In this document: positions 1 through 50,737 of the stretch, piece by piece
Layout of the letters: each line of letters opens with the position of its first letter
How positions within the stretch are numbered: position 1 is the stretch's first letter
Origin: Actinomycetes bacterium
GTDB taxonomy: Bacteria; Actinomycetota; Acidimicrobiia; Acidimicrobiales; RAAP-2
Direction of reading: 5' to 3'
Assembly (NCBI GenBank): GCA_021810205.1
Contig: JAJZJC010000010.1
Location: forward strand, 1-50,737
Length of the DNA stretch: 50,737 bases
Made by a program: the position numbers and the translations under genes
The notes under the pieces: generated by a model
The model's database searches: none
Seen by the model: the letters and a program-made list of their open reading frames with translations, nothing else
What the model was told of the DNA's origin: nothing

Positions 1-131
1 CGTTCCGGACGGGTGTCGCGACACCGCTGAGCGGCGCATCAGACTCGTTGCACACGACCCGAGGAAACTGTCTGCTGTGGCGTCCGGCTTTCGCAGTTGG
101 CGCGCCCGCGACCGACCCACCCGCGACTGCG

Positions 132-153
132 GCGTGACTACAGCGTGACTACA
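132..153. repeat. Tandem 11-bp direct repeat beside the tRNA fragment
   Basis: GCGTGACTACA occurs twice head to tail (132-142 and 143-153), about 105 bp before the tRNA 3' fragment. Short direct repeats this close to an attachment site are often arm-type sites for a tyrosine integrase. That role is inference: no integrase gene is visible in the window. The rest of 1-257 holds no gene I can support. Confidence 0.5.
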
Positions 154-258
154 AATCCCGGTGAATCTCCGCACAGGGCAGCAAGCCATGAAAGAAACAG
201 TGCAGGTCAGAGCCACTATCGGCGAACACCGGTTGGCACCGGGAGCGACTGGATCGCT

Positions 259-300
259 CTCATAATCCCTCGGTCGCAGGTTCGATCCCTGCCGGCCCCA
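259..300 (+). other. 3' fragment of a tRNA-Met(CAT) gene, likely attachment site
   Basis: The sequence reads as the 3' half of a tRNA: anticodon loop CTCATAA (259-265, anticodon CAT 261-263), 3' anticodon strand TCCCT, a T arm with perfect GCAGG/CCTGC stem around TTCGATC (276-292), and acceptor strand CGGCCCC plus A (293-300). The 5' half is missing: the bases before the loop (TCGCT) cannot pair with TCCCT, and no GGGGCCG acceptor strand or D arm precedes it. Such 3' duplicates are what integrases leave at the far end of an element inserted in a tRNA gene. The reverse complement encodes the spurious peptide end GPAGIEPATEGL, which recurs wherever tRNA 3' ends are translated by mistake. Confidence 0.75.
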
Positions 301-552
301 CCTGAACCTTCCTGCCTCGAGAGGCCGATGCGTCGTTCACACCGGCTCGAGTGGTCGCGGCGCCTCGGGACGTCGCCCGTGTGATCACGAGATCAGGGAG
401 ATGGAATTGCGAGCAATCGTCTCGCGAAACGTGCGCGGTGTGCGCCGGAGGATCCTTGAGAAACGCGCGCGGCGTGAGTATCGTCATCGACAATTTCTCA
501 GCGGGAAGCCTCGCACGTATGGCGTGGGAGCCGGCGCTGTGGAGGTGGGGAC

Positions 553-1926
553 ATGGGGCTGCGGGAGCTGATCAGCGAGGTGAGCGAGCCCACCCGCGTC
601 ATCGAGCGGGTCCTTGGGGAGGCCTTGGTCCTCATCCCGGCCGCAAATGGCGCGTCCGTGCAACTCGGTGCCGAACCCGGCTTCCTCTCCTGCGTCGCGG
701 CGGTCGGTCAGCTCACTGGCGCGGTGGGCACCCGTATCCCGATCGAAGGATCGATGCATGGCTGCTGTCTCCTGCAGGGATCCTTGGAGCACTGTTCGAA
801 CACCGCCGACGATCCCAGGGTGGACATCGAGCTTGCCAAAGCACTCTCGATCACATCGATGATCTGTGTGCCGTTACGTCGCCGCACAGGGGTCCGGGTA
901 GGGGTCCTGCTGGTCTCTTCCGATCGCCCCTATACGTTCGGACCAGATGATGAAGCGAACCTCGGCCGGCTCACCGATTTCATCTCGATGGTCATCAGCG
1001 CGTCGATCGATCTCGCGTCCGTGACCGAGCAGCTACTGGTGCCCCGAGGAGCCCGATCGGATCTCGTACCAGGGTCTACTTCGACGGACGACGACCATGA
1101 GCGGGCGGCGGCACGACGTCGGGCGACCGCGTTCATCGCGAACGTGATGCGGCCCGGCGCCGCGGGCAATGCCGTCACGCGAGAGCGCATCGAGCGAGTC
1201 CTGGCGGGCGATGGGATGGAGATGGCGTTCCAGCCGATCTTTGCTTTGGGATCGGGACTCGCGGTCGAGGTGGAGGCCCTCGCGAGGTTCGACGGGCCAC
1301 CGTGGCAGGCGCCGGACCGATGGTTCGCAGACGCGGCAGCCGTCGGCCTCGACGTGCAGCTGGAGCTCGCGGCCGCCGTGCGAGCGATCGCGTACCTTCG
1401 GTTCTTGCCACTCCCTGTCGGCATGGCCGTGAACGTGGGTCCGGGCGCGCTGCGATCCAAGGCGCTCTTCGAACTGATCGAGTCGTCGACACCGAGCCGG
1501 ATCACCCTGGAGCTGACCGAGCACGTCGACATCGATTTCTGCGCAGAGATCCGAAGTGCGCGCCAGACGCTTCGAGAGATGGGCGTCAAGCTGGCGATCG
1601 ACGATACCGGAACCGGTTTCGCCAGCCTGTCGCTCGTGCTCGAGATGGCACCTGACATCATCAAGCTCGACCGGCGGCTGACCGATGGGATCGATGTCGA
1701 TCCGGTGCGCCGAGCACTCGCGAGATCCCTGGTGTCCTTCGCAGCCGAGACCGGTGCTCGGGTCGTCGCCGAGGGCATCGAGACCGAGGCGGAGCTGGGC
1801 GTGCTGACCGATCTTGGCGTGCCGTTCGGCCAGGGCCACTATCTCGAACGACCCGGGAAGCTGGAGGATCTGCATCTGATGTCGGGGCAGCCGGCAGGGG
1901 TTGCCACGCCTCACCGCCCGAGGTGA
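553..1926 (+). CDS. GAF-EAL protein, probable cyclic-di-GMP phosphodiesterase
   Basis: A 457-residue soluble protein. Residues about 10-155 look like a GAF sensor domain. Residues about 205-450 form an EAL domain with the expected active-site set visible: E241 of EAL (VEVEALARF), N294 (NVGP), E323 (ELTE), D350-D351 (AIDDTGTGF), K371 (IKLD), E407 and E410 (VVAEGIE) and Q427 (GQG). It should therefore hydrolyse c-di-GMP to pGpG, gated by whatever the GAF domain binds. There is no GGDEF domain. The ATG start has a purine-rich GGAGGTGGGG ribosome site directly upstream. The 250 bp between the tRNA fragment and this gene show nothing else. A GCCCC-GCC-GGGGC hairpin at 2012-2024, without a T tract, may end the transcript. 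Confidence 0.85.
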   Translation: MGLRELISEVSEPTRVIERVLGEALVLIPAANGASVQLGAEPGFLSCVAAVGQLTGAVGTRIPIEGSMHGCCLLQGSLEHCSNTADDPRVDIELAKALSITSMICVPLRRRTGVRVGVLLVSSDRPYTFGPDDEANLGRLTDFISMVISASIDLASVTEQLLVPRGARSDLVPGSTSTDDDHERAAARRRATAFIANVMRPGAAGNAVTRERIERVLAGDGMEMAFQPIFALGSGLAVEVEALARFDGPPWQAPDRWFADAAAVGLDVQLELAAAVRAIAYLRFLPLPVGMAVNVGPGALRSKALFELIESSTPSRITLELTEHVDIDFCAEIRSARQTLREMGVKLAIDDTGTGFASLSLVLEMAPDIIKLDRRLTDGIDVDPVRRALARSLVSFAAETGARVVAEGIETEAELGVLTDLGVPFGQGHYLERPGKLEDLHLMSGQPAGVATPHRPR

Positions 1927-2071
1927 GATGGGTGGCGCCGATTCGTCAGCGCACGGCGGCGGTGCGTACCGTTGAGCCGGCGAGTGAGCTTTCGCTGGGC
2001 GCCACCTTCACGCCCCGCCGGGGCGCCTGCCGGCCGTTGCCGGTGGGAGGGACGAGGAGAGAGGTACGGGC

Positions 2072-2839
2072 ATGTGGAACAGCTTCAAGACCGATGACCA
2101 TCTGGGTATCTCGGCCGAGATCACTACGTACCCGGGTGGCAATGGCGACGAGATCCACGCCTACGTCGTGCGTCCGCTCTCCGACGCTCCGGTGCCGGGC
2201 GTCGTGCTCGTCCATCACATGCCGGGATGGGACGAGTTCTACCAAGAGTTCGCCGAGCGCCTCGGCCGGCACGGCTACCTCGTGATCTGCCCGGACCTCT
2301 ACTGCCGTTACGGCCACGGCACGCCAGACGACGTCGCGGCAAAGGTCCGCAGCGACGGCGGCGTCCACGACGACAGCGTCGTCGCCGACTGCGAAGCGGC
2401 GGCACAGTGGTTGCGAAGCGACCCCGCCTGCAGCGCCAAGCTGGGCGTCATCGGCTCGTGCTCAGGGGGTCGGCACGCGGTGCTCGTCGCTTCCCGGGCG
2501 CCGGGTTTCCAGGCGGTCGTCGACCTCTGGGGTGGCGGTGTGATCATGTCCGAGGACCAGCGCACGCCGGCCCGGCCCGTGGCTCCGATCACCTATACCG
2601 CCGATCTGGACGCACCGCTGCTCGGCATCTTCGGCAACGACGATCAGTCGCCGACGCCCGCCCAAGTCGACCAGCATCAGGCCGAGCTGGAAAAGCTGGG
2701 CAAGACGTTCGAGTTCCACCGCTACGACGGCGCGGGGCACGGGTTCTTCTATTACCACACGCCCATGTACCGACAGGAACAGACGATGGACGGCTGGGCG
2801 AAGATCTTCTCGTTCTTCGAGAAGCATCTGAAAGGCTGA
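2072..2839 (+). CDS. Dienelactone hydrolase family protein
   Basis: A 255-residue alpha/beta hydrolase of the dienelactone hydrolase family. The catalytic triad can be placed: nucleophile C130 in GSCSGG, acid D190 or D191 in FGNDDQSPT, and H223 in GAGHGFF. Cysteine as nucleophile is the classical dienelactone hydrolase arrangement. Family members hydrolyse lactones from chlorocatechol or protoanemonin routes, but many are general esterases, so the substrate is not assigned. No signal peptide is seen. The DUF6295 gene follows after 37 bp, so the two are probably co-transcribed. Confidence 0.85.
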   Translation: MWNSFKTDDHLGISAEITTYPGGNGDEIHAYVVRPLSDAPVPGVVLVHHMPGWDEFYQEFAERLGRHGYLVICPDLYCRYGHGTPDDVAAKVRSDGGVHDDSVVADCEAAAQWLRSDPACSAKLGVIGSCSGGRHAVLVASRAPGFQAVVDLWGGGVIMSEDQRTPARPVAPITYTADLDAPLLGIFGNDDQSPTPAQVDQHQAELEKLGKTFEFHRYDGAGHGFFYYHTPMYRQEQTMDGWAKIFSFFEKHLKG

Positions 2840-2876
2840 CCCTGACCACGCAGAAGTACGAGAGAGGAAACAGTCC

Positions 2877-3137
2877 ATGTGCACGATGATCGCCACGAGC
2901 ACCGCCGTCACGGGAGCTGGCAAGGGCTCCGGTGGGTGGTTCCCCATCTCCAAGGCGACGGTCGGCTACGACCACGCGACGCACTCGGGCACAGCGCACG
3001 CGCTCTTGCTGGACTTCACCAACTACGAGCTCGGCCTCGACGCGCGTGTCGCGCTCGAGCTCGACCTTCGCTCGGGCCGGGCACTGCTCGCGCAGCTCGA
3101 GTTGGCCATCGAGGCGGCTGAGGCGAGCGGGGTCTAG
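2877..3137 (+). CDS. DUF6295 family small protein
   Basis: An 86-residue protein starting MCTMIATST, with the conserved run GWFPISKATVGYDHATHSG and a hydrophobic centre containing LLLDFTNYELG. I recognise this as the DUF6295 family of small actinobacterial proteins of unknown function, often found near hydrolases. The C-terminal half is predicted helical and acidic. The start has GAGAGGAAAC upstream. It is convergent with the M24 gene that ends 76 bp downstream. No catalytic residues can be assigned. Confidence 0.75.
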   Translation: MCTMIATSTAVTGAGKGSGGWFPISKATVGYDHATHSGTAHALLLDFTNYELGLDARVALELDLRSGRALLAQLELAIEAAEASGV

Positions 3138-3212
3138 GACTGGCCTGTCGGCCGGAGCACAACGTGCCGTGACCGACGCGACGCCGCACGATGGTGTCGG
3201 ACGATGCTGTGG

Positions 3213-4367
3213 TCACTTGGCCGAACCGATCCGTCCGAGGCCCCGCGCGAACCGATGGAGCGGCTCGTGCCCGGCGTCGGTGACCAGCACCAGCTCGCCA
3301 GTCTGCACGCCGGCGCTGCCGTCGGGAGCCACGACGTTGGGCTGCACGACGACGGTCATGCCGGCCTCGAGCACGAAGTCGTCGTGACGGCCAGGACGTC
3401 CCTCCCCCGGGACGACGGGCGGGAAGTAGCCGCCCACGTAGCCGTGGACGATGTCGTCGCACGTGGCGAACCCCGCCTCCTCGATCAGGTGTGCTGCCTC
3501 GGCCAACTCGCGGCCCGTCGTGCCGGCGCGCACTCGGGCCAGCACGGCCTCGAAAGCTGCCGTCGCCACGGCGTGCAGCTCGGCGTAGCGCGGCGTCGGG
3601 GGGGCCTCGACGGTGAACGTGCGGAGCACCTGGCCGGTGTAGCCCCACCAGTTGGCGCTGATCTCGCAGACGACCACGTCGCCGGGGCACAGCCGGCGCT
3701 GCGACGGCCACTGCGCCGGCACCCGGACACTCGGATGCTCCATGGCGGTCACGGCGAAGTAGTGGATGTGGTTGGTCGCACCGTAGGGGACGTAGGCCTG
3801 CTCCACGAGGGCGCCGAGCTCCGTCTCGGTCATGCCCACCGCTGCCCTCGACGCCAACACCGCCATCGCGTCGTCGGTCAGGGCGGCAGCCCGATGCGTC
3901 CACTCCAGCTCCTCGTCGGACTTCACGTACCGGGCGCGCTGGAACGCCCGCTCGAGGAATACTGGCTCGGCACCGATGTCCGCGAGGGCAGGGAGGGCGC
4001 TCGCCGGCAGGGGCCCGAGGACGCCGAGACGCCCGACCCCTGCCGGGTACCGAGCCCGCAGCTCTTCGGCGACGGTCTCCATGGTGGCGTGGCCGCCCCA
4101 GCGCACCTCGGCCTTGGCGAGCGCTCGGGCATTGTCGAGGTGGTTGGCGAACTGCACGAAGAGGATCGGATCCCCGCCTGACCACAGGACGGCGGCCTCC
4201 CGGGTGACCGGCCACTGGACGGCCCACTGGACGGCGGCACCGGTGCGGTCGGCGCCGTAGAGCAAGAGGTCGACGACATCCGCTTCGTCGGCAAGGGCGG
4301 CAAGGATGCTGCGCCGCCGCGCCATCTCGGCGTCGGAAAAGCGCGGATAATCGTCCGTCGTCGACAT
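3213..4367 (-). CDS. M24 peptidase-fold (creatinase/Xaa-Pro peptidase-like) protein lacking canonical metal ligands
   Basis: A 384-residue protein with an N-terminal creatinase-like domain (about 1-145) and a C-terminal pita-bread M24 domain (about 155-375). Family dinuclear-metal peptidases carry Asp, Asp, His, Glu, Glu. As I align it, the first Asp is E235 (VCEISA), the second is Q246 (YTGQVLRT), the His is kept (H309, HGYVGG), the first Glu is Q342 (VVQPNV), and the last Glu is kept (E358, TGELVLVT). Loss of three of five ligands argues against an active metallopeptidase and suggests a metal-free, creatinase-like hydrolase. GGGAGGGAGGGGAC precedes the ATG. Confidence 0.8.
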   Translation of the reverse strand: MSTTDDYPRFSDAEMARRRSILAALADEADVVDLLLYGADRTGAAVQWAVQWPVTREAAVLWSGGDPILFVQFANHLDNARALAKAEVRWGGHATMETVAEELRARYPAGVGRLGVLGPLPASALPALADIGAEPVFLERAFQRARYVKSDEELEWTHRAAALTDDAMAVLASRAAVGMTETELGALVEQAYVPYGATNHIHYFAVTAMEHPSVRVPAQWPSQRRLCPGDVVVCEISANWWGYTGQVLRTFTVEAPPTPRYAELHAVATAAFEAVLARVRAGTTGRELAEAAHLIEEAGFATCDDIVHGYVGGYFPPVVPGEGRPGRHDDFVLEAGMTVVVQPNVVAPDGSAGVQTGELVLVTDAGHEPLHRFARGLGRIGSAK

Positions 4368-4557
4368 GTCCCCTCCCTCCCGCTGGGCGCCCGTCGTTTC
4401 CTGGACGCGCGTAGCCTAGGCCCCGACCCATCGTGCGGTGCACTCGTTTGCGTCGTGCACGGGGAGTTGCGAGACGGGGTCGGTTCAGTCGCATCGGGCC
4501 GGCCTTCGGCTCGAGAAAGGACTGTGCCGGTGGGCGACCGGCAGGGAGGGTGGGCAC

Positions 4558-5118
4558 ATGGCAACCAACGAGGAACGCCGCGGCCGGGTCGACCTCGTCC
4601 GCCAACAGTCCGAGATCGACCGGATCCGGGCGGCCAAGTCCGCGATGGCACCCGAGGAGCGGCGCGTCACCACGCGCGCCGTGATCCACATCGTCGAGGA
4701 CACCAGGCTGCAGGGCCGCCTGGGCCGGTTCACGATCGACGCCGACGAGCCGGCGGAGCGAGGAGGTGACGACACGGCGCCGTCGCCCCTCCAGTTCTTG
4801 ATGGCGGCGGTCGGCTTCTGACTGCTGACCCAGGTGGCGCGGTTCGCGCCTCTCTACGACGTGCCGGTCGACGATGCCACCCCCGACGTCCGAGCAACGT
4901 TCTTCAACACCGAGAAGTACGACCTGGACGACGCGCCGGCGTACTTCGAGGAGGTCCAGGTGCGCCTGGCGATCGACTCCCCCGCACCGGCCTCGGCGGT
5001 GGCCCGCCTGGCGGCGCACGCCGAGCGCGCGTGCCATGCCGCCCAGAGCCTGCGCCACCCCGTCCCCGTCACCCTGGCGACGACGCACAACGGCGAACCG
5101 CTCGAACCGCTCGGTTGA
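4558..5118 (+). CDS. OsmC-family protein with in-frame TGA at the catalytic Cys position (candidate selenoprotein)
   Basis: Reading through one TGA (4819-4821, codon 88) gives a continuous 186-residue OsmC/Ohr-like protein. Before the TGA is the family signature DTAPSPLQFLMAAVGF. After it, in the same frame, LLTQVARFAPLYD continues the long helix, and a second conserved cysteine lies at C159 (ERACHAAQSLRHP). In OsmC/Ohr proteins the residue at the TGA position is the peroxidatic cysteine that reduces organic hydroperoxides, with the second cysteine resolving it. TGA differs from the Cys codons TGT/TGC only in its last base. No other stop interrupts the 98 codons downstream. OsmC-like selenoproteins are a recognised bacterial family. 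RBS GGGAGGG at 4544-4550 fixes the start. The alternative is a nonsense mutation in a cysteine-type gene. Confidence 0.75.
4819..4850 (+). promoter_or_regulatory. TGA codon with downstream SECIS-like hairpin
   Basis: Directly after the TGA lies a perfect six-pair GC stem, GGCGCG (4836-4841) and CGCGCC (4845-4850), around the loop GTT (4842-4844). The first loop base is G and it lies 20 nt after the TGA. Both match the usual description of bacterial SECIS elements (short stem, G in the first two loop positions, about 16-37 nt from the UGA). The stem may continue below a T-T mismatch. GC-rich coding DNA makes chance hairpins common, so this supports but does not prove selenocysteine insertion. 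Confidence 0.55.
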
Positions 5119-5365
5119 GCGAGCGGCGACATGCCGCCGCACCTGTGCAGGCGACCGCCACGCGCGATCTCGCCGCCTTGCGGTAGCAGGACCACGCAGC
5201 GTGGTTCGAGAGCGCCAAGCGCCTATCGAGCTGCGCGCAGACCTCGAAGCCTTGTGCTGCGAGCTCTGCGCGGAGCTCTTCGCGCAGGATCTCGAGATGT
5301 TCGTTCCCGAACGAGTCGAGCCGGCTCTCGAAGTGTGAGCCTTGTTGCACTGTTGCATCAGTCAT
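5069..5365 (-). CDS. Possible small hypothetical protein, weakly supported
   Basis: An open frame of 98 codons, antisense to the end of the OsmC gene and divergent from the small membrane peptide gene. Its first 50 residues (MTDATVQQGSHFESRLDSFG, then a charged helix) look protein-like, while the last half is an Arg/Ala-rich composition typical of antisense frames. I recognise no family. It may be real only in its N-terminal part. This is the only candidate I see in 5119-5441. Confidence 0.2.
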   Translation of the reverse strand: MTDATVQQGSHFESRLDSFGNEHLEILREELRAELAAQGFEVCAQLDRRLALSNHAAWSCYRKAARSRVAVACTGAAACRRSLNRAVRAVRRCASSPG

Positions 5366-5441
5366 TGCGGGCGATGCGGTCGGGTGTTACGTTCGGAGCA
5401 GTCGGACACCCATTCCAAAGAGGCCACAGCGGGGAGGCATC

Positions 5442-5552
5442 ATGAAAAAGTGGCAGCGGTTGCTCTCGTCGAAGGGCACCATCCTTGCGATCACGGCGAG
5501 CTTCGCCATCGTGCTCTTGCCGTTGCTCGCACTGGATGTGAGGTGGGGATAG
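5442..5552 (+). CDS. 36-residue single-span membrane peptide
   Basis: A short frame starting MKKWQRLLSSKGTILAI, followed by a hydrophobic stretch of about 20 residues (ILAITASFAIVLLPLLALDV) and stop. The Lys/Arg-rich start followed by one transmembrane helix fits a small membrane peptide with the N-terminus in the cytoplasm. GGGGAGG at 5431-5437 is a strong ribosome site at correct spacing. A hairpin terminator follows, so it appears to be a separate transcription unit. Family and function are not recognised. A regulatory membrane peptide or a toxin are both possible. Confidence 0.45.
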   Translation: MKKWQRLLSSKGTILAITASFAIVLLPLLALDVRWG

Positions 5553-5563
5553 CGAGCTGACGT

Positions 5564-5598
5564 TCGACCCCCCGGGCGTGTCGGCGGCCGGGGGTCGA
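5564..5598 (+). terminator. Hairpin terminator between the small membrane peptide and the GGDEF-EAL gene
   Basis: Left arm TCGACCCCCCGG and right arm CCGGGGGTCGA pair with one bulged C around a loop of about 12 nt, followed by CGTTCTT. It sits between the 36-residue peptide and the next start codon, so it probably isolates the peptide transcript or attenuates the downstream gene. Confidence 0.5.
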
Positions 5599-5608
5599 CG
5601 TTCTTCCC

Positions 5609-7651
5609 ATGCGCACCCGCCGTCTCGAGTGGTATGTGGCCGTTGTCGTCGCGGGTGGTGTTGCGGCGATCGCCTTCACCGCGTCCACTGCGCGTCTCCC
5701 GCAATTGTCGACGCACTGGACGGCAGTGATCGTCTTTCTCGCCGGCTTCGTGATCCTTGGCGAGCTCCTTCCCATCGAGCTGCGCCGCGGAGACGGTTTC
5801 GAGCTGTTCACGTTCTCGGGTATGGGCGCGATGGCGCTCATCATCGTGGGCGCACTTTGGATCGTCGTGGGTGCACAGCTCACCGCGACGCTCATCGACG
5901 ATCTCCGGCATCGGCGCCCGCTGTACAAGATCTGCTTCAACCTCTCGCAGTACTCGCTGACCCTGGTTGTCGCGTGGCTCGTCTACAGCTCCCTCTCCGG
6001 TCATGAGCTGATCGGACCGAAGACACCACGTTTCGTCGTTGCAGATCTCGCACCCGCACTCGTCGCAGGTTTCGTCTACTTCCTGGTCAACATCACGGTT
6101 GTGACCACCGCTGTCGCCCTTGTCGACGAGAAGCGGGTCCGCACTTTCTTGCTGGACACCTTGAGAACCGATGCCCGCATTGGCGTGACCCTCCCCCTGA
6201 CGGCGCCAGTGATCCTCTCGGCGCTCGCGTTCTCGCCGTGGTTGGCCCCGTTGTGCCTCATACCGGCCCTGTCAGTGCGGGGAGGCGCGTTGAGCGCCGT
6301 GAAGCGTGAGATCCAGGCACTTCACGACGTCCTCACCGGGTTGCCGAACCGAGTGCTCCTGCTCGACCAAGCGAAGGCGGGGCTGCGAGCAGTCGACGAG
6401 AGGTCCATGGCAGCAATGATCCTCATCGATCTGGATCGCTTCAAAGACATCAACGACACCATGGGGCACTTCGTGGGGGACGAGGTGCTGCGGCAAGTCG
6501 CCGCCAAGCTTGCCGATGCGGTTCGCCCCGGCGATGTCTACGCCCGGCTCGGCGGTGACGAGTTCGCGGTCTTCTGCCCAGGAATGCCCGATGCGGGCGC
6601 GGCGCTCAAGGTCGCCGGTCGCATCGTCGACGCGCTCACGGGGGTGATCGACCTCGAAGGGGTCAACCTGAACGTCGAAGTGAGCGCCGGCGTCGCGCTC
6701 AGCCCACTCCACGCCAAGGACGTCGACTTGCTGCTGCAGCGTGCAGACATCGCCCTGTACCGGGCGAAGGGCGCCACGCGCGGGAGCGTCATGCTCTACG
6801 ACAGGAGCTTCGACGACACCTCCATCGAGCAGCTCACCCTCATGGGCCAGCTACGGCGAGGTCTCGAGGACGAGCTCGTCGTCTACTACCAGCCCAAGTG
6901 CCGCCTGTCCGACGGCGCCTTCGTCGGGGTCGAGGCACTCGTCAGGTGGCAGCACCCGGTTCATGGCCTCCTGCCACCGGACCGGTTCGTCAAGCCAGCG
7001 GAGAAGTCCGGCCTCATCCTCCCCTTGACCGTCCAGGTGTTCCGCCAAGTGCTGGCACAGTGGCGCGCGTGGCGGGACGCAGGCCTCGAGCTATCGGTCG
7101 CGGTCAACGTCTCTGCCGTCAGCCTGTCGGATCCTGCACTCCCAGTGGCGCTTCGCCAGATGTTCGACGAGCTCCCCGCACCGAGACCCCGAGTGCTCGC
7201 CGAGGTCACCGAGACGTCGATGGTCACAGATCTCGAGTCCGTCTCCGGCGTGCTGGACGAGCTGAGGGAGATCGGGCTCGAGATCTCGATCGACGACTTT
7301 GGCACCGGCCACTCGTCGTTGGCGCACATCAGGGACTTGGGGCCCGTCGAAGTGAAGATCGACCGCTCCTTCGTGGTGGCGTCGATCGGCAGTGATCGGG
7401 ACATCGCGCTCATCCGTGCAGCGACCGAGCTGGGGCACGGGCTCGGGATGACCGTCGTGGCTGAGGGTGTCGAGACCCTCGAGCAGCTCGACCTCGTCGC
7501 GGACGTGGGCTGCGACCTCGCCCAGGGGTTCTTCATCCTGCCTCCGGTGACCGCCGATGTCCTGGCGGCATGGGCGAGCCGTCCACAGGTCTGGCATCGC
7601 CGGATCCACGCGATGCCCGCAGCCACGCAAGAGGAGGTGGTCGAGCCGTAG
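5609..7651 (+). CDS. Membrane GGDEF-EAL protein (diguanylate cyclase/phosphodiesterase)
   Basis: A 680-residue protein with several hydrophobic helices in residues 1-230 forming a membrane sensor, then a GGDEF domain (about 235-400) and an EAL domain (about 415-665). The GGDEF signature is intact (RLGGDEFAVF, near residue 315), as is the DLDRFKDIND motif. The EAL domain is also intact: E442 in VEALVRW, NVSAVSL, EVTET, IDDFGTGHSS, VKIDRSF, VVAEGVET and LAQGFF. Both synthetic and degrading activities for c-di-GMP are thus possible, and which dominates cannot be told from sequence. It lies about 3.7 kb from the GAF-EAL gene on the same strand. Confidence 0.9.
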   Translation: MRTRRLEWYVAVVVAGGVAAIAFTASTARLPQLSTHWTAVIVFLAGFVILGELLPIELRRGDGFELFTFSGMGAMALIIVGALWIVVGAQLTATLIDDLRHRRPLYKICFNLSQYSLTLVVAWLVYSSLSGHELIGPKTPRFVVADLAPALVAGFVYFLVNITVVTTAVALVDEKRVRTFLLDTLRTDARIGVTLPLTAPVILSALAFSPWLAPLCLIPALSVRGGALSAVKREIQALHDVLTGLPNRVLLLDQAKAGLRAVDERSMAAMILIDLDRFKDINDTMGHFVGDEVLRQVAAKLADAVRPGDVYARLGGDEFAVFCPGMPDAGAALKVAGRIVDALTGVIDLEGVNLNVEVSAGVALSPLHAKDVDLLLQRADIALYRAKGATRGSVMLYDRSFDDTSIEQLTLMGQLRRGLEDELVVYYQPKCRLSDGAFVGVEALVRWQHPVHGLLPPDRFVKPAEKSGLILPLTVQVFRQVLAQWRAWRDAGLELSVAVNVSAVSLSDPALPVALRQMFDELPAPRPRVLAEVTETSMVTDLESVSGVLDELREIGLEISIDDFGTGHSSLAHIRDLGPVEVKIDRSFVVASIGSDRDIALIRAATELGHGLGMTVVAEGVETLEQLDLVADVGCDLAQGFFILPPVTADVLAAWASRPQVWHRRIHAMPAATQEEVVEP

Positions 7652-7663
7652 GAGCCGCCGAGC

Positions 7664-8198
7664 TCAGCTGTCGCGGACAGGGATCTCCCACCACGCGAGA
7701 CCGGCGAGGCCGGACCGGTACGGGCGTCCATCACCGAGCCGCACGGTGCCGCGCACACCTCGACTGCCTCGTCGCCGCCGTCTCCTGGGACTCCGCCCAT
7801 CTCGGCGACGGGGGTTCGAAGCGCCATCGCGAGCACGACGTCGGCGACGTCGATCTCGAGGAGGCCCGGGTCGACCGCCTGGCCATGGGGGTACCCGCCA
7901 CACTGCGACGTGCCACGGGCGGACGAGTGGCGGCCCCCAATGTGGGGGGGAGACGGGGCCGAAGAGCACGGCGGAGGACGTGCGCCGCGGTCGATGCGAG
8001 GGCTCCGAGATCGCGCGGCGCCAGGACACGCAACGGGCGGTGGGCCGGGAACGCTGCCCCTGGGTGCACGATGGTCGCGTCGTGCACCCACGCCGGCGCC
8101 GATGGCGGGCTTGCGAGGTCGAGGCGTCCGGGGTCGGCCGTCGCGGGGTCGGTGAAGATGACGAGCCGGGCAGGGCGGAGAGCCCCGACCAGCCGATG
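7664..8198 (-). pseudogene. Possible decayed gene in three reading frames, family unknown
   Basis: Three consecutive minus-strand segments look like protein but lie in different frames: about 8198-7922 (containing RPARLVIFTDPATADPG and RVLAPRDLGALASTAAHVLR), about 7895-7760 (LLEIDVADVVLAMALRTPVA) and 7757-7664 (VRLGDGRPYRSGLAGLAWWE, then stop). Together they would make a protein of about 170 residues with two frameshifts. I do not recognise it. The alternative is chance composition in a GC-rich gap. Nothing else is supported in 7652-8229. Confidence 0.25.
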
Positions 8199-8229
8199 AC
8201 TTGCGGGGCCGCTGCCGTGCACGTCCGAG

Positions 8230-8616
8230 CTGCCGTCGACGTTGCAGCGATCCTCGGCCAAGGCGCAGCGAACGTTCGCGAAGGCCCATGACTCCGCTGC
8301 CGAGGAGTACGGTGAGGGACGCCGGGCCCACCAGACTGCGTACGGCGCGCTGAAGCACTCGTTCGAGAAGGTCGGCGACCACTGGGAGCCCAAAGGCAAC
8401 AAGGGGCCGTCCGACACCCAGTCGGCCAAGGGAGGTGCGGGCGTCAGCCGTTGGTACCGCTCGGAGGAGGGGGTCGACGCCAACGCGTCCAGGACCCATC
8501 TCTACGACGTCGCCAAGCGGCTCGACATTCCCGGTCGTTCGCAGATGAGCAAACGAGAGCTCGTGGACGCCATCAAGAAGGCCAACCGCCGGATGACCGC
8601 CAAGAAGGCGAGCTGA
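8230..8616 (+). CDS. ChaB-family protein with C-terminal Rho N/SAP-like segment, 5' end unclear
   Basis: The N-terminal 60 residues match the ChaB family (ELPSTLQRSSAKAQRTFAKA, then EEYGEGRRAHQTAYGALKHS). A linker follows, then a basic helix pair (YDVAKRLDIPGRSQMSKREL, DAIKKANRRM) like Rho N-terminal or SAP nucleic-acid-binding segments. ChaB proteins are small and have been linked to cation transport control. Homology seems to begin at the CTG at 8230, but the frame has no ATG or GTG between the stop at 8197 and the conserved region; only CTG (8230) or TTG (8242) are available. The start is either non-standard or lost with the decayed DNA upstream. Confidence 0.65.
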   Translation: MPSTLQRSSAKAQRTFAKAHDSAAEEYGEGRRAHQTAYGALKHSFEKVGDHWEPKGNKGPSDTQSAKGGAGVSRWYRSEEGVDANASRTHLYDVAKRLDIPGRSQMSKRELVDAIKKANRRMTAKKAS

Positions 8617-8623
8617 GATCGCC

Positions 8624-8939
8624 ATGGCCGATCCGATCAGCATGGCCGATCCGATCAGAGAGTCGACGCTGCACGCCCCGCGCAGCGACGCTGCGCGCTC
8701 GCCCGAGCCCTCCCGACGACGTCACCGAAGGTCCGAGGGAGCGCCAGCTGCGCGAGGAGATCCGTCGACGCGTGGCCGATGCCACGTACCCGGCGACGCG
8801 CAACTCCCTGTTGCGCCATCTCGGGCCAGACGGGCGCGGGCCGGTGCAGGCACACCTGCGCGCGCTCCCGCCGGACCTCGTCTTCTCGAACGCAGAGGAG
8901 GTGGCCTGGGCGTTCGGCGGGATCACCAGCGAAGACTGA
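8624..8939 (+). CDS. DUF2795-like small protein, probable frameshift near its 5' end
   Basis: The frame ending at 8939 encodes a DUF2795-like domain: YPATRNSLLRHLGPDGRG, then LRALPPDLVFSNAEEVAWAF. That frame has no ATG, GTG or TTG after the ChaB stop. The nearest ATGs (8624 and 8642) are in another frame that runs MADPISMADPIRESTL before losing sense. A single-base indel around 8690-8710 would join them. An 18-bp tandem duplication (ATGGCCGATCCGATCA...) lies at the start. It follows ChaB by 7 bp. Small DUF2795 proteins often occur with general-stress genes. Function is unknown. Confidence 0.45.
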
Positions 8940-8972
8940 CTGCGAGGACTGGCTGCGATGGCCCGCGGGCGC

Positions 8973-9227
8973 TCAGTGGGCCACGCGACCCCGATCGTCG
9001 GGTGGTTCGATCCAGCCCTCGTCGGACGTCGGCTCGCTTCGCTCGGCGTCGAAGCCATGGGCTTCTGGGTCCTCGGTGAGCGGCAGCCCCTGTTCGATGA
9101 CGTCGGCTTCTGGCGCCTCGAGGGGCAGGCGTCGCGCGCCCGAGGCACCTCGCACGTCGGGAGGGTCGGGATCTGGGGGCATCTCCTGCTCCAGGCGATC
9201 GGCTTCGGGCACCGGGTCTCTTGCCAT
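8973..9227 (-). CDS. Small acidic Pro/Glu-rich protein with PEADxxEQ repeats
   Basis: An 84-residue acidic protein starting MARDPVPEADRLEQEMPP. A motif repeats twice, VPEADRLEQEMP and APEADVIEQGLP, separated by about 25 residues, and the tail is acidic (DEGWIEPPDDRGRVAH). No membrane segment or cysteine. Short proteins with PEADxxEQ motifs are common in actinomycetes and have no known function. The frame stays open well upstream, but only from this ATG does the composition look protein-like. Confidence 0.55.
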   Translation of the reverse strand: MARDPVPEADRLEQEMPPDPDPPDVRGASGARRLPLEAPEADVIEQGLPLTEDPEAHGFDAERSEPTSDEGWIEPPDDRGRVAH

Positions 9228-9375
9228 GACGGCGTGGTACCCCGCGCACCAATTGCTCACCCGTCGTGTGAATTGGCGGTCTCTCGTAGCGTCTGCCCGG
9301 GCGCCGACAGCCCGGCGTATGTGAGCATCCGGGCGTGACGTGGACCGTGAACCCGGTCGTACCGAGGAGGAGCTC

Positions 9376-10455
9376 ATGACCACGATGACGGTGCGTGCTG
9401 CGCGGCTCGTCGCGCACGGCGACCCTTTGCGAGTCGAAGAGGTGCCACTCGCTGGTCGGTTGCCCGCCGAGGCGCTCCGTTCCGCAAAGGCCGCCGCTGC
9501 CACTGCACCGGAAGGCGGCACACCGGAAGGCGGCACACCGGAAGGCGGCACACCGGAAGGCGGCACACCGGAAGGCGGCACACGGGGTGACGAGGTGGTG
9601 GTCGAGATGTCGTACGCGGGGGTGAACCCGATCGACCGCTACATCGTGCTCGGGAGGGTCGCGCCGGATGCGCCGCTCCCGAGGACCGTCGGCGTCGAAG
9701 GGGTCGGCACGGTCGATGGTCGCCTCGTCGTCGTGCACGGCACCGGCGTCGCCACCAGCCGTGAGGGGCTCTGGGCGACCGCCGCGCGGGTGCCGCTCGA
9801 AGCCACGGTCGGGGTTCCCGACGGTGTCGACCCACAGAGCGCAGCCGCGGTCGGCGTGGCGGGCGCGACCGCGTGGAGGACCGTGCACGATCTCGCGCAG
9901 GTCCGTTCGGACGACCGGGTGCTCGTCATGGGTGCGAGCGGCGGCGTGGGCAGCATGATCGTGTCGCTGTTGCGTTCGAGCGGGGCGCTCGTGTGGGGTC
10001 AAACCGGCCAGGAGAGGAAGAGGGACGCGATCATGGCATCTGGTGCTGCCCGCGCGGTGGTGGTGGGCACACCGGCAGGGCTCGGCGATGCGGTGCGCGA
10101 GCTTCGCCCGACCGTGATCTTCGACCCACTCGGTGGCGGCTTCACGGGCGCGGCCGTCGACGCTCTCGAGACGAGGGGCCGCTTGGCCATCTTCGGGACG
10201 AGCGTGGACACGCACGGTTCGGTGCCATTGCAGTCGCTCTACCGTAAAGGGCTTCGGGTCCTCGGCTACGGCGCCCGTTCCGAGCCCGCCGAATCGGTCC
10301 ACCAGGCCATACGCCATGCGCTCGAGGCGGTGCGCGACGGGCAGTTGAACGTCGCGGTGGACGAGGTGATGCCGCTCGACGCGGTGAACGACGCGATGGC
10401 ACGCCTCGCGCGCCGCGACGTCGAGGGAAAGCTGCTCCTGTGCCTGTCACGCTGA
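9376..10455 (+). CDS. Zinc-independent alcohol dehydrogenase / quinone oxidoreductase-like protein
   Basis: A medium-chain dehydrogenase/reductase of 359 residues. It has a GroES-like N-terminal half (YAGVNPIDRYIVLGR) and a Rossmann half with the NADPH-binding motif VMGASGGVGSM. The structural and catalytic zinc cysteines of true alcohol dehydrogenases are absent, as in the QOR branch, so it probably reduces quinones or enones with NADPH. GAGGAGG at 9364-9370 selects the ATG at 9376. Five perfect 15-bp repeats insert (PEGGT)5 between the N-terminal beta strands and DEVVVEM, in what should be a surface loop. Confidence 0.8.
   Translation: MTTMTVRAARLVAHGDPLRVEEVPLAGRLPAEALRSAKAAAATAPEGGTPEGGTPEGGTPEGGTPEGGTRGDEVVVEMSYAGVNPIDRYIVLGRVAPDAPLPRTVGVEGVGTVDGRLVVVHGTGVATSREGLWATAARVPLEATVGVPDGVDPQSAAAVGVAGATAWRTVHDLAQVRSDDRVLVMGASGGVGSMIVSLLRSSGALVWGQTGQERKRDAIMASGAARAVVVGTPAGLGDAVRELRPTVIFDPLGGGFTGAAVDALETRGRLAIFGTSVDTHGSVPLQSLYRKGLRVLGYGARSEPAESVHQAIRHALEAVRDGQLNVAVDEVMPLDAVNDAMARLARRDVEGKLLLCLSR
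9508..9582 (+). repeat. 15-bp in-frame minisatellite, five perfect copies
   Basis: The unit CCGGAAGGCGGCACA occurs five times without a mismatch and encodes PEGGT each time. The period is a multiple of three, so copy-number change alters loop length without breaking the frame. Perfect identity between copies implies recent expansion. Confidence 0.95.
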
Positions 10456-10558
10456 CGGCTCGCGTCGCCCCTGCGCCCCAGCGTCCAACGGCTCCAGCGG
10501 GCGCGTAACGTGGCGGCCGTGGGGGAGCGCAGCCGCGGACGAGCTAGAGGAGGTCGTC

Positions 10559-12259
10559 GTGGACATCGACACCGTCATAGGGACCCCGGGCACGGCCACC
10601 CACGAGGTCACGAACCAGCCATCGCCCCTCGTCGACTACGACGTCGCCGCTGACGCCGCGCTCGTTGCCGGACTGAGGGAGTGGGGGGCGACGTGGTCGG
10701 AGCCGGAGCTCCACGCCCTGGGGCGGCTGGCAGGGTCCGCCCAGGTCGGCGAGATGGCGAGGGTGGTGAACGAGCACCCGCCGGTGCTGCGGACCCACGA
10801 CCGTTATGGCCATCGCGTCGACGAGGTCGAGTTCCACCCATACTGGCACCAGCTGATGTCGACCGCCGTGGCCTACGGCCTGCATGCCGCACCGTGGTCA
10901 GCAGCTGGCCCGGGCGTGCACACGGCGAGGGCTGCCAAATTCTTCGTCTGGGCGCAGGGGGAGACCGGTCACCTGTGCCCCATCTCCATGACCTACGCCG
11001 TTGTGCCTGCCCTGCGCCACAATGCGTCGCTCGCCGCGCGTTACGAACCACTGCTCGAGTCAGCCGTCTACGACTTCGGGCTGCGCGAGCCCGACACCAA
11101 GCAGGGACTGATCGCGGGGATGTCGATGACCGAGAAGCAGGGCGGGTCCGACGTCCGGGCGAACACCACGACTGCCCGCCAGAACCCTGACGGGACATGG
11201 TCGATCGTCGGTCACAAGTGGTTCACGTCGGCGCCGATGTCCGATGTCTTCTTGGTCCTGGCGCAGGCGCCCGGCGGCTTGTCGTGCTTCTTCGTGCCCC
11301 GAGTGCTGCCGGGTGGAGCACGCAACTCCATTCGCCTCATGCGCTTGAAGGACAAGCTCGGGAACCGCTCCAATGCCTCCGCGGAGGTCGAGTACGACGA
11401 CACCCGCGGGTGGCTGGTCGGAGAGGAAGGGCACGGCGTCCGCACGATCATGGAGATGGTGAACAACACGCGACTCGATGCCATGATCGCCAGCGCGGCG
11501 GGCATGCGTTGGGGGGCGGTGCAGGCGGTGCACCACGCCTCGCACCGCCGCGCGTTCGGCGCGCTGCTCTCCGACCAGCCGCTCATGCGCAACGTGCTCG
11601 CCGACCTCGTCGTCGAGTCGGAGGCCGCGACTCTCGTGAGCCTGCGTCTCGCTGCAGCGACCGATGGCGCGGCGAGCGGCGACGAGGCGGAGGGCGCATT
11701 CCGGCGGATGGGTCTCCCGGTCGCCAAGTACTGGCTCTGCAAGCGCGCGCCGGTCCATGCGGCCGAGGCGCTCGAGTGTCTCGGTGGCAACGGGTACGTC
11801 GAAGAGTCGCAGATGCCGCGCCTGTACCGCGAGGCGCCGGTGAACTCGATCTGGGAGGGATCGGGGAACGTGGCGGCGCTGGACGCGTTGCGAGCAATGG
11901 TGACGCGGAGCGAGTCGCTCGAAGCCTTCATCGACGAGGTCCGCCGGGGAGCAGGCGCCGATGCCCGGCTGGACCTCGCCATCGAATCGCTCGTGAAGGA
12001 GCTGGCGAGGAGCGGCGCAGACGCTGCCGCCGGCGTCGACCTCGCGTTCGGCGCCCGACGGCTCGTCGAGTCGATGGTGCTCGTCCTGCAGGGCTCCCTC
12101 CTCGTGCGGCTCGGCAATCCAGCGGTCGCCGACGCGTTCTGCGCCTCGAGGCTCGAGCGCGACTGGGGCGGCGCTTTCGGGACGCTCCGCCGAGGCGTCG
12201 ACGCGGCAGCGATCATGGGGCTGGCCCGTCCGGCGACAGTGGCGCCGAGCATCGCCTAG
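10559..12259 (+). CDS. Acyl-CoA dehydrogenase, AidB-like
   Basis: A 566-residue flavoprotein of the acyl-CoA dehydrogenase family. Recognisable pieces are the flavin-contacting GMSMTEKQGGSDVRANTT, the middle beta domain VGHKWFTSAPMSD, and the C-terminal helical signature ECLGGNGYVEESQMPRLYRE followed by NSIWEGSGNV. This last stretch is typical of AidB and related isovaleryl-CoA-dehydrogenase-like proteins. AidB is induced in alkylation stress, but many homologues act on branched or aromatic acyl-CoAs, so the substrate is open. GTG start with GAGGAGG just upstream. Confidence 0.8.
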   Translation: MDIDTVIGTPGTATHEVTNQPSPLVDYDVAADAALVAGLREWGATWSEPELHALGRLAGSAQVGEMARVVNEHPPVLRTHDRYGHRVDEVEFHPYWHQLMSTAVAYGLHAAPWSAAGPGVHTARAAKFFVWAQGETGHLCPISMTYAVVPALRHNASLAARYEPLLESAVYDFGLREPDTKQGLIAGMSMTEKQGGSDVRANTTTARQNPDGTWSIVGHKWFTSAPMSDVFLVLAQAPGGLSCFFVPRVLPGGARNSIRLMRLKDKLGNRSNASAEVEYDDTRGWLVGEEGHGVRTIMEMVNNTRLDAMIASAAGMRWGAVQAVHHASHRRAFGALLSDQPLMRNVLADLVVESEAATLVSLRLAAATDGAASGDEAEGAFRRMGLPVAKYWLCKRAPVHAAEALECLGGNGYVEESQMPRLYREAPVNSIWEGSGNVAALDALRAMVTRSESLEAFIDEVRRGAGADARLDLAIESLVKELARSGADAAAGVDLAFGARRLVESMVLVLQGSLLVRLGNPAVADAFCASRLERDWGGAFGTLRRGVDAAAIMGLARPATVAPSIA

Positions 12260-12353
12260 ATGGGGCCGAGCAGGCGGTCCCGATCCCCGATGCCGGTGAC
12301 GTGTCCTGCTCCGCGAGAAGGGGTAGGACCGAGGCAAGGAGGGTCGCCGATCG

Positions 12354-14603
12354 ATGTCGACACTGCCGCGCGTCCCTGCACGGGGGCGAGCCCGAGGAAC
12401 AGGCGGTCCCCTGCCCCCGCGCGCCGACCGCGCCGACCGCGCCGACCGACGGTCTGATCCTCCCTTGCCCACGCCCGGACCAGCGCACGCACCGGCGAAG
12501 CCCTCCCACACGCCGCGTCGGGTGGTCATCGAGGCGGTCAGGCCGCTCGTGGACGGGGGCAGGTTCCCGGCGAAGGCGACGGTCGGTGACGTCGTCGTCG
12601 TCGAGGCCGACGCGTTCTGCGACGGCCACGACCTGTTGTCGTGCGAGGTGCGCTTCCGCCACGAGCTCGGCGACGCGTGGGCGAGCGCCGAGATGGTGTC
12701 GATCGGCAACGATCGCTGGCGCGGCGGCTTCTCCGTCGACCGCCTGGGCATGTACCGCTTCACCGTGCGCGCATGGGTCGATCGGTACGCGACCTGGTTG
12801 CGCGACGTGACGGCATGGGCTGCAGCGGGCGAGGACGTCACTGTGGAGCTTCGGTCAGGCTGCGAGCTCGTCGACAGAGCCGCGGCGCGGGCGCGAGGCG
12901 CCGATCGCCGTGCGCTCTCGGCGGTGGCGGAGTGCCTCGCCCAGGCGAGGAGCCTCGACGCGCCACTCCCCCCGGACGTGGTGGCAGCCTTCGGTGTCGA
13001 GGGCGCGACGACGGACCGGGGCGCGACGACGGACCGGGACGCGACGACGGACCGGGACGCGACGACGGACCGGGGCGCGACGACGGACCGGGACGCCACG
13101 ACGGACCGGGACGCCACGGTTCGCGACATGGTGGGCGGCGCGCCCATGCGAGCCCTCATGCGCCGGTACCGTCTCGCAGCGGACCTGGCTTCCTCGGCGC
13201 AGTGCGCCGTCAGCGTCGAACCGCTACGCGCTCGCTTCTCCACCTGGTACGAGCTCTTCCCCCGCTCGGCGTCCCCTGTCGAGGGACGGGCTGGAACCCT
13301 CGCCGACGTGAGAGCACGCCTGGACTACGTTGCCCGGATCGGCGCCGACGTGCTCTACCTGCCCCCGATCCATCCGATCGGGACGACGGGACGCAAGGGC
13401 CGAGACGGCAGCATCGTCGCGTCGCCCGACGACCCCGGGAGCCCGTGGGCGATCGGGTCGGCGGCGGGTGGGCACACTGCGATCGATCCCGGCCTGGGGA
13501 CGCTCGACGACCTCGACGAGCTGGTCGCGGCCGCGGCAGCGCGTGGGATCTCGGTGGCGCTCGACCTCGCCTTCCAGTGCTCGCCCGACCACCCCTGGGT
13601 GCACGATCACCCCGAGTGGTTTCGTCACCGTCCCGACGGGTCGATCCGCTACGCACAGAACCCACCGAAGCGCTACGAAGACATCTATCCTCTCGACTTC
13701 GAGTCAGACTCGTGGTGGGAGCTGTGGCGGGCGCTCCATGACGTGGTGCGCTTCTGGATCGGCCACGGCATCCGCGTCTTCCGGGTGGACAACCCGCACA
13801 CCAAGCCCTTCTCCTTCTGGGAGTGGCTGATCGCCACCGTGAAAGAGGAGCACCCCGACACGGTCTTTCTGTCCGAGGCCTTCACGAGACCGGCGGTGAT
13901 GTACCGGCTCGCAAAGCTCGGGTTCTCCCAGTCCTACACGTACTTCGCGTGGCGCAGCAGCAAATGGGAGCTCGAGAGCTATGTGCGAGAGCTCGCCGGG
14001 ATCCGTGACTTCTTCCGACCCAATTTCTGGCCGAACACGCCCGACATCCTGACCGAGGAGCTGCAGCAGGGCGGCACGCCTGCCTTTGTCACCCGCGTGG
14101 TGCTTGCCGCGACGCTGGCGGCGAGCTATGGAATCTACGGACCCGCCTACGAGCTGCAGGAGCATGTCGCGCGCTCGGCGGGTTCCGAGGAGTACGCGGG
14201 CTCGGAGAAGTACGAGGTGCGCCACTGGGACCTGGACCGTGCCGACAGTCTTGCCGCGCTCGTGGGCCGCCTGAACGAGGTCCGTCGCCAGCACCGCGCG
14301 CTGCAGCGCGACGACACGTTACGGCTCCACGGCGTCGACAACGACCAGCTGATCGCCTATTCGAAGACGAGCGGGGACGACGCGGTCCTCGTCGTCGTGA
14401 ACCTCGACCATCGCTACCGCCAGTCGGGGTGGGTGGACCTCGGTCCGTTCGCCGGCCCGGCGGGCAAGGTGCTCGAGGTTCACGACCTCTTGACCGACGT
14501 GCGCTACCACTGGGAGGGGACGCATGCCTTCGTGCTCCTCGACCCAGCAGGGGTGCCCGCTCACGTTCTCGCCGTGGGGAGCAGCGACGGGGAGCAGGGA
14601 TGA
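12354..14603 (+). CDS. glgE: Alpha-1,4-glucan:maltose-1-phosphate maltosyltransferase
   Basis: A GH13_3 enzyme of 749 residues that extends alpha-1,4-glucan with maltose units from maltose-1-phosphate. The N-terminal beta domain (about 55-165) is followed by a helical segment and the catalytic barrel with YLPPIHPIG. The nucleophile is D479 (FRVDNPHTKPF), the acid E508 (FLSEAFTRP), and NTPDIL carries the third acid. AAGGAGGG at 12336-12343 fixes the start. Length exceeds common GlgE proteins because of a low-complexity N-terminus ((ADR)3) and a (G/D)ATTDR repeat at residues 217-258. First gene of a five-gene glucan operon. It overlaps treS by ATGA, so maltose-1-phosphate supply and use are co-expressed. 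Confidence 0.95.
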   Translation: MSTLPRVPARGRARGTGGPLPPRADRADRADRRSDPPLPTPGPAHAPAKPSHTPRRVVIEAVRPLVDGGRFPAKATVGDVVVVEADAFCDGHDLLSCEVRFRHELGDAWASAEMVSIGNDRWRGGFSVDRLGMYRFTVRAWVDRYATWLRDVTAWAAAGEDVTVELRSGCELVDRAAARARGADRRALSAVAECLAQARSLDAPLPPDVVAAFGVEGATTDRGATTDRDATTDRDATTDRGATTDRDATTDRDATVRDMVGGAPMRALMRRYRLAADLASSAQCAVSVEPLRARFSTWYELFPRSASPVEGRAGTLADVRARLDYVARIGADVLYLPPIHPIGTTGRKGRDGSIVASPDDPGSPWAIGSAAGGHTAIDPGLGTLDDLDELVAAAAARGISVALDLAFQCSPDHPWVHDHPEWFRHRPDGSIRYAQNPPKRYEDIYPLDFESDSWWELWRALHDVVRFWIGHGIRVFRVDNPHTKPFSFWEWLIATVKEEHPDTVFLSEAFTRPAVMYRLAKLGFSQSYTYFAWRSSKWELESYVRELAGIRDFFRPNFWPNTPDILTEELQQGGTPAFVTRVVLAATLAASYGIYGPAYELQEHVARSAGSEEYAGSEKYEVRHWDLDRADSLAALVGRLNEVRRQHRALQRDDTLRLHGVDNDQLIAYSKTSGDDAVLVVVNLDHRYRQSGWVDLGPFAGPAGKVLEVHDLLTDVRYHWEGTHAFVLLDPAGVPAHVLAVGSSDGEQG
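12421..12447 (+). repeat. 9-bp in-frame tandem repeat in the glgE 5' end
   Basis: Three perfect copies of GCGCCGACC encode ADR-type repeats in the disordered N-terminus of GlgE. It lies upstream of the conserved domain, so it need not affect catalysis. Confidence 0.85.
13002..13127 (+). repeat. 18-bp in-frame minisatellite in glgE, six copies plus a degenerate one
   Basis: Units of 18 bp encode GATTDR or DATTDR (order G,G,D,D,G,D), followed by a diverged copy DATVRD. Copies differ only at the first codon (GGC/GAC) and a silent GCG/GCC. It sits between the N-terminal helical region and the conserved MRRYRLAADL segment. Confidence 0.95.
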
Positions 14604-17600
14604 CGGTCGCCGAAGAGCGCTCGATGCAAATGGCGCGCAGCGTGCCCGTGGGCGAGCCGCTGCACTGGTACCAGGACGCGGTGATCTACGAACTGCACGT
14701 CCGCGCATTCCACGACAGTGACGGCGACGGGGTGGGCGACTTTCGCGGCCTCGTCCAGAAGCTGGACTACCTCCAGGAGCTCGGTGTCACCGCGCTCTGG
14801 CTGCTGCCCTTCTATCCGTCGCCACTGCGGGACGACGGCTACGACATCGCCGACTATCGAGACGTCCACCCGTCGTACGGGTCGCTGCGTGACTTCCGGA
14901 CGTTCCTGCGAGAGGCTCACCGCCGCGGTCTGAGGGTCATCACGGAGCTGGTGCTCGCGCACACGTCCGACACTCACCCATGGTTCCAACGCGCGCGGCG
15001 GGCGCGGCCGGGTACCACCTACCGCGACTTCTACGTGTGGAGCGACACCCCGGACAAGTTCAAAGAGGCGCGCATCATCTTCTCGGACTTCGAGAGCTCG
15101 AACTGGGCCTTCGACCCGGTCGCGGGCGCGTACTTCTGGCACCGGTTCTACTCGCACCAGCCGAGCTTGAACTACGACAACCCGGCGGTTCGTCAGGCCA
15201 TGTTCGACATCGTCGACTACTGGTTCGCCATGGGCGTGGATGGCCTGCGTCTGGATGCGGTGCCCTACCTGTACGCGCGCGAGGGCACGTCGTGCGAGAA
15301 CCTGCCGGAGACGATGGACTACCTGCGTTCGCTCAGAGCGCACATCGACCGGCGGTTCTCGGACCGGATGCTGCTCGCAGAGGCGAACCAGTGGCCCGAG
15401 GACGCCGTGGCCTACATGGGCGACGGCGACGTGTGCCACATGGCGTTCCACTTCCCGCTCATGCCGCGCATGTTCATGGCGGCGCGCCAAGAGGACAGGT
15501 TCCCCATCGTCGACATCCTCGCCGAGACGCCGCCCGCACCGGCGGACTGCCAATGGGCCCTGTTCTTGCGGAACCACGACGAGCTCACGTTGGAGATGGT
15601 CACCGACGAGGAGCGTGACTACATGTACCGCTCGTTCGCACAGGACCCGCGGGCCCGGGTGAACGTCGGCATCCGCCGGCGTCTCGCGCCGCTGCTCGGC
15701 AACGACCGGGCGTTGATCGAGATGATGAACGGACTGCTCTTCTCGCTCCCGGGCACTCCGATCGTCTACTACGGCGACGAGATCGGGATGGGCGACAACA
15801 TCTATCTCGGCGACCGTGACGCCGTACGGACGCCGATGCAGTGGAGCGCCGACCGGAACGCGGGCTTCTCCAGGGCAAACCCGCAGCAGCTCTACCTACC
15901 GATCGTGATCGACCCGCTCTACCACGCCGCGGCGGTGAACGTGGAGGCCGCCGAGGCGAACCCGAACTCGCTGCTTTGGTGGATGCGCCGCATGATCCAC
16001 CTCCGCCAGCGTTACAAGGCGTTCAGCCGCGGCACGCTCGAGCACCTCCGTCCCGACAACCGCAAGGTGCTCGCCTTCATCCGCCGCTACGAAGATGAGC
16101 TCTTGCTGGTCGTGGTGAACCTTTCGCGCTTCGTCCAGTGTGCGGAGCTCGACCTGTCCAAGCTGTCCGGTGCGGTGCCCGTCGAGCTGTTCGGCAACAC
16201 GCGGTTCCCCACGGTCGGCGAGCTGCCGTACTTCCTGACGCTCGGTCCGCACGGCTTCTACTGGTTCTCCCTCGAGCTGCATCCCGAATCGCGCCGCACG
16301 CCCGAGGCGCGGATCCGGGTCCGCCGGCGTTGGGAGGAAGTGTTCGCCGACCCGAGACGCCTGGAGGCGGTGCTTGCGTCGTTCCTGGCCGAACGCCGGT
16401 GGTTCGTCTCCAAGACGCGTGTCATCACCGCGGTCTGCGTCGTCGACTCCGTTCCGGTCGGCGACCGCACGGGTCCCTCGGCGCACCTCGTCATCGTGCG
16501 AGTGGAATTGGACCACGGCAGCATCGAGCACTACCTCTTGCCGCTTGCCTACGCCGCCGGTGAGCGGGCACAGTCGCTCGTCCGCTGGCACCCCGAGGCT
16601 GTCGTCGCCGAGCTCCAGGTGGGCGACGAGGAAGGAGTCCTCTACGACGCCGTGCTGGAGCCCGAGACGTCACGCGCGGTGCTCGACATGATCGGTCACC
16701 GCCGGTCGATGCCCTCGCGCGACGGACGGGCATGGGGCTCGCCATCGCCCTCGTACCGCGCGCTTCGTCGCTCGGTCCCCGAGGACGTCCAGGCGACGCC
16801 GATGTCCGCCGAGCAGTCGAACAGCTCGGTCGCGTTTTCCGACAAGGTCATCATGAAGTACATCCGCCGGCTCGAGGAGGGCTCGAACCCAGGTGTCGAG
16901 CTTGCCCGGTTCCTCTCCGAACGGGCGCATTTCACGTGCTCGCCACGCTCGGGTGGCAGTCTCGAGTACCGGTCGAACCAGCGGGCGGCCAGGCCGGTCA
17001 CGCTCGTCTCGGTAGAGGAGATGGTGCCAAACGAGGCGGACGGGTGGAACTACGTGGTCGACGCGTTGGCTCGGGACATCGAAGAGGCCCTCGCCCACGG
17101 TGGGGAGCCGTTGCCCGACGTGGAGCCTCCCCAGATCGTCTCGCTCGTGAGCGACCAGACGCCCCCTGACGAGCTGTTCGCCCACGTGGAGTGGGCGGAG
17201 CTGCTCGGGCGGCGTACCGGCGAGATGCACGTCGCCCTGTCGTGCGACCACACGGACCCGGCGATGGCACCCGAGCCGATGACGCCCGTCGACCGGCTCT
17301 CTCTCTACCATGGGGCCAGGAGCCTGCTGCGACGGACCTTCCGCCAGCTGCGCGAGCTGCCCCCGACGCCGCTGCTCACCCAGGTGCTCCGGCGCGAACG
17401 GGACATCGGGGAGCGGTTGCGCTCGATGGCCACGGTGCCGGCTGGCGGCCAACGGATCCGGGTACATGGTGACTACCACCTCGGGCAGGTTCTTTGGACG
17501 GGGAAGGACATCGTGATCATCGACTTCGAAGGTGAGCCGGCGCGCTCGCTGGGCCAGCGCCGCCTCAAGCGGCCCCCGGTCATCGACATCGCGGGCATGG

Positions 17601-17920
17601 TGCGCTCCTTCCACTACGCCTCGCGGGTGGTGGCGATGCGCGTCGAGCGGGACCTCGTGGGACCGCAGGCCCACCGGGACCTCGAGCCGTGGCTGTTCTC
17701 GTGGTACCGCTGGGTGGCGGCTGCCTTCGTACGTGCATACCTCGCGGTGCCCGGTGTCGAGCGCCTCGTCCCCGGCGATCGCGAGGAGCTGGCGGCCATG
17801 CTCGACTTCTTCTTGTTGGAAAAGGGGGTCTACGAGCTCGGCTACGAGGCCAACGCTCGACCGGACTGGGTGGAGATCCCCGCGCTCGGGATCATCGACG
17901 TGCTGGACGACGCGCGATGA
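14600..17920 (+). CDS. treS: Trehalose synthase-maltokinase fusion (TreS-Mak/Pep2)
   Basis: A 1106-residue fusion. Residues about 20-590 are a GH13_16 trehalose synthase that interconverts trehalose and maltose, with D219 (GLRLDAVPYL), E261 (LLAEANQWPED) and D327 (FLRNHDELTL). Residues about 610-1106 are maltokinase, which makes maltose-1-phosphate from maltose and ATP, with the kinase loop HGDYHLGQ (H956, D958) and metal-binding IIDFEGEP. Fusion of the two steps, directly before GlgE's substrate, gives trehalose to maltose-1-phosphate to glucan. The ATG overlaps the glgE stop (ATGA), which rules out the longer upstream start. The next gene overlaps in the same way. Confidence 0.95.
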   Translation: MTVAEERSMQMARSVPVGEPLHWYQDAVIYELHVRAFHDSDGDGVGDFRGLVQKLDYLQELGVTALWLLPFYPSPLRDDGYDIADYRDVHPSYGSLRDFRTFLREAHRRGLRVITELVLAHTSDTHPWFQRARRARPGTTYRDFYVWSDTPDKFKEARIIFSDFESSNWAFDPVAGAYFWHRFYSHQPSLNYDNPAVRQAMFDIVDYWFAMGVDGLRLDAVPYLYAREGTSCENLPETMDYLRSLRAHIDRRFSDRMLLAEANQWPEDAVAYMGDGDVCHMAFHFPLMPRMFMAARQEDRFPIVDILAETPPAPADCQWALFLRNHDELTLEMVTDEERDYMYRSFAQDPRARVNVGIRRRLAPLLGNDRALIEMMNGLLFSLPGTPIVYYGDEIGMGDNIYLGDRDAVRTPMQWSADRNAGFSRANPQQLYLPIVIDPLYHAAAVNVEAAEANPNSLLWWMRRMIHLRQRYKAFSRGTLEHLRPDNRKVLAFIRRYEDELLLVVVNLSRFVQCAELDLSKLSGAVPVELFGNTRFPTVGELPYFLTLGPHGFYWFSLELHPESRRTPEARIRVRRRWEEVFADPRRLEAVLASFLAERRWFVSKTRVITAVCVVDSVPVGDRTGPSAHLVIVRVELDHGSIEHYLLPLAYAAGERAQSLVRWHPEAVVAELQVGDEEGVLYDAVLEPETSRAVLDMIGHRRSMPSRDGRAWGSPSPSYRALRRSVPEDVQATPMSAEQSNSSVAFSDKVIMKYIRRLEEGSNPGVELARFLSERAHFTCSPRSGGSLEYRSNQRAARPVTLVSVEEMVPNEADGWNYVVDALARDIEEALAHGGEPLPDVEPPQIVSLVSDQTPPDELFAHVEWAELLGRRTGEMHVALSCDHTDPAMAPEPMTPVDRLSLYHGARSLLRRTFRQLRELPPTPLLTQVLRRERDIGERLRSMATVPAGGQRIRVHGDYHLGQVLWTGKDIVIIDFEGEPARSLGQRRLKRPPVIDIAGMVRSFHYASRVVAMRVERDLVGPQAHRDLEPWLFSWYRWVAAAFVRAYLAVPGVERLVPGDREELAAMLDFFLLEKGVYELGYEANARPDWVEIPALGIIDVLDDAR

Positions 17921-19875
17921 CCGGCCGTGTCCCCGGCGGCGTGCCCGACGACCTCGCGACCTTGGCCGCGCTCTACGAGGTGCAGGTCAGCTACGTCGAC
18001 GCCGACAGTCGGCGCCGCAGCGCGTCACCCGATGCGCTGCGCGCCGTCCTCGGCGCGCTCGGGGCGCCCGTCACAGACCTGAGCGGGGCCGTGCGTGCCG
18101 AGCGCCTCCGCCAGCACCTCGAGACGGTGGCGCCCGTGATCGCGCTGCCGGCGGTCGGCAGCCAGGTGGTCGCGATCTCGCTGCCCCACGGCGTCCATCC
18201 GCGCGACTGCTGGCTGTCGGTCCAAGATGAGCGTGGCGAGACCGACCGGCGCCGCCTCATGCCCTCGATTCGCAGGCCGATCGGCACGTTCACGCTTGAG
18301 GGCATGCGGATGGAGCGCTACGAAGCGCAGATCGGCTCCCCCCTCCAGATGCTCGCGCCCGGGTACTACCGCCTGCGGCTGGAGGGTGCCGGTATCGACA
18401 CCACGTCCCTCGTCGTGGTCGCGCCCCGGTGCCCGGTCCCGGCGCGGGGATGGGGGGCCTTCCTGCCGCTTCATGCCCTTCGGGCGCAAGGGGACTGGGG
18501 CGTGGGCAACTACCCGGCGCTACGAGCGTTCGCCGAGTGGGTGTCGAGTCTCGGCGGCTCCTTCGTGGGCTCGCTGCCCCTCTACCCGCTCCTGCTCGAC
18601 GGGCTCGAGCGGCCAGTCGAGGCAAGCCCGTACCTTCCGGCGACGCGTCTTGGATGGAACGAGCTCTACGTCGATCCGACCGGGCTCCCGGAGCTCGCGG
18701 CCTCGGCGGAGGCAAAGGCGCTGCTCGCGTCCGAGCGCTTTCAGGCTGATCTCGCTGCAGCCCGCCGGGCCAGCTTCGTCGACTATCCGGCCACCATGGC
18801 GCTCGTGCGCCGGGTGCTCGAACCCCTGTCGCGCGTCGCTGCCGAGCATTCCTCCGCACGCAGGGAGGCCCTCGAGGCGTTCGCCCGTGCGCATCCCGAG
18901 ATCGGGGCGTACGCGCGGTTTCGCGCGGGGGAGGCGGGACCGGCATCGTCGGGGACGTTGCCGGCGACCGCCGAGGGCCGGTACCACCTCTACGCGCAGT
19001 GGGCCGCTTTCGAGCAGCTTGGCGAGGCGGGGGACGGCCTGTTCCTCGACCTGCCGGTCGGCGTGCACCCGCAAGGGTTCGACGCCCAATGGGCGCGCGG
19101 CGCGTTCTGCGACGGCGTCGAAGGCGGGGCGCCGCCCGACGCGTTCTTCGCGCAGGGCCAGAAGTGGGGGTTCCGCCCCTTTCATCCACGCGGGCTGCGT
19201 GCACAGCGCTACCGTCACCTCGTCGACGTGCTGCGGCACGCGATGTCGCGGGCGAGCGTCTTGCGGCTCGACCACGTGATGGGGCTCTACCGCCTCTACT
19301 GGGTGCCCGACGGCGCAGATGCGACCGACGGCGCGTACGTGGGATACCGAGACGACGAGCTGCGCGCGATCGTCGCGCTCGAAGCCGCGCGCACGGGGAC
19401 CGCGGTGGTGGGTGAGGACCTCGGCACGGTGCCCGGCGACGTGCGCACCGGTATGGCAGAGGACAGGATGCTGCGCTCGTGGGTGCTGCAGTTCGAGGTG
19501 TCGGCGGACGCGCCGCTGCCCGACCCGCCCGAGCTCTGCATGGCGAGCATCGGGACGCACGACCTGCCGCGTTTCGCCGAGTTCTTCACCGCGCCCGAGC
19601 GGGCTTCGTGGCGTCGGGTGCTCGGCGGGGACGCGCGCCGAGGGCTGCGGATGTGCCTCGATCATCTCGCCGCGGGACCGGCGTGCTCGATGCTCGTCGA
19701 CGTGGAGGACCTGTGGCTCGAGCGCTGGCCGCACAACCAGCCTGGTACCGGTCCGGAGGCCGGGAACTGGCAGCACCGCTCGGCTCGGACCATCGAGGAG
19801 ATGACCAGCGACGAGGAGGTGATCGGCGCGTTCGAGCGGATCAACGCGTTGCGTCGCCAGGAGGAGATCTCGTGA
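17917..19875 (+). CDS. malQ: 4-alpha-glucanotransferase (amylomaltase, GH77)
   Basis: A 652-residue GH77 protein that transfers maltodextrin segments between 1,4-glucans. Active-site acids are in LRLDHVMG (D452, nucleophile), VVGEDLGTVP (E500) and GTHDLPRF (D549). The N-terminal 150 residues form the extra beta domain common in actinobacterial MalQ. The ATG overlaps the treS-mak stop (ATGA), and its own stop overlaps the GTG of glgB (GTGA), so translation is coupled through the operon. In this setting it remodels short glucans for GlgE or GlgB. Confidence 0.93.
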   Translation: MTGRVPGGVPDDLATLAALYEVQVSYVDADSRRRSASPDALRAVLGALGAPVTDLSGAVRAERLRQHLETVAPVIALPAVGSQVVAISLPHGVHPRDCWLSVQDERGETDRRRLMPSIRRPIGTFTLEGMRMERYEAQIGSPLQMLAPGYYRLRLEGAGIDTTSLVVVAPRCPVPARGWGAFLPLHALRAQGDWGVGNYPALRAFAEWVSSLGGSFVGSLPLYPLLLDGLERPVEASPYLPATRLGWNELYVDPTGLPELAASAEAKALLASERFQADLAAARRASFVDYPATMALVRRVLEPLSRVAAEHSSARREALEAFARAHPEIGAYARFRAGEAGPASSGTLPATAEGRYHLYAQWAAFEQLGEAGDGLFLDLPVGVHPQGFDAQWARGAFCDGVEGGAPPDAFFAQGQKWGFRPFHPRGLRAQRYRHLVDVLRHAMSRASVLRLDHVMGLYRLYWVPDGADATDGAYVGYRDDELRAIVALEAARTGTAVVGEDLGTVPGDVRTGMAEDRMLRSWVLQFEVSADAPLPDPPELCMASIGTHDLPRFAEFFTAPERASWRRVLGGDARRGLRMCLDHLAAGPACSMLVDVEDLWLERWPHNQPGTGPEAGNWQHRSARTIEEMTSDEEVIGAFERINALRRQEEIS

Positions 19876-21772
19876 TCACCGATGACGACCTCTACCTGTT
19901 CAACGAGGGAACGCATCGCCGGCTCGGCGAGAAGTTCGGTGCGCATCCGGGTCCCGATGGCACGCATTTCGCGTTGTGGGCGCCGAACGCGCGCTCGGTA
20001 TCGGTGATCGGTGACTGGAACTGGTGGCAGCACGACGCCGAGCCGATGCACGAGCGGGGGACGTCCGGCGTCTGGGAGGCCCAGGTCCCGCACGCGCGAC
20101 CCGGGCACGTCTACAAGTTCGCCATCACGACGCCAGCGGGCGAGGTGCTGGAGAAGGCGGACCCCTTCGCCACCTTCGCCGAGGTACCCCCGAAGACGGG
20201 CTCGGTCGTCTGGGACCTTTCCTACGAGTGGCACGACGGCGAGTGGATGTCGGCGCGAGGCGAGCGCCAGTCGCTGCGGGCTCCGATCTCGACGTACGAA
20301 GTGCACCTGGGAAGCTGGCGCCGAGATCCCGACCGGCCCAAGGAGCTCTTGTCCTACACCGAGCTCGCGCCCCGCCTCGCCGACCACGTCACGAGCTGCG
20401 GGTTCACCCACGTCGAGCTGCTCCCGGTGATGGAGCATCCCTTCTACGGCAGTTGGGGCTACCAGGGCACGGGCTACTTCGCGCCGTCCTCGCGCTACGG
20501 GACGCCCCAGGACCTGATGGCGATGATCGACGTGCTGCACCAAGCGGGGATCGGTGTCATCTTGGACTGGGTCCCCTCGCACTTCCCTGCCGATGCCTTC
20601 GCCCTCGCCTCGTTCGACGGAACGCACCTGTACGAGCACGCCGACCCGCGCAGGGGCGTCCATCCGGATTGGAACAGCCTGGTCTTCAACTACGGACGTC
20701 ACGAGGTACGCAGCTTCCTCGCGTCGTCGGCGGACCACTGGCTTCGGGCATATCACGCTGACGGGCTGCGGGTCGACGCGGTGGCCTCCATGCTCTACCT
20801 CGACTACTCGCGCAAGGCGGGGGAGTGGGTGCCGAACATCTACGGCGGTCGAGAGGACCTGGACGCGATCGCGTTCCTCCGCCAGCTGAACACCGGGGTC
20901 TACGCCGACCATCCCGACGTCCAGACGATCGCCGAGGAGTCGACGGCGTGGGGGGGCGTCTCACGTCCCGTCGAGATGGGCGGGCTCGGGTTCGGGCTCA
21001 AGTGGGACATGGGCTGGATGCACGACACGCTCGCCTACATGGCCCAGGACCCGATCCACCGGCGCTTCCATCATGGAGAGCTCACCTTCCGCGCCGTGTA
21101 CGCCTTCAGCGAGAACTTCGTGCTGCCGCTCTCGCACGACGAGGTGGTCCACGGCAAGGGCTCCCTGCTCGCCAAGATGCCCGGCGACGACTGGCAGCAG
21201 CGCGCGAACCTCCGGCTCCTCTACGGCTACCAGTTCGCCGTGCCGGGCAAGAAGCTCCTGTTCATGGGCGCGGAGCTGGCGGACTGGCGCGAGTGGAACC
21301 ACGAAGAAGGGCTGCGATGGGAGCTCCTCGACGACGACCGGCACGCGGGTGTCTGGCGTTGGGTTCGTGACCTGAACGCGCTCTACCGTGCCGAGCCGGC
21401 GCTCCACGAGCTCGATACGGAGCCCGGCGGCTTCGAGTGGATCCACTACGAGGAAGCCGATACGAGCGTGCTGAGCTTCCTGCGCAAGTCGGCCGGTGGC
21501 CAGGTGGTGCTGGTCGTGTGTAACTTCACTCCCGTGCCTCGCGAGAACCTGCTCGTCGGCGTGCCTTTCGGGGGCTTGTGGCGCGAGCGCCTGAACTCCG
21601 ACGCGCTCGAGTACGGTGGCAGCGGGATCGGGAACCAGGGCAGTGTGCACGCGCAGCCGGTGCCCTCGCATGGCCAGGCCCGCACGCTGGCCCTTGTGGC
21701 ACCGCCGCTCGCGTGCGTCTTCCTCTCGCCACAGCCCGGCGCTGCCGAGTCGCAGGGGCGCGGCTCGCCCTG

Positions 21773-21773
<1 letters not shown>
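19872..21773 (+). CDS. glgB: 1,4-alpha-glucan branching enzyme
   Basis: A 633-residue GH13_9 branching enzyme. It has a CBM48 domain (about 20-115: FALWAPNARSVSVIGDWNWW) and the catalytic barrel with D302 (LRVDAVASMLYLDYSR), E355 (IAEEST) and LSHDEVVHGKGS. It begins directly at CBM48, lacking the additional N1 module found in longer GlgBs. It introduces alpha-1,6 branches into the chains made by GlgE. The GTG start overlaps the malQ stop, and its TGA shares an A with the ATG of glgX. Confidence 0.95.
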
Positions 21774-23883
<2,110 letters not shown>

Positions 23884-23884
<1 letters not shown>

Positions 23885-23900
23885 CGCGCCAAGGGCGCGC
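23884..23900. terminator. Compact GC hairpin ending the glucan operon
   Basis: GCGCGCC, loop AAG, then GGCGCGC: seven perfect pairs starting at the last base of the glgX stop codon, with no T tract. It lies between convergent genes and could act on both strands. Hairpins without T tracts are often called as terminators in actinomycetes. Confidence 0.5.
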
Positions 23901-23910
23901 GGAGGCCCGT

Positions 23911-24468
23911 TCAGCCCGGAGCCGCCTCTGCGAGCGTCTCGGCAGGCACCTCGGCGCCAGCGTCTTGCTTGGTCACCCGCACGGCGTCCCACAGCTCCTC
24001 GCGGTAGACGCGACGGTTCGGCGCGTCGACGCCGATGCGCACGTAGCTCCCACTCGGCCGGATCACGGCGAGGGTGAACGGCTCGCCGACGCCGACGCCG
24101 CCGAACGCGACGGACGGGTTGCCCTTGGGGAGCGTGCCGATCTCGATCCACACCTCGTCGTCGATCTCCACGCGCTCGCCGACCCGCCGGCTGATGGAGA
24201 GCCCCGCCTGCATCGCTGCTGCAGGGTGGCTCGTCGGAGCGCTGCGCAGGCGCACGCCGGCCGCGTCGAAGTCGACCGACACGAGCGGCCCGATCTCGAG
24301 CCGAGCCTCCGCCACGGAGACGACGGTCGCCGAAAGGCGCAGGTCGCTGACCGTGCCGAGCCCGTGCAGCTGGAACCATACGCGTCCTTCCTCGATGGAC
24401 AGGACCATGGCACGGACGTCGGGCTCGATGATGATCGACTCCCCCGATCGTCGGTTGAGCACAAGCAT
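23911..24468 (-). CDS. Double CsrA-domain protein (fused CsrA pseudo-dimer)
   Basis: A 185-residue protein with two CsrA-like halves. Residues 1-55 begin MLVLNRRSGESIIIEPDV, a near-perfect CsrA first strand, but the rest of that half has diverged. Residues 89-165 repeat the pattern (LSISRRVGERVEIDDEV) and end with VRIGVDAPNRRVYREELW, matching the CsrA core including the RNA-contacting Arg (R156). An insert of about 25 residues splits the second half. CsrA works as a homodimer in which strand 1 of one chain and strand 5 of the other form each RNA site. Here one good site (N-half strand 1 with C-half strand 5) seems kept and the other lost. RBS GGAAGG precedes the ATG. CsrA is rare in Actinobacteria. 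The targets may include the adjacent glucan operon, which is speculation. Confidence 0.75.
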   Translation of the reverse strand: MLVLNRRSGESIIIEPDVRAMVLSIEEGRVWFQLHGLGTVSDLRLSATVVSVAEARLEIGPLVSVDFDAAGVRLRSAPTSHPAAAMQAGLSISRRVGERVEIDDEVWIEIGTLPKGNPSVAFGGVGVGEPFTLAVIRPSGSYVRIGVDAPNRRVYREELWDAVRVTKQDAGAEVPAETLAEAAPG

Positions 24469-24553
24469 CGGCCGACCTTCCCGCGCGAACTCCGCCGCAC
24501 CACCGTAGCTGGGCCCGAGCGCGCCGTCGGGTATCCCCAGCCTCCAGGTGCCC

Positions 24554-25471
24554 TCAGCTGGCGTTCGGTGCGAGCGCTTCGATCACCCGACGGGCGTGGC
24601 GCCTCGACGTGTCGGGGTCCGCGTCCAGGTCGGAGATGGCAGGGTCGAAGTTCAGGTCCACGAAGGCTTCGGTCATGCCCGTCGCGGCGACCGTCGCGAG
24701 GTCGGCGCGGATGTCGTCGAGCGAGCCGGTGAGCGGCCCGCGCTCGTTCTCGCGCACCTTGACGACCGCCCGGCACACGAAGCGCAACGCGTCGGGGTCT
24801 CTCCCTGCCTCCAGTGCTGCCGCGCGCACGATCCCGATGCTGTCGGCGAGGCTCGCGAGGTCCGCTCTGCTGCTGCTCACCCACCCTGTCGCCATCCTGC
24901 CGGCTCGGCGCAGCGACGGCGGTGCCGAGCCGCCGAACAGCAGGGGAGGATGGGGGCGCTGGACAGGCTTGGGATCGATGCGCGAACGGGGGATGTCGTA
25001 GTAGAGGCCGTGGTGCTCGACGACGTCCTGGCACCAGATCGCGCGCAGGCACTCAACATGCTCTTTCGTACGGGCGCCGCGGTGGTCGAAGGGGACGCCG
25101 GAGGCCTCGAACTCTTCGTGCATCCAGCCAAGGCCGATACCGACGTCGAGCCGGCCCCTGCTCAGGTGGTCGAGGGTAGTGAGCTGCTTGGCGAGGAGGA
25201 CGGGCGAGTAGTACGGCGCGTTCACGACAGCGACGCCGAGTCGAGGCTCGCGGGTCCGCGCTGCGAGGTAGCCGAGGACCGTGAGAGGGTCCTGGACGCT
25301 GCGGTACTGGGGATCCAGCCGGTGGCGCGCCTGCTCGTCGACGGGTGCGAGGAGCCGTTGGAAGACCCATAGCGAGTGGTAGCCGAGCGATTCGGCGAGC
25401 GTCGCGATCTCGTCGATCGCCTCCGCCGTGGCCCAGGGGCCCGAGACGGGTACTGCGCAGCCCAGTTGCAT
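24554..25471 (-). CDS. LLM-class, probably F420-dependent oxidoreductase
   Basis: A 305-residue TIM-barrel protein of the luciferase-like monooxygenase family. Features include LGVAVVNAPYYSPVLLAKQL, HLSRGRLDVGIGLGWMHEEF and PLLFGGSAPPSLRRAGRMATGW, the usual cofactor-cradle motifs of the F420 subgroup. Substrate is unknown. It implies F420 use in this organism, relevant to the FrhB-like gene near 42 kb. ATG start at 25471. Confidence 0.8.
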   Translation of the reverse strand: MQLGCAVPVSGPWATAEAIDEIATLAESLGYHSLWVFQRLLAPVDEQARHRLDPQYRSVQDPLTVLGYLAARTREPRLGVAVVNAPYYSPVLLAKQLTTLDHLSRGRLDVGIGLGWMHEEFEASGVPFDHRGARTKEHVECLRAIWCQDVVEHHGLYYDIPRSRIDPKPVQRPHPPLLFGGSAPPSLRRAGRMATGWVSSSRADLASLADSIGIVRAAALEAGRDPDALRFVCRAVVKVRENERGPLTGSLDDIRADLATVAATGMTEAFVDLNFDPAISDLDADPDTSRRHARRVIEALAPNAS

Positions 25472-25506
25472 GTCCCTTTCCTACCCGAGCGCCGGGTGCG
25501 CGCGCG

Positions 25507-25746
25507 TCACTCCCCTGCGGCGGGCTCCTTGCGTCGCCGCGTCCTTCCGCGCCAGGTGCTTCCCAGGAGCACCACAGCGGCGAGGACGGGCAAGGTGACG
25601 ACGGCGGCCATGCGCTCGTGGCGCAGCAAGAAGGCGATGCCGATCATGGCGAGCACCGCCGCGAACAGCTCGGGCGTGTCGCCCACGAGGAAGTCCCACC
25701 AGAAGTGGCCGAACACCTTGACACCCCGCCCTATCGCACGCCTCAC
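25507..25746 (-). CDS. Small two-helix membrane protein
   Basis: A 79-residue protein with two hydrophobic helices (ELFAAVLAMIGIAFLLR and AAVVTLPVLAAVVLLGSTW) and a basic tail (RGRTRRRKEPAAGE). Its GTG overlaps the stop of the upstream COG4280-like gene (GTGA), so the two are probably translated together and may form a complex. Family not recognised. Confidence 0.6.
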   Translation of the reverse strand: MRRAIGRGVKVFGHFWWDFLVGDTPELFAAVLAMIGIAFLLRHERMAAVVTLPVLAAVVLLGSTWRGRTRRRKEPAAGE

Positions 25747-26531
25747 GATGCCGGCTGGCCTTCGGTCTCGCCCGGCACGGATGCGGGCTCGGCAGGCGCA
25801 ACGGATGCCAGGGACCTCATCGCCGCGACGCCGGCCGCGCTCACCAGCGCGAACAGCCCGATCAGCACCGGGATGGCGAGGTCGCTTCCCGGCCACCGCA
25901 CCCCCGCGCCTTCGCCGAGCCAGAAGACGCCGAAGCTCGTCAGCATGACGCCGACGACGGTCTTGATGGTGTTCTCCGGGACCTCGGAGAGCTGGCGGGA
26001 GACGAGGAGCCCGACGAGGGAGACGAGGACGACGGCCGCTGCCGCTGCCGCTGCCGCGGTGCCGAGCTTGTGCTGGCTCGCGCCGAGGCTGATCACGATG
26101 AGCACGACTTCCATGCCTTCGAGCAAGACGCCCTTGAAGGCGACGGTGAACCCGACGCCGTCGCGCTGGCGGGCACGGCCATTCGTGGCGGCGCCGAGGG
26201 ACGCGGTCGTCTTGGCGAAGATCGCGTCCTCGTCGTGCTTGGCCATGTGCCCGCTCGCACGCAGGATCGCCTTGCGCAGCCACGACAGCCCGAGCACCGC
26301 CAGCAGCGCGCCGACCACCACGCGAAGCGCGTCGATTGGGACGTAGTGGATGAGGGGGACGCCCACCGCGCCGACGAGCACGGCGAGGAGCACGAGGGCG
26401 GCAGCCATGCCCTCCAGGGCGGACCGCCAGCCGCGCGTGGTGCCCGCCGCGAGGACGATCGTGAGGGCCTCGACGGACTCGACACAGCTGGCGCCGAACA
26501 CCGCCAGCACGAGCACGACGGTGGCGCTCAT
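25743..26531 (-). CDS. COG4280-like multi-pass membrane protein, putative transporter
   Basis: A 262-residue protein with about seven membrane helices in two related halves, each starting with an acidic motif in a helix: CVESVEALTIVLAAG (about 15-30) and LLEGMEVVLIVISLGA (about 134-149). This twofold pattern recalls the LysE/TerC/UPF0016 cation-transport fold. I place it with the COG4280 family, function unproven. An alanine run (AAAAAAAA, six-base GCTGCC repeats) lies in one helix. ATG at 26531 was chosen because residues upstream are Arg-rich and not protein-like. Confidence 0.65.
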   Translation of the reverse strand: MSATVVLVLAVFGASCVESVEALTIVLAAGTTRGWRSALEGMAAALVLLAVLVGAVGVPLIHYVPIDALRVVVGALLAVLGLSWLRKAILRASGHMAKHDEDAIFAKTTASLGAATNGRARQRDGVGFTVAFKGVLLEGMEVVLIVISLGASQHKLGTAAAAAAAAVVLVSLVGLLVSRQLSEVPENTIKTVVGVMLTSFGVFWLGEGAGVRWPGSDLAIPVLIGLFALVSAAGVAAMRSLASVAPAEPASVPGETEGQPAS

Positions 26532-26863
26532 CGCGGGCGTGCTCGGTGGTCCTCGATGGCCGCCGCCGGTGGACTGGCGATCACGCTGCCGCCTCCTCGA
26601 GCGATCGGGTCGCAAATGGGTCGTCGTCGGTCGCCGCAGCCGATCCGCGCACGCGCAACGCTTGCCCTGTGCCAGCCCACGCGGACGCAACCGGTGAATG
26701 CAGGTCGCGGCACTGCCACCCGAGCCTGTGCGACGGGCGTGGGGCCAAGGATAGACGCGCAGTGCACGACCCCAAGCACGTGGTGGCCTCCACTGCTCTG
26801 CCCATGCGTCTGCGCGGTATCTCGTCAGTGCTCGTCGCCGGCACAGTTGGTACGCTTCGGGCA

Positions 26864-27622
26864 GTGGGGTTCGCAAGCGGCGTGCTCAACGACGACGAGG
26901 AGCTGCTTGCAGAGATGCGTCCTCATCTGGCCCTCCTCGCCGCCCCGGTCACGCTCTTGGTCGTCGCTCTGGCCGCGGCCCTGGCGATCGCCGTGCACTT
27001 CTCGAGCGCGCCGGCCGCGGTCGCGTGGGTGCTCGCCGCGATGGTGGCGCTCCCGGCCTTGTGGACGATCGCACGGCTGCTCGAGTGGCGGTCCGTGCGC
27101 TTCGTGGTGACGTCGAGCCGCCTGATCTACCGCCGGGGTGTGCTCCGGCGCGACGTGGTGCAGCTGCGACTGCATCGCGTCGCCGAGGTCCACCTGCGCC
27201 AGACTCTGCGCGGGCGGCTGATCGGCTATGGCCAGCTCGTCTTCGAGGTGGCCGGCGCCGACGGACCGCTGGTCATAGAAGACGTGCGCCGGCCGCGCTC
27301 CCTCCAGCGCTTGATCACCGCCCAGCTCGATCGCTTGGATCTGCCGCGCCGGGCGCCGGTCTCCTCGGGCCTGCCGGACCCGCGTACGACGACAGCGATC
27401 GGGCGGTCGGACTGGGCACCAGGGCCGCGCGGCACCCGGCGCCGCTCCTTTGGCGACACGCCACCCAGGGGTGTCCCGGCCGCCGGGCCGGCGGCAGTGC
27501 GTGGCGGTGAGGGAAGGTCTGTACCCGAGCAGCTCCTCCAGCTCGACGAGCTTCGCCGTCGTGGGATCGTCACCGATGCCGAGTTCGCCGCGAAGAAGGC
27601 AGAGCTGTTGAGCCGCCTGTGA
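26864..27622 (+). CDS. Membrane bPH2-domain protein with C-terminal SHOCT motif
   Basis: A 252-residue protein. Two membrane helices (about 20-70: LLAAPVTLLVVALAAALAIA and AWVLAAMVALPALWTIARLL) precede a bacterial PH-like domain (RFVVTSSRLIYRRGVLRRDV, then LRLHRVAEVHLRQTLRGRLI). After a Pro/Gly/Arg-rich linker, it ends with a SHOCT motif (LLQLDELRRRGIVTDAEFAA, KKAELLSRL). Both domains are thought to mediate oligomerisation or membrane association. GTG start chosen as first in-frame start before the helices. The stop overlaps the next gene. Confidence 0.75.
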   Translation: MGFASGVLNDDEELLAEMRPHLALLAAPVTLLVVALAAALAIAVHFSSAPAAVAWVLAAMVALPALWTIARLLEWRSVRFVVTSSRLIYRRGVLRRDVVQLRLHRVAEVHLRQTLRGRLIGYGQLVFEVAGADGPLVIEDVRRPRSLQRLITAQLDRLDLPRRAPVSSGLPDPRTTTAIGRSDWAPGPRGTRRRSFGDTPPRGVPAAGPAAVRGGEGRSVPEQLLQLDELRRRGIVTDAEFAAKKAELLSRL

Positions 27623-28137
27623 GCGGCCCTGACGAGGCGGGAGCCCAGCCGTCCCTCGAGCACCTTGTCCAGGTCCCGTTGCGCACGGTCGCACCACCGG
27701 TCGTCGACATCGAAGGCACCGACCTGTGGGGTCGTGCCACGCGCGTCGAGCTCGCAGCACCGGGCCGCTGGACCCTCCTGTTCTTCCTCGGCTCGCGCTG
27801 TGATGGCTGCGGCCCGTTGTGGGGCGCGGCGGACGAGCCCACCTCGCTCGGGCTCACGGCGACGGACGCCGTGCGCATCGTGACGCGCGACGCGCAGGTC
27901 GAAGACGCGGTGGCGGTCCGCGCGCTGGTGGCCGGGCTCGGCGCGGCGGCGCACACGGTGATGTCGAGCGCGGCGTGGCGCGCCTACGGTGTGCAGGGTC
28001 CGCCGTTCTTCACCGTGGTGGACGGCGTGGCGGTCCGGTCCGAAGGCGTCGCCTGGAGCGTCGAGCAGGTTGCCGTGGACGTGGCGAGGGCTCGACGCGG
28101 TGGGGTGGCGTCGCGTGCGCGGGTGGGAGAGGAGTGA
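27619..28137 (+). CDS. Thioredoxin-like protein with CDGC motif
   Basis: A 172-residue protein with a thioredoxin-type fold: WTLLFFLGSRCDGCGPLWGA carries a CxxC (CDGC) after the central strand, and VQGPPFFTVVDG supplies the cis-Pro loop and last strand. No signal peptide, so a cytoplasmic redox role is likely, but the partner is unknown. GTG overlaps the stop of the PH-domain gene (GTGA). The YjbQ gene follows within 10 bp. Confidence 0.65.
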   Translation: MSGPDEAGAQPSLEHLVQVPLRTVAPPVVDIEGTDLWGRATRVELAAPGRWTLLFFLGSRCDGCGPLWGAADEPTSLGLTATDAVRIVTRDAQVEDAVAVRALVAGLGAAAHTVMSSAAWRAYGVQGPPFFTVVDGVAVRSEGVAWSVEQVAVDVARARRGGVASRARVGEE

Positions 28138-28144
28138 GCGGGCG

Positions 28145-28555
28145 ATGGAGACCGAGGTGTTCTCGGTGCGCACGGGGAACCGGTCGGTCACCGACGTCAC
28201 CGACCTGGTCGCCCGGTTCTGCGCGGGGCGTGGTGACGGGCTTTGCCATGTCTTCGCGCCGCACGCGACGGCTGGGCTGGCGATCATGGAGACCGGCTCG
28301 GGCTCGGAAGCGGACCTCGAAGAGCTCTTCGAGCGCCTGATGCCCCGAGACGATCGCTACCGCCACCGGCACGGCTCGCGCGGCCATGGCGCCGACCACC
28401 TCTTGGCGGTCCTCGTGAGCCCCTCGCTCGTCCTCGCTGTCGAGCACGGCGACGTGCTGCTCGGCACCTGGCAACGCGTGACGCTCGTGGACCTGAACGC
28501 CGACAACCCCGACCGGCGCCTGCGGTGCTCGTGGCTCGGTTCTTCGGCCGCCTGA
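28145..28555 (+). CDS. YjbQ/UPF0047 family protein
   Basis: A 136-residue protein matching the compact YjbQ (UPF0047) family: HVFAPHATAGLAIMETG near residue 40 with the conserved His, an HGSRGHGADHLLAVLVSPS centre, and GTWQRVTLVDLN near the end. Some members have weak thiamin-phosphate synthase activity in vitro. The physiological role is unsettled. ATG chosen at the start of homology, 10 bp after the thioredoxin-like gene. Confidence 0.8.
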   Translation: METEVFSVRTGNRSVTDVTDLVARFCAGRGDGLCHVFAPHATAGLAIMETGSGSEADLEELFERLMPRDDRYRHRHGSRGHGADHLLAVLVSPSLVLAVEHGDVLLGTWQRVTLVDLNADNPDRRLRCSWLGSSAA

Positions 28556-28661
28556 CCCTCGTCTCCGATGCGCTTCCCGCTTGTGTCACACCCTCCTGCC
28601 ACGCTGTCGTCGACGAGACAGCCGAGGCCATCCGGCAGGTGCCGGTCGAAAGGGGGCTGCG

Positions 28662-28859
28662 ATGAGCACCATCACGGTCGAGTGCGAGTCGTGCGTGATG
28701 CGGGAGACGGGGGCGTGCGAGGACTGCGTCGTGACGTACCTGCTCGGGCGGGAGCCCGATGACGCTGTCGTCATCGACGCCGAGGAGGCGCGTGCGATGC
28801 GCATGCTCGAGCACGCGGGCCTGCTGCCGACCCTGCGCTTCCAAGGGCGCGCCGGCTGA
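28662..28859 (+). CDS. Small cysteine-rich protein with two CxxC pairs
   Basis: A 65-residue protein starting MSTITVECESCVMRETGACE. C8/C11 and C19/C22 form two CxxC pairs that could hold a zinc ion. The C-terminal half is a helix (EEARAMRMLEHAGLLPTL). It lies 27 bp before the glycosyltransferase gene. Family not named. AAAGGGGG upstream is an adequate ribosome site. Confidence 0.65.
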   Translation: MSTITVECESCVMRETGACEDCVVTYLLGREPDDAVVIDAEEARAMRMLEHAGLLPTLRFQGRAG

Positions 28860-28886
28860 GGCGCCTCGGAGGGGGGAGGGGCGGCG

Positions 28887-30044
28887 GTGACGCGGCACCT
28901 CCTCGTCACCAACGACTTCCCGCCCAAGGTCGGCGGGATCCAGTCATACCTGTGGGAGCTGTGGCGGCGCTTGGATCCCGAGAGCTTCGTGGTCCTGACC
29001 GCTGCCTCGCACCCTGATGCCGCGAGCTTCGATGCGGCACAGCTCGCCAGGGGCATCCACATCGAGCGCGCGCCAGGCCGGTTTCTGTACTTCCCGACCC
29101 CTGCCGCTCAGGCGATGGTGCGCTCCGTTGCCACGGAGTCGGGCGCGACGCTCGTCGTGCTCGACCCCGTGTTGCCGCTCGGGCTGCTCGGCCCATCGCT
29201 CGGCATGCCCTACGGCGTGGTGCTGCACGGCGCGGAGGCCGCCATCCCCGCCATGGCGCCGGGGTCGCGGGCGCTGCTCGCCCGGGTGCTCCGGGGCGCC
29301 TCGCTCGTCGTCTGTGCCGGGCACTACCCGAGCGCGCAGGCCACCCGTGCCCTCGGTGCCTCGGGGCCCAACCGCCCCCAGGTCCACGTCGAGGTGCCTC
29401 CGGGCGTCGACTGCGGGCGGTTCGCCCCGCTCGAGGGGACCAAGCGCCGCGCTGCGCGCCTGTCGCTGGGACTGCCGGCCGACGGGCCGCTCGTCGCCAG
29501 TGTGAGCCGACTCGTGCCGAGGAAGGGAATGGACGTCCTCGTCGACGCCGCTCGGCGACTCTTGCCTTCGTATCCAGACCTCACCGTGGCGATCGCCGGC
29601 GCCGGGCGTGAGGCGGGGCGCCTTGCCGCGCAGGTCCGTCGCAGCGCCGCGCCCGTCCGCCTCCTCGGCTCGGTGAGCGAGGAGGCGAAGGCGGCACTGC
29701 TCGGCGCCGCTGACGTCTTCGCGATGGCGTGCCGGAACCGCTGGGGCGGACTCGAGCAGGAGGGTTTCGGCATCGTCTTCTTGGAGGCTGCCGCGGCAGG
29801 CACGCCCCAGGTCGCCGGCGACAGCGGCGGCGCAGCGGAGGCGGTCGTCGACGGAAAGACCGGTATCGTCGTTCGCCGACCGGACGATCCTGGCGATGTG
29901 GCCGCCGCGATCCGCCGGCTGCTCGGCGGCGACGCGGTCCGGGCGCGGATGGGCGAGGCAGCGCGCCGCAGGGCGTGCGAGGAGTTCGATTACGGCAGGC
30001 TCGCAGGAAAGCTGGCTGCAGCCATTGCTCGGGTGCAAGGCTGA
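28887..30044 (+). CDS. GT4 glycosyltransferase, PimB'-like
   Basis: A 385-residue GT-B glycosyltransferase. The N-terminus (LLVTNDFPPKVGGIQSYLWE) and the C-terminal donor-site motif EGFGIVFLEAAAAGTPQVAG are characteristic of family GT4, and the start closely resembles PimB' (Rv2188c type), which adds the second mannose to phosphatidylinositol mannoside. The following SRPBCC gene mirrors the mycobacterial neighbourhood (Rv2185c-Rv2188c), supporting this. Substrate remains inferred. GTG start with GGAGGGG upstream. Confidence 0.75.
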   Translation: MTRHLLVTNDFPPKVGGIQSYLWELWRRLDPESFVVLTAASHPDAASFDAAQLARGIHIERAPGRFLYFPTPAAQAMVRSVATESGATLVVLDPVLPLGLLGPSLGMPYGVVLHGAEAAIPAMAPGSRALLARVLRGASLVVCAGHYPSAQATRALGASGPNRPQVHVEVPPGVDCGRFAPLEGTKRRAARLSLGLPADGPLVASVSRLVPRKGMDVLVDAARRLLPSYPDLTVAIAGAGREAGRLAAQVRRSAAPVRLLGSVSEEAKAALLGAADVFAMACRNRWGGLEQEGFGIVFLEAAAAGTPQVAGDSGGAAEAVVDGKTGIVVRRPDDPGDVAAAIRRLLGGDAVRARMGEAARRRACEEFDYGRLAGKLAAAIARVQG

Positions 30045-30069
30045 GGCGACCAGGCAGGAGGAGGACCAG

Positions 30070-30513
30070 GTGGCGGAACAGGCCACGGAGCGCACGACCG
30101 TGTTGGCACCGCCGGAGCGGTGCTATGCGGTCGTGACCGATATCGAGCGATACCCGGAGTGGGCCGCTGACATCAAGCAGGTCATCGTCGAGCGGCGTGA
30201 CGACGCCGGTCGCCCCGTGCGCTGCGCCTTCCGGGCGGCTGCCTTCGGTCGTAGTACCAGCTACACGCTCGAGTACGACTACGCCGACGCTCCCCACGTC
30301 CTCGCCTGGCGCCTCGTCGAGGGTGACATCGCCACCAAGCTCGACGGCTGCTACGTCTTCGATCCGGCCGACGGCGGGGGGAGCGACGTCACCTACCACC
30401 TCGAGGTCGAGCTGCGCGTGCCCATCCCCGGTTTCATCAAGATGCGGGCTGCCAGCCGGATCATGCACAGCGCGCTGCGCGAGCTGAAGGCGCGCGTCGA
30501 GTCGACCCAGTGA
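30070..30513 (+). CDS. SRPBCC (START-like) family protein
   Basis: A 147-residue helix-grip protein: CYAVVTDIERYPEWAADIKQ at the start, YTLEYDYADAPHVLAWRLVE in the middle and a long C-terminal helix. Such proteins bind lipids or polyketides. The mycobacterial homologue near pimB' is TB16.3 (Rv2185c). GTG start 26 bp after the mannosyltransferase. Its stop overlaps the GTG of the glucokinase. Confidence 0.75.
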   Translation: MAEQATERTTVLAPPERCYAVVTDIERYPEWAADIKQVIVERRDDAGRPVRCAFRAAAFGRSTSYTLEYDYADAPHVLAWRLVEGDIATKLDGCYVFDPADGGGSDVTYHLEVELRVPIPGFIKMRAASRIMHSALRELKARVESTQ

Positions 30514-31565
30514 GGACGACGCGGCGCGCCGGCGTCGCGTACGGGGTGGACATCGGCGGCACCAAGGTGCTCGGCGTCGCCTATGCCGACGACGGCACCG
30601 TGGTCGCAGAGCGCCGTGCGTCCACCCCCCACCTGTCTATCGATCCTGCCCGGGCGCCGGGCGAGGCTTCGGTGGCCCGCGCGGGCGGCGAGCTCGCCGA
30701 CGCTGCCGCGGGGGTCGTGCGAGCATTGCGTGCCGATCTGTCGGGGGAGCCCGGACCGGTCGGTGTCGGGTTTCCTGGCATGGTGGACTTCGGCGGGGTG
30801 CTGCGCTTCGCGCCCCACCTGGGTGCCGCGGCGGGCGCGGATGTCCGCACGCTCGTCTCGCGTCGCCTCGACGGCGAGCCCGTGCAGGTGGCGAACGACG
30901 CGAATTGCACCGCGTTCGGCGAGCTGGCCCTGGGTGCCGCTCGCGGGTTCGAAGACGTCCTGGTGGTCACCTTGGGCACGGGGATCGGGGGCGCGCTCGT
31001 CATGGGCGGGCGTATCGTGACGGGAGCCCATGGCTTCAGTGGCGAGATCGGCCACATGGTCGTGGACCCGAACGGGCCGCCGTGTCCGTGCGGCAAGCGA
31101 GGATGCTGGGAGCGCTACGCGTCGGGCGGCGGTCTCGCCCGCCTCGCTCGTGAGGCCGCCCTTGCGGGGACCTTGGAGGCGGCGGTCGCGCTCACCGGTG
31201 GCGATCCCGAAGCCGTGCGTGGGGAGCACGTCACGAGCGCGGCGGCGTCGGGCGATCCTGGGGCGCGACGCGTCGTCGAGGAGCTCGGCTGGTGGCTCGG
31301 CCTGGGGCTGGCCAACCTCGTGGCGGTGCTCGATCCCGAGGTCGTCGTCATCGGCGGGGGGCTCGCGCGCGTGGGTGATGTGCTGCTCGACCCGGCCCGT
31401 GCCGCGCTCGCCGCCCTCGTCGAAGGCGGCAGCGTCCGGCCGCCGGTGCCGGTCCGTCCGGCCGCGCTCGGAGAGCACGCAGGAGCGATCGGCGCCGCGC
31501 TCGCAGCTCGCGGCGACGAGGGCGCGCCGTCGAGCACCGTGCCACCCCGAACCTCCGGAGGCTGA
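30510..31565 (+). CDS. ROK-family glucokinase
   Basis: A 351-residue ROK protein. ATP-binding DIGGTKVLGV at residues 14-23, phosphate motif LGTGIGGALV, sugar-binding GEIGHM and zinc motif CPCGKRGCWE are all present, so ATP-dependent phosphorylation of glucose is likely. A glucose-6-phosphate supply would connect to the trehalose and glucan genes 7 kb upstream. It overlaps the SRPBCC gene (GTGA). Confidence 0.85.
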   Translation: MRTTRRAGVAYGVDIGGTKVLGVAYADDGTVVAERRASTPHLSIDPARAPGEASVARAGGELADAAAGVVRALRADLSGEPGPVGVGFPGMVDFGGVLRFAPHLGAAAGADVRTLVSRRLDGEPVQVANDANCTAFGELALGAARGFEDVLVVTLGTGIGGALVMGGRIVTGAHGFSGEIGHMVVDPNGPPCPCGKRGCWERYASGGGLARLAREAALAGTLEAAVALTGGDPEAVRGEHVTSAAASGDPGARRVVEELGWWLGLGLANLVAVLDPEVVVIGGGLARVGDVLLDPARAALAALVEGGSVRPPVPVRPAALGEHAGAIGAALAARGDEGAPSSTVPPRTSGG

Positions 31566-31566
31566 G

Positions 31567-32238
31567 GTGCGCGTCGGGGTCATGCTCCCGGTCTTCCAGC
31601 GCGACGCGGCCCGGGCTCTCGCGGTCGCCGACGCCGCGGAGGCGGCCGGGCTCGACGGCGTCTTCTGCTACGACCACGTCTGGCCACTCGGCCAGCCGTC
31701 TCGCCCGGCGATCGCGCCATTCCCAGTGCTCGCCCACGTGGCCACGCGCCTGCGGCGGGTCGCGCTCGGCCCGCTCGTCGCCCGCGTGGGGCTGGTGCCC
31801 GACGCCGTGCTGGTGGCCCAGTTCGACGCGCTCGCCGTCGTGGCACCGGGCCGGGTGATCGCAGGTGTGGGGACCGGCGACCGGTTGAGCGCGGGGGAGA
31901 ACGAGGCCTATGGCGTGCCGTTCACCTCGGCCGCGAAACGACGGGAGGCGCTGCGGGCGTGCGTGCGCGCGTTGCGCGGCAGGGGGATCGAGGTGTGGGT
32001 GGGCGACGGCGCTGCCGAGACTCGGCGCATCGCGCTCGAAGAGGGCGCGGTCCTGAACCTGTGGAACGCGCCGACCGAGGAGGTGGCCGACGTCGCAATG
32101 CGCTGCGAAGTGACCTGGGCGGGCTCCGCGTCTGGGCCGGTGGCGCCCCTCTTGGCACGCCTCGCCGATGCGGGCGCACGGTGGGCGGTCCTCGGTCAGC
32201 CCGTCGACCTCGACGAGGTGGCGGCCGCCCGTCCCTGA
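31567..32238 (+). CDS. Short LLM-class oxidoreductase
   Basis: A 223-residue luciferase-like protein (MRVGVMLPVFQRDAARALAV, then PGRVIAGVGTGDRLSAGENE). It is about 70-100 residues shorter than the usual family length, with the C-terminal barrel region compressed. F420 binding is expected from the subfamily but unproven. GTG start one base after the glucokinase stop, so it is the last gene of that run. Confidence 0.7.
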   Translation: MRVGVMLPVFQRDAARALAVADAAEAAGLDGVFCYDHVWPLGQPSRPAIAPFPVLAHVATRLRRVALGPLVARVGLVPDAVLVAQFDALAVVAPGRVIAGVGTGDRLSAGENEAYGVPFTSAAKRREALRACVRALRGRGIEVWVGDGAAETRRIALEEGAVLNLWNAPTEEVADVAMRCEVTWAGSASGPVAPLLARLADAGARWAVLGQPVDLDEVAAARP

Positions 32239-32372
32239 AGCGGGCGCGCGTCCTCGGCGTCGACACCATCGTCGACCCCACCGCCGTCGGCCATGCGCCC
32301 ACGTGCGATGCCACCGCGCGGTCAGGGCGCTGGCAGCGATGCCGGCCGCCGTGCGCCACGTAGTGTGAGTGC

Positions 32373-32636
32373 GTGGCGCGGTTCTTTGTGCGAGTCCGGC
32401 TCCTCGACCGCCCAGGCGCCCTCGGCCTCGTGGCCAGCCGCATCGGGGCGGTCGGTGGTGACATCGTGGCGATCGACATCCTCGAGCGAGAGGGCGGGAC
32501 TGCCGTCGACGAGTTCGTGGTCGAGCTGACCGATGAGACCCTCGTCTCCCTCCTTCGCCGGGAGGTGCACGAGGTGGACGGGGCCGCGGTCGAAGAGATC
32601 CGTCCCTTCGATGTCGAGCTCGTCGAGGACGACTAG
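32373..32636 (+). CDS. ACT-domain protein
   Basis: An 87-residue protein made of one ACT domain: RVRLLDRPGALGLVASRIGA, then GGDIVAIDILER and a last strand FDVELVEDD. Free-standing ACT domains bind amino acids and regulate partner enzymes. GTG start. The 134 bp upstream hold nothing I can support. Confidence 0.75.
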   Translation: MARFFVRVRLLDRPGALGLVASRIGAVGGDIVAIDILEREGGTAVDEFVVELTDETLVSLLRREVHEVDGAAVEEIRPFDVELVEDD

Positions 32637-32703
32637 CCGGACGCGGCGCAGGCCAAACCTTCGCGAACAGCCGCTCACCAGGGGACGCCCTGGCACGAGA
32701 CCG

Positions 32704-32733
32704 TTGACAACGACGTAACTACAGTGCTGTAAT
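32704..32733 (+). promoter_or_regulatory. Sigma-70-type promoter for nrdJ
   Basis: TTGACA (32704-32709), 18-bp spacer, TGTAAT (32728-32733). Transcription would start near 32740, about 208 nt before the nrdJ ATG. This also rules out the in-frame ATG at 32732 as the start, since it overlaps the -10 box. Confidence 0.7.
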
Positions 32734-32738
32734 GAACC

Positions 32739-32783
32739 CCACTATCTCGTGCTCCTGCCGAGCTCGACCACAAGATGTAGTGG
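32739..32783. promoter_or_regulatory. Pair of NrdR-type boxes
   Basis: CCACTATCTCGTGC (32739-32752) and the better palindrome CCACAAGATGTAGTGG (32768-32783) resemble NrdR boxes (consensus like ACACWATATMTWGTGT). Their centres are 30 bp apart, close to three helical turns, as is usual for paired NrdR sites. The first overlaps the predicted transcription start, consistent with repression by NrdR when ATP/dATP is plentiful. Confidence 0.65.
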
Positions 32784-32801
32784 TCATCTTGGCTCGGCAG
32801 G
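32754..32801 (+). promoter_or_regulatory. Long hairpin in the nrdJ leader enclosing the second NrdR box
   Basis: CCTGCCGAGC (32754-32763) pairs perfectly with GCTCGGCAGG (32792-32801). Inside it, ACCAC/GTGGT of the NrdR box forms a second stem. In RNA this would be a strong two-part stem-loop at the 5' end of the leader. It may protect the mRNA or be a regulatory fold. I see no B12-box or other cobalamin-riboswitch core in the remaining 145 nt of leader. Confidence 0.45.
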
Positions 32802-32947
32802 GGAGCGAGGTGACACCGGTCGCAGGGGGGGTCCGAGTCGGCAGTCCACTCCGGCGGCGCCGATGCGTGCCGTCGAGCCGCCGCCGAGTGGCCGGTGAAG
32901 TTGGTGCAACGAACGAGCAGTCGAGCAAGCACAGGAGCACGACGTCC

Positions 32948-35824
32948 ATGGCCATCGCACCGCAGCGCGCCGCAATCGGGATCCGCCGGCACTTCACGAC
33001 CGACGGAGTCCATCCTTACGACGAGGTCCGGTGGGAGCGGCGGGATGCCCGCATCACGAACATGCGCGACGGCACGGTCGCGTTCGAGCAGCTTGGCGTC
33101 GAGGTGCCCGCGACCTGGAGCGTGAATGCCACCAACATCCTCGCCCAGAAGTACTTCCGCGGCACGCTCGGCACCGCGGAGCGAGAGTGGTCGCTCAAGC
33201 AGGTGGTGGACCGGGTGGTCGACACCATCACTGCATGGGGCATGAAAGACGGCTACTTCGCCGACAAGGCCGAGGCGAGGATCTTCAGCGACGAGCTCAA
33301 GTACCTGATCATCCACCAGAAGGTCGCGTTCAACTCGCCGGTCTGGTTCAACATCGGTGTCCGCGGCGTCCCCCAGCAGGGCTCGGCCTGCTTCATCTTG
33401 TCGGTCGACGACTCGATGGACTCGATCTTGAACTGGTATGTCGAAGAGGGCGTCATCTTCAAGGGGGGCTCGGGCGCAGGGGTCAACCTCTCGCGGATTC
33501 GCTCTTCGCACGAGCTCTTGAAGGGCGGTGGGACCGCGTCGGGCCCGGTCAGCTTCATGCGGGGAGCGGACGCCTCGGCCGGGACGATCAAGTCGGGCGG
33601 CAAGACGCGTCGCGCCGCCAAGATGGTGATCCTCGACGTCGACCACCCAGACATCGAGGACTTCATCTGGTGCAAGGTGATCGAGGAGCGCAAGGCGCGC
33701 GTGCTGCGTGACGCGGGATTCGACATGGACCTCGACGGCGCCGACAGCCACTCGACCCAGTACCAGAACGCGAACAATTCGGTGCGCGTCACCGACGAGT
33801 TCATGCAGGCGGTGCTCGACGATGCGGACTGGGAGCTCACCGCCCGCACCGACGGCTCGGTGATCCGCCGGGTGAAGGCGCGTGACCTCTTCCGCCAAAT
33901 TGCCCACGCCGCTTGGGAGTGCGCGGATCCCGGCATGCAATTCGACACCACGATCAACAAGTGGCACACCGCGCCGAACGCCGGAAGGATCAACGGCAGC
34001 AACCCGTGCTCTGAGTACATGCACCTCGACAACTCGGCGTGCAATCTCGCCAGCCTGAACCTCCTCACGTTCCTGGGCACCGACGGCACATTCGACGTCG
34101 AGGGGTTCAAAGCCGCTGTCGAGGTGGTCTTCACCGGCCAGGAGATCATCGTCGGCAACGCGGACTACCCGACCGAGAAGATCGCCGAGAACTCGCGCCG
34201 CTTCCGAGAGCTCGGCATCGGCTACGCGAACCTCGGTGCATTGCTCATGGCGAACGGCCTGCCCTACGACTCGGACGGCGGCCGCGCGTGGGCGGCTGCC
34301 ATCACGGCGCTCATGACCGGGCACGCCTACGCGACGTCCGCACGTACGGCGGGCAGGATGGGTCCGTTCGCGGGCTACCACGACAACGCAGAGCCCATGC
34401 TGCACGTGCTGCGCCTCCACCAGGGCGAGGCGTCGAAGATCGACGAGGAGCTCGTGCCGCCAGAGCTCTTGTCGGCGGCGCAGGAGGCTTGGGATGAGGC
34501 CGTCGAGCTGGCGGAGCGCTTCGGCGTACGGAACTCGCAGGCAAGCGTGCTGGCGCCGACCGGCACGATCGGGCTCCTCATGGACTGCGACACGACCGGC
34601 GTCGAGCCAGACCTCGGCCTCGTCAAGACCAAGAAGCTCGTGGGTGGCGGGACGATGTCCATCGTCAACCAGACGGTGCCGCGGGCGCTCACCCAGCTCG
34701 GGTACGCGCCGGACCAGATCGACCAGATCGTCGCCTACATCGACGAGCACAAGACCATCGTCGGTGCACCGGGACTGTTGGCGGAGCACCTGCCGGTCTT
34801 CGCCTGTTCGATGGGCGACAACACGATCCACTATTCGGGGCACGTGCGCATGATGGGGGCGGTCCAGCCGTTCATCAGCGGCGCGATCTCCAAGACCGTC
34901 AACATGCCCGAGGACGTGACGGTCGAAGACATCGAGCAGCTCCACATCGACGCCTGGAAGCTCGGGATCAAATCGGTCGCCATCTACCGGGACAACTGCA
35001 AGGTGGCCCAGCCGCTGTCGACCACCAAGCGGGGGGGTGTCGCGGTGCAGGGCGGCGACACCGCACCTCCCGGGTCCGACGCCGAGGCGAAGGACCGCGC
35101 GCTCACCGAGCGTATCGCCGAGCTCGAGCGGGCGCTCTCGGTGGCGCAGACGACGAAGGCGGACACCGTCGTGGTCGGTGCGGTGCGCGAGCGGCTGCCC
35201 CGCCGTCGCCGGTCGAACACCTTCGCCTTTCGCGTCGCGGACTGCGAGGGGTACGTCACCGTCGGCGAGTACGAAGACGGAAGGCCCGGGGAGGTCTTCA
35301 TCAAGGTCTCCAAGCAGGGGTCGACGCTCGCCGGCATCATGGACGCCTTCTCGATCTCGATCAGCCTGGGCCTCCAGCACGGCGTGCCGCTCGCGACCTA
35401 CGTGCGCAAGTACTCGAGCATGAAGTTCGAGCCGGCCGGGATCACCGACGACCCCGAACTTCGTATCGCCGCGAGTCTCGTCGACTACATCTTCCGGCGT
35501 CTGGCGTTGGACTACCTGAGCTACGACGAGCGTCTCGAGCTCGGGGTGCTCTCCACGTCCGAGCGGATCCAGCCCACCCTTCCCGGGGTCGAGGAGAGCG
35601 CGACGCCGTCGGTCGGCCTCGTCGACGACACCACTGTGGGGGAGGACGAGTCGGCGCTCGTGGCCGTGACGCCGCAGGCCAGGGTCGCCGACGTGGCCGC
35701 GACGCTCGATCGCGCCGAGCAGCAGCGCGACGCGCCGTTCTGCTACAGCTGCGGGAACGTCATGCAGCGGGCGGGGTCGTGCTACGTCTGCCCGAGCTGC
35801 GGGTCGACGAGCGGCTGCTCGTGA
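32948..35824 (+). CDS. nrdJ: Class II (adenosylcobalamin-dependent) ribonucleotide reductase
   Basis: A 958-residue enzyme reducing ribonucleotides with a B12-generated thiyl radical, so it needs no oxygen. Seen here are C148 (GSACFILSVDDS), NPCSEYMHLDNSACN with C354, and KGGSGAGVNLSRIRS. The C-terminal part has a hydrophobic RNR-associated domain and a zinc-ribbon-like tail (CYSCGNV, then CYVCPSCG) that shuttles electrons. ATG 32948 is preferred: AGGAG lies 10-15 bp upstream, and the longer in-frame start at 32732 lies within the promoter. A class II enzyme suits growth with or without oxygen, fitting the oxygen-sensitive pathway downstream. Confidence 0.93.
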   Translation: MAIAPQRAAIGIRRHFTTDGVHPYDEVRWERRDARITNMRDGTVAFEQLGVEVPATWSVNATNILAQKYFRGTLGTAEREWSLKQVVDRVVDTITAWGMKDGYFADKAEARIFSDELKYLIIHQKVAFNSPVWFNIGVRGVPQQGSACFILSVDDSMDSILNWYVEEGVIFKGGSGAGVNLSRIRSSHELLKGGGTASGPVSFMRGADASAGTIKSGGKTRRAAKMVILDVDHPDIEDFIWCKVIEERKARVLRDAGFDMDLDGADSHSTQYQNANNSVRVTDEFMQAVLDDADWELTARTDGSVIRRVKARDLFRQIAHAAWECADPGMQFDTTINKWHTAPNAGRINGSNPCSEYMHLDNSACNLASLNLLTFLGTDGTFDVEGFKAAVEVVFTGQEIIVGNADYPTEKIAENSRRFRELGIGYANLGALLMANGLPYDSDGGRAWAAAITALMTGHAYATSARTAGRMGPFAGYHDNAEPMLHVLRLHQGEASKIDEELVPPELLSAAQEAWDEAVELAERFGVRNSQASVLAPTGTIGLLMDCDTTGVEPDLGLVKTKKLVGGGTMSIVNQTVPRALTQLGYAPDQIDQIVAYIDEHKTIVGAPGLLAEHLPVFACSMGDNTIHYSGHVRMMGAVQPFISGAISKTVNMPEDVTVEDIEQLHIDAWKLGIKSVAIYRDNCKVAQPLSTTKRGGVAVQGGDTAPPGSDAEAKDRALTERIAELERALSVAQTTKADTVVVGAVRERLPRRRRSNTFAFRVADCEGYVTVGEYEDGRPGEVFIKVSKQGSTLAGIMDAFSISISLGLQHGVPLATYVRKYSSMKFEPAGITDDPELRIAASLVDYIFRRLALDYLSYDERLELGVLSTSERIQPTLPGVEESATPSVGLVDDTTVGEDESALVAVTPQARVADVAATLDRAEQQRDAPFCYSCGNVMQRAGSCYVCPSCGSTSGCS

Positions 35825-36359
35825 TGCCCGGGTGAGGACGTTCGCTGCTGGCATCAGCACGCCAGGGTTCACGCGCCACCCGACGATGCCGGGCAACAAC
35901 GCGAACCAGCGGCTCACTCTCGCTGCGAGGACCGTGCCGATGAGCATGGAGGTGGCGGCGAGGAGGAACAGGATCCGATGCTTCGGCCACAGCGCTGGGC
36001 GCACGTTCGGGCGCGCCGCTCGCACGGCCTTGGCTCCTCGTCGGCCTGTTCTCCGTGTCCGTCGTGGTCAGCGTCGGGCCCGTGGGACCGGAGCTCAGCC
36101 GCTTGGGTGAACGACTGCTCGGCTCCTCCCTGGTTGTCGGACGCCGGCTCATGTACCTCTTGTGGGCGGTCGTCGCCGACTTCAGCGTGAAGTGGACGCT
36201 ACCGACCTGATCGGCAACTGGCGGGCGCTCGCGTGAGGCCTGCGTTGGAGCAACTGGACCGAGCGTGCCGGCCACATGGCCGCCACGCTCGAGAGCGGAT
36301 CGATCGCACGGCACACTTGACGCAGCGCGCACAGGACCAGGACGGGAGGACGAGCAACG
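35825..36359. other. 535-bp gap with no supported gene
   Basis: Two hydrophobic stretches appear on opposite strands: minus strand about 36020-35850 (ILFLLAATSMLIGTVLAARV) resembling part of a DUF2892 membrane domain, and plus strand about 36030-36210 (RPWLLVGLFSVSVVVSVGPV). The first has no stop before running antisense through nrdJ, and the second has no start codon before its hydrophobic part. They may be gene remnants. Confidence 0.4.
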
Positions 36360-37148
36360 GTGGCCTACTTCACGCGGATCGATGGCTCGAGATTCGAGGC
36401 GACCGCGCACGTGGGCGGCGCATGGGATCCCGCCGACCAGCACATCGCGCCGGCAATGGGGCTGCTCGCGCACGTGGTGGAGCTCGACCGTGACGCCCGT
36501 CGAACGGATGGCTTGGTGCTGGCGCGCCTCTCCTACGACATCCACGGCACGATCCCCGTCGACGTGGTGGACACCGAAGTACGGGTGCTGCGCGCGGGTC
36601 GCACGATCGAGCTGGTCGAAGCGCTACTCCGCCACGGCGGTCGCATCGCGCTGTCGCTGCGGGCATGGCTCATGCGCCGCTACGACACCACCGTGCTCGC
36701 CGGCTCGGCGCTTTCGTCCATTCCCGGTCCGGAGGAGATGCCGTCGTGGGACCCGTCGGCCGTGTGGCCCGGCGGGTTCGTCGCGTCGCTCGAGGTCCGC
36801 CGCGCCGAGGTGGAGCCCGGACGCGCTGCCTTCTGGATGCGACCCTCCGAGCGCCTCGTCGAGGGCGAGCCGGTCGGCGTGACCCCACGGGCTGCCGCCC
36901 TGTTCGACCTCGCGAACGGCATGACGGTACGGGCTGATCCTCGTGAGGTCGTGTTCTTGAACGTGGACCTCAGCGCGCATCTGCTCGACGCGCCCGACGG
37001 CGAATGGCTCGGCTTCGATACCACGGTTTCCTTCGGCGATGGCGGCCTCGGCATCACCGCCAGCACGATCCATGGCGTCCGTGGCGCCATTGGGACGGTG
37101 TCGCAGATGCTCACCGTCCGCCCCCGAGCACTGGGGGGTCCGCGGTGA
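36360..37148 (+). CDS. Thioesterase-superfamily (double hot-dog) protein
   Basis: A 262-residue protein resembling actinobacterial TesB-like double hot-dog acyl-CoA thioesterases: GGAWDPADQHIAPAMGLLAH at the N-terminus, PVDVVDTEVRVLRAGRTIEL in the first hot-dog, and PREVVFLNVDLSAHLLD with GEWLGFDTTVSFGDGGLGI in the second. It should hydrolyse acyl-CoA thioesters. It is convergent with the aromatic operon, so a role in that pathway is possible but not shown. GTG start, GGGAGGA upstream. Confidence 0.75.
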   Translation: MAYFTRIDGSRFEATAHVGGAWDPADQHIAPAMGLLAHVVELDRDARRTDGLVLARLSYDIHGTIPVDVVDTEVRVLRAGRTIELVEALLRHGGRIALSLRAWLMRRYDTTVLAGSALSSIPGPEEMPSWDPSAVWPGGFVASLEVRRAEVEPGRAAFWMRPSERLVEGEPVGVTPRAAALFDLANGMTVRADPREVVFLNVDLSAHLLDAPDGEWLGFDTTVSFGDGGLGITASTIHGVRGAIGTVSQMLTVRPRALGGPR

Positions 37149-37159
37149 GCCCGAGCCTG

Positions 37160-37177
37160 CCCTGACGAAGTTCAGGG
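37160..37177. terminator. Hairpin at the convergent end of the aromatic operon
   Basis: CCCTGA (37160-37165), loop of 6, TCAGGG (37172-37177). It overlaps the hcrB stop and lies 12 bp beyond the thioesterase gene. No T tract, so it is a weak candidate for a bidirectional terminator. Confidence 0.35.
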
Positions 37178-38173
37178 TACAGCTGCGGCTTGTGATGTCG
37201 CTGCCTGGCGGAACGCTTGGGCGACGATCTCTTTGACCATGCGCTTGCGCCACACGTAGCTCAGGTCGGCGTTGTCGAGGGGCTTGGCAAGGCGGCTCGC
37301 CGCGTTCGCCACCTCCTCGATGGCTTCCTCGTCCAGACGTTGTCCGACGAGCCCGTGCACGAGGTCGCCCAACTCGACCGGCTGCGAGGCGACGGCCCCC
37401 AGCACGAGGCGGCACCCCTCCACGACGCCCCGGTCCATCTTGAGCGCTACCGCTGCGCCGGCCAGCGGGAAGTCCATCGACGAGCGGCGCCGGAGCTTCA
37501 CGTAGGACGAGCGCGAACCGTCGGGCGCCGGCAGCCGAAGACGGGTGAGGATCTCGTCGGGTCCGAGCGCGAGGTGGGCATTGCCGTCGTCGCGAAAGAG
37601 CGAGGCGATGGGGACGTCCCGCTCTCCTTCGGGACCGACGACGACGGCCGTCGCGCCGAGGGCGACCGCGATCGGTGCCGTGTCCGAGGACGAGATCGCC
37701 CAGCAGCGCGGGCTGCTCGAGGCCATCTGGCACTGCTCACCGCCGGTCTTCAGGCAAGAGCCGCTGGCGATCCGCCACTCCTCGCTCATGTCGTAGTAGT
37801 TGCAGCGAGTGTCGATGCACAGGTTCCCGCCGGCCGTGCCGGTGTTGCGCAGGGCAGGCGTGGAGACGACGCCGGCTGCTTGCGCGTATCCCGGCTGGTG
37901 GCGGGCGAGCCCACTGTCCTTCAGCACCGAGGTGAGCGTCGCCGAGGCGCCGATCTCGACGGCACCCGACGCCGTCGTCTCCAGGTGGCGAAGCGCGTCG
38001 AGGTGGCCGATCCCGACGAGGACAGCCGGTTGCAGCTGGCGCCGCTTCATCTTCGGGAGCAGATCGGTGCCCCCGGCGATCACGCGTGCCTGGCCGCCAT
38101 GGTCGGCGAGCATCGCGACGGCCTCCGCCAGGCTGGCGGGGCGGAGGTAGCTAAAGCGCGGCAGACGCAGCAT
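37172..38173 (-). CDS. hcrB: 4-hydroxybenzoyl-CoA reductase, FAD/[4Fe-4S] subunit (beta)
   Basis: A 333-residue FAD-binding subunit of the xanthine-oxidase family (VIAGGTDLLPKMK, NTGTAGGNLC). It carries the insertion unique to 4-hydroxybenzoyl-CoA reductase: C124, C140, C148 and C157 have the same 16-8-9 spacing as the [4Fe-4S] ligands reported for Thauera aromatica HcrB (as I recall, C122/138/146/155). This extra cluster lets electrons run backward, from ferredoxin to substrate. That separates a true reductive enzyme from ordinary Mo-hydroxylases. Its ATG lies 23 bp inside the hcrA 3' end. Last gene of the operon. Confidence 0.92.
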   Translation of the reverse strand: MLRLPRFSYLRPASLAEAVAMLADHGGQARVIAGGTDLLPKMKRRQLQPAVLVGIGHLDALRHLETTASGAVEIGASATLTSVLKDSGLARHQPGYAQAAGVVSTPALRNTGTAGGNLCIDTRCNYYDMSEEWRIASGSCLKTGGEQCQMASSSPRCWAISSSDTAPIAVALGATAVVVGPEGERDVPIASLFRDDGNAHLALGPDEILTRLRLPAPDGSRSSYVKLRRRSSMDFPLAGAAVALKMDRGVVEGCRLVLGAVASQPVELGDLVHGLVGQRLDEEAIEEVANAASRLAKPLDNADLSYVWRKRMVKEIVAQAFRQAATSQAAAVP

Positions 38174-40598
38174 CGGGAGGAGCCACCTTTACGCACGGAG
38201 GATAGGGGATCATCGGGAACGCTCGAGGGCCGGTGCGGGGGTCGCCTCCTTTGGCGCGCGAGTCGAGGGCGCGCAGGACCTTCTCGGGCGTCACGGGGAC
38301 CTCGTCCACCCAGATGCCGAGCGCGTCGTGGATGGCGGACACAACCGCGGGGACGACCGGCAGCAACGGTCCCTGGCCGACCTCCTTCGCTCCGTACGGG
38401 CCCTCGGGATCGGGCTGCTCGACGAGGAGGTGCTCGATCTCGGGCATGTCGGTGGAGAGCGGGGTCTTGTACTCGAGCACCGAAGGGTGGTGGAGGAGGC
38501 CGTTGCGGTACACCTGCGCCTCCATGAGGGCCTCGCCCAACCCCATGTACACGCCGCCCTCCACCTGCCCGCGCACGAGGAGCGGATTGAGCGCGCGACC
38601 GATGTCGTGCGCGATCCAGACTTTGTTGACCCTCACCTCGCCGGTGACGCGGTCCGCGTCGAGGTCTACGACGGCGGCGGAGAAGCTGAACGCCGGACTG
38701 GGACCCACGGCGGAGCCGCGGTACTTGCTGCCAGAGATGTCGGGGGGCGGCGCGTAGCTGCCGCCCGAGCCGAGCGAGCCGTAGAGCTCCTCGGCAGCGA
38801 CCACGGCCTCCTCGAAGCTGAGCGGGCCTATCTTGCCGCCCGCCACGGTCATCTCGGTCGGCTGGGCGCCGCTGCGCTCGGCGGCGGCGGCGACGAGGGT
38901 CGCGCGCATCTTGCGGGCGGCCTCGATCGCCGCGTTGCCGGCCATGAACGTGACACGAGAAGAGTACGAGCCGAGGTCGACCGGGGTGAGCCCAGTGTCC
39001 CCGGTCACGAGGCGTACGTCTTCCCGCTCGAGGCCCAGCTCCTCGGCGACGAGCGTGGCGAGCACGGAGTCCGAGCCCTGCCCGATGTCGGTGGCCCCGC
39101 AGAGCACGGTGACGCCGCCGCGGCCCACCTCGATGTTCACCTCGCTGTGTGGCATGCGGTTGAGGTACATCGGGGACCCGGCGCCGCAGAGGTAGGCGGA
39201 GACGGCGAAGCCCTGCCCGTGCCCGTCGCGCCGCCGGCGCCGGGAGTAGCCGGAGGCCGCCAGCACCTCGGCGGTGACGTTCTCGATCGCGCACGAGGTG
39301 ATCCGCAGCCCGTTGACCGTCCGAGAGTTGGGTCGCACGTAGTTCCGCCTCCGCAGCTCCACCGGATCCATGCCGAGGTCCTCCGCGAGCTTGTCGAGGT
39401 GGAGCTCGAGAGCGAAGCGGGGCTGCGGGGTGCCGTGCCCGCGCTTCGGCCCGCAGGGCGCCTTGTTGGTGAAGACCCGGCAGCCCTCGAAGCGATACGC
39501 CGGAAGGTCGTAGGTCGCAGGTTGCAACGCGCCCGTGTAGTACGTGGTCGCCGCGCCGAGGGACCCATGGGCTCCGCCGTCGAGGGCCGTGCGGAAGTGC
39601 ATCGCTCGGATTCGGCCGTCTCGCGTCACGCCGGTGCGCACCCACATCAGCACCGGGTGCCGACCACGATGGTTGTAGAAGACCTCCTCCCGGGTGAGGG
39701 TGCACTTGACCGGCCGGCCCGTGGTCATCGCCAGCTTGGCGATGACGATCTCATGGGCGCAGGGGTCGACCTTGCCGCCGAAGCCGCCGCCGTGCGGCGT
39801 CGCCACGACGCGGACGTGACCCATCGGCAGCCCGAGCACGCTCGACAACGCTCGGTGCACATTGTGCGGCGACTGCGTCGAGCTCCACACGGTGAGCTGG
39901 CCGTCGGCGAAGGTGGCCGTCGCCGAGTGCTCCTCCATCGCCAGGTGGGTGCTGCCTTCGTAGAAGAAGACGTCCTCCCGGACGTGGTCGGACGCCGCGA
40001 AGCCCTCCTCCACGTCGCCGAACTCGAGCGCTGCCAGACGGTGGATGTTGCTGTCCTTCGAGGCGGCGTGGATCGGCTCGTCCATCGGGACCTCGAGTGC
40101 CTGGTCGATCGAGGTCACGGGCTCGAGCAGCTCGTAGTCGACGTGGATCTTCTTGCATGCCTCGCGCGCCGTCGCCTCGTCACGGGCCGCCACGGCCGCC
40201 ACCGGCTCGCCCACGTAGCGGACCTTTTCGGTCGCGAGCGCCTGCTCCTCCTCGCTCGACGGGCTGACCCCGAAGCGAGTCGGCATCGCGGCCCCGGTGA
40301 GGACGGCCACGACGCCTGGGACTCCGGCCGCCTCCCGCACGTCGACGCCGCGGATCCGGGCGTGGGGGTGGGGGCTGCGCAGGAGCACGCAGTGGATGGT
40401 CCCGGGGAACGTGAGGTCGTCCGCATAGACCGTCCGACCCGTCACCTTCGAGACGGCGTCGACCCGCGGCATCGCCTTGCCGACGACCCGGAGCGCCCCG
40501 CCGGCCGACTCGATCGTGGCCGACTCGATCGTGGCCGACTCGATCGTGGCCGACTCGCTGGCGAGCCGACCATTCGCCCCTCCACGAGGGGCACTCAC
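38151..40598 (-). CDS. hcrA: 4-hydroxybenzoyl-CoA reductase, molybdopterin subunit (alpha)
   Basis: An 815-residue molybdenum-cofactor subunit. Motifs include VTGRTVYADDLTFPG, GGGFGGK (residues 270-276), KRGHGTPQPRFALE and GATDIGQGSDSVL. The enzyme removes the para-hydroxyl of 4-hydroxybenzoyl-CoA to give benzoyl-CoA. One oddity: in AKEVGQGPLL the position of the family's active-site glutamate (VGE) appears to be Q742 (codon CAG, 38375-38373). The N-terminus has a repeat ESATI x3 before the conserved domain at residue 35. GTG overlaps the hcrC stop (GTGA). Gene order C-A-B matches Thauera hcrCAB. Confidence 0.9.
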   Translation of the reverse strand: MSAPRGGANGRLASESATIESATIESATIESAGGALRVVGKAMPRVDAVSKVTGRTVYADDLTFPGTIHCVLLRSPHPHARIRGVDVREAAGVPGVVAVLTGAAMPTRFGVSPSSEEEQALATEKVRYVGEPVAAVAARDEATAREACKKIHVDYELLEPVTSIDQALEVPMDEPIHAASKDSNIHRLAALEFGDVEEGFAASDHVREDVFFYEGSTHLAMEEHSATATFADGQLTVWSSTQSPHNVHRALSSVLGLPMGHVRVVATPHGGGFGGKVDPCAHEIVIAKLAMTTGRPVKCTLTREEVFYNHRGRHPVLMWVRTGVTRDGRIRAMHFRTALDGGAHGSLGAATTYYTGALQPATYDLPAYRFEGCRVFTNKAPCGPKRGHGTPQPRFALELHLDKLAEDLGMDPVELRRRNYVRPNSRTVNGLRITSCAIENVTAEVLAASGYSRRRRRDGHGQGFAVSAYLCGAGSPMYLNRMPHSEVNIEVGRGGVTVLCGATDIGQGSDSVLATLVAEELGLEREDVRLVTGDTGLTPVDLGSYSSRVTFMAGNAAIEAARKMRATLVAAAAERSGAQPTEMTVAGGKIGPLSFEEAVVAAEELYGSLGSGGSYAPPPDISGSKYRGSAVGPSPAFSFSAAVVDLDADRVTGEVRVNKVWIAHDIGRALNPLLVRGQVEGGVYMGLGEALMEAQVYRNGLLHHPSVLEYKTPLSTDMPEIEHLLVEQPDPEGPYGAKEVGQGPLLPVVPAVVSAIHDALGIWVDEVPVTPEKVLRALDSRAKGGDPRTGPRAFPMIPYPPCVKVAPPDAASAAL
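40507..40557 (-). repeat. 15-bp in-frame minisatellite at the hcrA 5' end
   Basis: GACTCGATCGTGGCC (plus strand) is repeated three times exactly (40507-40551) with a partial fourth copy. On the coding strand it gives ESATI repeats. It lies between the start codon and the first conserved strand of HcrA, where disorder is expected. Confidence 0.95.
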
Positions 40599-41068
40599 CG
40601 CGCACCCCGCATCGTGTTCGTCGCCTGGGCGACCGCGTCGACGATGCTCGCGTAGCCCGTGCACCGGCACACGTTGCCGGCCAGGGCGGCGCGGATCTCC
40701 TCGCGGGTCGGGTCGGGCTGCTCGTCGACCAGCGCCTTTGCGCTGAGCAGCATCCCGGCGGTGCAGTAGCCGCACTGCGAGGCCCCGAGCGCCATGAACG
40801 CCTCTTGGAGAGGGTGCAGCGCCGGTCCCTCGGCGAGCCCCTCGACGGTCGTCACCTCGGCGCCTTCGAGCTGGTCGGGCAGCACCAGACACGAGAGCAC
40901 CGGCATCCCGTCGAGGAGCACCGTGCAGGCGCCGCACTCGCCCAGCTCGCAGCCGTGCTTGGTCCCCGTGAGACCCAGCCGCTCCCGCAAGATCTCGAGC
41001 AGCGTCTCACAGCTCTCTGCGAGCGTCTCGTAGCTCTCGCCGTTCACCCGCAGGCGCAGCACGCTCAC
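40595..41068 (-). CDS. hcrC: 4-hydroxybenzoyl-CoA reductase, [2Fe-2S] subunit (gamma)
   Basis: A 157-residue protein with the two [2Fe-2S] sites of the xanthine-oxidase family: plant-type C40, C45, C48, C60 (HGCELGECGACTV) and the helical-domain cluster C99, C102, C134, C136 (CGYCTAGM, CRCTGY). It relays electrons between HcrB and the molybdenum site. GTG overlaps the ferredoxin stop and its own stop overlaps hcrA, giving a tightly coupled fdx-hcrC-hcrA run. Confidence 0.92.
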   Translation of the reverse strand: MSVLRLRVNGESYETLAESCETLLEILRERLGLTGTKHGCELGECGACTVLLDGMPVLSCLVLPDQLEGAEVTTVEGLAEGPALHPLQEAFMALGASQCGYCTAGMLLSAKALVDEQPDPTREEIRAALAGNVCRCTGYASIVDAVAQATNTMRGAR

Positions 41069-41352
41069 TGCCTGCTCACCCAGCTCTCCACGAGCTCCCG
41101 TGCCGCCACGGGGTCCTCGAAGTGCAGTCGGTTGATCCGGGTGAACTCCTTCCATTCCGGCCGCAGGTCCGGCTCGAAGGCGATCGCCTCGACGGGGCAG
41201 GGCTCCACGCACGCAGCGCAGTCGATGCACACCGTCGGGTCGATGAAGAGCATCCGGTCGCCCTCGTCGGCGCTGATGCAGTCGACCGGGCACACGTCGA
41301 CACACGAACGATCGAGCGTGTCGATGCACGCGGCCCCGATCACGTACGCCAT
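41065..41352 (-). CDS. Two-cluster ferredoxin, likely donor to both reductases
   Basis: A 95-residue ferredoxin. Cysteines lie at 9, 17, 21, 25 (CIDTLDRSCVDVCPVDC) and 42, 45, 48, 52 (CIDCAACVEPCP). The N-terminal spacing C-x7-C-x3-C is like seven-iron FdxA proteins, so one cluster may be [3Fe-4S]. The second is a standard [4Fe-4S] motif. In Thauera a ferredoxin gene belongs to the bcr cluster and supplies benzoyl-CoA reductase. Here it lies between the bcr and hcr blocks and could serve both. ATG 41352 has GAGGTGG upstream and is preferred to the in-frame GTG 9 bp earlier. Confidence 0.85.
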   Translation of the reverse strand: MAYVIGAACIDTLDRSCVDVCPVDCISADEGDRMLFIDPTVCIDCAACVEPCPVEAIAFEPDLRPEWKEFTRINRLHFEDPVAARELVESWVSRQ

Positions 41353-41427
41353 GATGTCCACCTCGCTTCCTGTGAGCCCGGCCTGTCCCCGCCGTTCTCC
41401 TCGGTTCTTCGATTCTCGACTCGCATT

Positions 41428-42666
41428 TCACGTCCCTTCATGGGCGGGGCGCACGTCTACTCGAGAACGAGGCGTGTGGCCGCGCTGGTTGGTGGCGAGT
41501 CGCTCGAGGAGGGCGGAGGCCTCGGGCAGCTCGGTGGCCGGCTTCGCTTCGAGGACCTGCGCGTCGACCATGGCGGACACCCACTCAGCGGCGATCGGCG
41601 TGCGGACGACAGCCATCGTCCAGCCGTCCATGCCGACGCCTCCGGCCGAGAGGTCTGCCCATTCGCCGGCGAAGTCGGTGCAGCTGCCGCACTGCGGGCG
41701 CACCGTCGGTCGGACCTCGCGCAGGGGGACATGGAGGACGTTGCCTTCTCCCACGTGGGCCTTCGAGCCGGAGACCTGTCCCTCGGCGACGTGGTCGAGG
41801 TTCTGGTCCGTGTGGACGAGCAGCTTGCCCTTGATGTTGACCTTGGTGATCCGAGCGAGATCGAGGCCGAACCGCTCCTCGAGCAGGCCGTGGAGGAACG
41901 CGTCCTCCTCGAAGGTCTCGCTGCACATGAGGGCGATCGAGAGCACGACGGGGCGGAAGCGCTTCAGCCCGCTCGTCTGTCCTTTGACGAGGCCGGCCAC
42001 CTGGCAGGGCAGCCCGACGAATGCGAGGCGCAGCTTCGGGGAGGCGTCTTGGAGCATGAGCAGGTTGCGCGAGTAGGTGTAGCGGGAGCCGGCGGACGTG
42101 AGGACCTCGTCGGGGTCCGTGACGACGACTGGCAGGTTGCGCCAGGGCTGCTCGGGGTCGTGACGGCTGACGACGGCGGCGTCGACACGTCCGGTCCGCA
42201 TCGCCCAGGCGAGCATGGCGGTGACGAGCCCGCCGTCCTGGCCGTTGCTGGCGATGGCCCGTAGGGCGAGACGGTCGAGCTCGGTGCCGACGACCTCGTC
42301 GGGTCGCCGGGCACGTCCGAAGCGACCGACGTCGAGCGCGGCCGGGTCCGGGCGGAAGCGAGCGCAGACCCTCGTGCAGACGTCGCAGCCGGCGTCGCCA
42401 AAGCGGCAGCCAGCCGGACCGGACTCCTCGTCGGTCTGGTAGGGGCGGGTACCGGTGGTGGAGTAGTCGAGCACCCGCCGCGGGCAGGCGACGACACAGG
42501 CCCCGCAGCCGGCGCAGACGTCGGTGACGACCACCTCGCGGTACAGGTCGGACCAGCTCGGCTTCGCAGGGGCGTCCTCAGAGCGCGCGGAGCCGGTTGT
42601 CTCCTCGATCGTGTCGACCGTTTCGATCGTGCCGGCCGTTGCCGGCGCGGCTTGGACGGTGGTCAT
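41428..42666 (-). CDS. FrhB-like F420 hydrogenase/dehydrogenase beta-subunit family protein
   Basis: A 412-residue iron-sulfur flavoprotein of the coenzyme F420 hydrogenase/dehydrogenase beta (FrhB/FpoF) family. Two N-terminal cluster sites are visible: C51, C54, C57, C61 (CAGCGACVVACP) and C87, C94, C97, C101. NGQDGGLVTAMLAWAMRTG and FVGLPCQVAGL are family motifs, and PQCGSCTDFAGEWADLSAGG is the typical late signature. Family members pass electrons between F420H2 and iron-sulfur partners. It lies 7 bp after bcrD and before the ferredoxin, so the likely role is to reduce that ferredoxin with F420H2. A different hydride donor is possible. Confidence 0.85.
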   Translation of the reverse strand: MTTVQAAPATAGTIETVDTIEETTGSARSEDAPAKPSWSDLYREVVVTDVCAGCGACVVACPRRVLDYSTTGTRPYQTDEESGPAGCRFGDAGCDVCTRVCARFRPDPAALDVGRFGRARRPDEVVGTELDRLALRAIASNGQDGGLVTAMLAWAMRTGRVDAAVVSRHDPEQPWRNLPVVVTDPDEVLTSAGSRYTYSRNLLMLQDASPKLRLAFVGLPCQVAGLVKGQTSGLKRFRPVVLSIALMCSETFEEDAFLHGLLEERFGLDLARITKVNIKGKLLVHTDQNLDHVAEGQVSGSKAHVGEGNVLHVPLREVRPTVRPQCGSCTDFAGEWADLSAGGVGMDGWTMAVVRTPIAAEWVSAMVDAQVLEAKPATELPEASALLERLATNQRGHTPRSRVDVRPAHEGT

Positions 42667-42673
42667 CGCGGCC

Positions 42674-43492
42674 CTACGAGACCGTGATCCGCCGCCCGGC
42701 GGACGCCACGCGGTGGCGGTGGCGTCCGGCCAGCGCCGCCCCGAGCGCGAGCACGTCTTGGACCTCCTCGGGCGGTGGCACGTGGGCGTCGCCACCGAGC
42801 GCGTCGGCCAGCACGGACGCCATCGACTCGAACCGGAGGATGCCGCCGATCAAAGTGAACTCGGGCTCCATCTTGGCCCGCTTCATGAGCTGGACCGAGC
42901 GGGACACGAGGGAGGTGATCGCGCCCTGCATGATGTCGGCAGGGGCCACTCCCTGGGAGAGGTGGTTGATCACCTCGGCCTCGGCGAACACCGCGCAGAC
43001 CCCTGAGATCGGGACCTCCTCGCGGGAGGTGGCGGCGAGCGGTCCAATCTCCTGGGTGCTGAACCCCATGTAGCCGGCCGTCTTCTCGAGGAAGGCGCCC
43101 GTGCCCGCTGCGCACTTGTCGTTGAGGCGGAACGAGATCACCGTGCCTCGGCCATCGGTCCGGGAGACCTTCATCGTCTGGCCGCCGACGTCGAGGATGG
43201 TCCGGGTGCCGGGGTAGAGGAAGCAGGCGCCCCAGACCGCTGCGGTGAGGTCGGTGACGTTGAGCTGGCGGGCGGCGAACTGGAACCGGCCGGTGCCGGT
43301 GGTGGTGACGTAGGCCACCTCGCCCGGCTCGAGCCCCGTCCCGGCGAGGGCCTCGTCGAAGGCGCTCTGGGCCGCCTCGGCGAGGCGGTAGCCGGTGCGC
43401 CGCAGGGCGCGACCGACCACCTCGCCATCTTCGGCGACGACAACCGCCTTGGTGTAGGTGGAGCCGATGTCGATGCCGGCGTAGTGAGTCAT
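42674..43492 (-). CDS. bcrD: Benzoyl-CoA reductase ATPase subunit D
   Basis: A 272-residue member of the BadF/BadG/BcrA/BcrD ATPase family. ATP-binding GIDIGSTYTKAVV (residues 6-18) and DVGGQTMK (101-108) are clear. C127 (NDKCAAGTG) and C166 (SGVCAVFAE) are the cluster ligands that, paired with the A subunit, hold one [4Fe-4S] between the two chains. Together A and D use ATP to push electrons onto the B/C subunits. It starts 14 bp after bcrA. Confidence 0.87.
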   Translation of the reverse strand: MTHYAGIDIGSTYTKAVVVAEDGEVVGRALRRTGYRLAEAAQSAFDEALAGTGLEPGEVAYVTTTGTGRFQFAARQLNVTDLTAAVWGACFLYPGTRTILDVGGQTMKVSRTDGRGTVISFRLNDKCAAGTGAFLEKTAGYMGFSTQEIGPLAATSREEVPISGVCAVFAEAEVINHLSQGVAPADIMQGAITSLVSRSVQLMKRAKMEPEFTLIGGILRFESMASVLADALGGDAHVPPPEEVQDVLALGAALAGRHRHRVASAGRRITVS

Positions 43493-43506
43493 CACTGCCT
43501 CCCTCT

Positions 43507-44316
43507 TCAGACGCCTGCGGGTGCGTGCTTGGCGACGATGCGGTCCATGGCGAACAGCGACGCGCCGAGGGCACCCATGAAGTGCGAGTCCTCTCCGCAG
43601 TTGACGGGGAAGCCGAGCATGTCGGAGACGACGTTGACCATGCCGACATTGCGGGCGACCCCGCCGGTGAAGGTGACCTCCTCTTCGATGCCCACCCGGC
43701 GGAGCAGTCCCAGGGCCCTCGAGGCGACCGACTGGTGCACCCCGAGGAGGATGTCCTCGTCGCGCTTGCCCTTGGCGAGCCAGGCGAGGATCTCGGACTC
43801 CGCGAAGACCGTGCACGTCGTCGAGATGCGCACGGGCTTGTCCGAGCGCAGCGCCGTGGGTCCGAGGTCGTCGAGGGGCAGCTCGAGCGCCGAGGCGGCG
43901 GCGCCGAGGAAGCGCCCGGTGCCGGCCGAGCACTTGTCGTTCATCGCGAAGTCGAGGACCTCGCCGCGCTCGTTCACCTTGATCGCCTTGGTGTCCTGGC
44001 CGCCCATATCGAGCACCGTCCGGGTCCGGGGGAACATCTGGACTGCGCCGCGGGCGTGGCAGGAGATCTCGGTCGTCTGGGCGTCCCCGAAGGTCACCCG
44101 GAACCGGCCGTAGCCGGTCCCGATGACGTAGCCGACCCCGTCCTTCTCCTCGTCGATGTCGCCGTCGCGAAGGGCGAGCTCGTAGGCGCGCTCGGCTGCA
44201 AAGGTCACGTTCGAGCCGGTGTCGATGAGCGCCCGACCGGCGATGTGGAGCCGCTCGTCGATGATCACGGCCTTGGTCTGGGTGGAACCCACGTCCACGC
44301 CTGCCGCATAGGTCAT
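43507..44316 (-). CDS. bcrA: Benzoyl-CoA reductase ATPase subunit A
   Basis: A 269-residue BadF/BcrA-family ATPase, paralogous to the next gene. [13 protein letters not shown] (6-18), DMGGQDTK (103-110), C129 (NDKCSAGTG) and C168 (TTCTVFAE) are intact. Two different ATPase genes side by side are characteristic of class I benzoyl-CoA reductase. 2-hydroxyacyl-CoA dehydratases have a single homodimeric activator. The chain is much shorter than the long BcrA of Thauera, as I recall it (about 430 residues), and nearer the short subunits of the Azoarcus bzdP/bzdQ type. Confidence 0.85.
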
Positions 44317-44407
44317 TGTCCGTCTCTCCTTTCTGCTGCTCGCCTCGTCGGCTGCTCCCGACCCGACCCGGCCGCGCGATGGTCGGCGCGTTCGCGCCGG
44401 GTGCCCG

Positions 44408-45742
44408 TCACGACCGTGCCCCGGCGAGCAGGCGCCTGGTCTCGAGGCCCTCGAAGAACGCGTCGACACGGTTGCGCATGCCTGCCTCTGCGACGACGCG
44501 GGGATCCATGTGGTCCGAGTCGATGAGCAAGGCGTTGACGTCCGTCTGCTCCAACACCGCTCGCCGGCTGTCGGCGAGCCCGGAGGACACGGTCCTGCAG
44601 GACTTGATCGCGTGGAAGACGATCCCGTCGATGCCGTACGGCTCGGCCATGTCGGCCAGGACTCGGTCGACATGGAACATGGTGTCCATCGCGGCCCGGC
44701 CGGTGACGAGCAATCCCTCGGCCAGGCTGTCGAGGGGTCGGGAAAGGTCGTACTCGTAGCCGGTGCTCCAGCCGCCCGACGCGAACCAGGTGTAGCTCGA
44801 GCCGACGAAGATCCCGCCGTGCTGGGTGAACATCTCGGAGAACTTCCGGTAGATCGGGTAGCACGGGACACCTACGAAGGCGAGGCGGTGGCGCTCCTCG
44901 AAAGGAGTCCCCAGGCCGCGGGCCGCCTTGTACTCGAGCTCCTCGACGACGTCGTGGAAGTAGTCGGCACCCTCGGCGCGGCCGCGCAAGGCGTTCACGA
45001 CGCCCAGGTAGACGGTCCCGTCGGTCACCGCGTTGAACACCGCGGGGCGGGCCTTGTTCAGGTCGAGCACCCGCACCCAGGCGCGGGTCATCGAGTTGGC
45101 GTGCGTCATCGCCTCGACGAGACGGTCCTGGTCGAAGCGCCGTCCGCTGACCTGCTCGCAGACCTCGATGAGCTCGTCGACCTGGCCGCGCACGTAGGCG
45201 AGGTCGTTCTCGTAGTCGACGTGCCCGCGCCCGGGAAGGCGACCGCCTGCCCTCGAACCGGGGATGTCGAGGGTCACGATCGGGATGTGGTACAGCCGCT
45301 CCCAGATCTCCGCCCACTTGATGTAGGTGTTGCAGACGTTCGTCTGGAGGGCGAGGTCGGGGGGCGGGATGCGGCCCATCGGGTGGTCCCCGCCGCGCAG
45401 CTGCATGCCGACGTCGGCCTTCACGTAGCCGCAGACGTCCGTGGCGTACCCGTAGCCCTCCGCCTGGTCGATGTAGTCCTCGGCGACGTGGCGCACTGCG
45501 GTCTGGAGCCCGTTGATCTCGGGCAGGACGAGGTTGAAGCCGAACGATTCGAGCAGCTCTGCGGCGCTGCCCATCACGAACACGTACGCCGCCTTCTCAC
45601 CCCGCTCGGGTCCCGAGCTCACGCGGCCGTACCACTCCTTGAACAGCCGGTTGCCTTCTCGGTTGCCCCGGCCGATCAGCTCCGAGGTGTCGACGGTCGC
45701 CTGTGCCGCGACCTTCGGGCTCGTGTCGTTGTCCATCTTCAT
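44408..45742 (-). CDS. bcrB: Benzoyl-CoA reductase subunit B
   Basis: A 444-residue HgdB/BcrB-family protein. Three spaced cysteines suited to [4Fe-4S] binding are visible in [30 protein letters not shown] and [16 protein letters not shown]. With BcrC it forms the module that binds benzoyl-CoA and reduces the ring by two electrons to cyclohexa-1,5-diene-1-carbonyl-CoA. The ATG overlaps the bcrC stop (ATGA), which selects 45742 over the ATG at 45736. A 91-bp gap without features separates it from bcrA. Confidence 0.87.
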
Positions 45743-46917
45743 ACCTCCGCGCCGGCGAACAGGACGTTCTCGATGAACGTCTCGAGCTGGATCTGCAGCG
45801 AGTCGAAGCTCGTCATGTTCTCTTCGAACTCGTTGACGAAGTACGGGATCCCCTCCGCCTCGAGGACCCGCACGTAGGGCACCTGCTCGTCGAGGCCGGG
45901 CTCGCACATCTTGGCGGCGCTGATGATCGCCGCGCCCGCACCGGACTCGCGGATGCGGCGGAGCAGCATCTCCTCCTTCGGCTTGCGGTCGTCGTGCTGG
46001 ACCGGGCTGTAGGACGAGTGGTCGAGGTATGCCGTCACCAGGTTGGCGAGCGGGTCTCCATCGGTGGGGACGTCCTCCAAGAGCCAGCGGAGACCGACGA
46101 GCAGGTCGTCGTCGACGACGTAGGAGGACTGGGCGATCGTCGTGAGAAGGTCCAGAGGCGGCTGCTCGCAGAAGCCACCCTCGAAGACGATCCGCATCCG
46201 GTCCTGCGGGGCCGTCCCGCGCTGCTCGAGCATCGGGAGGACCGCGCCGAGGAGACGGTTGTGCTCCTCCCGGGGGATGCGCCCGCCGAGGGCCACGAGC
46301 ACGTACGCCTCGTCCACCGCCAGCAGCCAGGGGGTCTCGCGCTTGATCTCGTAGAGGCGGCGGAGGAGGCGCCGGTTCTCGTTGTAGACCGCGATGGACC
46401 GGCGCAGGTCGTCGTCGCTCACGGTCCGGCCCGCGATCTCCTCGAGCCCTCGCTGCAGGCGCTGGTACTCGCCGCGAAGGTACGTCGCTGCATGCCTCGA
46501 CGTGGGGTTCTGCGGGAGGTAGAGGATCTCGCAGGGGTACGAGACGTTGCGACCCCATACGGCCGCCAGGTTGCGGGCGGTGTCGCAGATCGGGTGGGAG
46601 ACGAACATCTCGAGCTCGAGACGCCCCGAGAGGGCGAGCTCGAGGGAGGTCTTGACGATCGAGCAGAGGTTCGAGCCGAAGTGCGCGTCGCCTTGGCGGG
46701 CCTCGATCGGCGCTCCGTGGATCTTGACCGGGAGCAGCCCGGCCGCCGAGGCGATCTCCTCGGGGAAGTAGACCTGGAAGTGGCCGACGACCTTGCCGCC
46801 ATGCTCCCGCCACCGACGGACCGTCGGGTAGTCGGGGTCCTCGACGAGGTCTCGACAGTGGCGGAGCAGCTCGTCGAGGGAGAGCCCGCTCCAGTCGTCC
46901 AGCACGTGCGTGCCCAT
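45739..46917 (-). CDS. bcrC: Benzoyl-CoA reductase subunit C
   Basis: A 392-residue HgdC/BcrC-family protein. Cysteines at SNLCSIVKTSLELA, SHPICDTARNLAAVWG and EGGFCEQPPLDLL are the expected cluster ligands, and VVGHFQVYFPEEIASAAGLL is a typical family N-terminus. First gene of an operon in the order C-B-A-D, the same as bcrCBAD/bzdNOPQ. A clear promoter and the ribosome site GGGAGGG (minus strand of 46922-46928) lie just upstream. Confidence 0.87.
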   Translation of the reverse strand: MGTHVLDDWSGLSLDELLRHCRDLVEDPDYPTVRRWREHGGKVVGHFQVYFPEEIASAAGLLPVKIHGAPIEARQGDAHFGSNLCSIVKTSLELALSGRLELEMFVSHPICDTARNLAAVWGRNVSYPCEILYLPQNPTSRHAATYLRGEYQRLQRGLEEIAGRTVSDDDLRRSIAVYNENRRLLRRLYEIKRETPWLLAVDEAYVLVALGGRIPREEHNRLLGAVLPMLEQRGTAPQDRMRIVFEGGFCEQPPLDLLTTIAQSSYVVDDDLLVGLRWLLEDVPTDGDPLANLVTAYLDHSSYSPVQHDDRKPKEEMLLRRIRESGAGAAIISAAKMCEPGLDEQVPYVRVLEAEGIPYFVNEFEENMTSFDSLQIQLETFIENVLFAGAEV

Positions 46918-46948
46918 CGCACCCTCCCGATCTGTCGGCCCCTGCCGG

Positions 46949-46977
46949 ATAGTTTTTTCTACTCACCAGCCGGTCAA
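46949..46977 (-). promoter_or_regulatory. Promoter of the bcr-hcr operon
   Basis: On the minus strand TTGACC (46977-46972), 17-bp spacer, AACTAT (46954-46949). The start would fall near 46942, leaving a leader of about 25 nt with GGGAGGG before the bcrC ATG. The surrounding 190 bp are unusually AT-rich for this window, which suits a regulated promoter. I see no convincing perfect operator palindrome overlapping it. Confidence 0.65.
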
Positions 46978-47108
46978 CTGAATTACTACGAGAATGCGCC
47001 TCGACAGCACGGAGGTCTAGGGACCTTTGGCCCTATGCGGCTCGAGTGCTCCAAAAGTGGCTGACGGCGACGTGGCGGCCCCGCTCGCCACGCTGGCCGT
47101 GGGGTCCG

Positions 47109-47732
47109 TCAGGCGCCGGGCCCCAAGATGAGCTCGATGCAGGTGGTGGCGAAGCGCTCCGGATCGTCGCGGGTCGGGTCGAACCACTTGTAGACCCAGC
47201 TCGTCATCCCGAGGATGGCCTGGGCTCCGTAGCGCGGGTCGACGGGCGAGAGCGAGCCCTGGTCGACGGCGCTCGCCACCGCCTCGCGGAAGATACGGAG
47301 GTACTGCCGCTCCTTGGCCCGGATCTCGGACTCGTACGCAGGGGCGAGGCGCGGCCGCTGGTCGAAGAAGACCGTGAAGAAGGCCGGCTCGCGGGCGACG
47401 TTCACCGTCTGGTCCCGGATGAGCGTCTCGAGGCGCTCACGGGGATCCTCGATGAGCAGCGCGTCCGCGAGGCGCGCCAGCGCCAAGGAGATCGCGCGGT
47501 CGAACACCAGGTACAAGAGCTCGGCCTTCGAGTGCACGTAGTAGTAAAGGCTGGCCTTGCGCAGGTCGAGCGCGGCAGCCACGTCGTCGAGCGAGCCGGC
47601 GTCGTACCCCTTGGCCTGAAACACCCGCGCGGCCGTCTCGACGATCTCGCTCGTGCGGGCCACGAACTCCGGGCTGGGCTCCAGGTTGCGCGGCCGGCCG
47701 GGGCGACGCGGGGTTGTCCGCTCAACGGCCAT
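47109..47732 (-). CDS. TetR-family transcriptional regulator
   Basis: A 207-residue regulator with an N-terminal helix-turn-helix (IVETAARVFQAKGYDAGSLD, then LDLRKASLYYYVHSKAELLY) and a C-terminal ligand domain of the KstR2-like type. Such regulators often sense acyl-CoA thioesters. It lies directly upstream of bcrC on the same strand, 191 bp away, and is divergent from the hydroxyacyl-CoA dehydrogenase, so it may control either. The frame continues upstream to an ATG at 47816. I prefer 47732 because it gives a normal family length with a basic start (MAVERTTPRRPGRPR). Confidence 0.85.
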   Translation of the reverse strand: MAVERTTPRRPGRPRNLEPSPEFVARTSEIVETAARVFQAKGYDAGSLDDVAAALDLRKASLYYYVHSKAELLYLVFDRAISLALARLADALLIEDPRERLETLIRDQTVNVAREPAFFTVFFDQRPRLAPAYESEIRAKERQYLRIFREAVASAVDQGSLSPVDPRYGAQAILGMTSWVYKWFDPTRDDPERFATTCIELILGPGA

Positions 47733-47946
47733 CGAGCGGACCGATTCGTCGTGCGAGCGCGCCCGGACCATGGTCTCGTCGTCTGCCCGAACATGCTCGT
47801 CGAGGCAGGCCTTCACCGGATGCTCGTTGTTCTTGCACCTTCGCCTCCGTCACCCCGTGGCTGCCGGCGATGGCGCCTCGGCGCTCCGAGGCCGACGTGC
47901 CGGATGTCGACGCCGAGCTTGACCTACTGGACGTAAGAAAAATATA

Positions 47947-47959
47947 CTCGACGGTCGAG
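47947..47959. promoter_or_regulatory. Perfect 13-bp palindrome in the tetR-dehydrogenase intergenic region
   Basis: CTCGAC-G-GTCGAG lies in an AT-rich stretch (AAGAAAAATATA just before) between the divergent TetR and dehydrogenase genes. Its place makes it a candidate operator for the TetR protein. No second exact copy is seen near the bcrC promoter. The rest of 47817-48078 shows nothing else clear. Confidence 0.4.
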
Positions 47960-48078
47960 GGAACGGGATCACGCGTGTGCGACGCGAGCACGAGATGCAG
48001 TGCAGCCCCGCGGGGTTGCCCCGCGAGATGTAGAGCAACGCGTCGTCATCGCGCGAGCCCGATATCGAGGGAGAGTTG

Positions 48079-48966
48079 GTGACGACGGACAACGGTCACG
48101 GTGCGGACGGGCAGCATGGCGCCGTCGCTGTGGTCGGCGGCGGCGTCATGGGGAGTGGGATCGTGCACGCCTTCTTGGTCGCGGGCCGGCGAGTCACCCT
48201 CGTCGAAGTCGACGACAAGGCGGCGGCCGTGAGCCGCGAGCGGATCGGAGCCCACCTGGAGGAGAGCGCCCGGCGAGGCCGTCTCGACGAGCCGATCGAA
48301 GTGGCCCTTTCCCGCGTCACCATCGTCCACACGGGCCTCGAGGGCCTCGAGGCCGAGGACGTCACCCTTGCGATCGAGGCGGTGCCGGAGGTCGCGTCGC
48401 TCAAGCTCGAGGTCCTCGCGCGCCTCGAGGCATTCGTCGAGGACGACGCCGTGGTGGCGACGAACACGAGCAGCATCGCGATCGGCGAGCTCGCGGCCGG
48501 TCTCGACCGCCCCGAGCGCTTCCTCGGCCTCCACTTCTTCAACCCGGTGCCCGCCAGCCTCCTCGTCGAGGTCGTCGTGGGGCAGCACACGAGCCCGTCG
48601 ACGCTCCAGCGGGCGAAGGCGCTCGTCGAAGCGATCGGCAAGCAGGCCGTCGTCGTGAGGGACTCGCCAGGCTTCGCCACGAGCCGGCTGGGCGTGCTCC
48701 TTGGGCTGGAGGCAATTCGGATGCTCGAGGAGGGCGTCGCTTCGTCCGAGGACATCGATCGGGCGATGACGCTCGGCTACAAGCACCCGGTGGGGCCGCT
48801 GCGCTTGACCGACCTCGTCGGGCTCGACGTGCGCCTCGCCGTTGCCGACTACCTTCGCACGGCGCTCGGCGACCGCTTCGAGGCGCCGGCACTGTTGCGC
48901 GACAAGGTCGAACGAGGCGAGCTCGGTCGCAAGTGCGGGAAGGGCTTCTTCTCCTACGGTTCCTGA
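48079..48966 (+). CDS. 3-hydroxyacyl-CoA dehydrogenase (PaaH/FadB2-like)
   Basis: A 295-residue NAD-dependent enzyme. Rossmann motif VVGGGVMGSGIVHAFL near residue 20, ATNTSSIAIGELA with the catalytic-region Ser, HFFNPVP carrying the catalytic His, and C-terminal domain GYKHPVGPLRLTDLVGLDV. It oxidises 3-hydroxyacyl-CoA in beta-oxidation-like steps. Next to the aromatic operon it could act in the lower pathway after ring opening. GTG 48079 is preferred to the adjacent TTG 48076. GAGGGAGA lies upstream. Confidence 0.85.
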   Translation: MTTDNGHGADGQHGAVAVVGGGVMGSGIVHAFLVAGRRVTLVEVDDKAAAVSRERIGAHLEESARRGRLDEPIEVALSRVTIVHTGLEGLEAEDVTLAIEAVPEVASLKLEVLARLEAFVEDDAVVATNTSSIAIGELAAGLDRPERFLGLHFFNPVPASLLVEVVVGQHTSPSTLQRAKALVEAIGKQAVVVRDSPGFATSRLGVLLGLEAIRMLEEGVASSEDIDRAMTLGYKHPVGPLRLTDLVGLDVRLAVADYLRTALGDRFEAPALLRDKVERGELGRKCGKGFFSYGS

Positions 48967-49058
48967 GCGACGCAACGAACACGAATAGGACCCCGCTACC
49001 TCGGGCCACTACGAACGGTCGTCGCCGGTCTCGCTCCCCGCAGTTCCCGTCGCCATGT

Positions 49059-49078
49059 TGAGAGTATGACTACTCTCA
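49059..49078. promoter_or_regulatory. Perfect inverted repeat before the DUF6788 gene
   Basis: TGAGAGT, six-base spacer, ACTCTCA. It lies 36 bp upstream of the chosen start. It may be an operator or the remnant end of a mobile element. A hairpin in the leader RNA is also possible. Confidence 0.45.
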
Positions 49079-49113
49079 GCGCCAACAGGTGGGATACTCG
49101 CACAGGAGTCGAG

Positions 49114-49470
49114 ATGGCGACCAGACGAACTACCAGGCGGCTCGAGCGCTACGAGGAGCGCTATCGCGAACTGGCCCGACAGCTCGCCCACATCGGCTAC
49201 ATCGTGCCGGGAAGCCTCGCCCAGCGCTTCACGCGCTGCGGCAGAGCAACCTGCGCGTGTTCAGCCGAGCCTCCCAAGCTCCACGGCCCGTACTGGCACT
49301 GGAGCACCAAGGTCAACGGCAAGACGGTGAACCGGCGTCTGAGTGAGCGAGAGGCCACGCTCTACAACGAGTGGATCGACAACGACCGTCGCGCCAAGGC
49401 GTTGTTCGCCCAGATGCGCGAGGTCGCGGCCAAAGCCACCGAACTGATCATCGAAGAGGAGCCGGGGTAG
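49114..49470 (+). CDS. DUF6788 family protein
   Basis: A 118-residue protein: basic N-terminal helix (RRTTRRLERYEERYRELARQ), then GYIVPGSLAQRFTRCGRATC with CxRxxCxC cysteines (ATCACS), then GPYWHWSTKVNGKTVNRRLS and a C-terminal helix. I recognise DUF6788, a family often found in or next to transposable elements. No function is known. An upstream in-frame ATG at 49066 lies inside the palindrome. ATG 49114 has CAGGAG at correct spacing. Confidence 0.75.
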   Translation: MATRRTTRRLERYEERYRELARQLAHIGYIVPGSLAQRFTRCGRATCACSAEPPKLHGPYWHWSTKVNGKTVNRRLSEREATLYNEWIDNDRRAKALFAQMREVAAKATELIIEEEPG

Positions 49471-49489
49471 GGCGTCGGGAATTCAATCG

Positions 49490-49530
49490 CAAGCCAAAGG
49501 AAGCAAGCCAGGGGAACAAGCCAAAGGAAA
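49490..49530 (+). repeat. Three imperfect 13-14-bp direct repeats
   Basis: CAAGCCAAAGGAAG, CAAGCCAGGGGAA and CAAGCCAAAGGAAA follow each other between the DUF6788 and PaaX-like genes. Their A-rich composition differs from the surroundings. They could be regulator sites or mobile-element remnants. Confidence 0.6.
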
Positions 49531-49676
49531 CGGTGTTGGGCATCGTCCGGTCAGATCAACATCCCGAAGGCCGCGTTGGTGTCGCTGGTGCAGCGGCGGC
49601 ACAAGGAGGTGACAGTCCGAGTCGTGATGGCGACAGATCAGGCTCCGCGCTGGCGAACGAGGAGGCGCGGCGTCTG

Positions 49677-50597
49677 GTGGCGGTGCGCGGCCAGGTCCCG
49701 CTGGCGGTCGCCCCCGACGGACCCGAAAGCATCCCGCAACGCCGCTCCTTGGGTGGCCAGAGCGCCCGCTCGCTGCTGCTCACCGTGCTGGGTGAGTATG
49801 TCCTGCCCCGCAGCGGCACCGTGTGGACCTCCACCCTGCTCGAAGCGCTCGCGCTCTTCGGCGTGGAGGACAAGGCGGGTCGCCAGACCCTGGTCCGTGC
49901 TGCCAAGGCAGGGTGGCTGGCCAGCGAGCGAATCGGCCGCGAGACGCGCTGGCATCTGACGGAGCAGGGCACGACGCTGTTGGCAGAGGGCTCCGGTCAT
50001 ATCTACGCCTTTGATCCGACGCGCCGGGACTGGGATGGCAAGTGGCTGGTGCTGGTCATCTCGATCCCCGAGGAGCGCCGCGCCGATCGCCACCTGCTGC
50101 GGACCCGGTTGGCGTGGGCGGGCTTCGGCTCCCTCGGCCAAGGAGTGTGGCTCGCCCCCGACACCGGGCGCCAGTCGGTCATAGAACCGATCAGCAAGGG
50201 CCTGCAACGCCCCACGCGCCTTGTGTGCTTCGTCGCGGAGCTCGGTGAGATCGGCGACGACGCAGAGCTGGTCCACGACGCTTGGAACCTCGAGGACCTC
50301 GAGCAGCGCTACCGGGCGTTCATCACCGAGTTCACCGGGGTGGCGGAGGGCGAGCCGTCGGCGGCCTTCACCGTGCAGACCCGTCTGGTCCACGAGTGGC
50401 GCAAGTTCCCGTTCATCGATCCGGGCCTTCCGACCGACCTTTTGCCCCCGGACTGGCCGGGGCATCGGGCTCACGCCCTTTTTGGGCAGCTGCACGAGCG
50501 CCTGGCGGCCGGCGCCGGCGCGTGGTTCGACGAGACCGAACGGCGCGCCGATGCCCGCCACTGGGGTCCGCCAGCCAGGCCGACGCCTGCCGGCTGA
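49677..50597 (+). CDS. PaaX-family transcriptional regulator
   Basis: A 306-residue protein. The N-terminal winged helix (SARSLLLTVLGEYVLPRSGT, LLEALALFGVEDKAGRQTLV, then RETRWHLTEQG) and the middle domain WDGKWLVLVISIPEERRADR with LRTRLAWAGFGSLGQGVWLA identify the PaaX family. PaaX represses phenylacetate genes and is released by phenylacetyl-CoA. Relatives respond to other aromatic CoA thioesters. Close to the benzoyl-CoA operon, control of aromatic catabolism is plausible. GAGGAGG at 49659-49665 favours GTG 49677, though GTG 49683 is possible. Confidence 0.8.
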   Translation: MAVRGQVPLAVAPDGPESIPQRRSLGGQSARSLLLTVLGEYVLPRSGTVWTSTLLEALALFGVEDKAGRQTLVRAAKAGWLASERIGRETRWHLTEQGTTLLAEGSGHIYAFDPTRRDWDGKWLVLVISIPEERRADRHLLRTRLAWAGFGSLGQGVWLAPDTGRQSVIEPISKGLQRPTRLVCFVAELGEIGDDAELVHDAWNLEDLEQRYRAFITEFTGVAEGEPSAAFTVQTRLVHEWRKFPFIDPGLPTDLLPPDWPGHRAHALFGQLHERLAAGAGAWFDETERRADARHWGPPARPTPAG

Positions 50598-50622
50598 CGC
50601 CGCTCACCTGCGCGCGGACCGG

Positions 50623-50737
50623 TCACTCCCCGCCGAGCACGTCGCGGGCGCTCGGGAAGAGCATGGCGTCTTCGCGGTCCATGTGGGCCTCGAGCAGCTC
50701 CCGCAGCTCGGCTCCCGCCCTCAGTCGGTCCACGACC
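50623..50737 (-). CDS. 3' end of a hemerythrin-like gene (runs off the window)
   Basis: The last 37 residues of a minus-strand gene: RAGAELRELLEAHMDREDAM, then LFPSARDVLGGE and stop (TGA 50625-50623). HxxxED followed by LFP is the usual C-terminal signature of hemerythrin/HHE cation-binding domains, which bind a di-iron centre. The gene body lies beyond the window. Confidence 0.65.
   Translation of the reverse strand, partial: VVDRLRAGAELRELLEAHMDREDAMLFPSARDVLGGE

Follow-up and report, generated by a model that had tools for sequence, protein, structure and literature searches.

MBR-type reductases are known from Aromatoleum. Among the described systems, the 3-methylbenzoyl-CoA reductase MbdNOQP of Aromatoleum (Azoarcus) sp. 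CIB (PDB 9g87, 9gai) provides the nearest solved relatives of all four subunits of the ring reductase considered here. According to PMC4424350, the CIB reductase genes share one operon, mbdO-orf9, with ring-cleavage genes, which is a likeness to the window (the whole 50,737-nucleotide stretch analysed here); unlike the CIB arrangement, however, the gene run in the window continues into frhB, a ferredoxin gene and hcrCAB, and an Oah-like gene is located upstream on a contig that adjoins the window's. The Thauera-type BcrCBAD has four subunits and two ATPases, as does the enzyme predicted here, which probably has the same class I chemistry, but the four proteins of the window fall under the cut-offs of the corresponding models (NCBIfam TIGR02259/02260/02261/02263). 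The other systems that bear on the comparison are BzdNOPQ (PDB 8s02), the 4-hydroxybenzoyl-CoA reductase HcrABC of Thauera aromatica (PDB 1rm6), and the F420-reductase subunit of the CO dehydrogenase complex of Ca. Ethanoperedens thermophilum (PDB 8riu).

The preliminary description assigned these enzymes mainly to Proteobacteria and a few archaea, a view that has to be corrected. A class I enzyme in Chloroflexi has already been published (PMC5736913), bcrBC and boxBC are listed for uncultured UBA5794 actinobacteria in a 2025 paper (PMC12008989), and we find relatives of the present reductase in uncultured Actinomycetota, Chloroflexota, Acidobacteriota, Gemmatimonadota and Planctomycetota. As judged from sequence, the MBR-type reductase of the window belongs to a clade that spans several uncultured phyla.

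A conserved nine-gene run

The genes at issue, together with three neighbours, are the following:

37172..38173, minus strand: HcrB, FAD subunit with a four-Cys [4Fe-4S] insertion (206.2 bits to PDB 1rm6; TIGR03195 286 bits, cut-off 404.55)
38151..40598, minus strand: HcrA, molybdopterin large subunit (TIGR03194 775.9 bits, cut-off 994.55; start GTG 40598 or ATG 40472)
40595..41068, minus strand: HcrC, small subunit with 2x[2Fe-2S] (PF01799, PF00111; TIGR03193 172.1 bits)
41065..41352, minus strand: FdxA-like ferredoxin with 8 Cys (NF045480 FdxA_Actino 97.3 bits, cut-off 125)
41428..42666, minus strand: FrhB-like flavo-iron-sulfur protein, candidate F420H2:ferredoxin oxidoreductase (PF04422, PF04432; PDB 8riu)
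42674..43492, minus strand: MbdP-like (BcrD-like) second, distinct ATPase subunit (MbdP of PDB 9gai 261.7 bits vs MbdQ 176.1; PF01869)
43507..44316, minus strand: MbdQ-like (BcrA-like) ATPase subunit of the electron activator (MbdQ of PDB 9gai 377.4 bits; PF01869)
44408..45742, minus strand: MbdO-like (BcrB-like) subunit, predicted to hold the catalytic [4Fe-4S] cluster and substrate site (MbdO of PDB 9g87 491.4 bits vs HadB 124, BzdO 109.2)
45739..46917, minus strand: MbdN-like (BcrC-like) subunit of a class I MBR-type benzoyl-CoA reductase (MbdN of PDB 9g87 534 bits vs HadC 128.7, BzdN 98.3)
47109..47816, minus strand: TetR-family regulator directly upstream of the operon (PF00440, PF17932; syntenic in L037-L039)
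48076..48966, plus strand: divergent 3-hydroxyacyl-CoA dehydrogenase, candidate lower-pathway enzyme (NF006722 274.7 bits, cut-off 429)
49371..50597, plus strand: ORF with a PaaX-family regulator, homology starting from residue 134 (TIGR02277 194.4 bits, cut-off 264.55)

By the gene calls of the window, which comes from an uncultured actinobacterium, nine co-directional genes occupy 37172-46917 on the minus strand, exactly as first described. Read 5' to 3', the junction gaps are -4 nt (MbdN/MbdO), 91 (MbdO/MbdQ), 14 (MbdQ/MbdP), 7 (MbdP/FrhB), 75 (FrhB/Fd), -4 (Fd/HcrC), 122, or -4 with GTG 40598 as the start of HcrA (HcrC/HcrA), and -23 (HcrA/HcrB). The overlaps of stop and start codons, said to be many, thus amount to 3 or 4 of the 8 junctions depending on the choice of that start, the rest being spaced by 7-122 nt. 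The nine genes recur in unchanged order in three of 12 congeneric genomes, with 85-98% protein identity, and dN/dS values of 0.07-0.36 across the nine genes indicate purifying selection, so that the run cannot be put down to chance. A binning artefact is likewise rejected in view of the three congeneric genomes with the same run, although all of these are metagenome bins.

The nine genes may be transcribed together from one promoter. A sigma-70 scan of positions 36900-48100, which is uninformative in GC-rich DNA, returned a single site, on the opposite strand (0.4 expected), and none of the five terminator-like sites in the same interval (2.3 expected) falls at a junction of the operon on its own, minus strand.

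The predicted ring reductase and its relatives

The first four genes encode two HGD-D-type catalytic subunits (PF06050) and two BadF-type ATPases (PF01869), the complement of a class I reductase. The two ATPases, correctly recognized from the outset as distinct (one matches MbdQ best, the other MbdP), are the only PF01869 matches in the genome of the window, which is 72% complete. The original assignment to class I therefore stands, but the Thauera-like bcrCBAD identity attached to it does not: the scores reach 249.6 of 421.15 bits for C (TIGR02263, the MbdN-like subunit), 211 of 486.55 for B, 216.3 of 578 for A and 128 of 312.85 for D. Every protein of the operon scores below the curated Bcr, Bzd or Hcr equivalog cut-offs of NCBIfam, and we reject both a Thauera and a Bzd assignment on these scores.

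The active-site residues can be traced with the aid of BzdNOPQ, for which the catalytic ligands of BzdO and the six cysteine ligands of the [8Fe-9S] cluster of BzdN have been named (PMC11971306). The three catalytic cluster cysteines of BzdO are retained as C104, C137 and C382 of the MbdO-like subunit; all 78 MBR rows have the first two, and 77 have C382, the remaining row having a gap there. Unlike BzdNOPQ, however, to which the similarity amounts to only about 100 bits, the window enzyme has Tyr140 in place of the catalytic His131, a position at which CIB MbdO has Phe, and it keeps three of the six BzdN cluster cysteines (positions 85, 111 and 338), C36, C263 and C293 being absent; the cysteine pattern of its N subunit is that of CIB MbdN.

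Could the products of the four genes instead be a 2-hydroxyacyl-CoA dehydratase and its activator, involved in the metabolism of amino acids or aromatic side chains? The superfamily is the same (PF06050, PF01869), and the three cluster cysteines are not specific to class I reductases because dehydratases share them. Nevertheless, we regard such an identity as highly improbable. The scores to MbdN and MbdO are about four times those to dehydratases, residues 140, 321 and 383 read Y/A/R in 77 of the 78 MBR rows as opposed to V or M/W/K in all 27 dehydratase rows, and the B-subunit tree splits the 78 MBR rows from the dehydratases with support of 99 (27 dehydratase rows) and 100 (25 rows), in trees built from a set without Thauera-type Bcr sequences. 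The B subunit thus falls apart from the very family whose company would have spoken against the preliminary description, and an Oah-like hydrolase is present as well; the reductase genes are, moreover, linked to Oah-like and Hcr genes. A search of plasmids for annotated Bcr relatives yielded only matches of 22-27% identity, in 8 records, among which those of Azoarcus KH32C and Rhodococcus ruber resemble dehydratase clusters; each of these two has one activase, compared with the two distinct ATPases here.

Predicted hydroxyl removal and electron supply

The Hcr enzyme of Thauera aromatica is the best solved match of the window's HcrA (561.1 bits, followed by CoxL with 282.4) and HcrB, and it has the four-Cys insertion in common with the latter. 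This insertion, another feature that the initial reading had singled out, is confirmed: C124, C140, C148 and C157 of HcrB align with the cysteines of the solved enzyme, and the insertion is found in 12 of 13 distinct HcrB-homologous loci, the exception (L068) being merely 36% identical. Unlike the Thauera aromatica genes, those of the window are joined in an operon with FrhB and ferredoxin, and none of the NCBIfam equivalog cut-offs for the alpha, beta and gamma subunits is reached; HcrC scores higher with the glyceraldehyde dehydrogenase gamma model (193.3 bits) than with Hcr gamma (172.1, cut-off 257.8), both scores being under cut-off.

The FrhB-like protein contains both the N- and C-terminal FrhB_FdhB domains above cut-off and 12 Cys, and aligns with PDB 8riu over residues 35-393 (115.8 bits). 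The two proteins have the same layout of an N-terminal ferredoxin domain followed by an FrhB domain, but the 8riu protein is a subunit of CO dehydrogenase (PMC11493965) whereas the FrhB of the window is encoded beside Hcr and ferredoxin. Genes at least 50% identical to it occur at 7 loci in the 29 genomes searched, and Hcr adjoins in all seven. The partner of FrhB is more likely Hcr than the ring reductase. A role as a general housekeeping copy was rejected because a separate paralogue, about 40-45% identical, occurs both in congeners that carry the operon and in others that lack it, the operon type being the one that stands beside Hcr.

The F420 link of the operon is plausible but unproven. 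The six best solved relatives of FrhB are F420 enzymes, and CofE, a marker of F420 synthesis, is above cut-off in all nine genomes searched. The same family, however, includes the non-F420 enzyme 5dqr, and the protein could be a flavo-iron-sulfur adaptor that accepts electrons from NAD(P)H or a different donor, or could run in reverse, from reduced ferredoxin to F420H2. The potential of F420H2 is about -0.36 V, which would make it a weak donor for a ferredoxin as low as that of Thauera. The latter is reported at -587 mV (PMC9973337). On balance, an FrhB of this non-F420 or reverse kind is a serious contender, which we rate at somewhat below even chances.

The proposed pathway and its implications

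Taken together, these observations make it probable that the reductive core of anaerobic benzoyl-CoA metabolism is encoded in the operon. HcrCAB, with Mo, FAD and iron-sulfur clusters, would remove the hydroxyl group of 4-hydroxybenzoyl-CoA, and the resulting benzoyl-CoA would be reduced by the MBR-type class I reductase to a cyclic dienoyl-CoA, with ATP hydrolysis by MbdQ/MbdP driving single low-potential electrons into MbdN/MbdO. Ferredoxin would be the electron carrier, possibly a single one shared by both reductases, and FrhB would exchange electrons between F420H2 and ferredoxin, with Hcr a likelier beneficiary than the ring reductase. The reductase might, alternatively, act mainly on substituted substrates such as 3-methylbenzoyl-CoA, with Hcr belonging to a separate route, given that 3-methylbenzoyl-CoA reductase is the closest solved enzyme and that the Fd-Hcr-FrhB set lies apart from the reductase genes in L045 and at C77 of the same genome. 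Yet the window genus has both sets in one co-directional run, and benzoyl-CoA is the usual product of Hcr, so we consider this division of labor unlikely.

Under the favored reading of a reductive core, a CoA ligase, enoyl-CoA hydratases, a BadH-like dehydrogenase, an Oah-like hydrolase, a CoA transferase and the 3-hydroxyacyl-CoA dehydrogenase would make or use the CoA esters. The search for dch, had, oah and ligase genes suggested at the outset succeeded in part. Contig C28, whose end overlaps that of the window, carries Oah-like hydrolase, ligase-like, BadH-like dehydrogenase and CoA transferase genes. The Oah-like gene of the window genome is 81% identical to its counterpart in L044, and its product scores 217.3 bits with its best family, TIGR03200 (cut-off 464.45); the ligase-like gene is also below the cut-off of its model. 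Orthologs of Dch and Had were not found in the genus: no Had exceeded the cut-off in the window genome (G000, 72% complete) or in the congeners G007, G008 and G009, and no Dch did in 8 genomes, the best score in G000 being 83.7 bits with a model to which 7 of 14 control genomes also respond. A hydratase and a dehydrogenase may stand in for them. Among 81 loci, the reductase genes have Oah-like neighbours in 45, BadH-like SDR neighbours in 27, PaaX-like ones in 24 and Had-like ones in 22. The label of a strictly anaerobic pathway is unsupported because the aerobic BoxB is present in all three congeners that carry the operon.

A more far-reaching, tentative scheme, which we deem possible but rather doubtful, is an F420-linked module in a facultative actinobacterial lineage, in which FrhB would oxidise F420H2 and reduce the FdxA-like ferredoxin, the latter feeding both Hcr and the MBR-type reductase, and an SDR and a general hydratase would replace Had and Dch ahead of the Oah-like hydrolase. 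If true, this would be a donor system unlike the described KorAB and AadN.

Anaerobic reduction of aromatic rings is little documented in Actinomycetota, and a layout with built-in electron-supply proteins is unusual. The MBR clade is present in several uncultured phyla, and therefore surveys that use Thauera-type models at their cut-offs miss it. Should F420H2 prove to be the source from which FrhB supplies Hcr, the dearomatisation of aromatic compounds would be linked to deazaflavin metabolism. The conserved operon with its named partners offers a testable system.

Layout and conservation of the operon

The nine genes of the operon are co-directional, in the order MbdN-like, MbdO-like, MbdQ-like, MbdP-like, FrhB-like, ferredoxin, HcrC, HcrA and HcrB; three junctions overlap (four with the HcrA start at GTG 40598) and the remaining gaps span 7-122 nt. 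The window is the entire contig C161 of a 3.0-Mb genome in 177 contigs, 72% complete.

37172-46917, minus strand: nine-gene operon
47109-47816: TetR regulator, directly upstream of the operon
48076-48966: 3-hydroxyacyl-CoA dehydrogenase, divergent, beyond TetR
49371-50597: PaaX-family open reading frame, at the contig end

A search with MbdO (E <= 1e-20) matched five of 61 related genomes: the window's own, three of 12 congeners (94% identity) and one genome from another family of the order (60%). All nine genes recur in unchanged order in the three congeners, with dN/dS of 0.07-0.36 across the operon genes and 0.30-0.39 for TetR. Among 396 genomes of the phylum (E <= 1e-25), 35 matched, but only four, counting that of the window, reach at least 45% identity; the other matches among those listed, at 32% or less, were handled as dehydratase-like.

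HcrA has a likely N-terminal extension (40473-40598, upstream of ATG 40472) with a short peptide repeat, a five-residue unit present three times. An acyl-CoA thioesterase-like gene (36360-37148) is convergent with hcrB, and a DUF6788 gene (49066-49470) lies between the dehydrogenase and PaaX, close to the point where the congeners' gene order departs from that of the window. Elsewhere are an alpha-glucan cluster (12354-23884: GlgE, alpha-amylase/maltokinase, 4-alpha-glucanotransferase and branching/debranching-type genes) and a class II (B12-dependent) ribonucleotide reductase (32732-35824), apparently shadowed on the other strand by an open frame of 1116 aa (32675-36025).

The ring reductase and its relatives

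The best solved relatives of the four reductase proteins are the subunits of 3-methylbenzoyl-CoA reductase (MbdN 534, MbdO 491, MbdQ 377 and MbdP 262 bits), against 98-129 bits for BzdN, BzdO and dehydratase subunits, and matches to the Thauera-type and Bzd-type NCBIfam models fall far below their cut-offs. That the enzyme would be of this Mbd type (MBR), rather than of the Bcr type named in the preliminary description, rests on scores because Thauera-type proteins are absent from the rows of our two quick trees. In the tree of 106 MbdO rows, 78 MBR rows, Aromatoleum MbdO among them, form one group with support 99 (100 when three long rows are removed); the position of the long-branched Aromatoleum protein within it is unsure. 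The window groups with the 16 named Actinomycetota rows (support 100), and the actinobacterial rows L040, L133, L134 and L135 fall elsewhere in the same tree, which suggests that actinobacteria may have acquired the reductase more than once.

The catalytic cluster ligands of BzdO, Cys95, Cys128 and Cys380 (PMC11971306, in excerpt), align with C104, C137 and C382 of the window MbdO, conserved in 78, 78 and 77 of the 78 MBR rows (one gap at C382); the C382 assignment comes from a printed pairwise alignment, the BzdO copy in the row alignment stopping before Cys380. The acid/base groups of BzdO are Glu65 and His131 (PMC11971306, in excerpt); the aligned BzdO fragment excludes Glu65, so that the correspondence covers the cysteine ligands and His131, which aligns with Tyr140. 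This residue is Tyr in 77/78 MBR rows, Phe in the Aromatoleum CIB enzyme and Val or Met in all 27 dehydratase rows. Six cysteines hold the [8Fe-9S] cluster of BzdN (PMC11971306, in excerpt); three of these positions are Cys in 86/86 MbdN rows and the other three lack Cys, while C250 (86/86) and C129 (70/86) are particular to the MBR type. Given these retained and type-specific cysteines, the second cluster of MBR-type enzymes, including the window MbdN (45739-46917), is probably held differently from that of BzdN.

The MbdN alignment, scanned once against named genomes, gave 340 relatives, almost all of those examined being metagenome bins; the best 80 plus L040 (81 loci) come from Actinomycetota, Chloroflexota, Acidobacteriota, Gemmatimonadota and Planctomycetota, with single rows of others. 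Within stretches of 3-21 kb per locus, with gene families named from representatives, the neighbours of the reductase genes include Oah-like genes (45 of the 81 loci), members of a crotonase cluster containing both Dch-like and general hydratases (39), BadH-like SDRs (27), PaaX-like regulators (24) and Had-like genes (22). L110 aside, Hcr genes lie inside the stretch in L041-L046, L074 and L077, and the co-directional nine-gene run only in L041-L043; L068 was ruled out as an Hcr locus by a cysteine test. A hemerythrin-domain gene, possibly handling oxygen for an oxygen-sensitive enzyme, occurs in eight loci (L044, L045, L047, L048, L049, L060, L065, L088). Indolepyruvate:ferredoxin oxidoreductase alpha-like genes, a possible alternative ferredoxin donor, occur in seven, mostly of Chloroflexota and Gemmatimonadota (L063, L068, L069, L084, L095, L106, L118); L084, on a Gemmatimonadota chromosome, has two reductase gene sets about 7 kb apart.

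Hcr, FrhB and a proposed electron supply

The best solved relative of both HcrA (561 bits, next 282) and HcrB (206 bits, next 107) is 1rm6, with which the four inserted cysteines of HcrB, presumably [4Fe-4S] ligands, align; among 13 distinct loci where HcrB has a match, 12 keep them and the one that does not matches at 36% identity. HcrC by itself does not settle the Hcr assignment because the glyceraldehyde dehydrogenase gamma model outscores Hcr gamma.

FrhB has both FrhB domains and twelve cysteines, and its residues 35-393 align with the F420-reductase subunit of PDB 8riu, whose ferredoxin domain, carrying two [4Fe-4S] clusters, precedes a second domain that carries FAD and a single [4Fe-4S] cluster (PMC11493965, in excerpt). 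The ferredoxin is FdxA-like, scoring under the model cut-off. CofE, of F420 synthesis, is above cut-off in 9/9 genomes searched, by a model that is also above cut-off in 3/14 control genomes, all three archaea. The window also holds, at 24554-25471, a gene of the luciferase-like monooxygenase family, many members of which are F420-dependent.

At 50% identity or more, FrhB was found at seven loci in 29 genomes (the window, three congeners, L045, L159 and a second copy on contig C77 of the window genome), with Hcr alongside in all seven. Both L045, where the set is oriented away from the reductase genes, and C77 have the order Fd-HcrC-HcrA-HcrB-FrhB. Hence the primary partner of FrhB and the ferredoxin appears to be Hcr, the window genus having joined this set to the reductase genes. 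FrhB is not essential to Hcr, to judge by six other Hcr loci (L044, L046, L160, L161, L074, L077) near which an operon-type FrhB was not found. The C77 set (L157, about 4383-9555) is 67-79% identical to that of the operon, its FrhB match being split into two stretches in different frames.

Hcr would convert 4-hydroxybenzoyl-CoA to benzoyl-CoA, and the MBR-type enzyme would reduce benzoyl-CoA at the expense of ATP, with ferredoxin as the putative electron carrier and FrhB as the candidate electron donor enzyme. At about -0.36 V, F420H2 donates only weakly to a ferredoxin near -0.59 V, which makes a route from F420H2 through ferredoxin to Hcr more plausible than one to the ring reductase; reverse electron flow through FrhB is possible. 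Class I enzymes use one ATP per electron (PMC11971306, in excerpt); donors already described include KorAB for Thauera and AadN for Rhodopseudomonas (PMC9973337, in excerpt), and an Hdr-IFO complex has been proposed for Chloroflexi (PMC5736913, in excerpt).

Pathway context and possible lifestyle

Contig C28 of the window genome carries an Oah-like gene (35933-36994; 81% identity to that of L044), acyl-CoA dehydrogenase, hydratases, a two-gene CoA transferase, a benzoate-CoA-ligase-like gene (341 bits, cut-off 375) and a BadH-like SDR (278 bits, cut-off 431). Its last 230 nt are the reverse complement of the window's last 204 nt, exact but for one 26-nt insertion resembling a tandem copy. Because the contig ends match and the congeners' gene order is consistent with Oah-hemerythrin-PaaX, C28 likely adjoins the window, although this is not proved. 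Had is above cut-off in genome G386 (426 bits), near its reductase genes, and in none of the window genome and congeners G007, G008 and G009; Dch is above cut-off in none of eight genomes searched, the best scores being 193 bits in G386, beside the reductase, and 84 bits in the window genome. BoxB-type genes, with a crotonase-domain gene adjoining, lie near reductase or Oah genes in L047 (TIGR03225, 779 bits), L074, L077, L131 and L132.

Every enzyme type in the operon is already known, and published cases include a class I enzyme in Chloroflexi (PMC5736913, in excerpt) and UBA5794 actinobacteria that have both bcrBC and boxBC (PMC12008989, in excerpt). Among open-licence papers, mostly judged from listings, we found none on the nine-gene operon; its fused arrangement, the pairing of FrhB with Hcr and the wide spread of the MBR clade among the genomes covered are new. 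BoxB is above cut-off in 15/29 genomes, including all three congeners with the operon and none of the nine without it, and is not above cut-off in the incomplete window genome. The co-occurrence of operon and BoxB suggests a facultative lifestyle, resembling that described for denitrifiers (PMC10803450, in excerpt).
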